Source of the DNA: Bryobacterales bacterium KBS 96
GTDB taxonomy: Bacteria > Acidobacteriota > Terriglobia > Bryobacterales > Bryobacteraceae
NCBI GenBank assembly: GCA_000381625.1
Contig: KB906767.1
Coordinates: 1,652,629-1,716,628 of the forward strand
Length of the DNA: 64,000 nucleotides
Direction of reading: 5' to 3'
Under the pieces are notes generated by a model. It saw only the letters and a list, made by a program, of their open reading frames with translations. It was not told the origin of the DNA and searched no databases. This document shows positions 1 to 64,000 of the stretch, piece after piece; position 1 is the first letter of the stretch; each line of letters opens with the position of its first letter. Both the position numbers and the translations under genes were made by a program.

Positions 1-1542
1 ATCCCAATCGTAAAGAAGCGACGGACCCATCAAGTACGACACTTCCAGCCATCCCAGCTTCTCGCGATGAGGGCAATCCGTAAGCACATGCTGAAGGTTA
101 CTCTTGGCGGCCACGTCAATCAGACGATGAATTTCATTGAGAGTCTTGTTCGAGGAGGAAAACCGGCCTGTTTGTTCGACATCTAGATATAAAAACTGGC
201 CACGAAGGCTGTGGAGCACTGGAATGCCCGTCCGCTTCGCGGACTCGGGAGCGGCGCCATCCACTTGTACATACCGGAATCCGTAATAAGAAAAACGAGG
301 CGACCACTTTTCCGTTCCGGAGCCTCGAAGAATATAAGTGAAGTAAGTCGGCCCTCCGCCGGAAGATCGCTGACTTACCATGCCCGACGAATCGACCAAC
401 TCTCCCGGAGTTAATCGAACGCTTGCGCCCGCGGGTCCGGACACTACGATCTCCGGCCATCCCGCGAAATTCTGGCCCAGGTCGTAAACGAAAACTCCCG
501 GTTTCGGCTCACTCACGCGCACGGGGTCGAACGTTTCGCGCACTCTTGCAGGCGGACTAAAGTCAGCCGTCAGAAGGCCGCCCGGAGCCTCGGTATTTCC
601 AGCTTTGGCCCATCCGGAATCGTCAAATCCCGGACGATCCCATCCTTGCGGTTCCCGGCGCGCGTCGAAGTCTTCTCCACCGTACGTGTCGGAAAACATG
701 ATCGGACCGTCATGAACCTTCCACGACAAATTGGTGGCTATATCGGTCGAGCTACCGTCGTTGAATTCCAGGTGTACTTGCAACCACAAGCGGGGCGCTC
801 CGAACGATCCTGTATATTTCGCGTACCGCCCACCCACTACGTTGTAAAATCCATTTCCAAGCATCACTCCAATCGCGTTGGCGCCGGGCCTGAGCAACTT
901 TGTAACATCGTAAGATTCGTAATAGACGGTCTCGCGGAAATTAGTCCAAGCGGGCGCCAAAACATCATTTCCTACCTTCGCGCCATCGATTCGAAGCTCA
1001 TCGAACCCCAGGCCCGAAACGAAAGCAAGCGCGCGCCGCAACGGCCGATTAACAACAAATTCATGCCGAAACAACGGCATTGGGCCAGAGCGAAGCACAT
1101 TGGTTGGAGTCGAGATCCATCCGCCTTTCCGGTCGCGCACGTCCGTGATGCCCATCGTCCATTCAGCAGGTTCAGTCCATGCCGAAGCGCCGCCGAGCGC
1201 CGACCACACACGCACTTTCCACCAGCAGTGCTGAAACGAGCGCAGCGGCGCGCCCGCGTATGGAACCCATGCAGTTTCGGAGGAAGCAACTCGTCCGGAA
1301 CCCCACAGATCGCCGACGCCCGACCGGAGTTTCGCGGCGCTGCCGGCAACCAGGATTTCATAGGCTGTCTGCGAATCGCCGCGGTTGTCTGAATTCAGCT
1401 TCCAGCTAAGACGTGGATTGGCAGCCTCGATGCCAACGGGATCGCGCCGAGCGCCGCATTCCAATTGATAGGCGGTCAGTCCCGCGGCCCATGCGCTCCC
1501 AAAAGACAGCGCCGTGGCGGCGATGAACCATCTTGCAACCAT
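1..1542 (-). CDS. Alpha-L-rhamnosidase, GH78 family, secreted (3' end beyond window)
   Basis: The minus-strand frame is open for 514 codons from an ATG at 1542 to the window edge, so the C-terminus is missing. GH78 enzymes remove terminal alpha-L-rhamnose from plant glycosides and polysaccharides. A hydrophobic signal peptide (MVARWFIAATALSFGSAWA) is followed by a region resembling the GH78 N-terminal fibronectin-like part (ending in NPRLSWKL). Two beta-sandwich domains precede the start of the catalytic (alpha/alpha)6 barrel, marked by LTDCPHREKLGWLE, a hallmark of the family. The catalytic acidic residues beyond it are only partly in view. The start overlaps the stop of the upstream TPR gene by one base (TGATG), which suggests translational coupling. 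With the TonB receptor upstream it forms a likely operon for rhamnose-containing glycans; the substrate is inferred. Confidence 0.9.
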   Translation of the reverse strand, partial: MVARWFIAATALSFGSAWAAGLTAYQLECGARRDPVGIEAANPRLSWKLNSDNRGDSQTAYEILVAGSAAKLRSGVGDLWGSGRVASSETAWVPYAGAPLRSFQHCWWKVRVWSALGGASAWTEPAEWTMGITDVRDRKGGWISTPTNVLRSGPMPLFRHEFVVNRPLRRALAFVSGLGFDELRIDGAKVGNDVLAPAWTNFRETVYYESYDVTKLLRPGANAIGVMLGNGFYNVVGGRYAKYTGSFGAPRLWLQVHLEFNDGSSTDIATNLSWKVHDGPIMFSDTYGGEDFDARREPQGWDRPGFDDSGWAKAGNTEAPGGLLTADFSPPARVRETFDPVRVSEPKPGVFVYDLGQNFAGWPEIVVSGPAGASVRLTPGELVDSSGMVSQRSSGGGPTYFTYILRGSGTEKWSPRFSYYGFRYVQVDGAAPESAKRTGIPVLHSLRGQFLYLDVEQTGRFSSSNKTLNEIHRLIDVAAKSNLQHVLTDCPHREKLGWLEVSYLMGPSLLYDWD

Positions 1543-2750
1543 CAACGGTCCTGGCCCGCCCGCGCCGGTTCGGAATCAAGCTCCTGCCTGGTTACTTCCG
1601 AGGGCGGCAATGAGTCCTGGCGGCTTGCTTTTTCCGCCCGTAACCGCCGGAAAGCCGCAAGGGCCTTCTCCTGATCCGCCACGTTGCCGAGTGCCTTATA
1701 AGCTTGGGACAACCGATAGTAAGTAACTTCGTTGTTCGGGTTCAATGCGCTGGCGCGTTGCAACTCAGGAAGCGCGCCGCCGGGCTTTCCGGAGGCGAGC
1801 AGAACCGCCGCGATTCCTAAGCGAGCTTCCTCGAAATCGGGATAGTACTTCAGAGCTTGATCGAAGAATGTTTGCGCTTTGTCGAGTTGTCCCGATTTAC
1901 GATAGATTTCAGCCACCTCATAAGCCGCATTGGCATTCGTAGGATCAAATTCGAGTTCTTGTTCGAATTCCTTCAGGGCTTGTGGCGTATCGTCCACGTT
2001 CTGGCTCTGGCCGCGCCGGAGGAGCGCCCGGCCGAGGCGAAAGTGAATGCCCGGGCGATCCGGAGCAAGTTTCAGCACTTGCCGATATTCCGTGAGCGCG
2101 AGGTTATAGTCGCCCTGGCTCTCGTAGGCTTCGCCGGCGGCCTCATGCCGCCAAACCGAATCTGGCGCAACTTGCTTCAGCTTCACCAGAGTCAGGTAAG
2201 CGAAATTGGCGTAAATGCGAGAGGTCTCATAAAGAACTTCGGGATCTTTTGGATAGAGTTTGTTCAACTCCAGAGCGACTTCCATCGCCTGGCGATCGCG
2301 ATGCAAGCCGGTATAGGCTCTCTGCAATTGCAGACCACTCAAACGCCTTAACACCGAATCCATAGGTTTCCTAAACCCCTTTTCGAGGCCCGGCAACGCT
2401 TCGCTGTAGTGGCCCAGTTCGGCGAGACACATCGCCAGCAGAACATCCGTGTTCGGGAGGCTCGGCTTCAACTTCATGGCTTGACGAAGAGCCGGAACGG
2501 CTTTGTCGAACTTGCGTTCCTGAAAGTAAACGAGACCCAGGCGGCCATACACTTCCGCTGTTCCGGGAGACAACTGCTCCAACTTCTCATAGGCCCGTTC
2601 CGCATCGGCGTAACGGTGCTCGGAAAGAGCTCGTTCGCCTATTTCGTAATCACGCTGAAGTTCCGCGTTACCGTTCTGCGAATAGAGGCGTGAGGAACCA
2701 AGCGCAAAAAACAGGAAGGCTGCTGCTGGTCGCACGGCTCTCGTAATCAT
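1542..2750 (-). CDS. Secreted tetratricopeptide-repeat (TPR) protein
   Basis: A 402-residue protein with an N-terminal signal peptide (hydrophobic core AAAFLFFALGSS) followed by about ten 34-residue TPR units with the usual pattern (for example AEVYGRLGLVYFQERKFDKA and ANAAYEVAEIYRKSGQLDKA). The C-terminal ~25 residues are charged and probably disordered. The ATG at 2750 has a good ribosome-binding site (GGGAG) a few bases upstream. It lies 51 bp downstream of the TonB receptor and overlaps the rhamnosidase start by one base, so it is the middle gene of a three-gene operon. TPR proteins of this kind are protein-protein scaffolds; here it may act in the periplasm between receptor and hydrolase, which is inference. 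It carries no catalytic motif. Confidence 0.8.
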   Translation of the reverse strand: MITRAVRPAAAFLFFALGSSRLYSQNGNAELQRDYEIGERALSEHRYADAERAYEKLEQLSPGTAEVYGRLGLVYFQERKFDKAVPALRQAMKLKPSLPNTDVLLAMCLAELGHYSEALPGLEKGFRKPMDSVLRRLSGLQLQRAYTGLHRDRQAMEVALELNKLYPKDPEVLYETSRIYANFAYLTLVKLKQVAPDSVWRHEAAGEAYESQGDYNLALTEYRQVLKLAPDRPGIHFRLGRALLRRGQSQNVDDTPQALKEFEQELEFDPTNANAAYEVAEIYRKSGQLDKAQTFFDQALKYYPDFEEARLGIAAVLLASGKPGGALPELQRASALNPNNEVTYYRLSQAYKALGNVADQEKALAAFRRLRAEKASRQDSLPPSEVTRQELDSEPARAGQDR

Positions 2751-2801
2751 ATCTCCCGCATGAGGCCGTCCGGTGCAGGGCGGCCTTCACATGAGATTGG
2801 A

Positions 2802-5800
2802 TCACCAGGTAAATTTCGCTCCAAGCTGATTGATGCGACCGGGGTTCGCGCTCGTGATCTGGCCGAATTGAGGAGAACTCGCGTCGTAGGTCGGAGTGCC
2901 CCACTGCGTATGATTGAACGTATTGAAGGATTCCAGACGCAGTTGTAAATTCATCCGCTCTTTGACGGGAAAATTCTTGAAGAGCGATAGATCCCAGTTG
3001 TTTATGCCTGGGGCTCTCAGAATATTGCGGCCGGCGCTGCCGAAGACTCCTGGGGGCGCCTGAACGAACGCAGCGGTATTGAACCATTCGGCAATACTCT
3101 GGTGAAATCCGCTAGGGTACGGATTGCCGACGGTCATGGCCCGGTTTCCGCCGGATGCATCGAGCAGTCCGCCGGCATCAGGCGAAGTGATGGAGTACGG
3201 GAATCCTCGCTGGAACGTCAGGATTCCGTTTAGCTGCCAGTTGCCGAGAGCAATATCCACAACCTTCGGCGTGCTGCTGAGGAAGCGCTTGCCGCGGCCG
3301 AACGGCAAATCGTACACAAAGCTGCCGACGACGCGGTGGTCGACGTCGAAATCCGCCAGCCCACGATCGAGCCTCGTATTGTGATTGTCGATGGTCCCCT
3401 GATAGCCGCCGCCCGTGTTGCCAATGCCGGCCGCGGCCGATTTCTCGTCAATTGCCTTCGCCCAGGTATACACAGCAGTCATTGCGAGCGATCCGGTACG
3501 ATGCTCAACCTTGACGTTGCCTGAATTGTAATTTGAATTTCCAGACCAGTCGCTGTCGATATAGGTAACGAAATTCGGGTAAGGCCTTCGAGCCAACACC
3601 GGAGTTGGATTCGCTGGATCGGCAGGCGGAAAAGCCTGCGCAATATTGCGGCGCATCAAGAGGTGCGTTCCCTTGTTCCCGATATAGTTGACCTCAAGCG
3701 TCGTGTTCGGGCCGAGCTGCCGCTGCACCGAAAGGGACCACTGCTGGACATAAGGATTGCGGGGGTGCTCCGAGATGATCACCGCGATAAATGTGTTGTC
3801 GGCGGGGACCGCTGGTCCTTGCACGATGGGCGGGAACAACGAATCCGTGGTCAAAAGAGGCGTGGTCTGGCCCGCGCTCTGCTTATAGTCTCCGCGGCTG
3901 ACATAAGGATAGAGATCCGACGAACCGTCGGTCTCGCGCCCCTCGGCCGAATCCCAAAAGATGCCATACCCACCGCGAATTACTGTCTTGTCGCCGCCAA
4001 ATGGGCGCCATGCAAATCCGACGCGAGGAGCGAACGGAGTCAGGGAAGAGTCCGCCGGACTGTTTCTGCCGCAATACCGGTAGTAATTGCCGTCGATGAT
4101 TCCCTTCGCGACGAGCGACTGGTCCGCCATGCACAGACCACCTGCCGGATTCGTGACGTCCAGCCAGCCCATTCGATTGTGCGCTTCGTAAGGCACGCTG
4201 CGCCAATCCCATCGAAGGCCGAGATTCAACGTGAGGCTGGGGGTCACCTTCCAGTCGTCCTCAAAGTACGGCGCGAAGTATTTCAGCTTGAACTGGCGCG
4301 GATTGCCAGCTTGGCCGCCGACGCCGAATCCTCCCGGCTGGAACACCGCCGCATCGTTGTAATAGCCGAGCAGCATGTCGGCTATTGGATTGCCAGTCAC
4401 AAAACCGTTGAAGCTAAAATTGCCGAGGAAATTGTCGGCGAGGTCCCGATTGAGGCTCCATTGGCGGTACTCCACCCCCATCCCCAGCGTGTGATTCCCC
4501 CGAACGATCGTCAGAGAGTCCGCAAACTCCCACATCGGTTGATTGCTGGCGGTGTAGGCATTGACAGCGCCGCCGACGCCTGAATACCCGCCGGTCATGC
4601 CGATGCTGGGATAAACTCGCTGCGCCGGACTCAGATCGGTGAAGACACCCGTCAAGCCGAGTGATGAGATATCCGCCGGATCGGCCGGGTAACCACCCTG
4701 GTCAGCAGTAGCTTCCAGATATCCGAAGCGAAACTGGTTTACGATATTCGGCCCGAAGGTGATGGTATGGGAAACGGCCCAGTTTGTCGTATCCTCAACG
4801 AAGAAGTTATTGCCAATCGGCACATTCACACTGCCCGAATTCTGAGAACTATAGTCCGATACCGTTCCACGGCCAAAGATCGTCCCGAACTTACCCAAAT
4901 TTTGATCGATCCGGTAGGTTTGCTGATTCACGTCGTTCGGAAGCGACGTTGTCTGCCGGTAGTTTCCCTCCGCGAGATCAACGTTCGGAGCCGGGAAGAA
5001 CTTCTGTACTCCAAGCCTCGCGAGACGGGAATAACGATCCTGAGGAACCGTGTTATTCGGAAAGTTCAGCCCTGTTGTCGGATCGAGAATAGGCGTTGTG
5101 AAGTGGCCGGATAGTTCGGTGGGAGTGGGAACCAAATTCAGATTGTCGATTCCCTGACGAATTCTTGTTCCTTCGAAATTCGCCATGAAGAAAGTCTTAT
5201 TTCTGCCGTCGTAGAGCTTTGGAATGTATATCGGCCCGTCGATCACAAACCCAAACTGGTTTTGTCGCAAAGGCGGAATACCCGCCTGAAAATAACTCCG
5301 CGCATCGAAGAAATTATTCCGATCGAACTCAAACAGCGCTCCGTGGAAATCGTTTGTGCCGCCCTTGCTGATGATGTTGATCTGGTTGGCGCTGTAGCCG
5401 TACTCGGCCGAGTACGTCGCGGTCTGTTCTTTAAACTCCTGAATGGCATCCACGGATAGCACGACAGCCGGCGTGTTGAGAGAGGTATCGGTATTTACCA
5501 TACCGTCTAACAGGTAATTATTTGAGGTGGGCCGCGAACCGTTGATGCTGATGGCATCGCCTTCTCCCTGCCGCATCGAGCCCTGCTCGCCGCTGGTCTG
5601 GACCGCTCCCGCTCCGAGAAACAGCAGTTGCAGGAAGTTTCTCCCGTTCAGCGGCAATTGTGTCACTTGCCGCTGCGTCACAACCTGACCGACGCTGGAC
5701 GTTTCGGTTTCTACTGCAACTGTCGAGGCCTTGACGTCGATGGTCTCAGTAGTCGACCCGGCGGCAAGTTGCAGATCGATGCGAGCCACCTGCGCCACGT

Positions 5801-6092
5801 TCAATTGAATCCCGGACCGCTTCGCGGTTTGGAAGCCCGGCTGTGCCGCGCTGACCGAATAAACGCCGACAGGCAATAAAGTGAAGGAGTAATCGCCAGA
5901 ACCATTCGATACGCTATCGCGAGTTAATCCTGTTTGTTCACTCGTGACCGTAACTTTGGCTCCAGGCACGACGGCTCCAGTGGCATCTTTGATCGTACCC
6001 GTAATCTGGCCTGTTGCCGTCTGCGCATTCACCCCTATTGCCGCGCTAAGCAGGATGGAAATCAGGGCGCAGGTTAACAATGCTCTTTTCAT
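2802..6092 (-). CDS. TonB-dependent receptor, Oar-like with carboxypeptidase-regulatory-like domain
   Basis: A 1096-residue outer-membrane receptor. Residues 1-23 form a signal peptide ending ...GVNAQ. About residues 25-110 are a carboxypeptidase D regulatory-like beta-sandwich (GQITGTIKDATGAVVPGAKV). The plug follows, with NGRNFLQLLFLGAG, NNYLLDGM, TYSAEYGYSANQINIISKGG and a phenylalanine-rich strand. The rest is a 22-strand-type beta-barrel that ends in the aromatic residue expected for BAM recognition (AKFTW). Length and domain order match the acidobacterial Oar-like family. These receptors import large substrates using ExbBD-TonB energy. It is first in an operon with the TPR protein and GH78 rhamnosidase, so a rhamnose-containing oligosaccharide is a reasonable but unproven cargo. 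Confidence 0.92.
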   Translation of the reverse strand: MKRALLTCALISILLSAAIGVNAQTATGQITGTIKDATGAVVPGAKVTVTSEQTGLTRDSVSNGSGDYSFTLLPVGVYSVSAAQPGFQTAKRSGIQLNVAQVARIDLQLAAGSTTETIDVKASTVAVETETSSVGQVVTQRQVTQLPLNGRNFLQLLFLGAGAVQTSGEQGSMRQGEGDAISINGSRPTSNNYLLDGMVNTDTSLNTPAVVLSVDAIQEFKEQTATYSAEYGYSANQINIISKGGTNDFHGALFEFDRNNFFDARSYFQAGIPPLRQNQFGFVIDGPIYIPKLYDGRNKTFFMANFEGTRIRQGIDNLNLVPTPTELSGHFTTPILDPTTGLNFPNNTVPQDRYSRLARLGVQKFFPAPNVDLAEGNYRQTTSLPNDVNQQTYRIDQNLGKFGTIFGRGTVSDYSSQNSGSVNVPIGNNFFVEDTTNWAVSHTITFGPNIVNQFRFGYLEATADQGGYPADPADISSLGLTGVFTDLSPAQRVYPSIGMTGGYSGVGGAVNAYTASNQPMWEFADSLTIVRGNHTLGMGVEYRQWSLNRDLADNFLGNFSFNGFVTGNPIADMLLGYYNDAAVFQPGGFGVGGQAGNPRQFKLKYFAPYFEDDWKVTPSLTLNLGLRWDWRSVPYEAHNRMGWLDVTNPAGGLCMADQSLVAKGIIDGNYYRYCGRNSPADSSLTPFAPRVGFAWRPFGGDKTVIRGGYGIFWDSAEGRETDGSSDLYPYVSRGDYKQSAGQTTPLLTTDSLFPPIVQGPAVPADNTFIAVIISEHPRNPYVQQWSLSVQRQLGPNTTLEVNYIGNKGTHLLMRRNIAQAFPPADPANPTPVLARRPYPNFVTYIDSDWSGNSNYNSGNVKVEHRTGSLAMTAVYTWAKAIDEKSAAAGIGNTGGGYQGTIDNHNTRLDRGLADFDVDHRVVGSFVYDLPFGRGKRFLSSTPKVVDIALGNWQLNGILTFQRGFPYSITSPDAGGLLDASGGNRAMTVGNPYPSGFHQSIAEWFNTAAFVQAPPGVFGSAGRNILRAPGINNWDLSLFKNFPVKERMNLQLRLESFNTFNHTQWGTPTYDASSPQFGQITSANPGRINQLGAKFTW

Positions 6093-6514
6093 GCTGTATC
6101 TCCGCTGATCGCTCAGGCATTCTTCGACGTGGTAGTCTCCGGTTTTGAGTGACGATGAGCCGCCGGGATTACATCACGGGCAGAGTGTGCCGGTAAGCTC
6201 CCGGAGTTGTTCATGAAAGCCACCCCTGTTGAAAATGAATCAGGCGACACCTTCACCCGACTCAATTAGCTGACCCAGTACGTTGATGGGATGCTAGCAC
6301 CGGCGCGGTGGTTCAACAAGCAAAATGCGAGATTCAACACACGTTTCGCACCTCAAAATAGGTTTGATTGGCAAAAATACAGCTTAAGTGGCGTAGTCTG
6401 AATAACTTAGATTGCGCCATCGCATTGCCGCCAAGGTTAAGTGGTTGTTCTTGTGGATCCCGCTTTTTTTGCATTGCAAAACGCGGAATCACCCCGCGAG
6501 TTTCGATCGGTGGC
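6093..6514. other. Intergenic region upstream of the first TonB receptor
   Basis: About 420 bp without a convincing gene. It separates the divergently useful 5' end of the TonB receptor operon (start at 6092) from the 3' end of the SMR-like gene. It probably carries the receptor promoter and a long leader, but no clear -35/-10 pair, riboswitch fold or strong terminator was picked out by eye. Confidence 0.5.
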
Positions 6515-6826
6515 CTAGAGCCGCCGGAGCAGCATTACGGCGGCGACAATCACCACCACTGCAACGCCCCGGCGCCACGAAAATGCTTCGTGCAGCAAGG
6601 TCACACCGAATATCACGGCTGCGACAGCTTCAAGACCAAGCACCGCAACGTAGACAACACTCATATCGGCGCGCCGCATGGCACGCGCCTGCAGCAGGGC
6701 GCCGGCAATAAATAGAAACAGAAATGCCACTGTCGGCGCAAGACGCGTGGCGCCGGACGATGCTTTCATAAACAGCCCGCCTGCCGCAAAACACAACGCC
6801 GCCGTTACTAGGTAAACAATGTTCAT
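6515..6826 (-). CDS. Small multidrug resistance (SMR)-like four-helix membrane protein
   Basis: A 103-residue protein made almost wholly of four hydrophobic segments (about residues 3-20, 32-47, 58-76 and 84-100), the size and topology of SMR/DMT-superfamily transporters. The N-terminal pattern YLxxAxL...MKASSGATRL aligns with the EmrE start (YLGGAIL...MKFSEGFTRL). The glutamate that carries protons and substrate in EmrE (Glu14) falls on Phe13 here, so classical proton-coupled drug antiport is doubtful. It could be a diverged SMR or a half-size EamA-type protein. It stands alone, divergent from the TPR gene that follows. Confidence 0.65.
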   Translation of the reverse strand: MNIVYLVTAALCFAAGGLFMKASSGATRLAPTVAFLFLFIAGALLQARAMRRADMSVVYVAVLGLEAVAAVIFGVTLLHEAFSWRRGVAVVVIVAAVMLLRRL

Positions 6827-6975
6827 CGCCGGTCTAGTATTGTAGTAACCCTTACAGCTTGCACATGCCCGAACATCACATGCCCAAACACAGGGATTTG
6901 TTCTATCCGTATCCGAAATCGCCGCCGTACGCGTCTCCTAGGTGGGGGATGGACGCGCGCGGTTGCGCGTCGGAT

Positions 6976-7860
6976 ATGCGAAACATATCGAGATTGGTTT
7001 GGGCAGTGGTGATTGTTTTCATCGCGATTAGCTGCCCCGCAAGCGCAAGTACAACTGAAAGCGCCATGGCTCCGACGCCCGAAGCAGCGCTGAATCGGCT
7101 TTATAACTTCGATTTCAAGGGCGCTCACCACGAACTAAGCCAGTGGGATGCAGCCCATCCCGGAGATCCGCTCGGGCCCGCTCTGCAAGCCGCCACGTAT
7201 ATGTTTACCGAGTTTGCGCGTTTGCAAATCCTCGAAGGCGAATTCTTTGAAGACGACAAGGAGATTGCAAGCAAGAAGAAGCTGCAGGCAGACCCTACGA
7301 TCAAGGCCGAATTCTATAAAAGTGTGAACGCCGCGCAAAAGCTTGCCCAGGCCGCGCTCAAGAAGAATCCCAACGATCAGAACGCGCTGTTCGCCTACTC
7401 TATTGCGACGGGCGTTCAAACCGACTATGTCTCGTTGGTCGAGAAGCGTGGGTTGACGAGCCTCGGCTATGCCAAACAGGCTCAGGAATATACGCACCGG
7501 CTGTTGCAACTGAACCCTAAGTTCGTCGATGCCTATCTTACGAAAGGCTTTAGCCAATACCTGCTTAGCAGCTTGCCGTTCTTTGTGCGCTGGTTCGTGC
7601 ATTTCGATGGAGTTGAGCCCGACAAGCAGGCCGGCATCCAAAATCTGTCGAAAGTGGCCAATCACGGCCACTATTTCAAGGCATATGCCAAAATTCTGCT
7701 GGCGATTATCTATCTCCGCGAAAAACAGCCGGAGCACTCAGCTCAACTTCTGACTGAGTTGAGCAAAGAATATCCCGAAAATCCGTTGCTGCGCAAGGAG
7801 TTGAGCAAAATTGAGGAAGCTATGGTGCGCGGCGACTTTGGGCGGCCAGGGACGACCTAA
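6976..7860 (+). CDS. Secreted TPR-type protein, function unknown
   Basis: The ATG at 6976 is preferred because it starts directly with a signal peptide (MRNISRLVWAVVIVFIAI...ASA). An in-frame start at 6859 would add 39 residues of unlikely, Pro/His-rich sequence. The mature protein (about 270 residues) is helical with degenerate TPR pairs (ALKKNPNDQNALFAYSIATG, LLQLNPKFVDAYLTKGFSQY, PEHSAQLLTELSKEYPENPL). Such proteins occur widely in Acidobacteriota as uncharacterised periplasmic TPR proteins. The 3' end overlaps the convergent metallo-beta-lactamase gene by 41 bp. No enzymatic motif is visible. Confidence 0.75.
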   Translation: MRNISRLVWAVVIVFIAISCPASASTTESAMAPTPEAALNRLYNFDFKGAHHELSQWDAAHPGDPLGPALQAATYMFTEFARLQILEGEFFEDDKEIASKKKLQADPTIKAEFYKSVNAAQKLAQAALKKNPNDQNALFAYSIATGVQTDYVSLVEKRGLTSLGYAKQAQEYTHRLLQLNPKFVDAYLTKGFSQYLLSSLPFFVRWFVHFDGVEPDKQAGIQNLSKVANHGHYFKAYAKILLAIIYLREKQPEHSAQLLTELSKEYPENPLLRKELSKIEEAMVRGDFGRPGTT

Positions 7861-8680
7861 AATCACGCTCCGTCCGGTCTAGAAACGCGCGGTAGCCGTC
7901 AGGATCGACAAATGGGTTGGCCATCGTGCTTCCCAGGCGTTTCCGCTTTCCGGTCAAATCGAAAAACGAGCCGTGCGATGCAAGGAAAATGTCGCAGGGC
8001 AAGCCGCGCAGGATCTTAAACGTGTGCTCGTAATCCTGGGCGATCTGTGGATATTTCCTATTGCCAGCCAGCTTGTAACCAGGCGCAGACGTGCTGCAAA
8101 CGAACACAACGTTGTACATTTGGCCGTGGTCGGTGACCGTCGTGGTCCATGTGGTGCATCCCTTCGTGTGTCCCGGCGTGACATGCGCTGTCATTTTCAC
8201 ATTTCCGAGCGTGACCTGACTGCCATCGTCAACGATGCGGTCCACCTTCACGGGCGGGAATGTCAGTCTGTTGCCCCAGGCGAAATCGTCCCGATCGCCT
8301 GTCTCCAGGGAGGGCGCGTCACCCCGGCTTGCGACAAGCTGAGCGCCTGAGATTCGTTTCAACTCGGCCAACCCGCCCGCGTGGTCCATGTGAGCGTGGC
8401 TGTTCAGGAGAATCTTGACATTTGTCATTCGAAAGCCCAACGCCGCGACGTTGCGCTCGATCTGGGGAGCCGTTTCGCGAAGTCCGCCATCGAGCAGAAT
8501 GTCTCCTTTCGGCGTGGTGATCAGGAACGACGTCAGATCGGAAGCGCCGACGTAATACAAGTTATCCGCGATGCGAAACGGTTTCACCGGCTGGTTCCAG
8601 TTCCTCAAACTCGGAACAGCCGGCAGCGCAAAGAACAGCGGGAAGAGTGTGAGTACGGGCAGGCTCAGGCGAAGACACAT
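7820..8680 (-). CDS. Metallo-beta-lactamase fold hydrolase, subclass B3-like
   Basis: With the start at 8680 the protein has 286 residues and opens with a signal peptide (MCLRLSLPVLTLFPLFFALP). A longer frame from 8884 is rejected because it runs into pgk and lacks a signal peptide. The zinc ligands are clear: HAHMDH at residues 95-100, His171 in TPGHTKGCTTW, and a third His in LASHGSFFDL. The segment after the second motif (GHTxGCTTW) and the N-terminal FxIADNLYYVGASDLTSFLI block are typical of subclass B3 enzymes such as L1, THIN-B and BJP-1. The family hydrolyses beta-lactams in the periplasm; activity here is predicted only. It is divergent from pgk with a 67-bp gap. Confidence 0.85.
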   Translation of the reverse strand: MCLRLSLPVLTLFPLFFALPAVPSLRNWNQPVKPFRIADNLYYVGASDLTSFLITTPKGDILLDGGLRETAPQIERNVAALGFRMTNVKILLNSHAHMDHAGGLAELKRISGAQLVASRGDAPSLETGDRDDFAWGNRLTFPPVKVDRIVDDGSQVTLGNVKMTAHVTPGHTKGCTTWTTTVTDHGQMYNVVFVCSTSAPGYKLAGNRKYPQIAQDYEHTFKILRGLPCDIFLASHGSFFDLTGKRKRLGSTMANPFVDPDGYRAFLDRTERDFRSSLAAQSRRAP

Positions 8681-8747
8681 GACAATGCGGCGAGGATAAC
8701 ACGCGGTTGAACGAGACGGACCAACGCGTTCCCTAAAATGGTTACGT

Positions 8748-9932
8748 ATGTCTAAATTGTCGATTCGCGATCTGGACCTGAAAGGCAAGACGGTCTTCAT
8801 TCGCGTTGATTTCAACGTGCCGCTTGCGCCAGGAGGCCGGGAGATTACCAGCGATAAGCGGATTCGCGCGTCGCTTCCAACCATTCAACACGCGCTCGAC
8901 CAGGGCGCGGCGGTTATCCTCGCCAGCCATCTCGGTCGTCCAAAAGGCAAGCCGAATGCGGAGATGAGTCTCGCTCCGGTGGCGCAGCGTCTGAGCGAAT
9001 TGCTGGGCAAACCAGTAAAGATGGCCCCCGATTGCGTAGGCGACGCGATCGCCGTACTGAAGCCGAAACCTGGCGAGGTTCTGCTCCTCGAAAACCTGCG
9101 GTTCCATAAGCAGGAAGAAGAGAACGAGCCGGAGTTTAGCAGGAGCCTCGCCTCGCTCGCGGATGTTTATGTGAACGATGCGTTCGGCTCCGCGCACCGC
9201 GCACATGCGTCGACGGTCGGGATGATTGCGCACGTGCCGCAAGCGGCCGCCGGCCTGTTGATGGATAAAGAAATTGAGTGGCTGACGAAGGCGACGAAGA
9301 ATCCCGACCGGCCGTGCGTATCGCTGCTCGGCGGAGCAAAGGTGTCGGATAAGATCGAGGTGATCGAAAATCTCATGGAGGTGGTCGATACACTTCTGAT
9401 TGGCGGCGCGATGGCCTATACATTCCTGCGAGCGCAAGGGCTGCCGACCGGTAAATCACTCGTCGAGCCAGACAAAATCGATCTCGCGAAGCAGCTCTTG
9501 CAAAAAGCGAAGGGAAAACTGCTGCTTCCTCTCGATCACGTGGTGGTGCGCGAAGTAAAACCGGGAGCGGCTTACGAAATCGTGGAGACCATTGGGGCGG
9601 ACCAGATCGCCGTCGATATCGGGCCAAAGACGACCGAGCAGTATTCGAAGGTAATAGCGGGATCGAAAACGATTATCTGGAACGGGCCGATGGGCATCTT
9701 TGAAATGCCGCCGTTCGATAAAGGCACAGTGGAGCTGGCGAAAGCCGTAGCGAACTCGGGGGCCGTTTCCGTTGTCGGCGGCGGCGATTCGGAGAAAGCC
9801 ATTAAATCGGCGGGACTTACGGGCAAGATCACGCATGTCTCGACGGGCGGCGGCGCTTCATTGGAATTTCTGGCGGGAATCGAACTGCCGGGAGTGGCGG
9901 CGCTACACGAGAAGACGGCCCTCGCGAATTAA
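8748..9932 (+). CDS. pgk: Phosphoglycerate kinase
   Basis: A cytoplasmic 394-residue glycolytic enzyme that transfers phosphate between 1,3-bisphosphoglycerate and ADP. The length is standard for bacterial PGK. Visible motifs are RVDFNVPL near the N-terminus, SHLGRPKG, the substrate-binding region [25 protein letters not shown], and the nucleotide-binding C-terminal block [10 protein letters not shown] with [13 protein letters not shown]. Other glycolytic genes such as gap or tpi are not adjacent in this window, so it appears to be transcribed alone. It is divergent from the metallo-beta-lactamase gene, sharing a short 67-bp promoter region. Confidence 0.97.
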
Positions 9933-10003
9933 ATCGAAACCGCTTCCTTGGGGCGCGGCTCAGTTATGAGGACGAGGCATGCCCCGGCCATCCCGCCGAG
10001 TAA

Positions 10004-11665
10004 TTATTGGCCGTGGCCGGTGGGATGCGCTGCCTGGCCAGTGCAGACGAAGTTTGTGTAGTCGTTCGTGTCGCCGCTTCCCTTGTATTTTGCGATTTCG
10101 GGATAAGCGCAAAGCGGGCGCGTCATCTGAGCCCCTTTTCCAGGATCGCCGTCGAAGTATTTCGTCGCGATGATTTCGCGCGGAGCATCGCCCTTTTCGA
10201 CCCAGTCTTCGAGAGCGGTGTACACGCCGTGCTCCGGCCCCTTCGCCGTGGTTGTGCCGAGTTGCCCGAAGAAGCTCGGGCCCGGACCGCCGATGCAGTG
10301 CTGCATTCCAGGAACCATGTACAGGCGGACGAACTTAGCTGCCTCGGCGGCGCCCATGGCGGCAAGCACGCTGTTGTAGTAATTGATCGTATTGAGCGGC
10401 GAGATAGCCGGATCGTTCCAGCCATGATAGAGAATCAGCTTGCCCCCGCGCGCCTGAAACTTGCGCAAGTCCGGATCGGTCGCATTCAGGGCATGCGCGG
10501 TCTTCTCGTCAGCCGTTTGTTCAGCGGTGTCGATGTTCGCAGTGAGAGGATTCCAGGCCGGGTCGTCAAACACCATATAACGGAAATAGTTTTCGAGAAA
10601 GCCGGCGCCGAGGCTGGCTCCCGGAGCTTGGCCTGTCATCCAAAGACTCCAGCCGCCCGGTCCGGTTTCACCACCGGGCATGACCCCCGGGAAGATGCTC
10701 ACGCCATGCGACGTCCGGCCGCCAGCATACAGTTTTTTCAACGCCTCAACCTGTGGAGCCGTCAGGCAGCTGCGCGAATCGGGACCTTTACAAAGGAGCA
10801 CGGACGGATCGAAGTGGCATTTTGTAGGATCGTTGACGATTCCGTCTTTTACGCCGTCCTGGGCATCGCAAGCGGAAAGGACAGCAGCGCCGATGGCGGG
10901 AACTTTCGTGCTGGAAATATAGGCGGCGGGATTGCCGAACATGGCATGTGTCGCGCCGAGGCCGCCGGCCAGCAGATGCGTCCAGAAATTTGCCGGCGCT
11001 CCGGCGAGAATTCCGTCGAAATCGTCCGGAAACCGTTGCGCTTCCATGAGAGCTTCGCGTCCGCCATCGGAGCAGCTATCGAAATAGGCGTGCTGTGGCG
11101 GATGGCTGTAGAACGCCTGGATGATGCGCTTCGCATTCGCGGTTGTCTCGTGCAGGCCGCGGTAGCCGAAATCAATGACCTTTTCGGGATGCTTGTAAGC
11201 CCAGCTTGCATCCACGCTATCTCCTTCATGTCCGGTGTCCGTTGCCGCAGTCGCAAATCCGCGCTTGAGATTGCCGGCCATGGCGTGGAAATCGATGGCG
11301 CCCGCGAAGCCGCCATTGCCAACGCCAAGATATCTGCCGTTCCAGCCGGAGGCCGGAAGCCAAACTTCAAACCGGATATAGGAGTCGCTCGACGGTTTGA
11401 TTACTCCAGCAACGCGACAGAAGGCGGGCATCTTCTCAAGCGAGCCACCGTATGGCGGAGTGAATGTCCCAGCGGGAACCGATTGAGCAGTAGTGATGGT
11501 CGTGTTCGGGAGGTTCGTGCCCGATAAACTCTCGCATGTTGCCGCGGTCGCCGGAAACGCGCTCGCGGCTGCAATCGAAAACAGGATTGAAAGGACAGCG
11601 GCAAGAGGTCGCATGGCAGCGGGCATCATATCAATGGTTGCGCGAAAGCGGCGGAACATTTTCAT
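10004..11665 (-). CDS. Tannase/feruloyl esterase family protein, secreted
   Basis: A 553-residue alpha/beta hydrolase of the tannase/feruloyl esterase family, which cleaves galloyl or feruloyl esters of plant polyphenols. A signal peptide lies at about residues 18-42 (translation may begin at Met18), followed by CESLSGTNLPNTTI. The family's CS-D-HC catalytic arrangement is visible: SCSDGGREA holds the nucleophile serine next to a cysteine, the Asp is in YHGWNDPAISP, and the His-Cys pair is in GMQHCIGG. The gene starts 3 bp after the stop of the broken TonB receptor, so the two were probably co-transcribed. A 506-codon open frame on the opposite strand is a shadow of this gene. Confidence 0.9.
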   Translation of the reverse strand: MKMFRRFRATIDMMPAAMRPLAAVLSILFSIAAASAFPATAATCESLSGTNLPNTTITTAQSVPAGTFTPPYGGSLEKMPAFCRVAGVIKPSSDSYIRFEVWLPASGWNGRYLGVGNGGFAGAIDFHAMAGNLKRGFATAATDTGHEGDSVDASWAYKHPEKVIDFGYRGLHETTANAKRIIQAFYSHPPQHAYFDSCSDGGREALMEAQRFPDDFDGILAGAPANFWTHLLAGGLGATHAMFGNPAAYISSTKVPAIGAAVLSACDAQDGVKDGIVNDPTKCHFDPSVLLCKGPDSRSCLTAPQVEALKKLYAGGRTSHGVSIFPGVMPGGETGPGGWSLWMTGQAPGASLGAGFLENYFRYMVFDDPAWNPLTANIDTAEQTADEKTAHALNATDPDLRKFQARGGKLILYHGWNDPAISPLNTINYYNSVLAAMGAAEAAKFVRLYMVPGMQHCIGGPGPSFFGQLGTTTAKGPEHGVYTALEDWVEKGDAPREIIATKYFDGDPGKGAQMTRPLCAYPEIAKYKGSGDTNDYTNFVCTGQAAHPTGHGQ

Positions 11666-11668
11666 GAA

Positions 11669-14600
11669 TCACCAGATCACCTCCGCCGCAAACTGCACTA
11701 AACGCGACGGCCGGGCAGCGGCCCGCCCAAAATTGGACGAATCGAGGTATTGAATTACCGGTGTGGAAGAACCGGGCGGAGGGGATGCGATCGAGGATGC
11801 CAGCGTGGCTCCCGCAAATGCAAACTGCGCGTGATTGAAGGCGTTGAAGAGTTCACCCCGGAGTTGCACGCGCAAGCGCTCGGTCAGCGGCAAATCCTTC
11901 AATAAGGCGAGGTCAAAATTGTTTATGCCGGGGCCGTGAAAGGCATTGCGAGCCAAATTGCCGTAGTGCCCGAACGGCGGCGCGATGAAATTTTGCGACG
12001 TCAGATAGATGCCATTCGATTCCCGAACATCGCGATGAACCGGCGGGCCAACGACATCCGGATAAGATGGCGCCGAGCCGCCGGTAAAGGACGTATCGAC
12101 GCCCATATTCACCGAATACGGGGCGCCGGATTCAAACGTCGAGATTCCCGATACCGTCCAGCCACCCACAAACTTTTTCCACCGAGGTCCATTCAGCCAC
12201 GTCTCGCCTAATGGCAGTGCATACATCCAACTCGCGACAAAGCGCTGCGGGCGGTCGTAATCCGAATAGCTTTTGCCTAAGCTGAGATTGGATGTAACGG
12301 CCGGGGGCTGCTGCTCCGCCGAAGCCATATCGAGCGCCTTCGACCATGTGTATACAGCCGAGAAATTCAAACGGCTTCCCCACCGGCCCTCGGCTTTGAG
12401 ATTCATGGCGTGATACCAGGATTGAGCGATATTTTTTGTGTATTGGTATCTGAGGGCGACGTTAGGAAAGGGCGCTCGCGCGGTCGCCAGAGGCACGTTC
12501 AACGAGGGATATGCCAGTAGGAGCGCAAGCTCCTGGCTATCCGGCAGCGGCGGCGTATTCACCAGAACGCTGAATGGATTCTTCACTCCGTGGTTGCCCA
12601 GATATTCAACGGAGAGCAGCAGGTTGTTGGCGATCTGATGCTGGGCGCTGGCGGTCCACTGATAGAGCCGGGGATCGCGGTTGCGCGGATCGTCTCCTTC
12701 GCTCGCAACCCCGGTGGGAGGCGACGGTGGCCAGAACTGGGAGTCGCGCAACGGTTGGCCCAGCGGCGCGGCCGGCGGCAGGTTGATTAGCAGATTTTGA
12801 AAGAGGAATGGCGGCGAAAGCATCTCAAATGCGAGGGAATTCGCATCCTGCAGCGCGAAATACGTTCCGAAACCGGCGCGAATCGCCGTCTTGTTGTCAT
12901 TAAATGGGCGATAAGCGAGGCCGATGCGCGGCTGGAAATCCTGCCACGCCGGGTCCACCAACGAGCCGCGTATCAGCGGTCGTCCCATACCTTGCACAAC
13001 GCCTTGCCCTGGCAGGTAGTAATCGGGGCTGCCGCCCAGCAGGAAGCGGCCGCCCATCGCGCGGCTGACCGCGCTCACATCCAGCGTTCCCATGCGGTTG
13101 AGCCCGGTATCGCGGTCGTGCCAGCGCTGCGGAAATTCGTAGCGCAGGCCGGCGCTGATCGTTAGCCGGCGCGACACGTTCCAATGGTCTTGAAGATAGC
13201 CGGCGTAAACGGAACGTTCCACCATGTCGGCTTTTGCCCGTGCCTTGAAACGTCAAGCCCTCGAACGGCACGCCTAAAAGGAAATCCGCGAACCCAGCGC
13301 CTGTGAATCCGAGTTGCGGGGTCAGGCCATCGACATACACAAAGAACGCATTCAGGTTCACCGTATTCCAGAAATGCGCGCGAATCAGCTCAAAACCCGC
13401 CTGAAGTTGATGCCGCCTGCGCGAATAGGAGAGGTTGTCGCTGAAGTCCCATGAATCCTCGAGCGAAAAGTTCCGGTCGGAGATTGCGCCATTGCCGAAC
13501 GTACTCGTGTAGCCGGCAAACGCAACGGTAGGAAATAGAGACGGGATACTGGTCGGGGTGTTTTGGAAGGTGAAGGCTCCGCCGGCATCCTGCTGCTGTT
13601 GCAGTGTGGCTCGCAAGCGCGTGTAGCCAACCCGGAATTCGTTAACCAGGGACGGACTGAACACGTGAATTTCATTGATCCCGGCAAGGTATGATCGCGT
13701 GACGCCATCAACCGCCGAAATCGGATTGGGCGACGCGGTTGACACTTCGATGGCGGGCTCTATTTGAAAATTGCCGAAGAGAGTGTCGCTGTCGCTAAAG
13801 CGGTGGTCGATGCGGCCGATGTACTGGTTCTGATTCGTGCGCCCCGGCTGGTCGCCGACGAAATTGAAGCCCAGACCTTGCGACTGGCAGGCAAGGCAAT
13901 TCGCGGGCAGAAAGGCGACAGGAAGAAACTTCGAGGCGAACGGCGACCACCGGGCTGAGGGAATTTGGTTACCAGGAAAAGCCAGCACTGTTTGCGGATC
14001 GACGACTGGCCCGAAGTTCCGCATCGCGCTGCCGCTTAGAGGGTTAACTCCCGAGAAATCGCCCTGAAGCGTCTGCGCGGTTGGATAAATGCCGGTCACT
14101 TGCGACCGCGTTCGGATTCTGGTGAGCTGAACGTTGCCGAAGAAAAACGTGCGGTCTTTTTTGACCGGGCCTCCGAGGGCGCCGCCGAACTGGTTGTAAC
14201 GCAACTGATCGGGTGTCGTTCGGAAACTGGAGGTCACAAGATCGCGCTCGATGTTTCGGCGCCGGCCGTTAGCCTCAGCAAACTGAATACATCCCGGCCA
14301 TTGAGCGGCAAATCCTCAATTTGGCGCGAGTCGACAAGCTGACCGATTTCCGCCGTTTCCGTCTTCACCAGCGGAGTGGACGATTGCACCTGAATACTAG
14401 TCCCGAGTGATGCAGGCTGGAGCGTGGCGTCCTGCCGAACGACGCTCGCCACGTGCGTTTGGATGCCCTGAAACCGCAGTTCGCCAAACTGTGGCGCGCT
14501 ATAGACAACGGTATAGGTTCCTACAGGTAGATGGTCGAAAACATACTCACCGGCGGAATTCGTTTGTTTGTCGTAGGTAGTGCCGGTCTCCTGTTGCGTG

Positions 14601-14737
14601 GCGGCGACCGCCGCTCCGGGAATCACTGCGCCCGATCCGTCGCGAACCGTTCCGACGAGAGAGCCAAGCGCCTGCGCTGAGCCTGAAGGCGCCAGCAAAA
14701 GCAGGGCAATGCCAAGATGCAAGCCGATTTTGTTCAT
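11669..14737 (-). pseudogene. TonB-dependent receptor, disrupted (plug deletion plus frameshift)
   Basis: Three consecutive minus-strand frames together spell one Oar-like receptor. The first (14737-14234) has a signal peptide, the carboxypeptidase-regulatory domain (GSLVGTVRDGSGAVIPGAAV) and the plug start DLPLNGRDVFSLLRLTAGAE. The second (reading from about 14280 to 13235) begins at RTTPDQLRYNQFGGALGGPV, so about 85-90 plug residues are missing compared with the intact receptor at 2802-6092. These include the LDG and SAEFG/TKSGTN-type motifs. The third frame (13235-11669) continues the barrel to a terminal Trp (AAEVIW). The second shift sits at a run of four T (13232-13235, plus strand); with three T the text reads FQGTGKADMVERSVYAGY. 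A sequencing error could explain the homopolymer shift, but not the deletion unless the assembly is wrong. Confidence 0.85.
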
Positions 14738-14872
14738 CAGTGTTCTGTTTGAGTGGAATGAAGCAACAGCCTGACAGTATCATTCAACAGAAGGCGGGAG
14801 TACACTGTCATTGAATCATCAAGTTCCTGAAGGTTGGCGCAGTTCTCTCGCGATCAGAGAACCTGAGTGTCT

Positions 14873-16513
14873 ATGAGTTCCAGGACGCGTACTCCGGGGA
14901 TTTCTAAACCGAATCCGAGCGTGGCGGACCCTGCACGACCTGCGAGACGGGACAAGCTCCTTCGCACGCTCTTGCGCTACCTGATCTGTCTGGCAATGCT
15001 GGCGATTCCGGCTGCCATTACCTTCGTGCTCAAGCTTAATCCGCGTTTTGGTCCCATTATCAGCGCATCTTACGTGGCTACCATTTCCGTGGCCGCTTGG
15101 TGGGGTGGAGTCTGGGCGGGAATTCTGGTAAGCTGCGCAACGGTTCCGGTATTGACGGTTGTGGCAACCAGCGGCAAAACGATTCTTCCGCCGCATTTAG
15201 ATCCGGTCGGCCTATCCGTGCTGTTCTTTATCTCCATCCTGATCAGCCGAGTGGCGCAAAACCGCAAACGTATTGAACAGATGCTCCGATCGGCAAACGA
15301 AATACTTGAACAAAGCGTGAAGGAACGAACAGCCGAGCTCGAGCGCGCGAGGACTTGGTTGGAGATCACCCTTGCGAGTATTGGAGACGCTGTGATCGCC
15401 ACGCATCGCGACGGCAGCATCGCTTTCATGAACGGCGTGGCGGAAGATCTAACGGGATGGGTTCAGACGGAAGCTTCAGACCGCCGGCTTACGGAAGTAT
15501 TCGTAATCGTAAACGAAGAAACCAGGCAGCCGGGCGAAGATCCCGTAGCCCGGGTTCTGCGGACCGGCGCGGTGGTGGGTCTCGCGAATCACACTCTGCT
15601 CATTTCGCGGGACGGGCGCGAAATCCCTATCGACGATAGCGCAGCGCCAATTCGCGACAGAAGCGGCGAAATAGCCGGAGTCGTTTTGATATTCCGCGAT
15701 GTCACTGAGCGCCGTGCAAGCGAGCAGGCCGCCGAACGCGCCCGCGTGTCGCTCGAGCGCACAAACGAAGAGCTCCAGCAATTCGCTTACGCCGTTTCGC
15801 ACGACTTGCAGGAGCCGCTTCGCAACGTCACCATTTACACGCAACTCCTCGGCCGGAGATATAGCGGCAAGCTGGACAGCGACGCCGAACAATACATCGG
15901 TTTTGCAGTAAATGGAGCGGTGCGCATGCAGATGCTATTGAAAGACCTGCTCGCGTATACGCAGGCGTCCGACCGGACTGAGCAAGCGGCCAACCCGATC
16001 GACGCCAACAGCGTGGTCCAGAACGTCCTATCGAACCTGCAAGCAACCATTGACGAGAGCGGCGCAACCGTTACATACGATATGCTCCCGGCGATCCGGA
16101 TGGAGGAGGTCCATTTGGAACAGCTTTTTCAGAATCTGATCGGCAATGGGATCAAATACCGCAGCGAAGAACCTCCTCGAATTCACATTTCGGCTGCCCG
16201 CGCGGGAAACGAGTGGACGTTTCGTGTCGCCGACAATGGGATCGGCATCGATCCGCGCTACAAGGACAACATTTTCGGTCTCTTCAAGCGTCTCCATACT
16301 TCTGAGAAATACGCGGGTACAGGCATTGGCCTTGCTATTTGCCAGAAGACTGTTCAAAAGTATGGAGGCCGCATTTGGGTGGAGCCCGGCACAGGCGGCG
16401 GGTCCGTTTTCTGTTTCACGACTCCGGCGGAGCCGGCCCTCAAAACACGGGCAAAAGCGAGCGCGGCGGGACAACAATCTACTCCTCTGCCTCCCCAAGC
16501 CATACCCGGATGA
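14873..16513 (+). CDS. Membrane PAS-domain sensor histidine kinase
   Basis: A protein of about 546 residues; a GTG two codons upstream is an alternative start. Three to four membrane segments (roughly residues 35-130, DUF4118-like) are followed by a short coiled coil (LEQSVKERTAELERA) and a PAS domain (about 165-280). The dimerisation domain has the phospho-acceptor His in AVSHDLQEPLRN, and the HATPase domain shows NLIGNGIKYRSEEP (N box), VADNGIGID (G1) and GTGIGLAICQK (G2). It autophosphorylates and passes phosphate to a response regulator, but none is encoded nearby, so this is an orphan kinase. The SHDLQEPLR type resembles phytochrome-related kinases. Its 3' end overlaps the convergent channel gene by 35 bp. 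Confidence 0.9.
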   Translation: MSSRTRTPGISKPNPSVADPARPARRDKLLRTLLRYLICLAMLAIPAAITFVLKLNPRFGPIISASYVATISVAAWWGGVWAGILVSCATVPVLTVVATSGKTILPPHLDPVGLSVLFFISILISRVAQNRKRIEQMLRSANEILEQSVKERTAELERARTWLEITLASIGDAVIATHRDGSIAFMNGVAEDLTGWVQTEASDRRLTEVFVIVNEETRQPGEDPVARVLRTGAVVGLANHTLLISRDGREIPIDDSAAPIRDRSGEIAGVVLIFRDVTERRASEQAAERARVSLERTNEELQQFAYAVSHDLQEPLRNVTIYTQLLGRRYSGKLDSDAEQYIGFAVNGAVRMQMLLKDLLAYTQASDRTEQAANPIDANSVVQNVLSNLQATIDESGATVTYDMLPAIRMEEVHLEQLFQNLIGNGIKYRSEEPPRIHISAARAGNEWTFRVADNGIGIDPRYKDNIFGLFKRLHTSEKYAGTGIGLAICQKTVQKYGGRIWVEPGTGGGSVFCFTTPAEPALKTRAKASAAGQQSTPLPPQAIPG

Positions 16514-17579
16514 TCCGCCTTACCCGGCCCGATTCCTGCAGTCGAAGCAAATTGATATTCAGATCGTGCACCACAGGGGAATGTAGTGGCGCCGCAAATC
16601 CGTAGCCCTGGTGCATGTATTCGGCTTTGGAAACCGCCAGATCGGAGTCATGTTCCTGTTGCAACAGATATAAAAGTTGCGGCCTGTCGAAGAGGAAGGC
16701 ATCCACTTTTCGCTCTTTTACAAGATCGTAGCCCTGCTGAATGGATTCGACCGGCTGCACTTTCGCGTGGGACTCAAGCGCAAGTTCCTGCCCCGGCGAA
16801 TGATCCAGCGCGGCGACGCGCTTGCCTGGAAACTGCGCGGCTGAAGAGATGGCGACTGTCTTCATACCGGTGAGCGTCAGGGTGCTAGCGATGCCCGCCA
16901 CCAGAGATGTCGCCGTGATAATCGACACGATCATCCAGATCGACGTCACCAAGCGACCCAAAACCGTCCTGGGCGCGCGATCCCCATATCCAACAGTCGT
17001 CATGGTGACGACCGCCAGCCAGATACCGTTCGCGATGCCGGGAGCGGCACGGCGCGGAAACTGATCCGACGACTCATCTCGTTCGGCCAGCCATATCAAC
17101 GTTCCAACCAGCGCCAGGGTGAAGGATAGAACGGCTATTGCCCAAAAGAACGATTCGCTGAAGAATGGCCTGACTCTCTCCCAGATAGTGGGCGCATCCG
17201 TGCGAGAAAGGATAGAGAGGCTTGACCCGAAGTAGGGCTCGGTGAATAACACTCGATGCGCGCGCTCAGCCGTGATGCTCACTGGCCCAACGACAAGATC
17301 GGCCTCACCGGCCGCAACGGCCGAGAGGGCTTCGGGCACACTCTCATACATGTGAAAACGGTAACGCCAATCGGCCTGTGCCGCGGCCTCCTGCCAGATT
17401 TCGACCGAGATGCCCTCGAGCCCAGAATCCTTTTTGACAACAAAGGGCTCGGACCCGGCGACCGCAACGCGGAGGACTTGCGGCACACTTGGAGCCGCTT
17501 TGGCCTTTTGCGGGACTGACTGGCCTCCGCTCGCGAAAGCCGCGAAGCACAGCGCAAATCGACAGAGGAAATATCCCAT
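16479..17579 (-). CDS. GluR0-type ligand-gated potassium channel (prokaryotic ionotropic glutamate receptor)
   Basis: A 366-residue protein in which a periplasmic solute-binding domain is split by a potassium-channel pore. The order is: signal peptide (1-28), lobe S1 (about 35-135), helix M1 (142-164), pore helix and selectivity filter TTVGYGD (194-200), helix M2 (208-233), lobe S2 (about 240-366). S1 contains GPVSITAERAHRVLFTEPYF, matching the glutamate-receptor/amino-acid-binding motif in which the arginine (R106) binds the ligand's carboxylate. This architecture and filter are those of Synechocystis GluR0, a potassium-selective channel opened by amino acids. The ligand here is unknown. It is convergent with the histidine kinase gene, and the phosphoribosyltransferase lies upstream on the same strand 68 bp away. 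Confidence 0.9.
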   Translation of the reverse strand: MGYFLCRFALCFAAFASGGQSVPQKAKAAPSVPQVLRVAVAGSEPFVVKKDSGLEGISVEIWQEAAAQADWRYRFHMYESVPEALSAVAAGEADLVVGPVSITAERAHRVLFTEPYFGSSLSILSRTDAPTIWERVRPFFSESFFWAIAVLSFTLALVGTLIWLAERDESSDQFPRRAAPGIANGIWLAVVTMTTVGYGDRAPRTVLGRLVTSIWMIVSIITATSLVAGIASTLTLTGMKTVAISSAAQFPGKRVAALDHSPGQELALESHAKVQPVESIQQGYDLVKERKVDAFLFDRPQLLYLLQQEHDSDLAVSKAEYMHQGYGFAAPLHSPVVHDLNINLLRLQESGRVRRIIRVWLGEAEE

Positions 17580-17647
17580 CGAGTCACTCGCATTCAGACA
17601 CGTTAGGCCGATTCAAAGTTCATCGCAATCTCCGAAACCCGGGTGCG

Positions 17648-18304
17648 CTAGCTGGGCGATTCGCCACGGGATTCAGCAAGCAGACTACGAACCTCCGCGT
17701 CGCTTGTCTGCGAGAAATCTTCGTACCAGGAACCGACCGCGAGGAATGGCTCGGGCGTGGCGGCGCAGACGACTTGATCCACCTCCTGGCGTATAGATTC
17801 ACAGGCGGAAGGCGGAGCGACCGGAATCGCCACCACGATCTGCCGCGGTTCCTGAGCTCTAACGCTTCGAACGGCGGCAAGCATTGTCGCGCCCGTGGCA
17901 AGGCCGTCGTCCACAAGAATCACCGTACGCCCTTTTATGGGAATTAATGCGCGGCTCCCACGATAAAGCTGCTCGCGCCGCTCCAATTCGGCAGCCTGTT
18001 CAGCGGTTACCCGCTCGATCAACTCCTGCGGCGTCTGCAGATGTGCAATGAGCGCTCGATTGAGGACTCGTACGCCTCCGCTCGCAATCGCGCCAATCGC
18101 CAACTCCTCTTCGCCCGGCAAACCCAGCTTGCGGACAACGTAGACATCCATCGGAGCCTTCAGCGCCTGGGCCACCTCAAACGCCACCGGCACGCCTCCG
18201 CGAGGCAGCGCCAGCACTACGGTGTCCCGATCGTCTACAGCTTTCACGACTTGAGCGGCCAGAACTTTGCCGGCCTCGCTGCGGTTCCGGAATGGGGGCA
18301 TCAA
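17648..18304 (-). CDS. Phosphoribosyltransferase domain protein
   Basis: A 218-residue cytoplasmic protein of the PRTase type I fold. The PRPP-binding loop VILVDDGLATGATM is clear at about residues 130-143, and VLALPRGGVPVAFEVA near the N-terminus is the usual start of this subfamily. Proteins of this group, often annotated simply as phosphoribosyltransferase, are widespread in soil bacteria, frequently fused or adjacent to dienelactone-hydrolase-like proteins, and have no assigned substrate. No such partner is seen here. It is upstream of the GluR0-type channel on the same strand, so co-transcription is possible but no functional link is known. Confidence 0.85.
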   Translation of the reverse strand: MMPPFRNRSEAGKVLAAQVVKAVDDRDTVVLALPRGGVPVAFEVAQALKAPMDVYVVRKLGLPGEEELAIGAIASGGVRVLNRALIAHLQTPQELIERVTAEQAAELERREQLYRGSRALIPIKGRTVILVDDGLATGATMLAAVRSVRAQEPRQIVVAIPVAPPSACESIRQEVDQVVCAATPEPFLAVGSWYEDFSQTSDAEVRSLLAESRGESPS

Positions 18305-18442
18305 GCCAGTATCTTCCCCGTCCAGGATGCCACGTCCCTGGGCCGCTCCGCTTCACTGTTTATGGCTTGCCGATTGATTGGAACTAAGGTCGTGCTAAGC
18401 AGCCTTCGACGTGAGATGCCGTCACCTTTCACGAACAGCACG

Positions 18443-19144
18443 CTACATGCCTCCCGCCGGAGATGGCTCCGGGAGAAGACGGAGGCCGCTGGAAGCGCCT
18501 TGGCGCTGCTCCAATTTCACATTCGCAAAAATTGCAGTCTCCAGCACGCCGGCGTTGTGCGAGCAAACGCCGAGGCCGATGTAGACCGGATCTTGCAGGT
18601 TCACGGTGACGGGCCCACTTGCCGTCCGTTCGCCACCTTTGGGACCTGCCCCGATCGTGAATTGATTTCCATGCCGTTCGATCCGAATCTCTTCGGGGGC
18701 GTTCACCTTCGATTGAATTTCCTGCGTATCCGCGCCCGCCGCCGGCCTGTATTGCAGAGAAGTCAATCCCACGCCGTGCAGCGCGACGTCGGCATAGGCC
18801 GAATCCGGATCGAGCGACTGGCGGATCATAAGGATTGCCTTTCGATGAGCCTCAACACCCTGCCCGACGAAGTGAACGTCCGCGGTCAACGTGGCATCGC
18901 CGGAGATCTGCTTGTAGACATATTGAAATGCGTCTGTCTTCGCCCAGATATTGGCTCCGCCGCCTGTAATGACATACTCGTCTTTCTTGGCGTTGTACTT
19001 CGCTTTCCCTTTTTTCGGCGTTACGCCAATATCTTTATGCTTCTGAAAGATTCCTAACCTGGCGGCGAAACCTGTCCCGGTAGTGCTCACCGCAACGACT
19101 ACCGCGGCAATGCAGACCAATCCGATGGCGGCGGCTCTTTTCAT
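18443..19144 (-). CDS. Secreted protein of unknown function with lectin-like beta-sandwich features
   Basis: A 233-residue protein with a signal peptide (MKRAAAIGLVCIAAVVVAVS). The mature part carries a pattern seen in DUF1349/concanavalin-like sandwich domains: YVITGGGANIWAKTDAFQYVYKQISGDATLTADV, then AILMIRQSLDPDSAYADVALHG and PVYIGLGVCSHN. In related proteins this block is attached to TolB-like WD40 propellers; here it stands alone. The C-terminal ~25 residues are Gly/Pro-rich and look disordered. No catalytic residues can be named. The gene lies alone between the phosphoribosyltransferase and the divergent regulator. Confidence 0.7.
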   Translation of the reverse strand: MKRAAAIGLVCIAAVVVAVSTTGTGFAARLGIFQKHKDIGVTPKKGKAKYNAKKDEYVITGGGANIWAKTDAFQYVYKQISGDATLTADVHFVGQGVEAHRKAILMIRQSLDPDSAYADVALHGVGLTSLQYRPAAGADTQEIQSKVNAPEEIRIERHGNQFTIGAGPKGGERTASGPVTVNLQDPVYIGLGVCSHNAGVLETAIFANVKLEQRQGASSGLRLLPEPSPAGGM

Positions 19145-19327
19145 AATGGCGACCTCGAAACAGAATTGCGGTGTTGGGACACGGAAATACTATCATTCGT
19201 GCCATACGGCTCGCTCCGAAAAGCTCTCGGCGAAGGGGTCGAACCTTCGAACTAGCTCCTTTGTACTAACATATAATCGACTCACGACCTGAGTCCCGAG
19301 CGGCTCCCAGGATCTTCGTAGCCTCGT

Positions 19328-20596
19328 ATGCCTGCCAAATCCGATTCCATCACCAGCCAACTTCCGGCTCAGGATGAACGGATGTCGGAGCAGGTCGAAC
19401 GGGTGCTTCGCAGCGATGCGTTCCATGGCTCCGGAATTCTGCGGAATCTGCTCTCGTATCTTGCCAGTTGTGCGCTGGCGGACCGCGCAGAACCGGTCAA
19501 GGTGAGAGAGATTGCGTCCGCCGTTTTCGGCAGGCCGGAGAATTTCGATTCGCAAAACGACTCGGTGGTGCGAGTCCACACGGGGCGTTTACGCTCCAAA
19601 CTGGCCGAGTACTACATGAGCGAAGGCGCCGAGGACGAGCTCATTCTCTCGATTCCGAAGGGCAGTTATGCGCTCGCCTGGCATTACCGTCAAATTAGTA
19701 CGCCGACGGCGGAGACCGTGGATTCTCCCCAACTCGATACCGGGAAGGCGATTCCCGAAAGAGCCGCTCCGCGCCGGCGCAGGTCTATTCCCGTAGCTAT
19801 TGCGCTGCTGCTTGTGGCGGTGACGGCGCTTGGCACGGTGATTGTTGAGAATATCGTCAGACGCCCGGCCGCAAATCACGCGGCAACAGCAAATCTTCGA
19901 CAGTTTTGGCGCGGATTCTTAGCTGACGCCAATTCTCCGCTCATCGTATTTTCCAATCTCGAGTTTGTCAACACCGGGAGCGGTAGCATGCACTTCCGTG
20001 TGCCCGCGGACGAGGGCAGACCATCGATCGACACTTATACGACAGTCGGAGAAGTGATGGGCGTATTCGACGTGACCCGTACGTTATCGTCGTTTCAGAA
20101 GCCGGCAAGGGTGAAACGAAGCGAGCTACTAACCTGGGACGACGCGAAGGAAAGCGACCTCATTTTCGTAGGCGGGCCGCTGGCAAACACTCCGCTGCGG
20201 GATGTTCCTTTCCTTAAAGAGTTTCGATTTCAGGAAAGTAGAACGGGCTCATCGCCTCAGCCGGGAGCGATTGTCAACGTTCATCCCCGCTCCGGAGAAT
20301 CTGCGCTTTACTTCGGCCCGCGCGATCGCCCGTTCCAGTTTGATTACGCGGTGATTGCACTCAAACCGATTTTCGAAACACAGCGGGAGGCCTTGGTGCT
20401 GGCAGGGGTAACAGAGTTCGGCACCTGGGGCGCGGCGGATTTCGTCAGTCAAGAGGAACACGTTGCGGAGCTGATATCACGGCTGAAGATCGGGCCCGGC
20501 GACCCGATTCCTCCGTTCGAGGCTCTCCTTCGTATCAAAGTGCAAGGGGGAGTTCCCATCCAATCGGACATCGTATCGGTGCGGCGAGTTCGTTAG
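19328..20596 (+). CDS. Winged-helix transcriptional regulator with a transmembrane anchor and periplasmic sensor domain
   Basis: A 422-residue protein. Residues 15-120 carry a block (HGSGILRNLLSYLAS, VREIASAVFGRPENFDSQND, VVRVHTGRLRSKLAEYY, ILSIPKGSYAL) known from acidobacterial winged-helix DNA-binding domains related to OmpR/CadC-type regulators. A single membrane helix follows (SIPVAIALLLVAVTALGTVIV, about 155-175). The ~240-residue outer domain is unlike known sensor folds but contains DLIFVGGPLANTP, a pattern seen in other proteins of this class. This is a CadC-like one-component design in which a membrane-bound DNA-binding domain responds to an external signal. The gene is just upstream of a TonB receptor on the same strand (about 250 bp), which may be its target; that is inference. 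Confidence 0.8.
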   Translation: MPAKSDSITSQLPAQDERMSEQVERVLRSDAFHGSGILRNLLSYLASCALADRAEPVKVREIASAVFGRPENFDSQNDSVVRVHTGRLRSKLAEYYMSEGAEDELILSIPKGSYALAWHYRQISTPTAETVDSPQLDTGKAIPERAAPRRRRSIPVAIALLLVAVTALGTVIVENIVRRPAANHAATANLRQFWRGFLADANSPLIVFSNLEFVNTGSGSMHFRVPADEGRPSIDTYTTVGEVMGVFDVTRTLSSFQKPARVKRSELLTWDDAKESDLIFVGGPLANTPLRDVPFLKEFRFQESRTGSSPQPGAIVNVHPRSGESALYFGPRDRPFQFDYAVIALKPIFETQREALVLAGVTEFGTWGAADFVSQEEHVAELISRLKIGPGDPIPPFEALLRIKVQGGVPIQSDIVSVRRVR

Positions 20597-20849
20597 CGCA
20601 CGGGGCAAAATAGCCAAAGCGCGACGCAGGCCTCGCCCCTACAATAGACAATCGATTTCGTACCGGGGGCGGCATCTCCGACCCGCCTAAGTAAATCAGT
20701 AGGTTAGCGCGGATAATACGCGGTTAAACGTGGATTTCACTTCCCGCGCGTTCCGAAACAACCTATCATTCTTCGTAATCGGGTCAAGCAACATCCAGGG
20801 AAACTTCTCGCCGCTTCGGCTTTGCTTCCCCAGAGAGGATAGTCCGGTC

Positions 20850-23800
20850 ATGAAGAGAAATTCACTCGGATTCAATAGATTGCGGGGCGCGATGGCAGCG
20901 GCCGTCGTTCTTCTCTTAGTCGCGCAAGTGGGTATTCTATCGGCGCAGCAAGTGTTCGGCAACATCTATGGCACGGTCACCGATAAATCCGGTGGCGCGG
21001 TGGCTAACGCGAAGGTCACGATCACGGATGTAAACAAAAACACGAAATTCCAGGTGACCACGAATGAATCCGGCAACTACACGAAGGGACAACTCATTCC
21101 GGGTATCTACCGCGTCCAAATCGAAGCGCCTGGATTCGAAAACGTTGTTTCCAACAATCTCCAGGTCAGCATCGATCAATCGGCTCGTTTCGATGTGGCG
21201 CTTAATGTAGGCAACGTGACCGAGCAGGTTCAGGTCACCGCCGCCGCTCCTTTGCTGCAGACGGATCGTGCGGACGTGGCGCAGACGTTTACATCGAAAC
21301 AACTCCAGGATCTGCCAAACTTCGGCCGGAACCTGCAGACTTTCATGCTCCTGAACCCCGGCACGTCTCAGTTCGGCTGGAACCAGAACAACGCCGAGGA
21401 CCCGCAGGGCGGAAAGCAGATTCAGGTTAACGGCCAGGCTTTCAGTGGAACTGGATTCGAACTGGATGGGACGACAAATCAGGACCCCATCCTCGGTGAA
21501 ATCCTGATTAACCCGCCCATGGACGCCGTGAACGAAGTGAAACAAGCCTCGCAGGATTACGATGCCGAATTCGGGTACACCAGCGGCGGCATCATGACGT
21601 ATTCGACCAAGTCCGGCTCCAACGCATTTCATGGGTCCGCGTTTGAGTACATTTATCTGAACACGCCTGGGTTTCAGGATTTTGCGCGAAATCCATTCAA
21701 TTCGGCTGAGGACCATGGGACGCCCACCGTCCGCTGGAATCAATTTGGCGGCTCTATCGGTGGGCGCGTGATTCCAAACAAGCTATTCTTTTTTGGCGAT
21801 GCGCAGTTAACGCGCCGAACGCAAGGGTCGTCCGTCCAGACGACGGTGCCGACCGCCGCGGCGCGAACCGGAAATTTGAGCGGGTATCCAACTACAATCT
21901 ACGATCCGAGCACGGGCGATGCCGACGGCCGGAATCGAATTGCGTTCCCGAACAATACGATTCCGAGCGACCGGCTCAGCCCTCAAGCGCTTGCTCTTCT
22001 AAACTATTTCCCGCTACCGAACACAGTGGAACAGAACAGCGGCGTGAACTACCGGAACAACTATGCCACCACCGGAGCTCAGATATTTAACACGAACCAA
22101 TGGGACACGCGCTGGGACTATTACGGCAGCGAAAAGAACACCTACTTCGGCCGCTATAGCTACGCCGGTTTCAACATCCAGGCGCCGGGAGCTTTTGGTC
22201 TGGAGGCCGGTGGTCCGTCATTCGACAACATAGGATACGCCGGAAACTCCGACGTGCTGAATCAGAGCCTTGCCGCCGGTTGGACACACACATCTAGTCC
22301 CACTTTTATTAACGAGTTTCGCTTCGGCTATATGCGTTACCGCGTCAATGCCGTTCCGAACGGAGTCGGCACAAGCCCCGCCAAAGACGCCAATATTCCC
22401 GGTCTCAATCTCGACAACTATTTCACTTCCGGAATGCCCGCGTTCTTTGTCAATGGCGACGAGGCGGGGAATGGCAACGCGAGCCTGGGTTATGCGCTGA
22501 ACATCAATTCCTGCAACTGTCCGTTGGCGCAGCGTGAGCAGCAGTACCAAGGTGTGGACAATGTCACAAAAATTGCCGGAAATCACACCTTCAAATTTGG
22601 CGTGGATATCCGATTCGCACTGAACCTACGCGTGCCCAGCGATGCGCACCGCGCGGGTGAACTCACGTTTTCACCCGGATATACGGGCGTGGTAAACAAT
22701 GTGAATGGCGCAGCCACGGAAGGCTACGGACTGGCGACGTTTTTGCTAGGCGAAGCCACTGGCTTTCGACGCTACGTCAGCACCACGACGGACGCCGAGG
22801 AACGCCAGAAGCGCTGGTTCTTCTACGGCCAGGACCAATGGCGCGCCACGCCGAAGCTAACCATCACGTATGGACTTCGCTGGGAATTGGTGTTTCCCGA
22901 AACCGTAAATAAGCCTGGAAACGGCGGATCGCTAGACCTCCGCACAGGCGATATCAACGTCTTTGGCGTGGGACTGGTTTCCGGTCACGGTATTCAGAGC
23001 ATGAATTACCATAACTTCGCGCCACGGCTCGGGGTCGCCTACCAACTGACTCCGAAGACTGTGGTGCGCATGGGGACGGGATGGTCATATAACCTCGGCA
23101 CGTTCGGATCGATTTTCGGCCACAACGTGACGCAAAATCTTCCGGTTCTCGCCATTCAGTCGCTGAACTCTCCCCAGACATTCTCCGGCGTTTTCAATCT
23201 GGCCAATGGCCCGTCGCAACCGACCTTCCTGCAGCCGGATGCGTATGGCCTCATTCCGCTTCCGGATGGCGTCGAGGCGAAAGTACGTCCGCTGACGATG
23301 GTTATGCCGCGAGTGTGGGCTTATAACGCGACAGTCGAGCAGCAACTCACGAGCAAACTGGCTGTTTCAGCAGGTTACGTGGGCAATTCGGGACGGCACG
23401 TGCTGCTCGCGAGCGGGCCAAGCTTCGACAGAAACACGCCCCTATTCCTCCCAGGCAATCCGAACGTAAACGACGGCAGGCCGTTCTATGCGAATTATGG
23501 CTGGACCCAATCGATTGACGATTACTGCAATTGCGCGAACAACCGATACGACTCTTTTCAAGCCAGCGTCAAAGTGCGTCAGCTCGCCGGTTACACGCTT
23601 CAGGGCAGCTATACCTATCAGGTAGCTCAAGGCGATGGTTATGGAAGCGCCAACTCATACACGTTCTTGTATGACCGGGCGCTTGGCTGGGGCAATCAGG
23701 ATTACATTGCGCATCACCAACTCACGTTGTCGCAGAGTTTTGATATTCCGTTCGGCCGTGGCCGCAAATGGGGCGCCAACATGAACAGATTCGTCGACTT

Positions 23801-24278
23801 CGCACTCGGCGGATGGAACGTGAGCGGCATCACCACGTTCTATAGCGGGCTGCCGTTTACGCCGGCAATTGGCACATTCCCGTCCGATTATTCCCGTCCG
23901 GATGTCGGCCCCAACGACCGCCCGGACCTTGGGAGCGGCGATCCCTACAAAGGCGCGGTGGGCAACCGCAACCAATGGTTCGTTGGCGGACTAGGCTCTA
24001 CGTTTCTGTTGCCCGCCCAGAATTCATTCGGCAACTATCCCGTGAATTCGCTCTACGGTCCGCATTTCATCAATCAGGATCTCTCGCTCGCCAAGAGCTT
24101 TGCCTTCACCGAGCGCGTGAGATTTACGCTGCGAACGGATGCCGTGAATGCGTTCAACCACACCAATCTGGGCATGCCGAACTCGAATGTAACCGATCAA
24201 TTTGCGGGCCAGATTACGGGCCTTGCTTCGCAATATCAGATGCGGCGCCTCCAGTTCAGTGGGCGCATTGACTTCTGA
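20850..24278 (+). CDS. TonB-dependent receptor, Oar-like with carboxypeptidase-regulatory-like domain
   Basis: The ATG at 20850 gives a signal peptide (RLRGAMAAAVVLLLVAQVGILSAQQ) close to the N-terminus; an earlier in-frame start at 20730 would add 40 unlikely residues. About 1142 residues in total. The regulatory-like domain (GNIYGTVTDKSGGAVANAKV) is followed by the plug, with DLPNFGRNLQTFMLLNPGTS, TGFELDGTTNQDP, QDYDAEFGYTSGGIMTYSTK and SGSNAFHG, and then a long barrel ending in Phe (SGRIDF). All motifs missing in the pseudogene at 11669-14737 are present here. The upstream transmembrane regulator may control it. There is no adjacent hydrolase, so the cargo is unknown. Confidence 0.92.
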   Translation: MKRNSLGFNRLRGAMAAAVVLLLVAQVGILSAQQVFGNIYGTVTDKSGGAVANAKVTITDVNKNTKFQVTTNESGNYTKGQLIPGIYRVQIEAPGFENVVSNNLQVSIDQSARFDVALNVGNVTEQVQVTAAAPLLQTDRADVAQTFTSKQLQDLPNFGRNLQTFMLLNPGTSQFGWNQNNAEDPQGGKQIQVNGQAFSGTGFELDGTTNQDPILGEILINPPMDAVNEVKQASQDYDAEFGYTSGGIMTYSTKSGSNAFHGSAFEYIYLNTPGFQDFARNPFNSAEDHGTPTVRWNQFGGSIGGRVIPNKLFFFGDAQLTRRTQGSSVQTTVPTAAARTGNLSGYPTTIYDPSTGDADGRNRIAFPNNTIPSDRLSPQALALLNYFPLPNTVEQNSGVNYRNNYATTGAQIFNTNQWDTRWDYYGSEKNTYFGRYSYAGFNIQAPGAFGLEAGGPSFDNIGYAGNSDVLNQSLAAGWTHTSSPTFINEFRFGYMRYRVNAVPNGVGTSPAKDANIPGLNLDNYFTSGMPAFFVNGDEAGNGNASLGYALNINSCNCPLAQREQQYQGVDNVTKIAGNHTFKFGVDIRFALNLRVPSDAHRAGELTFSPGYTGVVNNVNGAATEGYGLATFLLGEATGFRRYVSTTTDAEERQKRWFFYGQDQWRATPKLTITYGLRWELVFPETVNKPGNGGSLDLRTGDINVFGVGLVSGHGIQSMNYHNFAPRLGVAYQLTPKTVVRMGTGWSYNLGTFGSIFGHNVTQNLPVLAIQSLNSPQTFSGVFNLANGPSQPTFLQPDAYGLIPLPDGVEAKVRPLTMVMPRVWAYNATVEQQLTSKLAVSAGYVGNSGRHVLLASGPSFDRNTPLFLPGNPNVNDGRPFYANYGWTQSIDDYCNCANNRYDSFQASVKVRQLAGYTLQGSYTYQVAQGDGYGSANSYTFLYDRALGWGNQDYIAHHQLTLSQSFDIPFGRGRKWGANMNRFVDFALGGWNVSGITTFYSGLPFTPAIGTFPSDYSRPDVGPNDRPDLGSGDPYKGAVGNRNQWFVGGLGSTFLLPAQNSFGNYPVNSLYGPHFINQDLSLAKSFAFTERVRFTLRTDAVNAFNHTNLGMPNSNVTDQFAGQITGLASQYQMRRLQFSGRIDF

Positions 24279-24515
24279 GTCGCCGGAGACCGATAAGAAA
24301 CACGACAAGCGAGATGCTTAAACAGTCCTCGGAATCGATTCCAAGCGGCGCGCCCTCTGGAGCTTAGCCGATGCAAGCCGACTTGTCGTTCAGTATCTGA
24401 CGGACACTTTCCGAGTCTCAACCAGTCGAAGCCAATTGGCGCCTAACCCACCTGAACGAACCGCTCAATTCTCCTAACGCCTTGCATCGTCGCGAGAGAT
24501 TAGGAAAATGAAATC

Positions 24516-25184
24516 ATGCAAATCGGCCTTATTGGAGGGATCGGTCCCGCAGCTACGGACTTCTATTACCGACGCTTGATAGCGACATTCGCAGCCAGGC
24601 GCTCGCCGCTGGAGTTGACGATTGCCCATGCCGACACACCGACGCTTGTAGACAATCTTGGCCGCAACGACAAAACGGCGCAGGCCGAAATATTTGCCGG
24701 GTTGGCAAGCCGGCTGGCTGCGGCCGGTGCGAACTTTGTTGCGATTACTTCAATAGCAGGACACTTCTGCATTGACTCATTCAAAGCAAAATCGCCGCTC
24801 CCCGCTGTCGACATGATCACTGAAGTCAACCGAGCAGTAGCCGCGACTGTCTTTAACCGGCTCGGCATTCTCGGAACGCGAACTGTGATGGAAACACGCT
24901 TTTATGGAGGCCTAACGACTGCTACCATCATTCCGCCGAGTGGACGAGACCTGATCGATGTACATGACGCCTATGTCGCGATGGCTGCCTCCGGCGTTGC
25001 GAATGAAGCTCAACGATCAGTGTTCGATAGGGTTAGCAGGCGACTGCTCAACGACGGCGCTCAAGCCATCATGTTGGGGGGCACCGATCTTGCATTGGTC
25101 TACAATCAGCAGACGTCCGAATTCCCGTTGATCGACTGCGCAACCATTCATATTGAGGCCATTGTCCGACTCGCCCTTGGATAA
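24516..25184 (+). CDS. Aspartate/glutamate racemase family protein lacking the catalytic cysteines
   Basis: A 222-residue protein with the family start (MQIGLIGGIGPAATDFYYRRL) and the central patterns GILGTRTVMETRFYGG and DGAQAIMLGGTDLALVYNQ. The family interconverts amino acid enantiomers using two cysteines, or Thr/Cys in E. coli YgeA. At the first site this protein reads AITSIAGHFC, keeping a Thr but not the usual Asn-Thr. At the second site the usual GCTE reads GGTD, so the cysteine is replaced by glycine. Standard two-base racemisation therefore looks unlikely, and the protein may have another activity. Length is normal and the frame intact. The preceding 237 bp after the TonB receptor contains no gene. 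Confidence 0.8.
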   Translation: MQIGLIGGIGPAATDFYYRRLIATFAARRSPLELTIAHADTPTLVDNLGRNDKTAQAEIFAGLASRLAAAGANFVAITSIAGHFCIDSFKAKSPLPAVDMITEVNRAVAATVFNRLGILGTRTVMETRFYGGLTTATIIPPSGRDLIDVHDAYVAMAASGVANEAQRSVFDRVSRRLLNDGAQAIMLGGTDLALVYNQQTSEFPLIDCATIHIEAIVRLALG

Positions 25185-25262
25185 TAACTATTTGATGTCG
25201 ACGCCTGAGCTCAAGGGCCACTTATTCGGTGCTCTCGCTGTTTTCAGTACCCAGGAGGAATT

Positions 25263-25844
25263 ATGTCGAGCCACGGAAATGCAACAGTATCAAGAGTAAC
25301 GTTGCACGTGGTTTTAAGCCTTGATGGGTTCATCGCGAGGAAGGATAACAGTGTCTCCTGGCTGGATGCCAATGGAAGCATCTATGAACCTGGAGTTTCC
25401 GTTTCGGAGGAAGAAGCCGCGGCTTTCGTCAAAGCCATAGACTGTTACGTGCTCGGTTCTCGCACGTATGAACATGCACTTGAACTGGGCTGGCCATATG
25501 GCGATACTCCGGCCGTAGTAGTAACAGGAAGGAAATTGCCGTCGACCAGGAAGAGTGTCGAGTTCTACTCGGGCGATCTCAAGGCACTGCTTGATGAGAA
25601 ACTCGCACCTCGATATCGAAACATTTGGCTCGTGGGCGGGGCGATGTTGTCCCAGCGTTTTCTCGAATTCGGCTTGGTGGACGAAATTAGGTTGACTATA
25701 GCTCCTATCCTATTGGGTGACGGACTGCGGCTATTCGGTGGCTCTCTGAAGGAAGAGAGGTGGGATTTGAAGAACGTGGTCGCGTACAAGAACGGCTTCG
25801 TTGAGTTATCATACTCCGCCACCACGGAGCGAGGCGCTTCTTGA
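25263..25844 (+). CDS. Dihydrofolate reductase family protein (RibD C-terminal-like)
   Basis: A 193-residue NADPH-binding reductase-fold protein. The N-terminal strand LHVVLSLDGFIARKDNSVSWL and the C-terminal block KALLDEKLAPRYRNIWLVGGAMLSQRFLEFGLVDEIRLTI...LLGDGLRLFG (given here in parts) are the signature of the stand-alone RibD C-terminal/DHFR-like family. In-frame PAVVVTGRKLP also fits. A strong ribosome-binding site (AGGAGG, 25253-25258) sits upstream of the ATG. The actual substrate of such stand-alone proteins is usually unknown. It follows the racemase-family gene by 78 bp and may be co-transcribed with it. Confidence 0.85.
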   Translation: MSSHGNATVSRVTLHVVLSLDGFIARKDNSVSWLDANGSIYEPGVSVSEEEAAAFVKAIDCYVLGSRTYEHALELGWPYGDTPAVVVTGRKLPSTRKSVEFYSGDLKALLDEKLAPRYRNIWLVGGAMLSQRFLEFGLVDEIRLTIAPILLGDGLRLFGGSLKEERWDLKNVVAYKNGFVELSYSATTERGAS

Positions 25845-26079
25845 TTGCCGACCTGCGACCGAAATCACAACTCGCATGGCGACAGCTATTGCCGCGATGA
25901 ATCACGCCCCATGTGGTCGCCAGACTCGCGAGCGCGGACCTTCACTCGGCGCGCGTAATTGTTTCCGAATAGTTCCAATGTCAGGGGTCGTCCGTCCGGG
26001 CACTAAACGATCGAAGGATCGAGGCCGCCTCCGACCCGCCAAGACGTATACGCAGGTCGGACCAGCTATCTGCCTACGC

Positions 26080-26475
26080 CTAGTGATGGAAGAATGCTGA
26101 GGACGGGCTCTGCCCGGAATCTGCTCCGCTTTCTTCGAGGTCCATCCGTTCGATTAGAGCGTCTCTGGTGGTATAGAAATGCCAGACCTCGCTATCTGAG
26201 AGCACATCGCCACCAAGGCTCTTTACGAGCTGACGGACTCTGACATCGATCTTGCCCGCTCCGCGGTCGATCACCTCGATTGGCGTGACGTGGGGATCAA
26301 ATTCTTTCCACTGCCGGCTCCAGTAGGCACGAATCTCTTGTTTGCCTACGACACGTCCGCCTTCCGATGCTTTGGGCCAGCTGACGCTTTCACTCATCAG
26401 CGCCAATGCACCATCGATGTTCCGTTGGTTGAACGCAGCGTAGACGCCGGCTATGACTGCCTGTGTGTTTGCCAT
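26080..26475 (-). CDS. SnoaL-like/NTF2-fold protein
   Basis: The ATG at 26475 is chosen because GGAG lies 7-8 bases upstream and the protein then begins with the family's typical first helix (MANTQAVIAGVYAAFNQRNI). A longer frame from 26643 lacks such support. The 131 residues show the SnoaL pattern: DGALALMSESVSWP, GKQEIRAYWSRQWKEF, then strands with DVRVRQLVKSLGG and SEVWHFYTTRDALIERMDL. The fold is a cone-shaped dimer used for many small-molecule isomerase, cyclase or hydrolase roles; substrate unknown. It stands alone and converges on the DHFR-family gene. Confidence 0.75.
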   Translation of the reverse strand: MANTQAVIAGVYAAFNQRNIDGALALMSESVSWPKASEGGRVVGKQEIRAYWSRQWKEFDPHVTPIEVIDRGAGKIDVRVRQLVKSLGGDVLSDSEVWHFYTTRDALIERMDLEESGADSGQSPSSAFFHH

Positions 26476-26636
26476 ACAGTTCTCCGTTTGGTAATCATTA
26501 ACCTGCAATGACCATGATAGGTCCTGAGAAACGTGATCTCGTTGCCCAACTTCGGTCGGCCACTCGGAAAGGCATTTCTGCCGGCCCAGCGCTGAGTTAA
26601 TGCTTGTGCAGACATGCGCGATATTTTTGAAGGCAC

Positions 26637-26726
26637 CGGACACACGACCGGACCGTCTGCTAGTCTGCGAATTCAGAGTCTGTCAACGTCCGTCGAAATC
26701 AGCAAAACGAATCGGCGTATCTTCAT
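26637..26726 (+). repeat. Direct repeat, copy A (left side of the arsenosugar segment)
   Basis: This ~90-bp stretch matches 31092-31179 in the same orientation at roughly 87% identity by eye, including exact blocks such as GTCTGCGAATTCAGAGTCT and TCGAAATCAGCAAAAC. The match stops in both copies close to a TTCATG. Copy A runs into the start of a recognisable oxidoreductase remnant; copy B runs into unrelated sequence. The two copies bracket about 4.4 kb with the sterol desaturase and the arsenosugar operon. Confidence 0.85.
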
Positions 26727-26850
26727 GCGCGCCGCCCTTGCCACGGCCGCCTCGTATAGCCGTATTCCGGGCGCGAACGATCGGATTCGCATCGGGGCCA
26801 TTGTGACCAGTGAGCGCTGCCAATATCTGCTCAGCCTGGTGAGTTCATGA
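26710..26850 (+). pseudogene. Gfo/Idh/MocA oxidoreductase, N-terminal fragment
   Basis: About 46 codons (NRRIFMRAALATAASYSRIP, then GANDRIRIGAIVTSERCQYL) that resemble the twin-arginine-type leader and first NAD-binding strand of acidobacterial Gfo/Idh/MocA oxidoreductases. Those usually read RRTFL...AASYSR..GANDRIRxGxIGxGxRG. The glycine-rich nucleotide loop has already degenerated (GAIVTSER) and the frame stops at 26848-26850, so only the first tenth of a ~400-residue enzyme is left. It begins inside direct repeat copy A. This may be what remains after a rearrangement. The remaining ~180 bp to the sterol desaturase gene contain nothing recognisable. Confidence 0.6.
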
Positions 26851-27032
26851 TCGCACCGGATTCCACGCGGCGTTGCGGCTGTCATGGCCGTTCAAGCCGC
26901 CCCGGTGTGCTGCCTGTCACAATACGGCTGGCGAGCGCGGCCGCAGCGTTCCCAATCTTGGCTGGTTTGCTTGCAGTGGCATACGGAATTTCGATTCGAG
27001 ATTGGAGTTAGTCACGTCTAATTTCAAGCGCC

Positions 27033-27878
27033 ATGAAAAATCCCATTCCAAACTCGGTTCGCGGCATCATCATCGGAACGTGGATCGCCGGTCTTGTCTG
27101 GCTTGAGAACAGACGCGCACTGCGCGCCGTTCATACGAGTAAGCTGCGGCGTGACGTTCGCAACCTCGTGATAGCAGTTCCCGCAGGTGGCGTAATGCAG
27201 GCTTTGGAATTGCCGATCGCGTTCAAGCTGGCAGAGTTGGCGCAGCGCAAGAAGTGGGGTATCCTACGCCGTTTGCCTTTGCCGCCCGTTGTCGCCGGCG
27301 CTGTAGGCATCCTTCTGCTCGATTACACGCTTTACTGGTGGCATTTCTTAACGCACCGTGTTCCCTTTCTGTGGCGATTTCACCAAGTCCACCACCTCGA
27401 CCAGGAGATGGACGCCACAACGGCTCTCCGTTTTCACTTCGGCGAGATCACGATTTCAGTCGCTTTCCGGGCAGCGCAGATTATCGTCATCGGCCCCACG
27501 CCTACAACCGTGGCCTTCTGGCAAGTCTTCCTATTTCTCTGCATTCTCTTCCATCATTCGAACGTACGCCTGCCACTCGCTTTGGAGCGGAGAATAGCGC
27601 GCATCGTAATTACGCCGCGCCTCCACGGCATCCATCACTCCATCGCGCCAGAAGAGGTGAATTCGAACTGGTCGAGCGGATTTAGCATTTGGGATCTGCT
27701 TCACGCCACCTTGCGGACCGAGACGCCGCAGCATACTCTTACACTCGGCGTTCGCGGATTTCTCGGAGGGTCGGAAGACACGATTTGTAAGGCTTTGCTC
27801 TTCCCATTTCATATTCCAGGCGAACCACCTGAATATAATCAAGTGCAGGTCAGGCAATCGTTCGATGCACTTGCTTAG
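27033..27878 (+). CDS. Sterol desaturase/fatty acid hydroxylase superfamily membrane protein
   Basis: A 281-residue integral membrane protein with the eight-histidine di-iron pattern of the superfamily: HFLTHRVPFLWRFHQVHH (HxxxH and HxxHH types) at about residues 107-124, HHSN near residue 176 and HGIHHS near residue 203. It has several hydrophobic segments. Family members hydroxylate or desaturate lipids, carotenoids or sterols; the bacterial substrate is not predictable. The 3' end overlaps the convergent glycosyltransferase gene by 4 bp. It sits inside the segment bracketed by the direct repeats. Confidence 0.88.
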   Translation: MKNPIPNSVRGIIIGTWIAGLVWLENRRALRAVHTSKLRRDVRNLVIAVPAGGVMQALELPIAFKLAELAQRKKWGILRRLPLPPVVAGAVGILLLDYTLYWWHFLTHRVPFLWRFHQVHHLDQEMDATTALRFHFGEITISVAFRAAQIIVIGPTPTTVAFWQVFLFLCILFHHSNVRLPLALERRIARIVITPRLHGIHHSIAPEEVNSNWSSGFSIWDLLHATLRTETPQHTLTLGVRGFLGGSEDTICKALLFPFHIPGEPPEYNQVQVRQSFDALA

Positions 27879-28561
27879 CCAGTTGCGCGCCGCGCGTGAC
27901 GATACCAGCGCGCGAGTAGGTTGGGAGACACGCCGCCCCAATACAGAACCTGCAAAACCGTCCAGTGCATCCACATCAGAGCGAAATTCTTATTCTCAAA
28001 ACGCCGCGATGAAGTCATGATGCGGCTTTTGAGATGCACGAATCGTCCGGCTCTTCGGAGGCGCTGTAATAGATCCAAGTCTTCAAACAGCGCAAACGAT
28101 CGGAAGCCGCCAATGGCGTCGTAGATCGTTCGGCGAACGAAAATGCCGGAATCCCCGTAACAGAGATTCAGCAAACGCAAGATGGGATAAATCGCGGTAA
28201 GCTGCCGCGCCGCTCGAGACGCACCATCGAATGTGAGTCCGAAATTTCCGCCCGCAACAGAAGGATCGCTCAATGCAGCGACAATGTCGGCCAAGGCATG
28301 CGTGGGTGGGATTGTATCTGCATGCACAAACCACAGAATGTTGCCGCGAGCCTTGAGCGCTCCTGTATGTTGCTGAAGGCCCCGGCCACGAGCGCTCGGC
28401 AGTACAACCACTCCCGACTCCTGGGCCACCGCAACTGTCGCATCCTCACTGCCGCCGTCGACGACCAGAATCTCCTTCTCTCCTTCGAGCGCCTGAAGGG
28501 CTTCAAGCGTCGTCCGAATTTGTGAAGCTTCATTCAGCGCTGGAACGATGATGCTGACCAT
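27875..28561 (-). CDS. Family 2 glycosyltransferase, arsenosugar-cluster type (TIGR04283-like)
   Basis: A 228-residue GT-A enzyme. The N-terminus VSIIVPALNEASQI, the metal-site region ILWFVHADTIPP (DxD equivalent HAD) and ALFEDLDLLQRLRRAGRF are typical. The product ends with a short membrane-associated region (MHWTVLQVLYWGGVSP). Its length and paired context with the next gene fit the TIGR04283 family named for arsenosugar clusters. It is last in the minus-strand operon and its start overlaps the preceding gene by 28 bp. Proposed role: sugar transfer in making an arsenic-containing glycoside or lipid. The substrate has not been shown. Confidence 0.85.
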   Translation of the reverse strand: MVSIIVPALNEASQIRTTLEALQALEGEKEILVVDGGSEDATVAVAQESGVVVLPSARGRGLQQHTGALKARGNILWFVHADTIPPTHALADIVAALSDPSVAGGNFGLTFDGASRAARQLTAIYPILRLLNLCYGDSGIFVRRTIYDAIGGFRSFALFEDLDLLQRLRRAGRFVHLKSRIMTSSRRFENKNFALMWMHWTVLQVLYWGGVSPNLLARWYRHARRATG

Positions 28562-29205
28562 GAAGTCTCATCAAACCATTTGCGTGTTTGAGGCGCAATG
28601 GTCAGAGGCAGAAGATCCAACTGGCTTCGTAGCCGTTCGAGATCCGCAAACGTATCTACATCGAATAGACTTCTAATTGTTCCTACTCTCATGCCTCGCG
28701 CCTTTAGGCGCTGCGCTGTTCCTCGATAAGTTTCTTCGCTGCTCCAAGGTAGATCTGCAAGAACACCGGAAGGGCAATCGTGTACTCCCAACAGGTAAAA
28801 CCCCCCATCGTCCGATGGGCCGAGAACCGCGTCTTTTCTGTTAAGACATTCGATGGCTTCGTCCAGGTGACCCGCTGTAAGAAGAGGTGAGTCTGCGCCT
28901 AGCGCAATGGCGGCCGGCGCCGCCTGCAGCCCACACCGCAAGATGCCTTCAATTCGCCAGCCCAGATCGCCACATTGCTGCAACCAAACCCTTTCGCTCG
29001 GGACATCAAGAGGAAACGAGCCGGATTCCGCGGCAGCGAGCACCGGAAAAACTCCTGCCACATTATGCACAACAGACCACACGTCGCACAACATGGCGGA
29101 AGCCAATCGAGCAGCCTCAACCTGGCCGAGGAAACACGCGAGACGCGTTTTAACACGCCCGGGAATCGGAGGCTTAGCGAAAACACAGACAGGAATTCCG
29201 GTCAC
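28534..29205 (-). CDS. DUF2064/TIGR04282-type glycosyltransferase of arsenosugar clusters
   Basis: A 223-residue nucleotide-transferase-fold protein starting at a GTG. Marker motifs are CVFAKPPIPGRVKTRLA at the N-terminus, IALGADSPLL in the centre and VLGPSDDGGFYLLG, all characteristic of the DUF2064 (TIGR04282) family. The family is found with ArsS and the TIGR04283 glycosyltransferase, and its fold resembles the MobA/CofC nucleotidyltransferases. The 180 bp between this gene and arsS hold no gene. It overlaps the downstream glycosyltransferase gene by 28 bp, so the two products are probably made together. Confidence 0.85.
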   Translation of the reverse strand: MTGIPVCVFAKPPIPGRVKTRLACFLGQVEAARLASAMLCDVWSVVHNVAGVFPVLAAAESGSFPLDVPSERVWLQQCGDLGWRIEGILRCGLQAAPAAIALGADSPLLTAGHLDEAIECLNRKDAVLGPSDDGGFYLLGVHDCPSGVLADLPWSSEETYRGTAQRLKARGMRVGTIRSLFDVDTFADLERLRSQLDLLPLTIAPQTRKWFDETSWSASSFQR

Positions 29206-29385
29206 AAGTTCTCACAACTGGAAGCTTCTTACAAGCCCTTGTCTCAAGTTAACTAACGCATGCTGCCGATACTATCGAAGTAAACATTCCTGGGTATCAC
29301 TCGCGATAGAAATGGCAACTCCGCACCTCCGGCCGTGCCTCGCAAGAGGTCCGCTTCCGCGGCAACCGACGATTGCAATCCCAGT

Positions 29386-30354
29386 TCAGGTTGCTGCCGA
29401 GCTACGCAGTTGGCCACCACAGCTCGACCCCGCGCCGGCAGTACAACCGAAGCAGTGGTCGCCCAGTTGAATCGCCTTGCCCGCCGCCGGGCGGAACGAA
29501 TCCATGTCCCAGATAGAGAGGCGCCCGGGAGTGGGCAGTTCCAACATCTGATTGAAGTCGCAATCATAGAGTCGCCCATCCCAGGAGACGCTAATCAATC
29601 TGCGGCACATCACGTACTCCAACGTCGCCGGATTGAAGTTATCCTCTAGAAGGTTGCGGTACGACTCCTCTTTGCCGATACGCACCAGATAATCTGAAAA
29701 CCGGCGAATCGGCATGTTCGTGATGGTCAGCAAGCGGCCGAATTCGATTCCGAAGTCTTCTCGCAAGCGTCGCTTGTAGTCAAATTCCAACGCTTCCTGC
29801 GGAGGACAAAGCGTAGCGCCTACTGGATTAAACACGAGATCCAGACGCAGATCAGACCCCGCTTGGCCGTAGCCCAACCGATTCAAAAGTCGCAGTGCCT
29901 GGATGCTCCGATCGAAGACGCCGCGGCCGCGTTGCCTATCTACGTTTTCGGCCGTGTAACAGGGCAAGCTTGCAATAATGTGTACCCCTTGCGCACGGAG
30001 GAATTCCGCTAAATCCTCGAACCCAGGTTCCAGCAAGACTGTCAGATTGCAACGGTCGATAACTCGCTTCTGGAGAACGCGGCTGCCTTGCACGAGTGCA
30101 CGGAAATTCGGATTCAACTCCGGGGCTCCGCCTGTTATGTCCACGGTCTGCACTTCAGGTGTGCTTTGCAGCAGTTGAAGCACTCGCTTCGCAGTTTCCT
30201 GTGTCATGCTCTCAATCCGCTTCGGCCCCGCTTCCACGTGACAGTGATGACAAGCCTGATTGCAAATTTTGCCTACATTGACCTGCAGAGTTTCGATCGA
30301 GGCGCGGCGCAGACCGTCAAATCCGTGCTGCCGCAATGTAGAGGCAAAGGTCAT
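29386..30354 (-). CDS. arsS: Arsenosugar biosynthesis radical SAM protein
   Basis: A 322-residue radical SAM enzyme. The 4Fe-4S cluster motif CNQACHHCH (Cys31, Cys35, Cys38) is followed by DITGGAPELNPNFRALV. A C-terminal cysteine block CFGCTAGAGSSCGG completes the ArsS pattern. In cyanobacteria ArsS works with the methyltransferase ArsM to attach a 5'-deoxyadenosyl group to dimethylarsenite, the first step to oxo-arsenosugars. No arsM gene is visible in the window. Its ATG overlaps the stop of the upstream VKOR-like gene (ATGA), so they are co-translated. Confidence 0.92.
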   Translation of the reverse strand: MTFASTLRQHGFDGLRRASIETLQVNVGKICNQACHHCHVEAGPKRIESMTQETAKRVLQLLQSTPEVQTVDITGGAPELNPNFRALVQGSRVLQKRVIDRCNLTVLLEPGFEDLAEFLRAQGVHIIASLPCYTAENVDRQRGRGVFDRSIQALRLLNRLGYGQAGSDLRLDLVFNPVGATLCPPQEALEFDYKRRLREDFGIEFGRLLTITNMPIRRFSDYLVRIGKEESYRNLLEDNFNPATLEYVMCRRLISVSWDGRLYDCDFNQMLELPTPGRLSIWDMDSFRPAAGKAIQLGDHCFGCTAGAGSSCGGQLRSSAAT

Positions 30355-30917
30355 TTCGAGCGAAGAAATTTGATCGCTTTCAGAGCCTCAGGTAGGGTCA
30401 GCGCAAAAATGCCGAAATTCGCAATCGCGCCCCCAATGCAGTAAGCACACCACTTCTTTTCCTTTGTGGGCATTTGATAGAAGTACCAGCCTGCCGCTAT
30501 CGCCTCCGCGGCTGACTTTAGGCTGGCTGCGATTGGAACGTACGGAATAGTCTCAAATCGAGAGTCGCCGCCGAAACCAGCGAGGGGCAAGTTCGCGGCT
30601 AAACCTGCAATGCTGAGCGTTCCATCCGGAGTTCCTAGCCGATAAGCGGTGTCGGATGAATTGACCTTGTCCGAGTCAAAGCTGCCGGAAGGCGGATCGG
30701 GAAGATGCTTCACGATGCCGGTTTGCAACAGGCTTACGATCGCCATATTCGCCATTCCGAATAAAGACAGGCCCACAATTGTGCGCCTACGCCTCATGTC
30801 TGCGTTACTGGATCCCTGCAACTGATTGCGAAGTTCGGCCGGCTTCAACCCGGTACCCAGGGCCATGCTCTGCTCGCTCAAAGACGTTCTCCCTCTTCCC
30901 ACGATAGCCGGACACAA
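30351..30917 (-). CDS. Vitamin K epoxide reductase (VKOR)-like membrane protein
   Basis: A 188-residue protein with a hydrophobic stretch after an Arg-rich patch (RRRRTIVGLSLFGMANMAIVSLLQTG). A helix runs into WCAYCIGGAIANFGIFALTL, where the CxxC sits at the end of a membrane helix as in VKOR redox proteins, and an upstream segment (IPYVPIAASLKSAAEAIAAG) also fits. The first ~40 residues are polar, so translation may start at an internal Met (Met18 or Met41). VKOR-like proteins drive disulfide formation through quinones. Its position directly before arsS, with ATGA overlap, suggests a redox role in the arsenic pathway. That link is inference. Confidence 0.65.
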   Translation of the reverse strand: MCPAIVGRGRTSLSEQSMALGTGLKPAELRNQLQGSSNADMRRRRTIVGLSLFGMANMAIVSLLQTGIVKHLPDPPSGSFDSDKVNSSDTAYRLGTPDGTLSIAGLAANLPLAGFGGDSRFETIPYVPIAASLKSAAEAIAAGWYFYQMPTKEKKWCAYCIGGAIANFGIFALTLPEALKAIKFLRSK

Positions 30918-31289
30918 TTGACAGTGTTTGATGTAATTTCAACCTGCCAAAGAGGATGAGAATTCTCGGAGGGCACGCGCCATAGCCGGTCGCTATGCCG
31001 TCGGATTATGCGTCAGTCGGCAAACATCTTTGCCGATGTTATGCCCGGAACGCATCGATTTCGAAAACTAACATCGAGGAAGCAAGAGCCCACGGACACG
31101 ACCGAACTGTCTGGTAGTCTGCGAATTCAGAGTCTCTCATTGTCCATCGAAATCAGCAAAACCGATCGGCGTGTTCATGAGGAATAGCGCAATTGGTTGG
31201 TTTCGGCGACCATCACCCTGGAACAGATTGGCAAAGGCGATAACTCTTGAATTTTCGATATGTGGCCGCTTCTCATTAGCGAGCGAGTT
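30918..31289. other. Intergenic region upstream of the arsenosugar operon
   Basis: About 370 bp without a gene. It contains direct repeat copy B (31092-31179) and probably the promoter of the minus-strand arsenosugar operon. After the repeat a short frame opening with a degenerate RR-type leader can be read, but it shows no resemblance to a protein. No clear terminator for the WaaA-LpxK gene was found here. Confidence 0.5.
31092..31179 (+). repeat. Direct repeat, copy B (right side of the arsenosugar segment)
   Basis: Same orientation and about 87% identical by eye to 26637-26726, with one 2-nt gap near the left end and one near the right end. Like copy A it encodes a K-T-(N/D)-R-R leader-like start, but here the frame is broken by a one-base loss before the TTCATG. 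Together with copy A it brackets the sterol desaturase and arsenosugar genes. Confidence 0.85.
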
Positions 31290-33665
31290 CTAATATCGAA
31301 TTTTCGCGAATCGCGCCGAAAGCGCCGATTCAATCCAAGACAGCAGTTCTTCTTCATCGTCGACAGTATTTTCGATCTCGAGCCACGCGACATCCAGCGG
31401 CGCCAGCGACGACGCAAAATCGCGCGGGAAATTAATCCTGTCCTTCTCTGTCGTCACCAGCATTTCCGCTCCCGCCCGGAGCGCCTGAGAAGCGATGCGC
31501 CTCAGTTCCAACTGCTGATAAACATGGTGATCCGGAAAGCTCCAATGGAACACCACATTGAGCCCTATCCCATCCAAGGTGTTCCAAAACGCTTGTGGAT
31601 TGCCCAAAGCGCAGAAGGCGCCGACCTTCTTTGCCGGAAGATCATCGACAACTTGCCGTTTCGAGTAAAGCCGCCATTGCCGCGGCCGTGTTCGCACGCG
31701 GAAAATAGGCGCAACTTGATTGAACCGGCGCAACTCCTTCCGCAAGTGTTCGAACCGCGGATCGTGATCGGCACGCGACACAATCAACACGTCGGCCCGA
31801 CCCAGCGCCTCCACAGGTTCCCGTAAACGACCCAACGGAACCAGGAACCCGCGCCCGAATGGCATCAAGCCATCGATCATGACAATATCGATATCCCGGT
31901 GTAACCTGGCATGCTGGAACCCATCGTCGAGCACGAAAATATCTGCCGGAAAGTGCTCAAGCAGCAGCCGGCCGGTTTCCGCCCGATTTGCGCCGATGCC
32001 GATCGGGCAGATACCAGCACGTAAAAAGATCTGCGCCTCATCTCCCGTTAACGCGGGCGAGACGCCGGCGCCGGCGGGGATGATAATATTTTTCGCGGGC
32101 GTTGCCCGGCGATATCCGCGCGTCAGCACAGCCGGATGGTAGCCCCGCAGCCGCAGGCATCTCGTCAGGTAGTTGGTGAATGGCGTTTTCCCTGCCCCGC
32201 CCACCGTGATGCCTCCTATGCTGATCACCGGGACCGGCAGATGTTGCTGCCGCGCCAGATCCCGCCGCCGCTTCAGAAGACTCCCCGCTTCCCAGAGTCC
32301 CGCCAGCGGCGCCAGCACTAGCCGCGCGAGTATCCCGGGCGAAACCTTCATGCTGGCGGCCCAGTACATAGGCCACACTCTCTCCATCACGCGTTCAGCG
32401 GCGCCCTGCTGCTGGCCGATGATTTGCTGAGCGCGCCGGCCCATTGTTTCCGCAGTCGCGGTGTCGTGAAGTAGTTGGGAGATGGCGGGCGCCAGGTCAT
32501 CGCGGCTCTCCACCTGCATGAGCGCGCCGCCACCGGCAAAGTCGCGAGCGATTGCCTCGAAGTTCTCCATGTGCTTACCGGTGACAATCGGAACGCCGCA
32601 GGCGGCAGGCTCTAGAATGTTGTGGCCGCCGCGCGGGGCGATTGACCCGCCAACGAACACCACGTCGGCCATCGAGAATGCGCCGCTCAATTCCCCGATT
32701 GTGTCGAGCAGCAGCACGCCCGGAAGGCGCAGCGAAGGATGGAACTGGTTCTGAGTCGCGGTCCTCCGGACAAAGGAAATGCCGCGGTCGCGAAGCTTGC
32801 GCGCGACAGCCTCGAAGCGTGCGGGTTGCCGCGGCGCAAGAATCAGCAACAGTTCCGGGAATCCTTCCGACAGCTTTTGAAAGGCATCCAGCACGATATC
32901 GTCTTCATCGACATCGTGCTTGTAATGACGCGAATCGCCAGGGCCAACTGTGCTCGCCGCAATCCAGATTTGCCGTGCATCGAACGCCGGCAGAAATGCC
33001 GCCGGCACGGTGCTGGATGCATCGTATTTCAAGTTTCCAGCAGTGTGCAGCTTTGCGGGTGCAACGCCCAACTGATAGTACCGGTCGCGATCGGCGATAC
33101 TCTGTGGAAACACAGCATCGGCCAGCCGCAAAACCGGCGCGAAGAACCATTTCATCGCAGCGTATTGAGGCCAGGATTTACTAGAGATGCGCGCATTTAC
33201 TAAGATCAGGCAAGCACCGAAACGCTTACTTTCGGCATAGAGGCTCGGCCAAATTTCGGTTTCGAGAATCATTACCATGGACGGCTTGATCGCGTTCAAT
33301 GCTCGCCGGATGCAGGATGGATAATCGAGGGGGCAGAAGAAGACGCCATCCGCTAGTTCGCGAAGCCGCTTATCCGCCGCGCTTCGTCCTGCAAGGGTGG
33401 TGGTTGAAACGAAAATGGCCACGCGCGGGTCGCCGGCGCGGATTCGCTGGATCAGCGGCACTACCGTTGCAATCTCTCCGGCGGAAACGGCGTGCAACCA
33501 GATGGAACCCGGCGCCGTCCGTTTGAAGGATCTGGGAAGGAATCCCAGGCGTTCACCGAAATGACTCCAGTAGGCACAGCGGCTGAGAAGCCGCGTCGCG
33601 AAGTAGAGAATGACGAAAGGAAGCGAAACGAGCTGTACTACACGATAAGGAAAGAGAATGGGCAC
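31290..33665 (-). CDS. Fused Kdo transferase (WaaA) and lipid A 4'-kinase (LpxK)
   Basis: One uninterrupted frame holds two lipid A enzymes. The N-terminal half (about 430 residues) is 3-deoxy-D-manno-octulosonic acid transferase: WLHAVSAGE with its catalytic Glu, ILETEIWPSL, NARISSKS, and VGGSIAPRGGHNILEPAACG for CMP-Kdo binding. The C-terminal half (about 350 residues) is tetraacyldisaccharide 4'-kinase: GGITVGGAGKTPF (Walker A), LTRGYRR and FVLDDGFQHARLHRDI. Both act at the inner membrane in successive Raetz-pathway steps, in which LpxK makes lipid IVA and WaaA adds Kdo. The GTG at 33665 is preferred, with GGA about 5 bases upstream; the TTG at 33719 is less likely. This start overlaps the divergent gene at 33658 by 8 bp. 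Confidence 0.92.
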   Translation of the reverse strand: MPILFPYRVVQLVSLPFVILYFATRLLSRCAYWSHFGERLGFLPRSFKRTAPGSIWLHAVSAGEIATVVPLIQRIRAGDPRVAIFVSTTTLAGRSAADKRLRELADGVFFCPLDYPSCIRRALNAIKPSMVMILETEIWPSLYAESKRFGACLILVNARISSKSWPQYAAMKWFFAPVLRLADAVFPQSIADRDRYYQLGVAPAKLHTAGNLKYDASSTVPAAFLPAFDARQIWIAASTVGPGDSRHYKHDVDEDDIVLDAFQKLSEGFPELLLILAPRQPARFEAVARKLRDRGISFVRRTATQNQFHPSLRLPGVLLLDTIGELSGAFSMADVVFVGGSIAPRGGHNILEPAACGVPIVTGKHMENFEAIARDFAGGGALMQVESRDDLAPAISQLLHDTATAETMGRRAQQIIGQQQGAAERVMERVWPMYWAASMKVSPGILARLVLAPLAGLWEAGSLLKRRRDLARQQHLPVPVISIGGITVGGAGKTPFTNYLTRCLRLRGYHPAVLTRGYRRATPAKNIIIPAGAGVSPALTGDEAQIFLRAGICPIGIGANRAETGRLLLEHFPADIFVLDDGFQHARLHRDIDIVMIDGLMPFGRGFLVPLGRLREPVEALGRADVLIVSRADHDPRFEHLRKELRRFNQVAPIFRVRTRPRQWRLYSKRQVVDDLPAKKVGAFCALGNPQAFWNTLDGIGLNVVFHWSFPDHHVYQQLELRRIASQALRAGAEMLVTTEKDRINFPRDFASSLAPLDVAWLEIENTVDDEEELLSWIESALSARFAKIRY

Positions 33666-34242
33666 ACTTCCAAAGACAGGACTCGTGTTTATGAGTATAG
33701 CGTTGGCTTTCGCGGCCAAACCCGAGAAAGATTTCCATCCCGGACCTCCGGACCAATACCATCACCAGGCGAATAATGGGGTCACTATCGGCGCCCGGTA
33801 TTTCGATAATCTCGACGCCACGAAACCCATATTCGGCAAGAAAGCCGACCTGAACCGTTACGGCGTCCTGCCGGTTTTGCTGGTGATTCAGAACGACCGC
33901 AAGCAATCGTTGGATCTGCAAAATCTGGAAGTAAAACTGGAAGGCGCCGACTCACACAGCATCATTCCACTAACGGCGTCGGAAGTTCCCTTCATCGCCG
34001 TTCCGGTAAATCAACCCACGATCGGGCGGAAATCGCCACTGTCGCGCGGCCACAAGAATCCGCTCAACGTTCCGGAAATCGTTAGCCGCGCGTTTGCGGC
34101 CAGGATGCTGCCCGCCGGCGATAAGGCAAGCGGATTTTTCTATTTCCGCGCCGCCAGCGAACCCGGCATGCACCTCTACGTCAGCGGCATTTATGAGCGC
34201 CCTTCAGGCAAGGAACTGCTTTACTTCGAGATCCCACTCTGA
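33658..34242 (+). CDS. Secreted protein of unknown function
   Basis: A 194-residue protein with an N-terminal signal peptide (LPKTGLVFMSIALAFAAKP) and a good ribosome-binding site (AAGGAAAG, 33647-33654) before the ATG. Visible features are GARYFDNLDATKPIFGKKADLNRYGVLPVLLVIQND (in two parts, a hydrophobic strand within a beta-rich region) and FYFRAASEPGMHLYVSGIYE near the C-terminus. I do not recognise a family. It is the first gene of the plus-strand envelope cluster, only about 100 bp from the Trm112-like gene, and its 5' end overlaps the WaaA-LpxK start, which suggests shared promoter sequences. Confidence 0.7.
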   Translation: MGTLPKTGLVFMSIALAFAAKPEKDFHPGPPDQYHHQANNGVTIGARYFDNLDATKPIFGKKADLNRYGVLPVLLVIQNDRKQSLDLQNLEVKLEGADSHSIIPLTASEVPFIAVPVNQPTIGRKSPLSRGHKNPLNVPEIVSRAFAARMLPAGDKASGFFYFRAASEPGMHLYVSGIYERPSGKELLYFEIPL

Positions 34243-34344
34243 GCGAAGCGCCGCCAGCGCAACCGTTGTAGTATGATTGCGCCGCCGGAGTCCCGTGAAA
34301 GAAGCGGCGAAACGTTCCGCAACCTTGTTAAACTATAGAGTTGC

Positions 34345-34515
34345 ATGCCTATCTCCAAGGAACTGCTTGACATTCTGGTTTGCCCGGTCTGCAAGGAAAC
34401 CGTGGAACTCAAACCGGACGGAAGCGGCTTGAAATGCGTTAAATGCAAACGCGTCTACCCGGTTAGGGACGATATCCCGATTATGCTGGTGGACGAAGCA
34501 ACCGTGGAAGACTGA
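34345..34515 (+). CDS. Trm112 family (YcaR-like) small zinc-ribbon protein
   Basis: A 56-residue protein, too short for most automatic filters. It begins SKELLDILVCPVCKETVELK and continues with CVKCKRVYPVRDDIPIMLV, so it has two CxxC pairs and the conserved YPxxDxIPxML end of the Trm112/UPF0434 family. In Proteobacteria ycaR sits next to lpxK and kdsB, which matches the location here beside lpxK and LPS genes. Trm112 in other organisms activates methyltransferases; the bacterial role is not settled. The stop is 3 bp before the next start. Confidence 0.9.
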   Translation: MPISKELLDILVCPVCKETVELKPDGSGLKCVKCKRVYPVRDDIPIMLVDEATVED

Positions 34516-34518
34516 CCG

Positions 34519-35433
34519 ATGACGGTGCTTGATCAATTGCCTGAGGGCGCGCGCGTATGCGTTGTACGGCTGCGCTCGATGGGCGATTGTGTCCTGACAA
34601 CCCCAGGGCTTGCACTGCTGAAACAGGCCCGCCCGGATGTCGAGATCGCGGTCGTCGCTGAACCCCCGTTTGCGCCCGTGTTCGCGGGAAATCCCGCCAT
34701 TGCGAGGATTCTTCCCCCGTATTGGACGGCTGTACGCGCATGGCTTCCAACGCTTTGTGTTAATCTTCACGGAGGCACGCGCAGCCTTTGGCTGACGCTT
34801 ATGAGCGGGGCCAAGTGGCGGGCGGGCTTCATCCACCATAACTTCACATTCGCTTATAACATCAAGATCGGCCGCGCGCAGAACATCCTCGGAGTGCATC
34901 GCACCGTCCATACGGCGGAGCATCTGGCTTCGGCCTTCTTCGCGCTGGGAGTGCCGGTGACGGACATTCCACGGGCGCAATTACACGCCGGTGAATCGCC
35001 CATGGCCGGACGCTACGCGGTCCTGCATCCATTCGCGTCATCTCCCGAAAAGACGTGGCCCACCCAACGTTTTTGCGAACTGGCCCGCTATCTTAAGCTT
35101 TGGAATGTCGAACCCGTGTTCCTCGCGGGGCCCGGCGATGACGCCAGCCCGTTCTTCGAATACCGAGTTTTTCGTGAGCCGCTCGATCGCGTGAAGGCGC
35201 TCATCTCGAAGGCCACGCTGTTTGTAGGGAACGACAGTGGACCAGCGCACATGGCGGCAGCCTTCAGCGTGCCGAGCGTCGTTCTGTTCGGCCCGTCGAA
35301 GCCCGCCATCTGGGGGCCGTGGCAGACTGAATCGGAAATTATTGTCGCGCCCGATGGCCTCCAACACATTCCAGTCTCTCGCGCGATCGCTGCGCTTGAC
35401 CGGCTACGCAGTCTGGAAGAGGCGCACGCTTGA
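34519..35433 (+). CDS. Glycosyltransferase family 9, LPS heptosyltransferase type
   Basis: A 304-residue GT-B enzyme of family GT9, which transfers heptose or related sugars onto the inner core of lipopolysaccharide. It starts ...VCVVRLRSMGDCVLTTP, the usual N-terminal substrate loop (RxxxxGD). Near the end it has FVGNDSGPAHMAAAFSVPSVVLFGPSKP, the nucleotide-sugar site. The mid-region HPFASSPEKTWPTQRF also fits. Its stop overlaps the msbA start (TTGA), so translation is coupled. The genes before and after place it in envelope assembly; the exact sugar donor cannot be read from sequence. Confidence 0.92.
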   Translation: MTVLDQLPEGARVCVVRLRSMGDCVLTTPGLALLKQARPDVEIAVVAEPPFAPVFAGNPAIARILPPYWTAVRAWLPTLCVNLHGGTRSLWLTLMSGAKWRAGFIHHNFTFAYNIKIGRAQNILGVHRTVHTAEHLASAFFALGVPVTDIPRAQLHAGESPMAGRYAVLHPFASSPEKTWPTQRFCELARYLKLWNVEPVFLAGPGDDASPFFEYRVFREPLDRVKALISKATLFVGNDSGPAHMAAAFSVPSVVLFGPSKPAIWGPWQTESEIIVAPDGLQHIPVSRAIAALDRLRSLEEAHA

Positions 35434-37253
35434 AAGAGCTTTACCGCCTGTTGCGTTTTGCCCGGCCGTACACGCCGGCGCTGCTGGCGTCCATCATCCT
35501 GATGGCGATCGTCGGCGCATCCCAGGGCCTGCTCATCAAGATCATTCCGGTGATCTTCGATCGTGTTCTGCAACCCCACACCTCCGATGCGCCGGTGGTT
35601 TTGTTCTACTTCAAACCTCTGGATAAGCGGCTCCTGCTCAGTTCCATCGTGCCGCCCGGCGTGCATAACATCTGGACGATGGTCGCTTGTGGCATTCTGT
35701 TGTGTTTCATTGCGAAGGGTATTTGCGATTATCTCGGCAACTATCTCATCAACCTGGTCGGGTTGAGCGCCATTATGGACCTGCGCCAGGCGGTGTTCGA
35801 TCACGTGCTGCGGCAGGATGCGCACTTCTTCGAGAACCAGACCACGGGCCGCATCATGTCGTCCATCATGAACGATGCCGAAAAGATCCAGGAAGCTGTC
35901 TCGACCATGCTGGCCGACTGGCTGCGCCAGTTATTCACATTGATCGCGCTGCTGATCGCGATGATCTCGATCGACTGGCGCCTGTCGCTCATCAGCTTGG
36001 GAATTTTCCCCGTGGTGGCGGGTTTAACGGCCAAACTCGGCCGCCGCATCCGCCGGACTACGCGGTATGCGCAGGATCGCGCCGCCGATCTCAACCAGAT
36101 TTTGCAGGAGTCGATCACAGGGCACACCGTGGTAAAGAGCTTCGGCGCCGAGGACTTCGAATCCAACCGCTTTCGTCTAATCAATCGCAAGCTTCGTTCG
36201 GGCAATCTTCGATACATCGCGCAACAGGCGCTGGCATCGCCCCTTATCGAGCTCTTCGGCGCGATGACGATCGTTCTTCTGCTGACTTACGCGCGCATTC
36301 AGGTGAAAGCTGGCACCATGAGCGCCGGCAGTTTCACAACATTCGTAATCGCGCTGCTGATGGTCTATGAGCCGATCAAGCGGCTCACCGGCATTCACAA
36401 TATCTTTCAACAAGCTCTGGGCGCTTCCATACGCGTATTTGAGTATCTCGATTACCGTCAGGGAATCGTCGAGAAGCTCACGCCGGAACGATTGTCCAAA
36501 TTCGAGGAGGCGATCCGTTTCGAGAACGTCGGCTTCTCTTACCCGACGGCGCCGGATCGCGCGGTTCTGCACAACATCAACCTCGACGTTAACTATGGCG
36601 AGGTGGTCGCGATTGTCGGACCAAGCGGCGCGGGCAAATCCACGCTGGCGGCACTGGTGCCGCGCTTTTACGACGTGACCGCCGGAGCCGTCACACTGGA
36701 CGGAAAAGACGTTCGCGACCTGCGCCTATCTACCTTGCGCGACAAGATAAGCATCGTCGCCCAGGATACTTTCCTGTTTAACGATACGATCTTCAACAAC
36801 ATTGCCTACGGCCGCCCGTATGCCCGTGAAGAAGACGTCCTGAGCGCTGCGAAGACAGCTCTCGCCGATGAGTTTATCCTCACCCTCGACAAGGGCTACC
36901 AGACAGTCATCGGTGAGCGCGGATTGAAATTGAGCGGCGGCCAGCGGCAGCGAATCGCCATTGCCCGAGCACTCTTGAAGGATGCGCCCATCCTGATCCT
37001 CGACGAAGCAACGTCCCAGCTCGATACCGGTTCGGAGCGACTGGTGCAGATTGCGCTCGCCGCACTCATGCAGCACCGCACGGTAATTGTGATTGCCCAT
37101 CGCCTTTCGACTATCCGGCGCGCCGATAAAATTGTTGTGATCGATGCCGGGCGGATCGCGGAGGCCGGCACCCACGACGAGTTGATGGCTGCTCGCGGCA
37201 TCTATCAGCGGTTACACGAACTGCAACACGTCGACGCGGGAGCCGAAGCCTGA
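35430..37253 (+). CDS. msbA: Lipid A export ABC transporter, MsbA-like
   Basis: A 607-residue homodimeric exporter half: six membrane helices in residues 1-330, then a nucleotide-binding domain with Walker A (GPSGAGKST), a Q-loop (AQDTFLFNDT), signature LSGGQRQRIAIARAL, Walker B (ILILDEATS) and H-loop (VIVIAHRLST). The type I exporter domain plus LPS context (GT9, WaaA-LpxK) points to MsbA, which flips core-lipid A across the inner membrane. A generic multidrug exporter is the alternative. The start is a TTG overlapping the GT9 stop. Confidence 0.9.
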   Translation: MKELYRLLRFARPYTPALLASIILMAIVGASQGLLIKIIPVIFDRVLQPHTSDAPVVLFYFKPLDKRLLLSSIVPPGVHNIWTMVACGILLCFIAKGICDYLGNYLINLVGLSAIMDLRQAVFDHVLRQDAHFFENQTTGRIMSSIMNDAEKIQEAVSTMLADWLRQLFTLIALLIAMISIDWRLSLISLGIFPVVAGLTAKLGRRIRRTTRYAQDRAADLNQILQESITGHTVVKSFGAEDFESNRFRLINRKLRSGNLRYIAQQALASPLIELFGAMTIVLLLTYARIQVKAGTMSAGSFTTFVIALLMVYEPIKRLTGIHNIFQQALGASIRVFEYLDYRQGIVEKLTPERLSKFEEAIRFENVGFSYPTAPDRAVLHNINLDVNYGEVVAIVGPSGAGKSTLAALVPRFYDVTAGAVTLDGKDVRDLRLSTLRDKISIVAQDTFLFNDTIFNNIAYGRPYAREEDVLSAAKTALADEFILTLDKGYQTVIGERGLKLSGGQRQRIAIARALLKDAPILILDEATSQLDTGSERLVQIALAALMQHRTVIVIAHRLSTIRRADKIVVIDAGRIAEAGTHDELMAARGIYQRLHELQHVDAGAEA

Positions 37254-37279
37254 CAACTCTTCCCGGCTCTCACTCAAAG

Positions 37280-38200
37280 ATGATCGAAGCAAAAGCTCAA
37301 AACCACCCGGTCCGCAGCATGACCGGTTACGCCCGCATACGCCACGAGACTCCGCTCGGTGAATTGACCGTCAGCCTGCGTAGCGTGAATCACCGCGGGC
37401 TCGATTTCCATTTCTTCCTGAACGGGGAGTTCGCGGCCTTCGAGAACGCGATCCGTTCCGCGCTGAAGCAACACATCAGCCGCGGGCACGTCGAGGTCCG
37501 CATATCGCTGGTCCGCGGTGACGCAACTTCCAAGGCCGGGTACAACCGGCAACTCATTGCCGATTACGTCGCGGCATTCCGCCAGGCAGCAGCCGAATTC
37601 GAGCTGAAAGGCCAGCCGGATCTGAACACGGCTCTTCGCATGCCCGGCGCCTTTGCCGCCGAAAGCGAAGTCAACAGCGTGGAAAGCGCCTTCGAACCGA
37701 AAGTGCTGGCGGCAATGGCTGCTTGTGCCGCGGAGTTGAACGCGTTCCGCGAGCGTGAAGGCGCCCAGTTGCGGGAACTGTTCCGCGCGGAGGTCGAAGC
37801 GATTCGGCGACAGACCCGGCGAATGAAAGAAATCCGCGCCGAAGCGCTGCCGCATTTCCAGCGCCGCCTTGCCGAACGCCTACAGGAACTGCTGGGCGCC
37901 ACGGGAATCGACCAGCGCCGCCTCGCCGAAGAGGCCGCAATGCTGACGGACCGCTCCGACGTCGAGGAAGAACTGTCGCGGCTCGAAATTCACACGGCGC
38001 AATTGACGGAACTGCTCGACGCCGGGGGAGAGGTTGGCAAACGCCTGGATTTCCTGCTGCAGGAGATGAATCGCGAGACCAATACCGTTCTATCGAAAAC
38101 GTCCGGCATCGGCGAGGCCGGCCTCACTCTCACCGATCTTGCGCTCGCAACCAAGGCAAATATCGAGAAAATACGCGAGCAGTCGTTGAATCTCGAATAA
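37280..38200 (+). CDS. YicC family endoribonuclease
   Basis: A 306-residue cytoplasmic protein. The YicC start MTGYARIRHE...SVNHRGLDFHFFL and the C-terminal GKRLDFLLQEMNRETNTVLSK are diagnostic. E. coli YicC degrades the small RNA RyhB and is an RNase. The order yicC-gmk-rpoZ-coaBC is common in bacteria and is seen here with short gaps (about 20, 6 and 16 bp), which indicates one operon. The gene is intact and of normal length. Confidence 0.93.
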   Translation: MIEAKAQNHPVRSMTGYARIRHETPLGELTVSLRSVNHRGLDFHFFLNGEFAAFENAIRSALKQHISRGHVEVRISLVRGDATSKAGYNRQLIADYVAAFRQAAAEFELKGQPDLNTALRMPGAFAAESEVNSVESAFEPKVLAAMAACAAELNAFREREGAQLRELFRAEVEAIRRQTRRMKEIRAEALPHFQRRLAERLQELLGATGIDQRRLAEEAAMLTDRSDVEEELSRLEIHTAQLTELLDAGGEVGKRLDFLLQEMNRETNTVLSKTSGIGEAGLTLTDLALATKANIEKIREQSLNLE

Positions 38201-38219
38201 GGAGCATGCAGAAACCAGA

Positions 38220-38846
38220 GTGACCACGGTATTCATCATTTCCGCGCCGTCGGGATCGGGCAAATCGACGCTGGTATCGCGACTGGTGCAGCGGGATCAG
38301 CGTCTGCGCTTCTCCGTGTCGTACACGACGCGGAAGCCGCGCGGCAGAGAGAAGCCCGGTGAGAATTATATTTACATCTCCCGCCCGGAGTTCGAGGCCA
38401 GAATCGACGCAGGCGAGTTTCTGGAGTACGCCGAGGTTTTCGGCAACTATTACGGAACCAGCCGCAAGATATACGAGCAATCCCGGCAGGAGGGTATGGA
38501 CCTGGTGCTCGACATCGACGTCCAGGGTGCGAGACAATTAAAAGATAAGCTTCCCGAAGCTGTTTCGATATTCGTGCTGGCTCCTTCCCGGGACATTCTT
38601 GAACAGAGGCTGCGCACGAGATCGGAAGACGCCGAGGAAGTGATCCAACGGCGGTTGCGCGATGCGGCCGAAGAGATCCGGAATTATAAGCAGTACGATT
38701 ATGTGCTGGTGAACTACCGCGTAGATGAATCGGTGGATACACTCGTTTCAATCATCAGGGCCGAGCGGGTGCGACGAATCCGGATGGAAGATCAAATACG
38801 GCCCATACTGGCGTCTTTCGAACAAAAGCCGCCAAGCTTGTTTTAA
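38220..38846 (+). CDS. gmk: Guanylate kinase
   Basis: A 208-residue enzyme that phosphorylates GMP to GDP. The GTG start at 38220 is followed by the P-loop (SAPSGSGKSTL). GMP-binding residues lie in SVSYTTRKPRGREKPGENY. The lid region and LVLDIDVQGARQLK are typical. It is part of the yicC-gmk-rpoZ-coaBC operon. Nothing is unusual apart from the GTG start. Confidence 0.96.
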   Translation: MTTVFIISAPSGSGKSTLVSRLVQRDQRLRFSVSYTTRKPRGREKPGENYIYISRPEFEARIDAGEFLEYAEVFGNYYGTSRKIYEQSRQEGMDLVLDIDVQGARQLKDKLPEAVSIFVLAPSRDILEQRLRTRSEDAEEVIQRRLRDAAEEIRNYKQYDYVLVNYRVDESVDTLVSIIRAERVRRIRMEDQIRPILASFEQKPPSLF

Positions 38847-38852
38847 GAAGGA

Positions 38853-39098
38853 ATGAATTTCGCAATGCAGAGCAGACCAAGACCTAACTCCACATACTCC
38901 ATCCCGGACGACCCGGAGTTCAGCACGTACCGCTTCATCATCGTGGCGGCAAAGCGAGCGCGACAGCTTCAGGGCGGCCAGCGGAGCGTCTTGCCGGCCA
39001 CCAACAAGAAGCCCACGGTGTTGGGCATGGAAGAAGTGCGGCGCGGCCTGGTCCCCTACACCGACACGGCCCGGGACGGCGAGACCGTCACCGAATAG
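38853..39098 (+). CDS. rpoZ: RNA polymerase omega subunit
   Basis: An 81-residue protein containing the omega core: STYRFIIVAAKRARQLQGGQ, then TVLGMEEVRRGLVPY. Omega stabilises the beta' subunit and, with beta', forms part of a ppGpp site in some bacteria. It follows gmk by 6 bp, the usual order. A purine-rich AAGAAGGAA sits before the ATG. Confidence 0.93.
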   Translation: MNFAMQSRPRPNSTYSIPDDPEFSTYRFIIVAAKRARQLQGGQRSVLPATNKKPTVLGMEEVRRGLVPYTDTARDGETVTE

Positions 39099-39114
39099 GC
39101 GCTCGAGCACCGGC

Positions 39115-40332
39115 ATGCGGATCGTCCTGGGCGTGGGCGGGGGCATCGCGGCTTACAAATCCGCGGAATTGGTGCGGGCGCTCGCAAAGCGCGGCGACGA
39201 CGTCCAGGTGGTGCTTACGGATGCCGGGCGCCAGTTCATCACGCCCCTGACATTCGCGGCGCTCACCGGCCACAAAGTCATTACGAGCCTGTTTGCTTCC
39301 GAAAGCGACTCCGCCGGAACTCTGACAAGCGCGGTAGAACATATCGGCGTTGCCCAGGAGAACGATTTGCTCTTGGTTGCGCCGGCAACCGCCGACCTGC
39401 TCGCGAAATTCGCTCACGGACTAGCTACCGACTTTCTCACCACTCTATATCTCGCATTCACCGGCCCCGTGGTGCTGGCGCCCGCGATGAACAGTAACAT
39501 GTGGAACCATTCCGCAACGCAGGCAAATCTAGCGCTGCTGCGCGAGCGCGGCCATCGCTTCGTCGATCCCGATGAAGGCTGGCTTGCGTGCGGCACAACC
39601 GGTCCTGGCCGGCTCGCCGATCCGGAGCGAATCGCCGCAGCCGTCGACTTTATTTCGCGCAGGCGAACCGACCTCTCGGGCGACACTGTACTGGTAACGG
39701 CGGGGCCGACGCAGGAACCGCTCGATCCGGTGCGCTACATTACGAACCGTTCGAGCGGCAAGATGGGTTACGCAATCGCCGAAGCCGCAAGAGACCGCGG
39801 GGCCAAGGTGATTCTGGTCTCCGGCCCCGTCTCGATTCCGGCGCCAGCGGGCATCACGGTGGAGCACGTGCGTACCGCCCGAGAAATGCGGGAGGCGGTT
39901 CTACGCCGGCTCGAAGAAGCGACCATCATCGTCAAGAGCGCGGCGGTGGGTGACTACCACCTTGAGCACGTCTCGCAGCAAAAGATGAAGAAAACCGCGG
40001 CGCGGCTTTCCGTGGAACTCGACCCGACTCCGGACATCCTCGCCGAAGCCGGACGGAAGAAGGGCGACCGATTGCTGATCGGGTTCGCCGCTGAAACGGA
40101 GCACCTGGCGCAAGAGGCGCGCCGTAAGCTAGAAACCAAAAATTGCGACATGGTCGTCGCAAACCTCGTCGGCCGGGAAGGCGTCGGCTTCGAATCGGAC
40201 TACAACGAGGTCACACTAATTACGCGATCCGCCGATCCGGTGCATATCGGTCCGGCTCCCAAACGCGAAATCGCCGATCGGATTTTGGATCAGATTCCTG
40301 TGCTGCGCCTGATAGCGCACAGCGCGGTTTAG
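39115..40332 (+). CDS. coaBC: Bifunctional phosphopantothenoylcysteine decarboxylase/synthetase
   Basis: A 405-residue two-domain enzyme of coenzyme A synthesis. The CoaC (flavoprotein decarboxylase) half, residues 1-190, shows GVGGGIAAYKSAELVRAL, PAMNSNMWNH and the catalytic-cysteine region GWLACGTTGPGRLADP. The CoaB (synthetase) half begins LVTAGPTQEPLDPVRYITNRSSGKMGYAIAEAA (in two parts) and continues with the lysine-bearing KMKKTAARLSVEL. It is the last gene of the operon. Its 3' end overlaps the remains of a toxin gene on the other strand. Confidence 0.95.
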   Translation: MRIVLGVGGGIAAYKSAELVRALAKRGDDVQVVLTDAGRQFITPLTFAALTGHKVITSLFASESDSAGTLTSAVEHIGVAQENDLLLVAPATADLLAKFAHGLATDFLTTLYLAFTGPVVLAPAMNSNMWNHSATQANLALLRERGHRFVDPDEGWLACGTTGPGRLADPERIAAAVDFISRRRTDLSGDTVLVTAGPTQEPLDPVRYITNRSSGKMGYAIAEAARDRGAKVILVSGPVSIPAPAGITVEHVRTAREMREAVLRRLEEATIIVKSAAVGDYHLEHVSQQKMKKTAARLSVELDPTPDILAEAGRKKGDRLLIGFAAETEHLAQEARRKLETKNCDMVVANLVGREGVGFESDYNEVTLITRSADPVHIGPAPKREIADRILDQIPVLRLIAHSAV

Positions 40333-40382
40333 CATCGATACATTCGTCGATCAGAAGCACATTCGTCGATCAGAAGCCGCAT
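40329..40382 (-). pseudogene. DUF5615 (PIN-like) toxin gene, reduced to its first codons
   Basis: Directly after the DUF433 stop, sharing TGATG, the minus strand reads ATG and then RLLIDEC, the characteristic first residues of DUF5615/PIN-like toxins that normally follow DUF433 antitoxins. A 19-bp tandem duplication then shifts the frame to ASDRRMYRC and a stop 17 codons in. If one unit is removed the frame continues as MRLLIDECIDAKP and then runs into the antisense of coaBC, so the rest of the ~115-codon toxin is also absent. Assignment rests on eight residues plus position. Confidence 0.6.
40340..40377. repeat. 19-bp tandem duplication inside the toxin remnant
   Basis: The unit ACATTCGTCGATCAGAAGC occurs twice with no spacer (40340-40358 and 40359-40377). 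It duplicates the codons for LLIDEC of the former toxin and shifts the reading frame, since 19 is not a multiple of three. Confidence 0.95.
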
Positions 40383-40588
40383 CAGGCGCGTGCCAGTAAC
40401 AGCTGCTTGGCTTCTTCGAGAGCCTCAATAGCCAGTTCGCGGGAGACCGTTGGAAACCCCTCCAAGAAGCTCTCCAGCGTGTCGCCGCCTTCTATGTAAT
40501 CAAACAGAGTTTGAATCGGTACTCGCGTCCCTCGGAACACGGGTACGCCGTGCATTGTTTCGGGATCCCTTGTAATCGCGCGCGCCAC
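40382..40588 (-). CDS. DUF433 antitoxin-like protein
   Basis: A 68-residue protein with a GTG start. The DUF433 pattern is complete: ITRDPETMHGVPVFRGTRVP, then TLFDYIEGGDTLESFLEGFP and SRELAIEALEEA. DUF433 proteins are winged-helix antitoxins that normally neutralise and co-repress with a DUF5615 toxin. Here the partner gene is only a remnant, so this antitoxin is an orphan. An inverted repeat ATTGT-N5-ACAAT (40594-40608) just upstream overlaps an AT-rich promoter-like TATATT and may be its own operator. Confidence 0.85.
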   Translation of the reverse strand: MARAITRDPETMHGVPVFRGTRVPIQTLFDYIEGGDTLESFLEGFPTVSRELAIEALEEAKQLLLARA

Positions 40589-40593
40589 ACCTT

Positions 40594-40608
40594 ATTGTCG
40601 CGTACAAT
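40594..40608 (-). promoter_or_regulatory. Candidate operator of the DUF433 gene
   Basis: The inverted repeat ATTGT(CGCGT)ACAAT lies 6 bp upstream of the GTG start, next to TATATT that could serve as a -10 element. Antitoxins of this class usually repress their own promoter. The assignment is based on position and symmetry only. Confidence 0.4.
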
Positions 40609-40717
40609 ATAAAGCGAGTTGAAACGGTCGGCATGCTCCGAATTCTCAGCTCTGCGAGTTTCAGCCCACCCTGCAATGTGAACGGAATCGTATGTCCCGT
40701 CAATTTTTGGTGTTCGG

Positions 40718-40912
40718 TCAATCTGCGCCTAAGTTTGACAACGCTGGGCGCACTCGCAAACTAAATTCCTCATCCGCATCGCGTTGGTCGAACCACGCGG
40801 CAAGCTGCTGAGGCGTAGCGTTGGGACCAGGCTTGCTCTGGCGGGAGATCTCAACAAACTCCAGCAACTCCCGATAGATCGCTTTGCATTCTTCGCACTG
40901 CGGCAGGGCCAT
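40718..40912 (-). CDS. Small protein of unknown function
   Basis: A 64-residue open frame starting ATG (MALPQCEECKAIYRELLEFV) with a CxxC and a helical, charged C-terminus (PQQLAAWFDQRDADEEFSLR). The codon pattern looks protein-like, and the CEEC-AIYRELLE start recalls small regulatory or zinc-binding proteins, but I do not recognise a family. No good ribosome-binding site is seen. It follows the ADOP relic on the same strand. Confidence 0.4.
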   Translation of the reverse strand: MALPQCEECKAIYRELLEFVEISRQSKPGPNATPQQLAAWFDQRDADEEFSLRVRPALSNLGAD

Positions 40913-40949
40913 GGCTGATATGAATTACTGATGGCGCAGGCCAATTATC

Positions 40950-41400
40950 ATCGTTATCACGCGGCCATGTAACATATTCGGGCGACCCAAGAAATTCCAT
41001 TCTCATTTTCTGGAAATGAACGGCCACCCACATCAACTGCTCAGGATGTTCGTAGGGAAGCGGGCGCAGGAAAACCGTATCGGCAATACTGTACACCGCA
41101 GTTCCCGCGCCGATCCCAAGCGCAATCGAAAGAACGGCAGCCGCCGTGAATGCACGCCCACGCAGCAGCGTTCTGGCCGCATACCGCAGGTCCTGGTGCA
41201 AACGGTCGAGCCAAACGCTTACCCAAGCTTCCCGCGTCTTCTCCGCCAGGAGAGATTTATTGCCGAACGAGCGGCGTGCCACCAATTCCGCCTGTTCGCG
41301 ATCGAAGCCGCGTTCCCGCAGGAGTTGCGATTCTAGCGCGAGATGAGCTTCAAACTCCTTCCTGCTTGCGCAAGCGCTTTTGCAAAAGCCGTCGAAACAT
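40950..41400 (-). pseudogene. ADOP-type (MacB/FtsX-like) ABC permease, N-terminal relic
   Basis: After the padR stop a frame opens with MFRRLLQKRLRKQEGV and stops. The same text continues one frame over as RKEFEAHLALESQLLRERGF...LDRLHQDLRYAARTLLRG, then AAAVLSIALGIGAGTAVYSI (membrane helix) and FLRPLPYEHPEQLMWV. This is the start of acidobacterial duplicated orphan permeases, which are about 800 residues long. Homology ends at SPEYVTWPRDN; only about 140 residues remain. A frameshift at the 5' end and loss of the rest make it non-functional. It follows padR, the usual ADOP arrangement. Confidence 0.75.
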
Positions 41401-41403
41401 GTC

Positions 41404-41757
41404 TCAGCCCTCGATGGGTTTGGTTGTCCGCGCCACGGCACGTACAAGTTGCTTCCATTTGGCTTGCTCCTCAATCAATTGCCTCTTGCCTTGAGGAGTT
41501 AGCTTGTAATATTTGGCTCGGCGGTTTGCTTCCGACATCTTCCATTCAGAGGCAAGCCAGCCGCGGCTTTCGAGACGATGCAGAGCTGGGTAGATGGAGC
41601 CATGCTCGATCTGTAAGGCGTCGTTTGAACTGATACGAATCGCTTGCCCGATACCGTGGCCATGTTGTGCCCCCCACTGAAGTGTTTGCAAGATCAACAG
41701 ATCGAGTGTTCCCTGGAGAAGCTCGATACGGTTTGGCGATCCGTCACGTTTCGGCAT
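41404..41757 (-). CDS. PadR family transcriptional regulator
   Basis: The ATG at 41757 (MPKRDGSPNRIELLQGTLDLL) gives a 117-residue protein with the PadR winged helix: LLILQTLQWGAQHGHGIGQAI, EHGSIYPALHRLESRGWLAS, then RRAKYYKLTPQGKRQL. This short form (PadR-s2) regulates a linked ADOP or efflux gene in Acidobacteriota; the linked gene here is a relic. A dyad upstream (41765-41783) may be its operator. The longer frame to 41847 lacks support. Confidence 0.9.
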   Translation of the reverse strand: MPKRDGSPNRIELLQGTLDLLILQTLQWGAQHGHGIGQAIRISSNDALQIEHGSIYPALHRLESRGWLASEWKMSEANRRAKYYKLTPQGKRQLIEEQAKWKQLVRAVARTTKPIEG

Positions 41758-41764
41758 AAGCGCT

Positions 41765-41783
41765 CTACTACAAGAGATAGTAG
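41765..41783 (-). promoter_or_regulatory. Candidate PadR operator
   Basis: The inverted repeat CTACTA-N7-TAGTAG lies 7 bp upstream of the padR start codon, where an autorepressor would block transcription. PadR proteins commonly bind such dyads. The assignment is by symmetry and position. Confidence 0.5.
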
Positions 41784-41921
41784 CAGATTGCCTAGGGTAG
41801 AGTGCCTGCCAGTATCCCGGCCGAAGGCGAGGCTTTCCGATTTCCAAATGTCGAGGCTAACCGCGCCTGTGCAGTAACGATTAACGCATCCGATTCGCGA
41901 ATGAGGTAATGTTCTAAGGAT

Positions 41922-43055
41922 ATGAATCCCAAAGATAATGTTCGCGATAGACGAGGGTTTCTCAAGGGCGCCGGAGCCGGCCTCGCGGCAGGGTTGCTCT
42001 CGCCGTCCGCCGTGATGGCCAGGCCCGCCGAGCAGGCGGCTCCCGAATCCATTGTTCATGCGGGCGCCGGCCGGCCTCTCACGGAGAAAGAAAAGCTAGA
42101 CCGTATCGCGTCGAATTCCTGGCCAATCCGATACATTTTCAAGACTCGCGGCCATTTCCTCGCCGAAAAAGAGACCTCGGAGCAGATGAAGAAGAAGTAT
42201 GGCGAGATCACTATGCTGGACTTTCCGGACTTCACCAAGAAGACCTTTCCGGGCGTTTATCACATGGACCTGTTCTCCGGACTCTTCGGCGACGTGGACG
42301 ACGACAGCATGTACGTTAAGAGCACCGTCAGTTATAACGGAAAAGACCACACCGTCACCGAGTTCGATCCGTCCAGCGCTTCGGGGAAAAAGTGGCTGGA
42401 GAAGATGGCGAACAAGCAGGTAACCACAGGAACGAAATGCCACCATATCTCGAACAACGCTCCCCGAAATATCTGCGATCTGGATGCGGACACGCGCAAG
42501 GCCGGCGTGGAAGTAGCGAAAAAATGGCTAGACGGCGCCGCTATGCTCGGCGCGAAGTCGATGCGCGTGAACAGCGGCGGTCCCAGGATCGCACCAACTC
42601 CAGTCGCGGACCCCAGTTCCTATCCCAAGAACGATGAGCTAGCACAGTACCTAACGAATTGTATTGAGTCATTCAAGGAAATGGCCGATCATGGCGGCAA
42701 AGTCGGCGTCAAGGTGACGCTGGAAAATCATTGGGGACTAACGGCTAACCCGATCAACATCCGGATCATCATCGAAGAAGTAAATAATCCGTTCTGCGAG
42801 GCATCTCCCGACTTCTGTAACTGGGAGCATGAGTATCTTCTGTTTCATGCTCTTCAGGATCTGGCGCCGTACGCTCATACCAACGTCCACGCTAAATACT
42901 GGAATCGCTGGAAAAATCCCGACGTTCAGCGGAATGTCCGGATCATGGTTAACTCCAATTACACAGGCATTTTCGCGTTGGAGTACGAAGAAGGACCCTG
43001 GGATGGAGTAGAAGGCGCGCAATATCTGTACCGGGAAGTGCTAGCCGCGTTGTAG
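41922..43055 (+). CDS. Sugar phosphate isomerase/epimerase family (TIM barrel), Tat-exported
   Basis: A 377-residue protein. The N-terminus RRGFLKGAGAGLAAGLLSP is a twin-arginine signal, so it is probably exported folded. The rest fits the xylose-isomerase-like TIM barrel (AP endonuclease 2 family): GGKVGVKVTLENHWGLTANP with a metal-site Glu, NPFCEASPDFCNW, YAHTNVHAKYWN with a metal-site His, and FALEYEEGPWDG with a final Glu. Related proteins isomerise or epimerise sugars; the substrate is unknown. Two strong hairpins lie just downstream (43081-43120). Confidence 0.85.
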   Translation: MNPKDNVRDRRGFLKGAGAGLAAGLLSPSAVMARPAEQAAPESIVHAGAGRPLTEKEKLDRIASNSWPIRYIFKTRGHFLAEKETSEQMKKKYGEITMLDFPDFTKKTFPGVYHMDLFSGLFGDVDDDSMYVKSTVSYNGKDHTVTEFDPSSASGKKWLEKMANKQVTTGTKCHHISNNAPRNICDLDADTRKAGVEVAKKWLDGAAMLGAKSMRVNSGGPRIAPTPVADPSSYPKNDELAQYLTNCIESFKEMADHGGKVGVKVTLENHWGLTANPINIRIIIEEVNNPFCEASPDFCNWEHEYLLFHALQDLAPYAHTNVHAKYWNRWKNPDVQRNVRIMVNSNYTGIFALEYEEGPWDGVEGAQYLYREVLAAL

Positions 43056-43080
43056 CGGGTGTGACAAAGTCTCCGCCAAG

Positions 43081-43120
43081 CGCCGAGACGAGTCTCGGCG
43101 CGGCAGACAAAGGTGTCTGC
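43081..43120. repeat. Two adjacent palindromic hairpins
   Basis: The first has 9-bp arms CGCCGAGAC/GTCTCGGCG around 2 nt (43081-43100). The second has arms GCAGACA/TGTCTGC around 4 nt (43103-43120). They follow the TIM-barrel gene by 25 bp. No T-run follows, so they look like extragenic palindromes more than like an intrinsic terminator. Confidence 0.7.
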
Positions 43121-43202
43121 GCCACAATTACAAACTTGCTTCAGACTGCCTGTGCCAATGCTCCATTGCGGCAATTTGTAAAATCACGAGGAGGACCGGT
43201 AA

Positions 43203-43547
43203 TTGAGAATCGACTGGGTTCGCCGCCATTGCCTGTCAATGCCCCACGCCACCGAATCCGTGCAGTGGGGCGACAATCTCGTTTTCAAGGTTGGCGGCAA
43301 GATATTCGCCATCGTTGCACTTGAGCCGGCAAAAGTTTGGTTGTCCTGCAAGTGCGCTCCCGAGGTGTTCGCCGAACTGGTGGAACGCCCTGGCATTGTG
43401 CCTGCACCCTATCTTGCTCGTAATCACTGGATCGCTCTCGAAACAGAGCATGCTATGAGCGCAGCCGAAATCGAGCTCATCATTCGTCGTTCGTACGATC
43501 TCGTTATCGGCAAGCTGCCAAAGAAAATCCGGGCCACGCTCAGCTGA
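43203..43547 (+). CDS. MmcQ/YjbR family DNA-binding-fold protein
   Basis: A 114-residue protein. The TTG start at 43203 is supported by a strong GAGGAGG (43188-43194) eight bases upstream. It contains the family pattern WVRRHCLSMPHATESVQWGDNLVFKV (in parts), GGKIFAIVALE, KCAPEVFAELVERPGIVPAPYLA and HWIAL. The fold is CyaY-like, and the family is widespread but of unclear function. No operon partner is present. Confidence 0.85.
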   Translation: MRIDWVRRHCLSMPHATESVQWGDNLVFKVGGKIFAIVALEPAKVWLSCKCAPEVFAELVERPGIVPAPYLARNHWIALETEHAMSAAEIELIIRRSYDLVIGKLPKKIRATLS

Positions 43548-43568
43548 TCGCGGGCCTCAATGTCGAGC

Positions 43569-43588
43569 GGGCGAGGCATGCCTCGCCC
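43569..43588. repeat. 20-bp perfect palindrome (REP-like element)
   Basis: GGGCGAGGCATGCCTCGCCC is a perfect 20-bp palindrome between two genes. The same arms, spread by a longer loop, occur at 59059-59098, and one half (GCCTCGCCCCTACAA) near 20630. This suggests a dispersed palindromic repeat family. Confidence 0.75.
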
Positions 43589-43702
43589 CCACGGCATACC
43601 AGGAATTTAAACAAATGAGATTGTGCTTAAGCTCAACTTTGGCCGGCCATGTGAAAACACATATAATCATGACTGCCGATCGTCTTCATGAAAGGACCCT
43701 TT

Positions 43703-44419
43703 ATGCGTCTCGCCCACGGTTGCACGCTCGCCGCTACCATCGTCATGCTCATCCCCGGGATGATCCTCGCCCAGGGAAAAATGGACAAAATGGAAACATC
43801 CCGTTCCATCGCGGGCGGCGGCATCTCCGTCCCCGGTTGGACTGGAAAGATCGATGCCCGCGCAGCGCAAGCGGGACAAACAATTAAAGATGCAAAGCTC
43901 TCCGAGGAAGGCAACGTCCTGCATGTCACGACGGGCCCGGCGGTAACCTATTGGAACCCGGCCAACAAGGCGACCGGCAACTATACGGTGAAGGCGACGT
44001 TCACGGAGCCGAAGTACATGAACCTGAACACCCATCCGCACCCTTACGGCATTGTCATCGCCGGCAACGACATGGGAACCGACCAGGAGAGCTATCTCTA
44101 CTGCGCCGCGTACGGCAATGGCGAATTCATTGTGCGCGGATTCGGACCGGAGCCGTTTCAAATGAACGGCCGGCGAGGCGAGGAGAACGCCGCCGTGCAT
44201 AAGGCAGCAGGCCCAGGGCAGCCGGTGACGCAGGAGATCGCTCTTTCCGTGAAAGGCAACAAAGTCGATTGCGCGATTAACGGCACAGTCGTTGCGAGTT
44301 ACGAAAAGTCCGCGCTGGTGACTGCTGGAAAGCTAAAGTCCACCGACGGGATATACGGAATTCGCTTCGCTCACAATACCGAAGCCAATGTCACCGGTCT
44401 GACGATGACGAAGGACTAG
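43703..44419 (+). CDS. Secreted protein of unknown function, lectin-like fold suspected
   Basis: The ATG at 43703 is preferred because AAAGGA lies 6 bases upstream; an ATG five codons earlier is possible. The 238-residue product has a signal peptide (MRLAHGCTLAATIVMLIPGM..LAQ). The body has features of a jelly-roll/DUF1080-like sandwich: AVTYWNPANKATGNYTVKAT, HPHPYGIVIAGNDMG, SYLYCAAYGNGEFIVRGFGP and DGIYGIRFAHNTEANVTGLT. No active-site residues can be named. It stands alone, 9 bp from the convergent esterase gene's stop. Confidence 0.7.
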   Translation: MRLAHGCTLAATIVMLIPGMILAQGKMDKMETSRSIAGGGISVPGWTGKIDARAAQAGQTIKDAKLSEEGNVLHVTTGPAVTYWNPANKATGNYTVKATFTEPKYMNLNTHPHPYGIVIAGNDMGTDQESYLYCAAYGNGEFIVRGFGPEPFQMNGRRGEENAAVHKAAGPGQPVTQEIALSVKGNKVDCAINGTVVASYEKSALVTAGKLKSTDGIYGIRFAHNTEANVTGLTMTKD

Positions 44420-44428
44420 CGCGCCGGC

Positions 44429-45661
44429 TTACTTAAATAGCGATAAGTCGATTGCGGCGGCCATGGCGTTGTATCCGGCATCATTCGGATGCAGGTGGTC
44501 GCCGCTATCGTAAGCCGGCAGCATCCGGTCGGGATGGCTCGGGTCGCGTACGGCCTTTTCGAAATCGATGAAACCATCGAACGCCTTGCCGGAGCGAATC
44601 CATTCGTTTACAGCTTTGCGCTTGACCTCTCGAGCGGGCGTGAAATAGCCCGGATACGCCGTACCCTCAAAAGGCGTCAACGTGGCGCCAAAAACTTTAA
44701 GCCCGTTTTCGTGTGCGCGCTGAGCCATTTGCTCCAGTCCGGCGATGATGTCTTCCGCACTTACCGTTTCCGATTTCGGAGCAGATGTGCCGGGATGTCC
44801 CAGGTCATTGATGCCTTCGAGGACGATCACGTACTTGACGCCAGGCTGCGCGAGCACATCGCGATCGAACCGCGCCAACCCATTCACGCCGAATCGGACA
44901 TTACTCACAGCATCGTGCAGGATGCGGTTGCCTCCAATGCCGGCATCGAGGACTCCGATTTCCCGGTGTCCCGATCGTGCCAGCAAGCGATCCGCGAGAA
45001 AGTTCGGCCAGCGATGATTGGCATTCGTGGTCGAGTGGGCGCCGTCCGTGATGGAGTCGCCAAACGCTACCAACGTAGAGGCACGCTCCGCGGCCATCAC
45101 ATCCAGATCGCTCAGAAAGACCCAAGACTCGATAGTGGCCGCCTGGGGGATCGAAGCGGACGCAGTCAGATCGCCCTGGCCGATGTAAGTGGTCTGCTGC
45201 GCCGAATAATGGACACCACCGCCAACCGAGGACTTCGGGAGGAAGAGGCTGACAGTCACGTCGTGAGAGGCCGGAACAGCCAACTTTACCGGATCGCTCA
45301 CAATCAGCGCATTGGGAGGGATCGAGACCGCCGGCCGGCCGCTGAACGTAAGAACGTGATCCGAGCCCGGCACAACCTCAGAGCCTTTCGCACTTAACGC
45401 GACATGCGCGGCGCCAATCTCGATGGTCTGCTTTCCGTACGCATTCGACAGACGGACCCTCACGGTATCGCCGCCGACGCTTGAATGGACAATCTCGCGG
45501 AGCGTCTGGTTTTCAAAGACAAGTTTCTCCGCGCGCATCTGCACGTCATCCTGTTGCGGCGAGGAGCTTGCGCCCCAGGTGACAACCCAGTGTGAATGGC
45601 CAGCGGCAAATGAAACGGAAGTGAAGGCGAGGCCGAGCAGAAAGGCGGTTCGGATGTTCAT
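44429..45661 (-). CDS. SGNH/GDSL-type hydrolase, secreted
   Basis: The ATG at 45661 starts with a signal peptide (MNIRTAFLLGLAFTSVSFAA) and gives 410 residues; 60 more residues upstream in frame are rejected. SGNH blocks: the nucleophile Ser in VAFGDSITDGAHS (block I), Gly in GIGGNRIL (block II), Asn in LEGINDLGHPG (block III), and the Asp-x-x-His at the end in SGDHLHPNDAGY (block V). The first ~200 residues form an extra beta domain (WVVTWGASSSPQQ). The family removes acyl or acetyl groups from polysaccharides or lipids. Confidence 0.9.
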   Translation of the reverse strand: MNIRTAFLLGLAFTSVSFAAGHSHWVVTWGASSSPQQDDVQMRAEKLVFENQTLREIVHSSVGGDTVRVRLSNAYGKQTIEIGAAHVALSAKGSEVVPGSDHVLTFSGRPAVSIPPNALIVSDPVKLAVPASHDVTVSLFLPKSSVGGGVHYSAQQTTYIGQGDLTASASIPQAATIESWVFLSDLDVMAAERASTLVAFGDSITDGAHSTTNANHRWPNFLADRLLARSGHREIGVLDAGIGGNRILHDAVSNVRFGVNGLARFDRDVLAQPGVKYVIVLEGINDLGHPGTSAPKSETVSAEDIIAGLEQMAQRAHENGLKVFGATLTPFEGTAYPGYFTPAREVKRKAVNEWIRSGKAFDGFIDFEKAVRDPSHPDRMLPAYDSGDHLHPNDAGYNAMAAAIDLSLFK

Positions 45662-45743
45662 GGTGGGAAACGGCAAAGGGACATCGTATCGCGGCGGGGG
45701 AGCGGGCTCAGTAACCAATTGCGAAAATGGATGAGATGCAGCT

Positions 45744-46019
45744 ATGAAGAAACCGGCGTCCAGGCGAAGTGCAACGGAGATGGTACTAGAGTATGATTTT
45801 CCCGGCGGCGCCCGAGGCAAGTATGTCGAGCGATACCGCAAGGGAACAAATATCGTGCTTCTCGATCCGGAGCTGGCTCAAGCTCTCCCCGATTCAAAAT
45901 CGGTGAATGATGCGCTCCGCGCCATTCTCGAAATCGTGAGGCGAACAGAGGCCCGCGGGGGCAGATGGTCGGGACCGAAGGGCAGTGGGAATGTTGCGTT
46001 AGTGGGACGGAAGAGCTAG
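45744..46019 (+). CDS. Conserved small protein of unknown function
   Basis: A 91-residue protein containing MVLEYDFPGGARGKYVERYR, then GTNIVLLDPELAQALPDSKSVNDALRAILE (in parts). This pattern (EYDF-GG-RGKY, then VVLDP-V---PDS-SVNEALR) is common to a small family seen in many cyanobacteria and soil bacteria. It looks like a ribbon-helix-helix-type antitoxin-like C-terminus, but no function is known to me and no partner toxin is adjacent. It is divergent from the SGNH gene. Confidence 0.6.
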   Translation: MKKPASRRSATEMVLEYDFPGGARGKYVERYRKGTNIVLLDPELAQALPDSKSVNDALRAILEIVRRTEARGGRWSGPKGSGNVALVGRKS

Positions 46020-46378
46020 TTCCTGTTACAAGTCAGTCGGGGACCATGCTGAAGGGCACAAGGTCGCTAGAGCCAAAAGCAGCGCCAAATTCGCGTGAAA
46101 ACAAATGCACTTACGCCCTGCTTCTGGAGAGAGAGATCTGGAATGGCTTCTGTGCGGGCCACGATCCCAAAGATGTCGGTAAAACCATGCGCCTCCAGAA
46201 GAGATCACTAACTTTTAAATAGCCAAAACGATGATTAACACGATGAGTTATAATCGTGACATTCTAGCGACTCGGCTCTGCGTTCCTGGTCTCGGATGCG
46301 CCGGATGACCGGCGATTACTTCAAATTGCGGCTAGATCCTGTCTGCTCCGGAGTATACTTCGGAGAGATCCTCAAAAG
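46020..46378. other. Intergenic region before the STAND-like NTPase
   Basis: About 360 bp with a frame that stays open but resembles no protein. From about 46200 the sequence becomes richer in A and T, marking the left side of a segment with different base composition that reaches about 47900. No repeat, integrase or attachment site was seen. Confidence 0.5.
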
Positions 46379-47728
46379 ATGTTGAACTCCGTACACGACA
46401 GACCTGATCACACAACTGATGCAGTTTTTGGAATCAGCAGAGACTTGCCTTTGAACTACATCGTTAGAAAGAACGTCGACGAAAAATTGGTCGACAACCT
46501 GACCAGAGAGAAGCACATTATCATATACGGGAGCTCAAAGCAAGGGAAAACGAGCCTGCGTAAGCACTGCCTTTCCGAATCCGACTACATAATTGTGCAG
46601 TGCAGCAATCGGTGGACGTTGGAAGAAATCTTATCGAATATTCTGAAGCGGGCCGGATTTCGGATCACTCAGTCTGAGAAAAAGACCACTTCGGGAAAGA
46701 ACAAAATTCTCGCATCGATTTCAGGGACTATATTGGGAATCGGCTCGAAAATAAGCGGCGCGAAAGAGACCTCGCACGAGACTGAAATCACGCGGAGCGA
46801 ACTGGAGCTTGATCCCGCCGATGTCAATGATGTCATCTCGGCCCTGAGTGCGATTGACTTCAAGCAGTATGTTGTTCTCGAAGATTTCCACTATCTACCC
46901 ACGGAAACCCAAAAAGATTTCGCAGTAGCACTGAAGGCCTTCCACGAAGTCTCGAAAATTTGCTTTATCGTTATTGGCGTTTGGCTTGAGGAAAATCGAT
47001 TGGTCGTCTACAATGGTGACCTTACTGGCCGTGTTATTGCAATAAACGCCGACAGGTGGACAGACACGGAATTGCATTCGGTTATTCAGAAGGGCGAGGG
47101 TTTGTTAAATGTGCGGTTCTTTGACGATTTCAAAAATGAAGTTGTTAAGGAGTCCTATGGCAGCGTGTACATAGTTCAAGAGGCCTGCCGTCAGGCATGC
47201 ATCCGAGGTGGTGTAACCCACACTCAACTAGTGGATACCGAAATTGGCAGAGGGACAGACACACGCGCCGTGATAAGAGACGTGGTCGCCCAGCAAGGTG
47301 CGCGGTATAAATCATTTTTGTCACAATTTGCCGCTGGCTTCCAAGAGACGCGACTGGAGATGTATAAATGGCTTCTCTATCCAATTCTGTCTGCAAGTCC
47401 AGAAAAACTGGAGGCCGGATTCAAATACGCTGACCTGCGGCGAGCGATGAAAGAGCATCACCCATCGGGAGACTCTCTTAATTTGGGAAACCTTACTCAG
47501 GCTCTTCAGTCTACAGCTTCTCTTCAGATCGCAAAAGACATAAAACCAATCATTATTGATTATGATCAGACAAACTCCGTACTAAACGTGGTCGATCGCG
47601 GATTTGTGATATGGGTACAAAACCAAGACAAACAGGATCTTTTCGAGGAACTTGGCTTACCATTCCAGCCCGCAACCAGTCAGCTTTCCCTGGAATCTCC
47701 GGCCCATGATGAACCGGAGCTGATGTGA
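46379..47728 (+). CDS. STAND-like/AAA NTPase of unknown role
   Basis: A 449-residue protein with Walker A HIIIYGSSKQGKTSLRKH at about residues 46-63 and Walker B YVVLEDFHYL at about 165-174. A sensor-like segment follows (ICFIVIGVWLEENRLVVYNG), then a helical region with GSVYIVQEACRQACIRGG, which fits the STAND/AAA class with a winged-helix C-terminal part. No obvious effector domain (nuclease, TIR, protease) is seen. The codon and base composition are AT-richer than in neighbours, so acquisition by transfer is likely. It is not in an operon. Possible roles include defence or signalling; this is inference. Confidence 0.7.
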   Translation: MLNSVHDRPDHTTDAVFGISRDLPLNYIVRKNVDEKLVDNLTREKHIIIYGSSKQGKTSLRKHCLSESDYIIVQCSNRWTLEEILSNILKRAGFRITQSEKKTTSGKNKILASISGTILGIGSKISGAKETSHETEITRSELELDPADVNDVISALSAIDFKQYVVLEDFHYLPTETQKDFAVALKAFHEVSKICFIVIGVWLEENRLVVYNGDLTGRVIAINADRWTDTELHSVIQKGEGLLNVRFFDDFKNEVVKESYGSVYIVQEACRQACIRGGVTHTQLVDTEIGRGTDTRAVIRDVVAQQGARYKSFLSQFAAGFQETRLEMYKWLLYPILSASPEKLEAGFKYADLRRAMKEHHPSGDSLNLGNLTQALQSTASLQIAKDIKPIIIDYDQTNSVLNVVDRGFVIWVQNQDKQDLFEELGLPFQPATSQLSLESPAHDEPELM

Positions 47729-47989
47729 TAACGTTTCAAGCCAGCACCGATTTCCACAGCGATTCGGCCCGAATAGCTTCGGGATCACGGGCACCCGGAA
47801 AAGTAATCTCGTACTTTCCGAGCGCTCCTCTGGATAGGTGGTGACAAACGTCGTTGCATCGGGTCATTTCTCAATTTTTTTGGAATTCATAATCTCGCTC
47901 ACTTGATCCGTTACGCATGTCTGGATAACACGACTCCCCTGCTGCGGATCGGTTCCCCGGAATCTCGCCCTTGCCGATAATATAAATAC

Positions 47990-49141
47990 TTGCCAAAGCG
48001 GCCTTCTCTCTACTTTTTGTTTTTCGATGCCGGTGGAGGACACCGGAGCGCGGCTGTTGCGCTGAAGGCGGTCGTCGATTCGCAGGATCGCGGGTGGGAC
48101 GTCCGGTTGGTGAACCTGCAGGAGGTGCTCGACCCGCTTGACATTTTCCGCAAGGCCACGGGAATTCGTCTCGAAGACATCTATAACCTGGTCCTGGCAA
48201 AGGGCTGGACGCTGGGCTCGGCGTATCTGCTGCCGCCGATGCACGCAATCATCCGGCTGTATCACAAAGCACAGGTCCGGCTGCTAACCCCGTTCTGGAA
48301 AGAGCGCCGGCCGGACCTGGTCGTTTCCTTAGTTCCGAATTTCAATCGCGCTATCTACCAAAGCCTCGAAGCGGCGCTTCCCGGCGTACCGCTGGTCACG
48401 GTGCTGACCGATTTCGCCGATTACCCGCCGCACTTCTGGATAGAGAAGCAGCCGCAATATTTCGTTTGCGGCACAAGTAAGGCGGTGGAACAGGCATTGC
48501 GCTTCGGACATCGGAAAGAGCGCGTGTTTCGGGTCAGCGGAATGATCCTTCGGCCCAACTTTTATTCGGTCCCGCCGGTCAACAAAGACGAAGAACGCGG
48601 CAAGTTGGGCCTTTCTCCCGATGTGTCTACCGGACTCATGTTGTTCGGAGGCGCCGGCTCAGCCGTGATGCGGGATATCGCGAAGCGGCTGGGCAATTCA
48701 CCGGAACGTTTGCAATTGATTGCAATCTGCGGGCGCAACGCCGGATTAAAGCAGCATCTCGAGTCTCTGAGGCCGAGAAATCCTCTGTTCGTCGAAGGCT
48801 TCACGCAGCAGATTCCTTACTACATGCAGCTCTCGGATTTTCTAATTGGCAAGCCGGGGCCAGGCAGCATCGCCGAAGCGGTCCACATGAAGCTTCCGGT
48901 TATCGTCGAACGAAACGCGTGGACGCTACCGCAGGAGCGGTACAACGCCGACTGGGTCCGCGAACACAATGTGGGGCTGGTGTTGAAGAGTTTTCGCGAG
49001 ATTGAGCCGGCAACGAGGGAGTTGCTCAGCGGCGATAAGCTGGCGGCGATGCGGGAGAGCGCGGGGCGAATTGAGAATCGTGCGGTGTTCGAGATAGCCG
49101 AGATACTGGCGCGGTTGCTGGTGGAGACGGGCGGCCGGTGA
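47990..49141 (+). CDS. MGDG synthase-type glycosyltransferase (GT28)
   Basis: A 383-residue GT-B enzyme. The TTG start at 47990 is the only start after an in-frame stop at 47978-47980 and leads at once into YFLFFDAGGGHRSAAVALK, the family's N-terminal loop. Further on, VTVLTDFADYPPHFWI and FLIGKPGPGSIAEAVHMKLPVIVER, with ..PQERYNADWV, form the UDP-sugar site. Relatives are monogalactosyl- or processive glucosyl-diacylglycerol synthases. It probably glycosylates a membrane diacylglycerol lipid. It stands alone. Confidence 0.88.
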   Translation: MPKRPSLYFLFFDAGGGHRSAAVALKAVVDSQDRGWDVRLVNLQEVLDPLDIFRKATGIRLEDIYNLVLAKGWTLGSAYLLPPMHAIIRLYHKAQVRLLTPFWKERRPDLVVSLVPNFNRAIYQSLEAALPGVPLVTVLTDFADYPPHFWIEKQPQYFVCGTSKAVEQALRFGHRKERVFRVSGMILRPNFYSVPPVNKDEERGKLGLSPDVSTGLMLFGGAGSAVMRDIAKRLGNSPERLQLIAICGRNAGLKQHLESLRPRNPLFVEGFTQQIPYYMQLSDFLIGKPGPGSIAEAVHMKLPVIVERNAWTLPQERYNADWVREHNVGLVLKSFREIEPATRELLSGDKLAAMRESAGRIENRAVFEIAEILARLLVETGGR

Positions 49142-49376
49142 ACTGAAGTTCACCGCTGCACGCTGAAGACGTGCGCCACGGAATCGTCGCCGAAACGTTT
49201 CAATCCAGCGCCGTAAAATAGCGTTTCCTATACTGAAATTACGATCAACAGATCCAGAAGGCTGTCTCTAAACCGGACCGGCGGCGATCCTCTACACGCG
49301 CATATAAGCGTCGAAAGGAGGGCGATTCCCCGGCAGGGGAACGCCGCAGGTCCTCAAAAGCGCAGATGAGGACGTT

Positions 49377-50363
49377 GTGAACAAATTCAAATCGAGTTGT
49401 GTGCTGGCCGCACTGATTTTCGGGACAACACTGTTCCTGGCGGGTCAGGAACCACAGGTTCCGGCGAGCAATCCGCCGCCTCCAGAGCCGCCTGCCGGCG
49501 CGGCAAACGGCCCGCACCCCGGACCCGCAGCACAGCTGCCCGCATCGGGACCACGCGCCGGAGGCGCAACGAAGCCGGCCGCCCAGGGACCGCCAAACCG
49601 CGCGGCCATGATGAGGAAATTTCTCGGCATCGGCGCGCCTCCGGATCCGGCCGCAGTCGATCGCGGGCAGAAACTGTTTGTGGCGAATTGCGCATTTTGT
49701 CATGGCTCGACCGCGAACGGCGGCGCCACGGGGCCGGACCTGGTGCGTTCGGTGGTGGTGCTTCACGACCAAGGCACGGGCAAGGATATCGGCAAGGTGG
49801 TGCTGAATGGTCGTCCCGACAAAGGCATGCCGAAGTTCAACATGACCGAGGCGCAAATCAAAGACATCGCGGCGTTCCTGCTCTCGCGAACACAGGCCGC
49901 GGCCAATCGCGGCTCATATGAGATTCAAAACATCGTTACCGGCGATGCGAAAGCCGGTGAGACGTACTTCAACGCCCACTGTTCGTCGTGCCATTCGCCA
50001 TCGGGAGACCTGGCCCACATCGCCGCGAAATACGATCCGGTCGCGTTGCAGTCGCGCTTCCTGTATCCGCGGGATCGCCGCGCCTTCGGCACGGAGGGGC
50101 CGCCGCCCAATCCGAAATCCGAAATCACGGTGAAGGTCACGCTCGCTTCCGGCCAGTCGTATGAAGGCAGACTCGATCACATCGACGATTTCAGCGTCGC
50201 GCTAGTGGAGCCTTCGGGCGAGTATCATTCCTGGCTGCTCGATGCCGAAAAGGGCATCAAGGTGGAAGTACACAATCCGTTGCAAGCCCATGCCGACATG
50301 CTGCCGGAATACACGAATGCCGACATGCACAACATTCTTGCTTATCTGGAGAAGCTGAAGTGA
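49377..50363 (+). CDS. Dihaem c-type cytochrome
   Basis: A 328-residue exported protein starting at GTG with a signal peptide (CVLAALIFGTTLFLAGQEP). A Pro/Ala/Gly-rich linker (about residues 25-75) precedes two haem-binding sites, CAFCH (in ANCAFCHGSTANGG) and CSSCH (in AHCSSCHSPSGD). The C-terminal part (VKVTLASGQSYEGRLDHIDD) is a small beta domain often found on quinoprotein-linked cytochromes. Its stop overlaps the GTG of the quinoprotein gene, so the pair is a periplasmic oxidation unit in which the cytochrome takes electrons from the dehydrogenase. Confidence 0.9.
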   Translation: MNKFKSSCVLAALIFGTTLFLAGQEPQVPASNPPPPEPPAGAANGPHPGPAAQLPASGPRAGGATKPAAQGPPNRAAMMRKFLGIGAPPDPAAVDRGQKLFVANCAFCHGSTANGGATGPDLVRSVVVLHDQGTGKDIGKVVLNGRPDKGMPKFNMTEAQIKDIAAFLLSRTQAAANRGSYEIQNIVTGDAKAGETYFNAHCSSCHSPSGDLAHIAAKYDPVALQSRFLYPRDRRAFGTEGPPPNPKSEITVKVTLASGQSYEGRLDHIDDFSVALVEPSGEYHSWLLDAEKGIKVEVHNPLQAHADMLPEYTNADMHNILAYLEKLK

Positions 50364-51952
50364 AGCTCAATCGGATTTCTTTTTTGCTGGCCTTGTTGTA
50401 TGTACCGGCTTGTCTCTTTGGGCAGGCGTTGACTCCGGCAACGATACTGCATCCGCCAAAAGACACATGGCCGACATACAACGGCGATTACTCCGGAAAA
50501 CGGTTTAGCCAGCTCACGCAAATCAATTCGACAAACGTCAAGGACCTGAAGCTTGCCTGGGAATATCAGGCCGAAACGGGCGATTCCAACCCGTTCGGAA
50601 CTGAGATCAAAGCCACGCCGCTTCAGGTCAATGGCGTTCTTTATTTCACCCTACCCGACCATGTCTGGGCGATTGACGCGCGCACGGGCCATCAGATCTG
50701 GCATTACAAGTGGAAGAGCCAGGGCGGAATTCACATCGGAAACCGGGGGGTCGGCATCTACAACAACTGGCTATTCTTTGAAACGCCTGACGATCATCTG
50801 GTGTCGCTTGAGAAGGACACGGGAAAATTCCGATGGGCCGTGCAGATCGCCGACCTGGCGCAAGAATACTTCTCGACCGCGGCCCCACTAGTGATCGGCA
50901 ATCACATTCTTGTGGGTGTTGGCGGAGATTCGCTTGACGTGCCAGGCTTTCTCGAAGCGCGCGACCCGGAGACCGGAGCGGTGCAGTGGCATTGGGATAC
51001 GGAACCGAAGCCGGGACAACCGGGATCGGAGACCTGGCCCAATACGGATGCGATGGGTCACGGCGGCGGCATGACCTGGATATCCGGCACATACGATCCG
51101 GAACTGAACCTGATTTATTGGGGAACCGGCAATCCGAACCCGGTACACGCGGGGCAAGGACGGAAGGGCTCGAATTTGTGGACCTGCTCGATCGTCGCGC
51201 TGAACCCAGACACGGGGAAAATGGCTTGGTATTACCAGGTTTCACCTCACGACACGCACGACTACGACGCGGTGCAGACGCCCGTTCTGTTCGACGGCGT
51301 CATCGACGGGCACAAGCGAAAACTGCTGGCGCAAGCCAGCCGCAATGGTTATTTTTTCGTTCTGGACAGAACGAACGGCAAGCACATTGTGACCGCGCCG
51401 TATATCGATCTGACATGGTCGAAGGGAACCGACGCGAACGGGGCGCCGATTCCGAATCCGGACAAGGAGCCTAAACCGGATGGAGCGCTGGTTTCGCCGG
51501 CCTCCGGCGGCGGCACGAACTGGCCGCCGCCGAGCTTCGATCCGGAAACGGGGCTGTTCTACGTCAATGCGGATTATTCGTTCAGCGTGTTTTATCTAAC
51601 CGACACGAGTGCTCATCCGGAAGGATTCGCCGGACGCGACGCAGGCATCTGGTCGCAATCGATGTTAAAAGCGATCGATTACAAAACCGGCCGCATCCGC
51701 TGGTCGCATAAATATCGCGTGGAGGAAGGATCGGAAGGGTCGGGCGTACTGACCACCGCCGGCAAGCTGGTGTTCTCGGGCGATCCAGCGGGCAATCTGA
51801 TCGCGTTCGAGGCAGCAACCGGCAAGATTCTCTGGCATGCGGGCCTGGCATCGTCCGTGAGCAATGGTCCGATTACTTATGAGCTCGACGGACGGCAGTA
51901 CCTGATCGTTGCGGGCGGCCCAACGATCTACGCGTTCACGTTGCCGGAATAG
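50360..51952 (+). CDS. PQQ-dependent alcohol dehydrogenase-type quinoprotein
   Basis: A 530-residue exported eight-bladed propeller. It has a signal peptide (FLLALLYVPACLFGQA), then WPTYNGDYSGKRFSQLTQIN, tryptophan-docking motifs such as TGHQIWHYKW and TGKMAWYYQV, and the active-site strand HDTHDYDAVQTP. Only two cysteines occur (one in the signal peptide, one in NLWTCSIVAL), so the vicinal Cys-Cys disulfide of methanol/alcohol dehydrogenases is absent. The usual GAE PQQ-contact is also replaced (GGDSLDVPG). This fits acidobacterial quinoproteins that have been named 'empty' because cofactor binding is doubtful. It is translationally coupled to the cytochrome gene. Confidence 0.88.
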   Translation: MKLNRISFLLALLYVPACLFGQALTPATILHPPKDTWPTYNGDYSGKRFSQLTQINSTNVKDLKLAWEYQAETGDSNPFGTEIKATPLQVNGVLYFTLPDHVWAIDARTGHQIWHYKWKSQGGIHIGNRGVGIYNNWLFFETPDDHLVSLEKDTGKFRWAVQIADLAQEYFSTAAPLVIGNHILVGVGGDSLDVPGFLEARDPETGAVQWHWDTEPKPGQPGSETWPNTDAMGHGGGMTWISGTYDPELNLIYWGTGNPNPVHAGQGRKGSNLWTCSIVALNPDTGKMAWYYQVSPHDTHDYDAVQTPVLFDGVIDGHKRKLLAQASRNGYFFVLDRTNGKHIVTAPYIDLTWSKGTDANGAPIPNPDKEPKPDGALVSPASGGGTNWPPPSFDPETGLFYVNADYSFSVFYLTDTSAHPEGFAGRDAGIWSQSMLKAIDYKTGRIRWSHKYRVEEGSEGSGVLTTAGKLVFSGDPAGNLIAFEAATGKILWHAGLASSVSNGPITYELDGRQYLIVAGGPTIYAFTLPE

Positions 51953-51984
51953 AACAGGCTTCGCAATGGGGGCGTGCGGCCGCC

Positions 51985-52165
51985 GTCCGGGGCGCTCCGG
52001 TTCAGTTTCGGAATAAAAAACAACCACGTTCTGGCGAGGCATCCTCAGCTCTAAAGGAATTGATACCTGTTCCCACGCGTCGGGATCTGCAGTGCTTCCG
52101 ACACCACAAATTGTCCCGATCTTCGAGAAGAACGGGTAGGACGCCAGTTGCCGTCTACAAATCAA
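51985..52165 (-). pseudogene. Possible protein-gene remnant
   Basis: Between the quinoprotein and galactosidase genes the minus strand reads a protein-like text (ASYPFFSKIGTICGVGSTAD, then VSIPLELRMPRQNVVVFYSE). It has no start codon other than TTG, and it continues into antisense of the quinoprotein gene. It looks like the broken end of a gene but I do not recognise it. Confidence 0.25.
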
Positions 52166-52216
52166 AGAGCCGAATCATTGCCGAAGCGGCGCTTGTCTTT
52201 GATATTGTCGTGAACA

Positions 52217-53365
52217 ATGTCTAAACGGTACATGGCTCTGTGCGTGGTAGTGGTCTCGTGCGTAATATTCGTCCCGTTGCTCTCTGCGCAGCAAGCTCGC
52301 TTTGCTGCAACTCCGCCCATGGGGTGGAACAGTTGGAATCACTACGGCTGCAATGTGAGCGATGCTCTCATTCGCGAACAAGCCGATGCCATGGTCAGCA
52401 GTGGTTTGAAAGCGGCCGGTTATCAATACGTGAATGTGGACGATTGCTGGGAGGGCATGCGGGATGCGAATGGCAACATTCAGCCAAATGACAAATTTCC
52501 GGACATGAAAGCTCTCGGCGACTACATTCATTCGAAAGGTCTCAAATTCGGCATCTATTCTTCACCCGGCCCCAAGACGTGTGCTAAACACGAAGGCAGC
52601 TATGGTCATGAGCAGCAAGACGCCGAGAGTTACGCAAAGTGGGGCGTCGACTATTTAAAATACGACTGGTGTAGCGCGCGTGATGTGTATAAGCCAGCCG
52701 AATATCCAGACGCTTTTCGGAAAATGCACGACGCTCTTGTGCGTACCGGGCGTCCCATCGTCTACAGTATCCACGGTCGTGGGCCCGTCTGGGAGTGGAC
52801 TGCCAAGACAGGCGCAAACCTATGGCGCACTACCGGAGACATCAAAGATAACTACGCTCGCATGATCGCAATCGCCTCGGCGCAAAGCGGGCTGGAACAG
52901 TATGCCGGCCCCGGCCACTGGAACGATCCCGATATGCTCGAAGTGGGCAACGGCGGGATGACGGACAACGAGTACCGCATGCATATGACGATGTGGTGTC
53001 TTCTTGCTGCGCCACTACTGCTTGGCAATGATCTCACGCATATGACCCCTGCTACACTGGCCATCCTGGCCAACCCGGAAGTTATCGCCGTCGATCAGGA
53101 CAGTCTGGGAGCCCAGGCCCGCCGCGTGCTGCAGGTCGGGCCCGTGGAAGTTTGGGTGAAGGCGCTTCATGACGGGAGCAGAGCGGTTGGTCTATTCAAC
53201 CGCGAACAGGGCACGATCCCGATCAAAATCAGTCTCAAAGATCTCGGATTGGGATCGCACGCAACTGTACGAGATCTCTGGGAACAGAAAGACCTGCCTC
53301 CGATTTCCGGCATGTTGTCCGTCGATGTTGGCGAACATAGCGCAGTTTTTCTCAAACTTCACTAA
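52217..53365 (+). CDS. Alpha-galactosidase, GH27 family
   Basis: A 382-residue exported retaining glycosidase. A signal peptide (CVVVVSCVIFVPLLSAQQ) is followed by TPPMGWNSWNHYGCNVSD. The barrel has YVNVDDCWEGMRDANG, the nucleophile Asp in VDYLKYDWCSA and the acid/base Asp in NDPDMLEVGNGG. The C-terminal beta domain ends KDLPPISGMLSVDVGEH. It removes terminal alpha-galactose from plant oligosaccharides. No transporter is adjacent. Confidence 0.93.
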   Translation: MSKRYMALCVVVVSCVIFVPLLSAQQARFAATPPMGWNSWNHYGCNVSDALIREQADAMVSSGLKAAGYQYVNVDDCWEGMRDANGNIQPNDKFPDMKALGDYIHSKGLKFGIYSSPGPKTCAKHEGSYGHEQQDAESYAKWGVDYLKYDWCSARDVYKPAEYPDAFRKMHDALVRTGRPIVYSIHGRGPVWEWTAKTGANLWRTTGDIKDNYARMIAIASAQSGLEQYAGPGHWNDPDMLEVGNGGMTDNEYRMHMTMWCLLAAPLLLGNDLTHMTPATLAILANPEVIAVDQDSLGAQARRVLQVGPVEVWVKALHDGSRAVGLFNREQGTIPIKISLKDLGLGSHATVRDLWEQKDLPPISGMLSVDVGEHSAVFLKLH

Positions 53366-53810
53366 GCCGGATGCAGACTGGGAGATCGGTCTTCAACTGT
53401 AATTCGTTGCGGCGCCAGCCGCCGGAATTGGCAACCTGATTGTCCGAAAGCGCCACTTGCTAAGCCCTGAGTAGGCGTTTGCAATAGTTCGCTTTTGGCG
53501 ACGAAGCCTCATGTTGCCGCTCAATTTCCGAGTGGTGCGTAATACGACAGCAATTCGGAAACAACAAACTGACTCTCCTACGTCGACGATGACACATAAG
53601 AGCGGATGTGCATGCTCGCAGCGCCACATGCAAAGCGGTATTGCACTCGGCTCGGGATTGAAGTAGTATCGTTCACATCCGCGATCCTTAACACAGAGGT
53701 CGCGGTAGTCGTGGAATTCCTCGCAAATTCTTCCGCTGCCGGCCGATATTGGGGGTTCGCGCTATAAAGAGCGGCAGAGTTGGGCCGCAGCTTCCGCATA
53801 GGAGGGATCA
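53366..53810. other. Intergenic region after the galactosidase
   Basis: About 445 bp in which several short frames are open on the minus strand, but none has a convincing start, ribosome-binding site or family resemblance. I see no terminator or repeat. Confidence 0.5.
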
Positions 53811-54632
53811 ATGACCAGTCACAAGATTACAGGTGGGGGAGGCGTACGACTCCATGTGGTCGAAGCCGGCAAGGAGACAGGACACACTATCCTGTTCATC
53901 CATGGCGTGTCGCAGTGTTGGCTCACGTGGAGCCGACAGATAGATTCGGATCTGGCCGAGGAACACCGGCTTGTAGCAGTCGATCTGCGAGGACATGGCC
54001 TGTCAGATAAGCCCCGCGAGGGCTACACTGACTCGCGTCTATGGGCTGATGACATCAATGCGGTTATACAGGGGCTAAACCTGGATCATCCGCTTCTCTG
54101 TGGGTGGTCGTACGGCCCACTCGTGATCCTCGACTACGTCCGGCACTACGGCGAACAGGCGATAAGCGGGCTCAACTTTATAGGGGGAGTTACGAAGCTC
54201 GGCAGCGACGAGGCGCTCTCTGTGCTCACTCCTGAGTTTCTCAGCCTCGTACCTGGCTTCTTTGCAACGGATGTGGAAGAGAGCATACGCAGCCTTGAAT
54301 CGTTGTTGCGACTCTGCTTTCCCAAACAACTCTCGGCTAAGGAATTGTTTTTGATGCTGGGATTCAATCTATCGGTTCCGCCCTATGTTCGCCAGGCGCT
54401 TTTCTCTCGGGCATTCGATAACGACGACATCCTGCCCAAGATCCGCAAGCCTGTACTCATAACACATGGCGCAGACGATGCGGTTGTGCGGCCGTCAGCT
54501 GTCGATCAGCATAAAGCTCGTATCACTCACGCGCAAATTGACATGCCCAAAACGGGACATGCGCCCTTCTGGGATGACACGGCAAGCTTTAACCGGCGAC
54601 TGCGCGCATTCGTAAGCGCGGCTTGGGCTTAA
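53811..54632 (+). CDS. Alpha/beta hydrolase
   Basis: A 273-residue cytoplasmic enzyme with a strong AGGAGGG ribosome-binding site just before the ATG. It has the oxyanion strand ILFIHGVSQCWLTW, VDLRGHGLSDKP, the nucleophile elbow LCGWSYGPLV (Ser), THGADDAVV (Asp) and KTGHAPFWDD (His). The pattern is close to epoxide hydrolases, haloperoxidases and esterases; the substrate is not predictable. It has no operon partner. Confidence 0.9.
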   Translation: MTSHKITGGGGVRLHVVEAGKETGHTILFIHGVSQCWLTWSRQIDSDLAEEHRLVAVDLRGHGLSDKPREGYTDSRLWADDINAVIQGLNLDHPLLCGWSYGPLVILDYVRHYGEQAISGLNFIGGVTKLGSDEALSVLTPEFLSLVPGFFATDVEESIRSLESLLRLCFPKQLSAKELFLMLGFNLSVPPYVRQALFSRAFDNDDILPKIRKPVLITHGADDAVVRPSAVDQHKARITHAQIDMPKTGHAPFWDDTASFNRRLRAFVSAAWA

Positions 54633-54743
54633 TCGGCAGCCACTAAAACATTCGAATTGCCCCGTTCTGCAGGTTTGTCTTAGACAAATCCTCAGCAGAA
54701 CACTCTAAGAGTATTGTCGGCCATCCGGACATTGGCGCGTGGT

Positions 54744-54760
54744 GGCAGGCTCGTCCTGCC
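54744..54760. repeat. Short palindrome
   Basis: GGCAGG-N5-CCTGCC forms a compact hairpin in the gap after the hydrolase gene. It may be another short extragenic palindrome. Confidence 0.5.
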
Positions 54761-54904
54761 GCGGCTATCGGGTTTTGTGCTCCCCGGAACGGTCTTTGTT
54801 TGCGCGTCATCCAGGAGCGATCCGGAAAATTCGTGGATCAACTCCACATTCGATTTTCCTGGGCGGATCGCGTGATCTCCGGACTGTCATAATCGTTGCC
54901 AATC

Positions 54905-55078
54905 GTGCAGACTCCGTATGAACAGTACAAGAATGATCCGCTTTGGACGATAATCGATGCGGCACTGACGGATCTTGTCGCCAACGGCGACTTGGCGGAG
55001 CAGACCGGTCGGGACTACATCGTCGGCTACATCGCCATGAAGATCCGGTCGGCTTCTTCTCAAGAACATCGAGATTGA
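54905..55078 (+). CDS. Small conserved-looking protein of unknown function
   Basis: From the GTG at 54905 a 57-residue product is read: QTPYEQYKNDPLWTIIDAAL, then DLVANGDLAEQTGRDYIVGY. The NDPLW-x-A-x-x-DL--N-DL---T-R-YIVGY pattern recalls a small accessory protein widespread in bacteria but uncharacterised. A TTG three codons upstream is an alternative start. No ribosome-binding site is obvious. Confidence 0.5.
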   Translation: MQTPYEQYKNDPLWTIIDAALTDLVANGDLAEQTGRDYIVGYIAMKIRSASSQEHRD

Positions 55079-55206
55079 ATCCAGACTTGCGTAACCTGTT
55101 TAGTCAATCGACCTGTTGCCGAGTTGTTCGTGTGTGGTCGGCAAAAGGAAGTTGAGTTCAATTGACAATTTGTCCCTCATCCAACAGCATTCTGAACTAT
55201 GGATAC

Positions 55207-55524
55207 TTAGTTTCCGATGAGGCTATTCTCGCTTCTGATTAGCTCTTTCCTGGCCTCATCGAGCAACTGCTTGTAGTCAGGAGCAAAGATCTCTATCAGT
55301 TCTTTTTGCAGCGTACTAATCACGTTCCAAAGCGCGATCCTAAAAGCCGGTTCACGAACACGAATGCTTTCCTCTTCGTGAAAGTCGTCGAGTTCTTCAA
55401 ATAATACGATTGCAGACGCTTTATTGATTTTGAGCGTGACCATATCTTCCGGCATGCACTCATCGTTGCAGACTATGGCGGAGGGCGGGGCCTCGTCAGG
55501 TTTCTTCCGCACTATTTCCAGCAT
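55207..55524 (-). CDS. Hypothetical protein
   Basis: A 105-residue acidic, mostly helical protein (for example VLFEELDDFHEEESIRVREP and KELIEIFAPDYKQLLDEARK). I do not recognise a family. Base composition is AT-richer than the surroundings. It lies between the small protein gene and the DUF1080 gene and has no clear ribosome-binding site. Confidence 0.5.
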   Translation of the reverse strand: MLEIVRKKPDEAPPSAIVCNDECMPEDMVTLKINKASAIVLFEELDDFHEEESIRVREPAFRIALWNVISTLQKELIEIFAPDYKQLLDEARKELIRSENSLIGN

Positions 55525-55605
55525 TGCCGGCCATCCGGTAGTTGGCTGGAAAACAGCGTTACGTTGAACCGAGATCGCAGCGGCAATAGACGAAGCCGGA
55601 CGAAT

Positions 55606-56274
55606 TTACTGCTTCGCTAGCGATCGGATTTCGACGCTCTTGAAAAATACGATGTCGTTATCGCTGTGATTTTGTAGGCCGAACCAGCCGAAAATCGGAC
55701 GGCGCCCACGGTCAGGCTCGAAGCTGAGCTTCTTCGGCGGCACCGCATCGCCTTCGGTGTAATCGGTCACCTTGATGCCGTTGACACTCACGAGCGTGTG
55801 CGGACCGTCGAGCGTGATCTCCATCGTGTTCCATTCGGGTCCAGGTTTTCCAGGGCGGGCCAGAGGCTTCGTTAACGAATAGAGAGTGCCGGTGACGTGA
55901 TACTCGTCTTCTCCGCCCTTTTCCGGATCGTTATCGATCTGTACTTCGTAGCCATAGTTGACCGGCATCCAGGCTTCGCGCGGCTCAACGGGAATGCGCA
56001 CATAGACGCCTGAGTTGTCGTTGTGATCGCGCATCTTGTAAACGACACGAATCTGGCAGTTGCCGACGGGACCCACTGCGTAATAGAGCAGCCCCATGCC
56101 GCCGTGGGTCCGGATCAGGCCGTTTTCGACCGACATACTGCCTTTATCGACATGCTTCCAACCGGAAAGGTCCTTTCCGTTAAACAACGGCAGCCAGTCG
56201 CTGGCGGCTTGCGCGGGAATGGCAAACGCGGCGAGCCCCATGAGTGAAATGCCGAGAAGAGATCGGATGAACAT
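55606..56274 (-). CDS. DUF1080 (3-keto-disaccharide hydrolase-like) secreted protein
   Basis: The ATG at 56274 opens a signal peptide (MFIRSLLGISLMGLAAFAIP) and gives 222 residues. The DUF1080 pattern is clear: WLPLFNGKDLSGWKHVD, VENGLIRTHG, YKMRDHNDNSGVYVRIP, YGYEVQIDND and EWNTMEITLDG. The fold is a concanavalin-like sandwich. Relatives are linked to glucoside 3-dehydrogenase pathways. It is separated from gyrA by that gene's terminator. Confidence 0.85.
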   Translation of the reverse strand: MFIRSLLGISLMGLAAFAIPAQAASDWLPLFNGKDLSGWKHVDKGSMSVENGLIRTHGGMGLLYYAVGPVGNCQIRVVYKMRDHNDNSGVYVRIPVEPREAWMPVNYGYEVQIDNDPEKGGEDEYHVTGTLYSLTKPLARPGKPGPEWNTMEITLDGPHTLVSVNGIKVTDYTEGDAVPPKKLSFEPDRGRRPIFGWFGLQNHSDNDIVFFKSVEIRSLAKQ

Positions 56275-56311
56275 AGCTGTCTTACAGCATACGCCGTAGC
56301 TTTCGCTCAAC

Positions 56312-56346
56312 AAAAAAAAACGAGGCCAGACTAAGCGCCTGGCCTC
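56312..56346 (-). terminator. Rho-independent terminator of gyrA
   Basis: Read on the minus strand, the 8-bp stem GAGGCCAG/CTGGCCTC with a 9-nt loop is followed by GTTTTTTTTT. It sits 20 bp after the gyrA stop at 56366. Confidence 0.9.
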
Positions 56347-56365
56347 TTTGTATGGCGGAGGTATG

Positions 56366-58900
56366 TTATTGCAGCGGCAGATCGCCGGTTTTTTCGATCT
56401 CATCCTCGGTGTCGGGGACGATGCAAGCGGCGGCAACCTGATCGCCTTCTTCCATCTTGACCACCCGGACGCCTTGCGCCGAGCGGCCCGTCTCGCGGAT
56501 GGTGTCGGAATCGACCCGGATGATCTGGCCGTTGCGCGTGATCACCATCAGGTCGGTGCTTTCATTCACCGGCAACACTTCGACCACCTTGCCGATCTTG
56601 TTGGTGACCTTCATGTTGATAACGCCCTTGCAGCCGCGGCCAGTGAGCCGGTATTCGCCGAGCGTGGTTCGCTTGCCGTAGCCATTCTCGGAGAGGGTGA
56701 GGATAAGCCCCTCTTCTTCGACAGCAGCGACGCCAACCAGGTAGTCGTCTTTGCGCAGATCCATCGCACGGACGCCACGCGCCGGGCGACCCATCGGGCG
56801 GACCTCGTCTTCCCTGAACCGGATGGCCATGCCATCGTGAGAGCCCAGGAAGATATAGTTTTTGCCGTTGGTGATTTTGGCGCCGAGCAGTTCATCGTCG
56901 TCGTCCAGCGCGACCGCAATGATGCCGGCCGAGCGCGGATTATCGAACTCGGTGAGCTCGCACTTCTTGATGACGCCCTTGCGGGTCACCATGACGATGT
57001 ACTGTCCCTGAACGAATTCCTTGACGGCCAGGAATGTCTTCACAGCTTCGTCCGGCTGCAAATTGATGAGACCGGAGACGTGCTTCCCCTTGCTGGCAGT
57101 GCCGGCGTCCGGAAGTTCATAGATCTTCAGCCAGTACACACGGCCCTTATTGGTGAAGACGAGCATGTAGGCGTGGGTGGAAGCAATGACGAGGTGCTCG
57201 ACCATGTCTTCCGAACGGGTGCCCATGCCGATGCGGCCTTTGCCGCCGCGCGTCTGGCGCCGGTAAGTGTCGACAGCGGTGCGCTTCAGATAGCCGCCGC
57301 GCGAAACGGTCACGGCGACATCTTCCATCTGCACCAGGTCTTCGAGCCGGATTTCGCCGGTGTCTTCGATGATCTCGGTACGGCGTTCGTCGCCGAAGTC
57401 TTTCTGGACTTCCTTCAGTTCTTTGACGATGACGGCCTTCAGCACAGCCTCCGATCCCAGAATTTCGAGATATTCGGCGATCATGCGTTGGATGTCGGCA
57501 AGTTCATCGAGAATCTTCTGCCGCTCCATGCCGGTAAGGCGTTGGAGTTGCAACTCAATGATGGCTTGCGCCTGCTTCTCCGTAAATTCGAAGCGGCCGA
57601 TTAGCCCTTCGCGCGCCTCCCGAGGCGTTCTCGACGCCCGAATGAGTTGAATGACTTCATCCAGATGATCGAGAGCCTTTTGAAAGCCCAGCAGCAGATG
57701 TTCGCGGTCGCGCGCTTTGCGCAACAGGTAGTCCGTGCGTCTGCGGACGACATCGGTGCGGTGCTCGAGGAATCGCTTGATGACGTCGATAATGCCTAGC
57801 TCGCGAGGCTGTCCATTAACGATGCTGAGCATGATCACGCCGAAGTTAATCTGCATCTGCGTGTGCTTATACAGATTGTTCAGAACGATCTCGGCCTGCT
57901 CGCCGCGCTTCAGTTCAATGACGATGCGCATGCCGTCGCGGTCGCTCTCGTCGCGCACATCGGATATACCTTCGAGTTTCTTATCGGCGACCAGCGCCGC
58001 GATCTGCTCAATCAGGCGGGCCTTGTTGACCTGGAACGGAATCTCGGTAACGATGATCGCCTCGCGATCCTTGCCGCTCTTTTCCGTCGCCGCGCGGGCG
58101 CGAAGCTTCATGCTGCCCCGGCCTCTGGTGTAGTAATCGAGAATGCCCGAGCGTCCTAGAATGAAGCCGCCCGTCGGGAAGTCCGGTCCGGGAACTGTTT
58201 CGAAAATTTTGGCCAGCGGAGTCTTGGGGTCGTTCAGCAGCATAATCGCCGCGTTGATGACCTCTCTAAGGTTGTGCGGCGGAATGTTCGTCGCCATGCC
58301 CACGGCGATACCGGAGGAGCCGTTGATCAGGAGATTGGGGACGCGAGTCGGCAAAACTTCCGGCTCAACTTCGCTGTCGTCATAATTCGGCCGGAAATCG
58401 ACGGTTTCCTTATCGATGTCTTCGAGAAGAGTGCCCGCGATGCGCGCAAGACGCGCTTCCGTATATCGCATGGCCGCCGGCGGATCGCCATCTACAGAGC
58501 CGAAATTCCCTTGGCCGTCGATCAACGGGTAGCGCAACGAAAACGGCTGCGCCATGCGGACCAACGAATCGTAAACGGGCGCATCGCCGTGCGGGTGGAA
58601 CTTACCTAGGACCTCGCCGACGATCTTCGCGCACTTACGCGTGGGCCGGTTGTAGTGCAAACCCATTTCGTGCAGGCCATACAGGATGCGCCGGTGCACG
58701 GGCTTCAATCCATCGCGGACGTCGGGCAGCGCACGACCGATGATCACGCTCATGGCGTAATCGAGATACGAGCGCTTCATCTCGTCTTCGATGTTGACGG
58801 GAATCAGGTTTTTGTTATCGCCGGGCGGAAACAGGCTACCGCCACCACTGCCGTTTGGAGGCGGCTGCGACGGCGTATTGGGACCTTCTTGATCGGGCAA
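56366..58900 (-). CDS. gyrA: DNA gyrase subunit A
   Basis: An 844-residue topoisomerase subunit. The winged-helix/tower core has [20 protein letters not shown], and the catalytic Tyr lies in [10 protein letters not shown]. The C-terminal propeller has a GyrA-box-like [12 protein letters not shown]. The start is a TTG with AGGAG six bases upstream (58907-58911); the 40-residue N-terminal extension is Pro/Gly/Asn-rich. In the quinolone-resistance region [10 protein letters not shown], the positions equal to E. coli Ser83 and Ala84 are Ala107 and Pro108. gyrB is not in the window. It ends in a clear terminator. Confidence 0.96.
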
Positions 58901-59058
58901 ACGAAACTCCTATGCTGAGGAAGGTATGGGCTCACGCAAACGATTCAAAATGCGGGAGTTGACATGAAAAACTACTCCTTTATTTTAGCAGTTTGAGCGG
59001 CGGGGGACAACACCGCGCGGCGGCGGCAAAAGTGGGCAATGAGGGGGCAGTTTCAAGC

Positions 59059-59098
59059 GGGCGAGGCATGTTAGGAGACCATCCAGCTTGCCTCGCCC
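59059..59098. repeat. REP-like inverted repeat
   Basis: The 10-bp arms GGGCGAGGCA/TGCCTCGCCC are separated by 20 nt. The arms equal the halves of the 43569-43588 palindrome. The element lies between argS and gyrA. Confidence 0.7.
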
Positions 59099-59119
59099 CT
59101 ACAACAGAAATGTCCAGTC

Positions 59120-61084
59120 CTACATGTATGGCGGTTGCTCAATGCCCAGAATATGTAGGGTGGCGAGTAGCTGTTCGCGAAAATACCTGGTCATCCAAAG
59201 GAGAAACGCGCGGCGCTCCGCGTCCGTTTCCTGCAAGACCGGGTATTCGTGATAGAAATTGTTGAACGCCTGCGCCAGTTGGAAGGCGTATTTGGCAATG
59301 TGAGCCGGCTCGCCGGACGCAATTGCCCGGTCCACGGCGCTATTGACCTTTGAAGCGGAGAGAAGAAGCTGCCAGAAATCTTCAGAGGCGAGCTGGCGGC
59401 CAAGCGCCTCGCTGGTGAGCACCGCGTCGAAATCAGGCAGAGATTCGCCGCGTTCCTGGAGTTTCCGTAAAATATTGCCGGCCCGAACGGCAGCGTACTG
59501 AACGTATGGCCCGGTTTCGCCTTCGAAGCTCAGAGCCTCGTGAAAGTCGAACGCGATGACCGAGTTTCGCGTGAACTTCAACATGAAATAGCGCAACGCT
59601 CCGGTGGCGATTTGCGTGGCGACCCGGCGGCGTTCCTCGGCGGAGGCCTCGGCATGCCGCTGGTCCACTTCCGCTTGAGCGGTTTCGATCAGCTTGTCGA
59701 TCAGATCGTCGGCCTTTACGCCGAGACCCTTGCGGCCGGACACCTCGACGTACGGACGGCGCTTGTCTTCTTCCGAGAGTTCAATGCCCATCTCGACGCA
59801 GGTTCGCGGCGAGAGAGCCACCATCTCATACGAAAAGTGGTTTGACTTATCGGCCTGCTCCCGAAAATCGAGGGCGCGCAGGCCCGCCACTACTACGTCC
59901 TGCAAATACGATTGGCGCGAATCGATGACATTGAAGACTTCGGTGGCCGCGCCGAAATCGGGCGCCTTATCAGTTTGCGGCCGATCGGTCGTGACCCAAA
60001 GCTGGTGGCCGTCTGGATACGCAAACCACAGCCGGTAATAGAAATCTTTGCCGAGAAGCCCGAATTTCCAGAGCTGGTAAGCGATATCTTTGCCGACATA
60101 CGTAACCGTGCCGTTTGAGCGCACGATCACTTTGCTATCGTCTTCGGCAGATTCGTCGTTTTCAGGGGACGTCTTGAAAGCCGAGGCCGGCATTACCCAA
60201 CACCCCTTGTTCTTCCCCTCCGTCTCGAAGAAGATGGCCTGGCGCTGCTTCAGTAGCTCGAACGCAGCCGCCCAGAACTGCAGATGTAGAATCTCGCTTT
60301 CGCGCGGTAGCACATCGTACATAACGCCGAGACGAAGCATAGTCCGCAGATGCGCGGCCACAATTGCGTCGGCGACCATGTGAGCCAGTTCGGCGATTTC
60401 GCCTTCGCCAGCTTCAATGGCGTTCAGGGTATCGCCGCGCCACACCAGCGCTTCCGGGTGGTCTTTGTAATAACTCGAAATGCGAGCGTAGAGATCCCAG
60501 CAGAGATAGTCGAAGGGCTGCTCCGGACGGTCGATTAAGGCTTTCACCTCCGCCGGGGATTTCTTTTCGAGGTAATGAAATCCGACAACGACATCAGCCA
60601 CCTGTACGCCGGTATTGTCGATATAATTCTGCACTTCGACGCGCCGGCCCGCCGCGCGAAGCATCCGGACAAAGGTATCTCCGAGGATGGCGTTTCGCAG
60701 GTGTCCGATATGTGCGGCCTTATTCGGATTAATGTTGGTGTGTTCAACGACAATCTTGCCGCCGCTTTGCGGCGCCCGACTGGACGGGCGCAGGAGCGAA
60801 CCGGCGTAGGCGGCGCGATCGAGACGAACGTTGATGTAGCCGTTTCCGGCAATTTCAAGAGCGGCAACGCCCGGAATGGACCCGAGCCCGGCGACAATCG
60901 ATTCGGCGATTTGCTTGGGGGCCTTCTTTAACTGACGAGCCAATTGGAAGGCTACGGGGATAGCAAATTCACCGAACGAGCTCTGCTTGGGCTGTTCAAG
61001 CGAGACGCTGAGAGAGAGATCGTAAGACGCCGCCAACTGCGCTTCCACCGCGGCCGAGATGCGTTGTTCTAGTTCCTGGAACAC
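59120..61084 (-). CDS. argS: Arginyl-tRNA synthetase
   Basis: A 654-residue class Ia synthetase (GTG start). The HIGH signature is in NPNKAAHIGHLRNAILGD. The N-terminal Arg-S domain, the catalytic insert FYYRLWFAYPDGHQLWVTTD and the C-terminal anticodon-binding domain (SFEGETGPYVQYAAVRAGNI, then helical end) are in order. It charges tRNA-Arg. It is divergent from the ferredoxin gene. Confidence 0.96.
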   Translation of the reverse strand: MFQELEQRISAAVEAQLAASYDLSLSVSLEQPKQSSFGEFAIPVAFQLARQLKKAPKQIAESIVAGLGSIPGVAALEIAGNGYINVRLDRAAYAGSLLRPSSRAPQSGGKIVVEHTNINPNKAAHIGHLRNAILGDTFVRMLRAAGRRVEVQNYIDNTGVQVADVVVGFHYLEKKSPAEVKALIDRPEQPFDYLCWDLYARISSYYKDHPEALVWRGDTLNAIEAGEGEIAELAHMVADAIVAAHLRTMLRLGVMYDVLPRESEILHLQFWAAAFELLKQRQAIFFETEGKNKGCWVMPASAFKTSPENDESAEDDSKVIVRSNGTVTYVGKDIAYQLWKFGLLGKDFYYRLWFAYPDGHQLWVTTDRPQTDKAPDFGAATEVFNVIDSRQSYLQDVVVAGLRALDFREQADKSNHFSYEMVALSPRTCVEMGIELSEEDKRRPYVEVSGRKGLGVKADDLIDKLIETAQAEVDQRHAEASAEERRRVATQIATGALRYFMLKFTRNSVIAFDFHEALSFEGETGPYVQYAAVRAGNILRKLQERGESLPDFDAVLTSEALGRQLASEDFWQLLLSASKVNSAVDRAIASGEPAHIAKYAFQLAQAFNNFYHEYPVLQETDAERRAFLLWMTRYFREQLLATLHILGIEQPPYM

Positions 61085-61155
61085 TGAATTTCAGTATGAA
61101 CGATCGTGTTTTCGCGACGAGTCCGCAAACGAAAGCGAACGAACCGTTAGTCATA

Positions 61156-61524
61156 ATGGACTTAGTGCCCAAGGTAACTTTTCTGCCGGAGAATATCACT
61201 GTCGAATTCGAATCCGGCAAGCTGCCGTATGAACATCATGGAAAACCGGAGTCCATTTTAGACGTTGCGCTCAATGAGGAAATTGACCTCGAACACGCCT
61301 GCGGCGGTAGCTGCGCGTGCACGACATGCCACGTCATCGTGAAGGAAGGAATGGAAAATCTTTCCGAAGCGGACGACGACGAACTCGACCGGTTAGACAT
61401 GGCCGCGGGGTTGACGCTGCGGTCGCGGTTGGGGTGCCAGGCAGTTGTGAAGGGCGATATCACAATCGAAATTCCCGGATGGAACAGGAATTACATCAGT
61501 GAGGGCGGGAAATCGAAACTTTGA
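61156..61524 (+). CDS. 2Fe-2S ferredoxin, adrenodoxin/ISC type
   Basis: The ATG at 61156 gives a 122-residue protein (MDLVPKVTFLPENITVEFES). The cluster ligands are in EHACGGSCACTTCHVIV (C-x4-C-x2-C-like) and the fourth Cys is in RSRLGCQAVV. ISC ferredoxins give electrons in Fe-S cluster assembly or to P450-like enzymes. An upstream in-frame ATG at 61096 would add 20 residues without support. Confidence 0.88.
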   Translation: MDLVPKVTFLPENITVEFESGKLPYEHHGKPESILDVALNEEIDLEHACGGSCACTTCHVIVKEGMENLSEADDDELDRLDMAAGLTLRSRLGCQAVVKGDITIEIPGWNRNYISEGGKSKL

Positions 61525-61612
61525 GCGTGGCGTGAATTAATCGCGTGATTTACCTCGGCGGGCTACAACAGACTACCAAGTTCATCTAGGGGCGGGCGCT
61601 AACGCTTCCGGT

Positions 61613-62563
61613 TCAGTTTAGAGGCTTGTTCTTAAGGCCCGGCAGCATCTTCAGCAGCGGCTCGACCAAATCGGGCGCGACCTGTGCGTTGACGGCAACG
61701 CGCGAGCCGTTCTGGTTCACTTGAACGGCGTCGTATAGCTTCAGCATCTCCATCTGATCGTCGCGTGTATTCAGCCTGGCAAGTCCGATGGCGCCTTTCA
61801 GAGCGTCATGCACGCGCCGCGCGCCCTGCTCGGAAATGCAGTCTACGACGCCTTCCATTTCGGCTCCCTCATCCAGGTGAACGCCCACGGTCGTCGTGCG
61901 GATGGACGCGACCAGATTCGACACCATGGAGCGCATCCCCGTCGTATCGGGTCCTTGCGCGCGCAATCCGGCGAGGGTGCCGTCATCCACCAGCCACATT
62001 TGATCCTCGTGCGGCAGCGTGGCGAGCTTCGCCGAAAGGGCCGGCGGTATGTTCTTGTACTCGGCGCGATGGTCGATCAAGTATTTCAGAGCTTGTTGCG
62101 TGCCGGCGACGGCGACTCCCGCGTTGATGAAGACAACCGACGTTTGCGGGTTCCCGATCAGCGTGTAGTCCTTATAGGTGGTGCGCTCCTTGCCAAGGTT
62201 TCCCAGTTGCGGCTCCATCTCGCCTGTTGTGAACTTGCCGCGCGCCAGGACCAGCATGTCTTGCCCGTTCGAGATCACGAGCACTTGCCAGAGATCCTTG
62301 CGCGGGTCGAGGCCGGTGCGCCGGGAAAAAAGATCGAGCCTGCGATCGAGATCGAGCTGGCCGTCGAGCTTTTTGTATAACGGCGTCTCTCGAATTTTGT
62401 CAAGGCGAATGCCGGCTAGCAGCTTCGTATCCGGCGCTATCAGCGGACCAAACGCAGGGTCGACAAAGACGCCCATGGCCGGCTTACGTATACAACCGCC
62501 AAGGAGTCCGAGGAGAGCGGCGGCGCACAACAACGCCGCGGCTCGAAAGAGATTTGCTCGCAC
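61613..62563 (-). CDS. Lipoprotein of unknown function
   Basis: A 316-residue protein with a lipobox in ALLGLLGGCIRKP. It starts (GTG) directly after the stop of the ABC permease gene, so it belongs to the same operon. The body has two similar halves of mixed alpha/beta type (PDTKLLAGIRLDKIRETPLY, SVVFINAGVAVAGTQQALKY) reminiscent of DUF3352-like proteins. No function is known. Confidence 0.75.
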   Translation of the reverse strand: MRANLFRAAALLCAAALLGLLGGCIRKPAMGVFVDPAFGPLIAPDTKLLAGIRLDKIRETPLYKKLDGQLDLDRRLDLFSRRTGLDPRKDLWQVLVISNGQDMLVLARGKFTTGEMEPQLGNLGKERTTYKDYTLIGNPQTSVVFINAGVAVAGTQQALKYLIDHRAEYKNIPPALSAKLATLPHEDQMWLVDDGTLAGLRAQGPDTTGMRSMVSNLVASIRTTTVGVHLDEGAEMEGVVDCISEQGARRVHDALKGAIGLARLNTRDDQMEMLKLYDAVQVNQNGSRVAVNAQVAPDLVEPLLKMLPGLKNKPLN

Positions 62564-63412
62564 CTAATAGTCCCGTTTTCTGAAAATCTGAATAGCCGCC
62601 GCAAGAACGACGATGCCGAAAGCTGCCGAAGTCCAGGCCGGCGCCCACCACTCCGCGGAACGATCGCTAATCAGATTCATCATCGCGCGTCCGAGGTCCC
62701 AGACTTTCGGTGAAGCCCAATATAACCATGTCCAAAGGTCGCGCGACCATTCCGAACTGAGCAGCTTGACGACGTTACCCTTCTGCGCGAGGATGCCGCT
62801 GACAAGCATTAGCGCAGCGGCGACCATGACGGCCACCGGCGCGCTTTCGAAAACGACGCCGATGAATACGACGACACAGAGCAGGACCGCGAACACGAAG
62901 ACGGTGAAGGGAATGCTAAGCAGAAACGCCGGATCCCACATGCCGGTTTTGATGCCGATAATGATCCAGATACTGAGAATCAGGTAGCAGACATTCGCGG
63001 AAACAATCAGCAGGTTGCCTAGGAACCGGCCCATCAGCAGCACCGGCCGCGTGATTGGTTTAGAGAGCAATAGCCCGACGCGGCCCGGTTCCAGAACGCT
63101 CGGCATCAGGCCAGCCGAAGCGAAAACGGCCAGAAATGTGCCCCAGACGTAGAGAAACAGGGCCACTCGCGAGTAGGCTAAATGAACGATTCGCTGCAAG
63201 TCGCTGAAGGAATGTGAAGTGCTCTGCAGGCCTAGAAGCGAGATGGCTCCATCGACAACATCGATTTTGAGAATGAACAGAAAGAACAGGATCAGCAGCG
63301 TGGAGAGACCGAAAAGGGCCCAGAACAGCCAGCGCGCCATGGCTTCCTGGAAGGTGTCGGCGACCAGCGCCGCAGTCACGCCGAAGCGGGGCAGCGTTAC
63401 TAGGTCGCTCAT
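62564..63412 (-). CDS. ABC-2 type transporter permease
   Basis: A 282-residue protein with six membrane helices (for example WLFWALFGLSTLLILFFLFI, RVALFLYVWGTFLAVFASAG and SAAFGIVVLAAAIQIF). Fold and order fit ABC-2 permeases that pair with an ATPase. Its start overlaps the ATPase stop (ATGA), so the subunits are coupled. The substrate is unknown. Confidence 0.88.
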   Translation of the reverse strand: MSDLVTLPRFGVTAALVADTFQEAMARWLFWALFGLSTLLILFFLFILKIDVVDGAISLLGLQSTSHSFSDLQRIVHLAYSRVALFLYVWGTFLAVFASAGLMPSVLEPGRVGLLLSKPITRPVLLMGRFLGNLLIVSANVCYLILSIWIIIGIKTGMWDPAFLLSIPFTVFVFAVLLCVVVFIGVVFESAPVAVMVAAALMLVSGILAQKGNVVKLLSSEWSRDLWTWLYWASPKVWDLGRAMMNLISDRSAEWWAPAWTSAAFGIVVLAAAIQIFRKRDY

Positions 63413-64000
63413 GCCATCACCTCGGTGGCCTGCGGAGGCGCAATCGCTGTTTCGCCCTGGGTTGTCCGGATAAACACATCTTCGAGCGTGCTGACCGTGG
63501 CGGTCACGCTCTCGATCAACGCGCCGGATTGCCGGAGAATATCGATAACCCGATTGAGTTCGCCACGATCCGACATCTGTGTTTCCAGACGATCGCTTTC
63601 CAGGGTCGCACTTGCCGTAACAACGGAGACGGCTCGGCGCACCTCGTCTGTCGCCTGCACAGCCACCAATTTGTAGCCGCGGCCTGCAACCAGGTCGCGA
63701 ATCCGGCCCTCCAGGGCCAGCCGCCCCTTATGGATGATGGCGACCCGATCGCAGAAAACTTCCACTTCCGACAACAAATGAGAATTGATGAAAATCGTAA
63801 CGCCGGTATCGAGCAGGCTATTCAGCGTGTCCCGGATTTGCCGGCGTCCGAGAGGATCCACTCCATCGGTTGGCTCGTCCAGAACGAGCAGCCGCGGACG
63901 ATGCAATAACGCCTGCGCAAGGCCCAGCCGCTGCAGCATGCCTTTCGAATATTTCTTGATTCGTACGTCGCCCCAATCGGAGAGTCCGACAACGGCGAGC
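63409..64000 (-). CDS. ABC transporter ATP-binding protein (5' end beyond window)
   Basis: The frame is open to the window edge, so the N-terminus with Walker A is missing. Visible are the signature-like YSKGMLQRLGLAQALLH, Walker B RLLVLDEPTDGVDP, and the switch His in INSHLLSEVEVFCD. The C-terminal 80 residues are a small regulatory part. It drives the permease that follows; the operon also includes the lipoprotein gene. Confidence 0.92.
   Translation of the reverse strand, partial: LAVVGLSDWGDVRIKKYSKGMLQRLGLAQALLHRPRLLVLDEPTDGVDPLGRRQIRDTLNSLLDTGVTIFINSHLLSEVEVFCDRVAIIHKGRLALEGRIRDLVAGRGYKLVAVQATDEVRRAVSVVTASATLESDRLETQMSDRGELNRVIDILRQSGALIESVTATVSTLEDVFIRTTQGETAIAPPQATEVMA

Follow-up and report, generated by a model that had tools for sequence, protein, structure and literature searches.

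Two direct repeats bracket a putative arsenosugar gene set in the 64,000-nucleotide stretch of DNA analysed here (the window), and the question raised by this locus is whether the repeats brought the genes to their present position, or could release them from it. The initial annotation placed the repeats at 26637-26726 and 31092-31179, with about 87% identity. These positions lie near the limits reached by a gapped alignment (about 26636-26728 and 31090-31182), and the repeat is confirmed, with an ungapped core (26642-26718 and 31096-31172) of 77 nt, 88% identity, the same orientation and a start-to-start distance of 4,454 bp. This pair is the sole direct repeat of at least 45 nt (seed 12) in the whole window, and the match is thus not attributable to chance. 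The features of the locus, including the two copies (A and B), are as follows:

26636..26838, plus strand: copy A, the decayed remainder of the 5' end of a Gfo/Idh/MocA gene (85.7% identity over 203 nt with the intact copy, G000:C1:921100-921301; codon analysis)
27033..27878, plus strand: predicted fatty acid hydroxylase superfamily protein, "sterol desaturase" (PF04116, E 4.4e-25)
27875..28561, minus strand: predicted TIGR04283 arsenosugar-type family 2 glycosyltransferase (216 bits against an NCBIfam cut-off of 182)
28534..29205, minus strand: predicted TIGR04282 CofC-like arsenosugar-type glycosyltransferase (143 bits against an NCBIfam cut-off of 134)
29386..30354, minus strand: predicted ArsS, arsenosugar biosynthesis radical SAM protein (TIGR04167, 438 bits against a cut-off of 300)
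30351..30917, minus strand: predicted VKOR-family protein, encoded at the head of the arsenosugar operon (PF07884, E 6.9e-13)
31090..31182, plus strand: copy B, a shorter decayed fragment of the same gene as A (identity of 88% with A over 77 nt and of 86% with the intact gene over 79 nt)
31203..31269, plus strand: second short relic, between B and the KdtA-LpxK gene (78% over 67 nt to sequence at 4.04 Mb)
31290..33719, minus strand: KdtA-LpxK fusion, with a stop codon that marks where synteny with the congener G001 breaks

The identity of A and B is settled by an intact third copy (C), found in the same genome at G000:C1:921100-921301, 0.76 Mb from A and B and in a locus unrelated to theirs. 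A search of the 6.69-Mb genome gives three copies in total. This rules out a common dispersed repeat of REP or MITE type, with many copies beside unrelated genes, which the initial annotation had named as an outcome that would overturn the idea of an insertion. Copy C consists of the leader and the 5' end of an intact Gfo/Idh/MocA oxidoreductase gene of 399 codons. Copy A holds the 50-nt leader and 51 homologous codons (26686-26838), with ACG as start codon at 26686 and a frame that continues to a TGA at 26848-26850. In copy B, the leader is followed by about 12 codons (31140-31174), and TTG replaces ATG at 31140, so that the ATG is gone in both. The initial annotation was therefore right that A leads into Gfo/Idh/MocA codons; B passes into unrelated sequence only after its own dozen or so. 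A reaches some 110 bp deeper into the gene than B, and, unlike the halves of a split target, neither continues into the remaining gene. Thus, an intact homologue of 399 codons coexists with truncated copies of 203 nt (A) and about 79-86 nt (B), which are its relics.

The pattern of substitutions agrees with the absence of coding constraint on copy A, which is also indicated by its lost ATG. Of 153 coding sites, 20 differ between A and C, and 8 of these are first or second codon positions; when the eight were compared with four outgroup orthologues, 4 fell on the A branch, none on the C branch and 4 were ties, a small sample. At the third positions that differ, the outgroups match A at 6 and C at 4, indicating that part of the change did not occur on the relic. 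Over its roughly 50 nt, the leader has accumulated 8 substitutions plus 1 indel, a divergence no lower than that of the codons, so the leader alone is not conserved. Overall, divergence is about 14% between A and C and 38% at four-fold sites when this genome is set against its congener, which suggests that A and B arose after the lineage split from the congener.

Between the repeats, ArsS and both glycosyltransferase families score above their cut-offs, and on this basis the genes may be considered a putative arsenosugar cluster. The gene called a sterol desaturase in the initial annotation is placed in the broader fatty acid hydroxylase superfamily (PF04116). ArsM is a member of the arsenosugar pathway, and NCBIfam and Pfam searches of the segment genes detected no arsM within 27033-30917. 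Family searches locate an arsR-arsM pair at 6.02 Mb in the same genome, and its ArsM scores above the general arsenite methyltransferase cut-off and below that of the arsenosugar-type ArsM (114 versus 400 bits). Taking into account that arsM is missing from the segment, its earlier description as a complete functional unit was too strong. In 92 other loci, the surroundings of ArsS yielded no relative of the VKOR-family protein (at least 40% coverage).

In the ArsS tree, the protein groups with those of Brocadia and Jettenia, apart from 12 members of its own family or order present in the same tree; this affinity with other phyla makes horizontal acquisition of the arsenosugar genes probable. 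ArsS was not found in the congener G001 (88% complete) at E<=1e-40, and the segment genes were detected in none of the 20 loci fetched around KdtA-LpxK in family genomes. Codon use, which the initial annotation had suggested comparing, lends acquisition little support. Four of the five segment genes lie within 1.5 SD of the background and only the CofC-like gene deviates (z 3.6); outside the segment, z values of 3.1 (a racemase), 5.5 and 6.9 occur. The GC content is 0.555 in the segment, 0.566 in the left flank and 0.582 in the right flank. A foreign composition of the segment was rejected on these figures.

The right flank records a rearrangement. The match to contig C44 of the congener G001 covers the flank to the right of B and starts exactly at 31290. 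Past the KdtA-LpxK stop codon, the congener joins the arsR-arsM block that in this genome is located at 6.02 Mb. Position 31290 is thus a rearrangement breakpoint, 118 bp beyond the core of B. A scar like A or B was sought on the other side of the rearrangement (6.012-6.0245 Mb of this genome), where nothing resembles the window. To the left, the comparison reaches window position 18106, at which the congener contig (C79) ends, and the left flank may be present in this congener. The second relic, at 31203-31269, has its counterpart at 4.04 Mb, immediately following a class III aminotransferase gene (PF00202) that appears to be frameshifted; it has been counted, alongside the breakpoint at 31290, for the reading of this stretch as an unstable junction.

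If the repeats had served as integration sites, a genome with an empty site might be expected. The leader was searched in 237 family genomes, this one included, with at most three candidates scored per genome, and in the other 236 it was not found except for one chance-level match. This match, in G076, covers 26 nt of the first leader bases (E 0.005 within that genome) inside a coding frame that is thiolase-like by eye; a search of 237 genomes should yield roughly one match of this kind at random, and it was rejected as a real leader copy. As the leader was, beyond this match, found in a single genome, there is no empty site to compare, and the congener is itself rearranged at the locus. Nor was any of the 237 family genomes found to carry one repeat copy joined here to a full Gfo/Idh/MocA gene, the arrangement anticipated by the initial annotation; copy C lies elsewhere.

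Signs of mobility were likewise sought in the window. A Pfam scan found no recombinase or transposase among 44 of its open reading frames, all five segment genes included; eight of the 44 had no match of any kind, and shorter or overlapping frames were left out of the scan. The window has no tRNA, and tRNA-linked integration was rejected. The region of copy A matched nothing in plasmid and phage collections, which led to rejection of the idea that the repeat came from a plasmid or phage, and a structured RNA was dismissed after Rfam returned no match for 26000-32000 at E<=1. The repeats also lack the near-identity of att-type sites, with 88% over 77 nt and a longest exact shared run of 21 bp. 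No evidence was found for a mobile or excisable cassette. Thus, the proposed excision through the repeats is unsupported, with no one-copy genome found, no recombinase among the 44 frames and no continuation of the gene at either copy. The proposed insertion within a duplicated leader retains its duplicated gene leader and acquired-looking arsenosugar genes, with no support for the repeats as carriers of the 4.4 kb.

The edges of the copies deserve separate consideration. The left edges of A, B and C coincide within about 6 bp, whereas the right edges differ (203 nt in A, about 86 nt in B, the full gene in C). The sequences upstream of the three show no clear similarity. Shuffle tests for homology past the repeat edges (six upstream, three downstream) gave a lowest p of 0.036, uncorrected, for a local A-C comparison upstream. 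The intergenic sequence around A and B, in four stretches, was searched for relics of the 921-kb locus. Of eight comparisons against the best of 30 shuffles, a single one scored higher (upstream of B, on the plus strand, 28 versus 26), and one, upstream of A, was a tie at 26. By a rough estimate, independent random truncations would share a left edge in no more than a few per cent of cases, which weighs against the reading set out next and leaves room for a site-specific or end-anchored process.

Taken together, we consider it likely that A and B are relics of a partial duplication of a gene's 5' end, located in an unstable, rejoined stretch of the chromosome. The leader and first codons of the Gfo/Idh/MocA gene, whose homology and truncation are directly visible, would have been partially duplicated into A and B, both presumably non-functional. 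These would have been deposited in an intergenic stretch where the chromosome was broken and rejoined, as the breakpoint at 31290 attests, short ectopic copies made during recombination or break repair being the most likely route of entry. To judge from the ArsS tree, this variable block probably also received the arsenosugar genes, by horizontal transfer. The repeats would then bracket them by position, with no sign of moving or excising them.

It could be argued instead that a single relic existed here, and that arsenosugar DNA bearing a second relic copy integrated by one homologous crossover, the reverse of which would remove the segment. The direct orientation and shared boundary of the repeats, the probable acquisition of the ArsS that they enclose, and the 118 bp between the core of B and the breakpoint fit this proposal, but it is unlikely, given exact A-B identity of at most 21 bp, the failure to find donor or empty site, the greater depth of A into the gene and the ordinary codon use of four genes in five. 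Two tandem full-length paralogues, each losing its 3' part as the arsenosugar genes entered, are still less probable. The same genome has 37 matches to the Gfo/Idh/MocA protein at E<=0.001, and the family is thus expanded, which favours this scheme; yet no further piece of the gene was found in 19300-31400 (one of the searches scored 40 of 87 candidates), and at such divergence a long duplication should share pre-leader sequence, of which none is clear.

That A and B are a regulatory leader, retained before the hydroxylase gene and the arsenosugar operon respectively, is very improbable. A does precede the hydroxylase gene (from 27033) in the sense direction, and B lies on the upstream side of the operon, which starts at 30917, but B is antisense to that operon, the similarity enters codons that lack an ATG, the leader is no better preserved than those codons, and neither a sigma-70-like site in either copy nor an Rfam match was found. 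The common left edge, with its three different right edges, is what would be expected of copying with a fixed 5' end, by reverse transcription of an mRNA to its 5' end or by one-ended transposition, making A and B bacterial retrocopies that flank an acquired operon. This is the least probable of the proposals, with no good -10 box seen by eye just upstream of the edge in C and no reverse transcriptase or transposase detected by Pfam among 44 reading frames of the window, to which that search was confined.

If the relic reading is correct, the locus carries a caution, in that a gene set flanked by direct repeats has not necessarily been moved by them, and here they would be fossils of another gene, beside arsenosugar genes that appear to have come from outside the family and lie at a chromosomal breakpoint. 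Were a common left edge to prove widespread among fragments in this genome, a mechanism that copies the starts of genes would be indicated; we know of no description of such a process.

In the integrative element model, a segment carrying genes is flanked by direct repeats that stem from the end of a gene. The present segment resembles this arrangement, and differs from it in that no integrase was found, there is no tRNA, the target gene is restored on neither side and the repeats are only 88% identical. As in arsenosugar biosynthesis clusters, ArsS, TIGR04282 and TIGR04283 exceed the NCBIfam cut-offs; unlike in them, arsM is missing from the segment and a VKOR-family gene comes first. The closest likeness of A and B themselves is to gene-fragment pseudogenes of large Acidobacteriota genomes, as short decayed copies from a paralogue-rich family. 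According to the genome account of Ca. Solibacter usitatus (PMC3174227), that genome contains many short repeats, mostly under 50-100 nt, together with widespread small-scale duplication, and its paralogue groups include oxidoreductase-domain proteins. The passages concerned make no mention of gene fragments or pseudogenes, and the copies described here are distinguished by a left edge common to all three and by the operon that lies between two of them.

The direct repeat reported by the initial annotation is real. Its copies, A and B, share an ungapped core of 77 nt (26642-26718 against 31096-31172, 88% identical, same orientation, spacing 4,454 bp), within which the longest exact run in common is 21 bp, and this is the only pair of direct repeats of at least 45 nt in the 64-kb window (seed 12). 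A search of the whole genome (6,692,160 bases in two contigs, 13 of 13 candidates scored) places the leader repeat at three sites: A, B and C1:921100-921223, the end of which moves from 921223 to 921301 with a longer query. This third copy, C, consists of the leader and the beginning of a Gfo/Idh/MocA oxidoreductase gene that is intact and 399 codons long. A is 85.7% identical to C across 203 nt (a 50-nt leader and 51 codons) and B 86% identical across 79 nt (the leader and about 12 codons), and the ATG of C is replaced by ACG in A and by TTG in B. Since these codons are homologous to C, both copies enter the gene, whereas the annotation had noted this for A alone. Both derive from the 5' part of a single gene, truncated and mutated, and the locus is arranged as follows.

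26636-26838: copy A
26847-27011 (+): 54-codon ORF
between A and B: fatty acid hydroxylase superfamily gene (the 'sterol desaturase')
30351-30917, opposite strand to the hydroxylase gene: VKOR-family gene, heading the arsenosugar operon
same strand as VKOR: ArsS
same strand as VKOR: TIGR04282 CofC-like gene
same strand as VKOR: TIGR04283 family 2 glycosyltransferase gene
31090-31182: copy B

The 54-codon ORF, whose start overlaps (ATGA) the TGA closing the Gfo frame of copy A, immediately precedes the fatty acid hydroxylase gene and ends in a hydrophobic stretch; it has no match in Pfam or NCBIfam, and could either encode a small membrane protein or have arisen by chance.

Among 153 coding sites, 20 distinguish A from C (12 third, four first and four second positions), and this third-position excess over one third (p 0.013) is compatible with one of the two sequences being an intact gene under constraint. 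When the differences were assigned to branches by means of orthologues taken from four genomes of the family (G014, G028, G007 and G020), the eight at first and second positions fell four on the A branch and none on the C branch, with four ties; at the twelve third positions the outgroup base was that of A in six, that of C in four and a tie in two. These counts, a small sample, fit a loss of constraint in A. The leader, with eight substitutions and one indel in about 50 nt between A and C, has diverged no less than the codons, which argues against its having been kept alone for regulation.

The divergence of A from C amounts to about 14% of all sites and to 12 of 51 third positions, against 38% of four-fold sites (577/1,501, seven genes) between this genome and G001, the one congener compared; the duplications therefore probably postdate the separation of these two lineages. 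Across 237 family genomes, searched with a query made of C's leader and initial codons (E<=0.01, up to three candidates scored per genome), matches were obtained in eight, namely this genome (A, B and C) and seven others, six of which match the coding sequence only and not the leader. In the seventh, G076, the leader is matched over its first 26 nt (93%, E 0.005) within another coding frame, which is at chance level, about one such match being expected in 237 genomes.

To the right of B, G001 matches the window at 31290-40334 and 41902-43056 (85-87% identity), the intervening 1.5 kb or so being missing from it. The match starts with the final base of the KdtA-LpxK stop codon, 31290, beyond which G001 carries an ArsR-type regulator and an arsenite methyltransferase (ArsM) gene; the counterparts of these genes here lie at 6.0229 Mb, beside unrelated genes. 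Position 31290 thus marks the breakpoint of a rearrangement that separates the two species, and either lineage may have changed. By this rearrangement the KdtA-LpxK end carries different arsenic genes in the two species (arsR-arsM pair, L118:11602-12919 and L199:10927-12195). A further short relic occupies 31203-31269, between B and the breakpoint; it shares 78% identity with the sequence at 4.04 Mb directly after a class III aminotransferase gene, itself apparently frameshifted. The right side of the repeat pair adjoins both a chromosomal breakpoint and another relic. The frame change of the aminotransferase gene (L137:4401-5590) is near its 3' end, and may reflect a pseudogene or a sequencing error.

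On the left, stretches between 1533 and 18106 match G001 contig C79, which stops there, and for 19300-31289 the hits in G001, with 40 of 50 candidates scored, were limited to a TonB-receptor paralogue and two matches shorter than 50 bp. Given this contig end and the 88% completeness of G001, the left flank may yet be present there. Around KdtA-LpxK in 20 of 20 family loci fetched (segment side covered for more than 5 kb in 18, and for 1.0 and 3.9 kb in two), neither segment genes nor genes of the near left flank (TonB receptor, racemase, RibD_C, SnoaL) were detected at E<=1e-8. Following the TonB-receptor gene, 42 bp of intergenic DNA (24375-24416) are 86% identical to G000:C1:5264696-5264737 of this genome, on the other strand, and are possibly a small dispersed element. 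Short stretches of G001 contig C44 (L188:4340-4580 and L188:10361-10700) recur at dozens of sites spread over this genome (72-94% identity), and are dispersed short repeat families of the genus.

A search of 61 genomes at E<=1e-40 detected ArsS in 24, including eight of 37 from the family, this one among them, and not in G001. In a tree of 93 rows (this ArsS, the best 80 out of 590 or more loci in named genomes, plus 12 of the 23 further loci from the family or order), it clusters with Candidatus Brocadia and Candidatus Jettenia (support 0.82), and then, at a support of only 0.13, with an Acidobacteriaceae MAG. The nearest three lie at distances of 0.87-0.96 and the 12 family or order members all at 1.45-1.75, a placement that favours horizontal acquisition. 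The composition of the segment, including its codon use against the flanks, compared as the annotation had suggested, bears no clear mark of foreign origin. Elsewhere in the window, codon use is unusual in ORFs 46379-47728 (z 5.5; GC 0.47; no Pfam match) and 56366-58900 (z 6.9); the latter is gyrase subunit A, so its bias is probably an expression effect.

The segment had been described as a complete functional unit. ArsM is not among its genes, and the arsR-arsM pair located at 6.02 Mb scores above the cut-off for arsenite methyltransferases in general (369 vs 263 bits) and below the arsenosugar-type one (114 vs 400 bits); thus, the segment alone is not a complete pathway. In 92 other ArsS loci, tblastn detected no VKOR relative covering at least 40%. 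The fatty acid hydroxylase has relatives close to ArsS in five of the 92 (L202, L210, L211, L215 and L261), a hint that its association with genes for arsenosugars or arsenolipids recurs.

How the copies arose has to be considered together with their edges. The left edges of A, B and C coincide to about 6 bp, roughly 49 nt upstream of the ATG, while the right edges differ and the upstream sequences show no clear relation; by rough estimate, chance would give a common left edge a few per cent of the time, and this is the one feature that might conceal something new. It could be proposed that a crossover through the relics brought the segment in, or, as the annotation had it, that the segment may have been inserted or may be excised through the repeats. 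However, neither an empty site nor a donor was found, the 44 window ORFs scanned yielded no recombinase, and the Gfo gene is restored at neither copy. We favour short ectopic copies having been laid down at an unstable junction during recombination or break repair, with the arsenosugar genes entering the same block.

PMC3174227 describes many short repeats and widespread small-scale duplication in the large genome of the acidobacterium Candidatus Solibacter usitatus, which has paralogues with oxidoreductase domains. If the two organisms belong to the same part of the Acidobacteriota, as the gene content of this genome suggests, decayed copies of gene starts would be ordinary against the Solibacter background described there.
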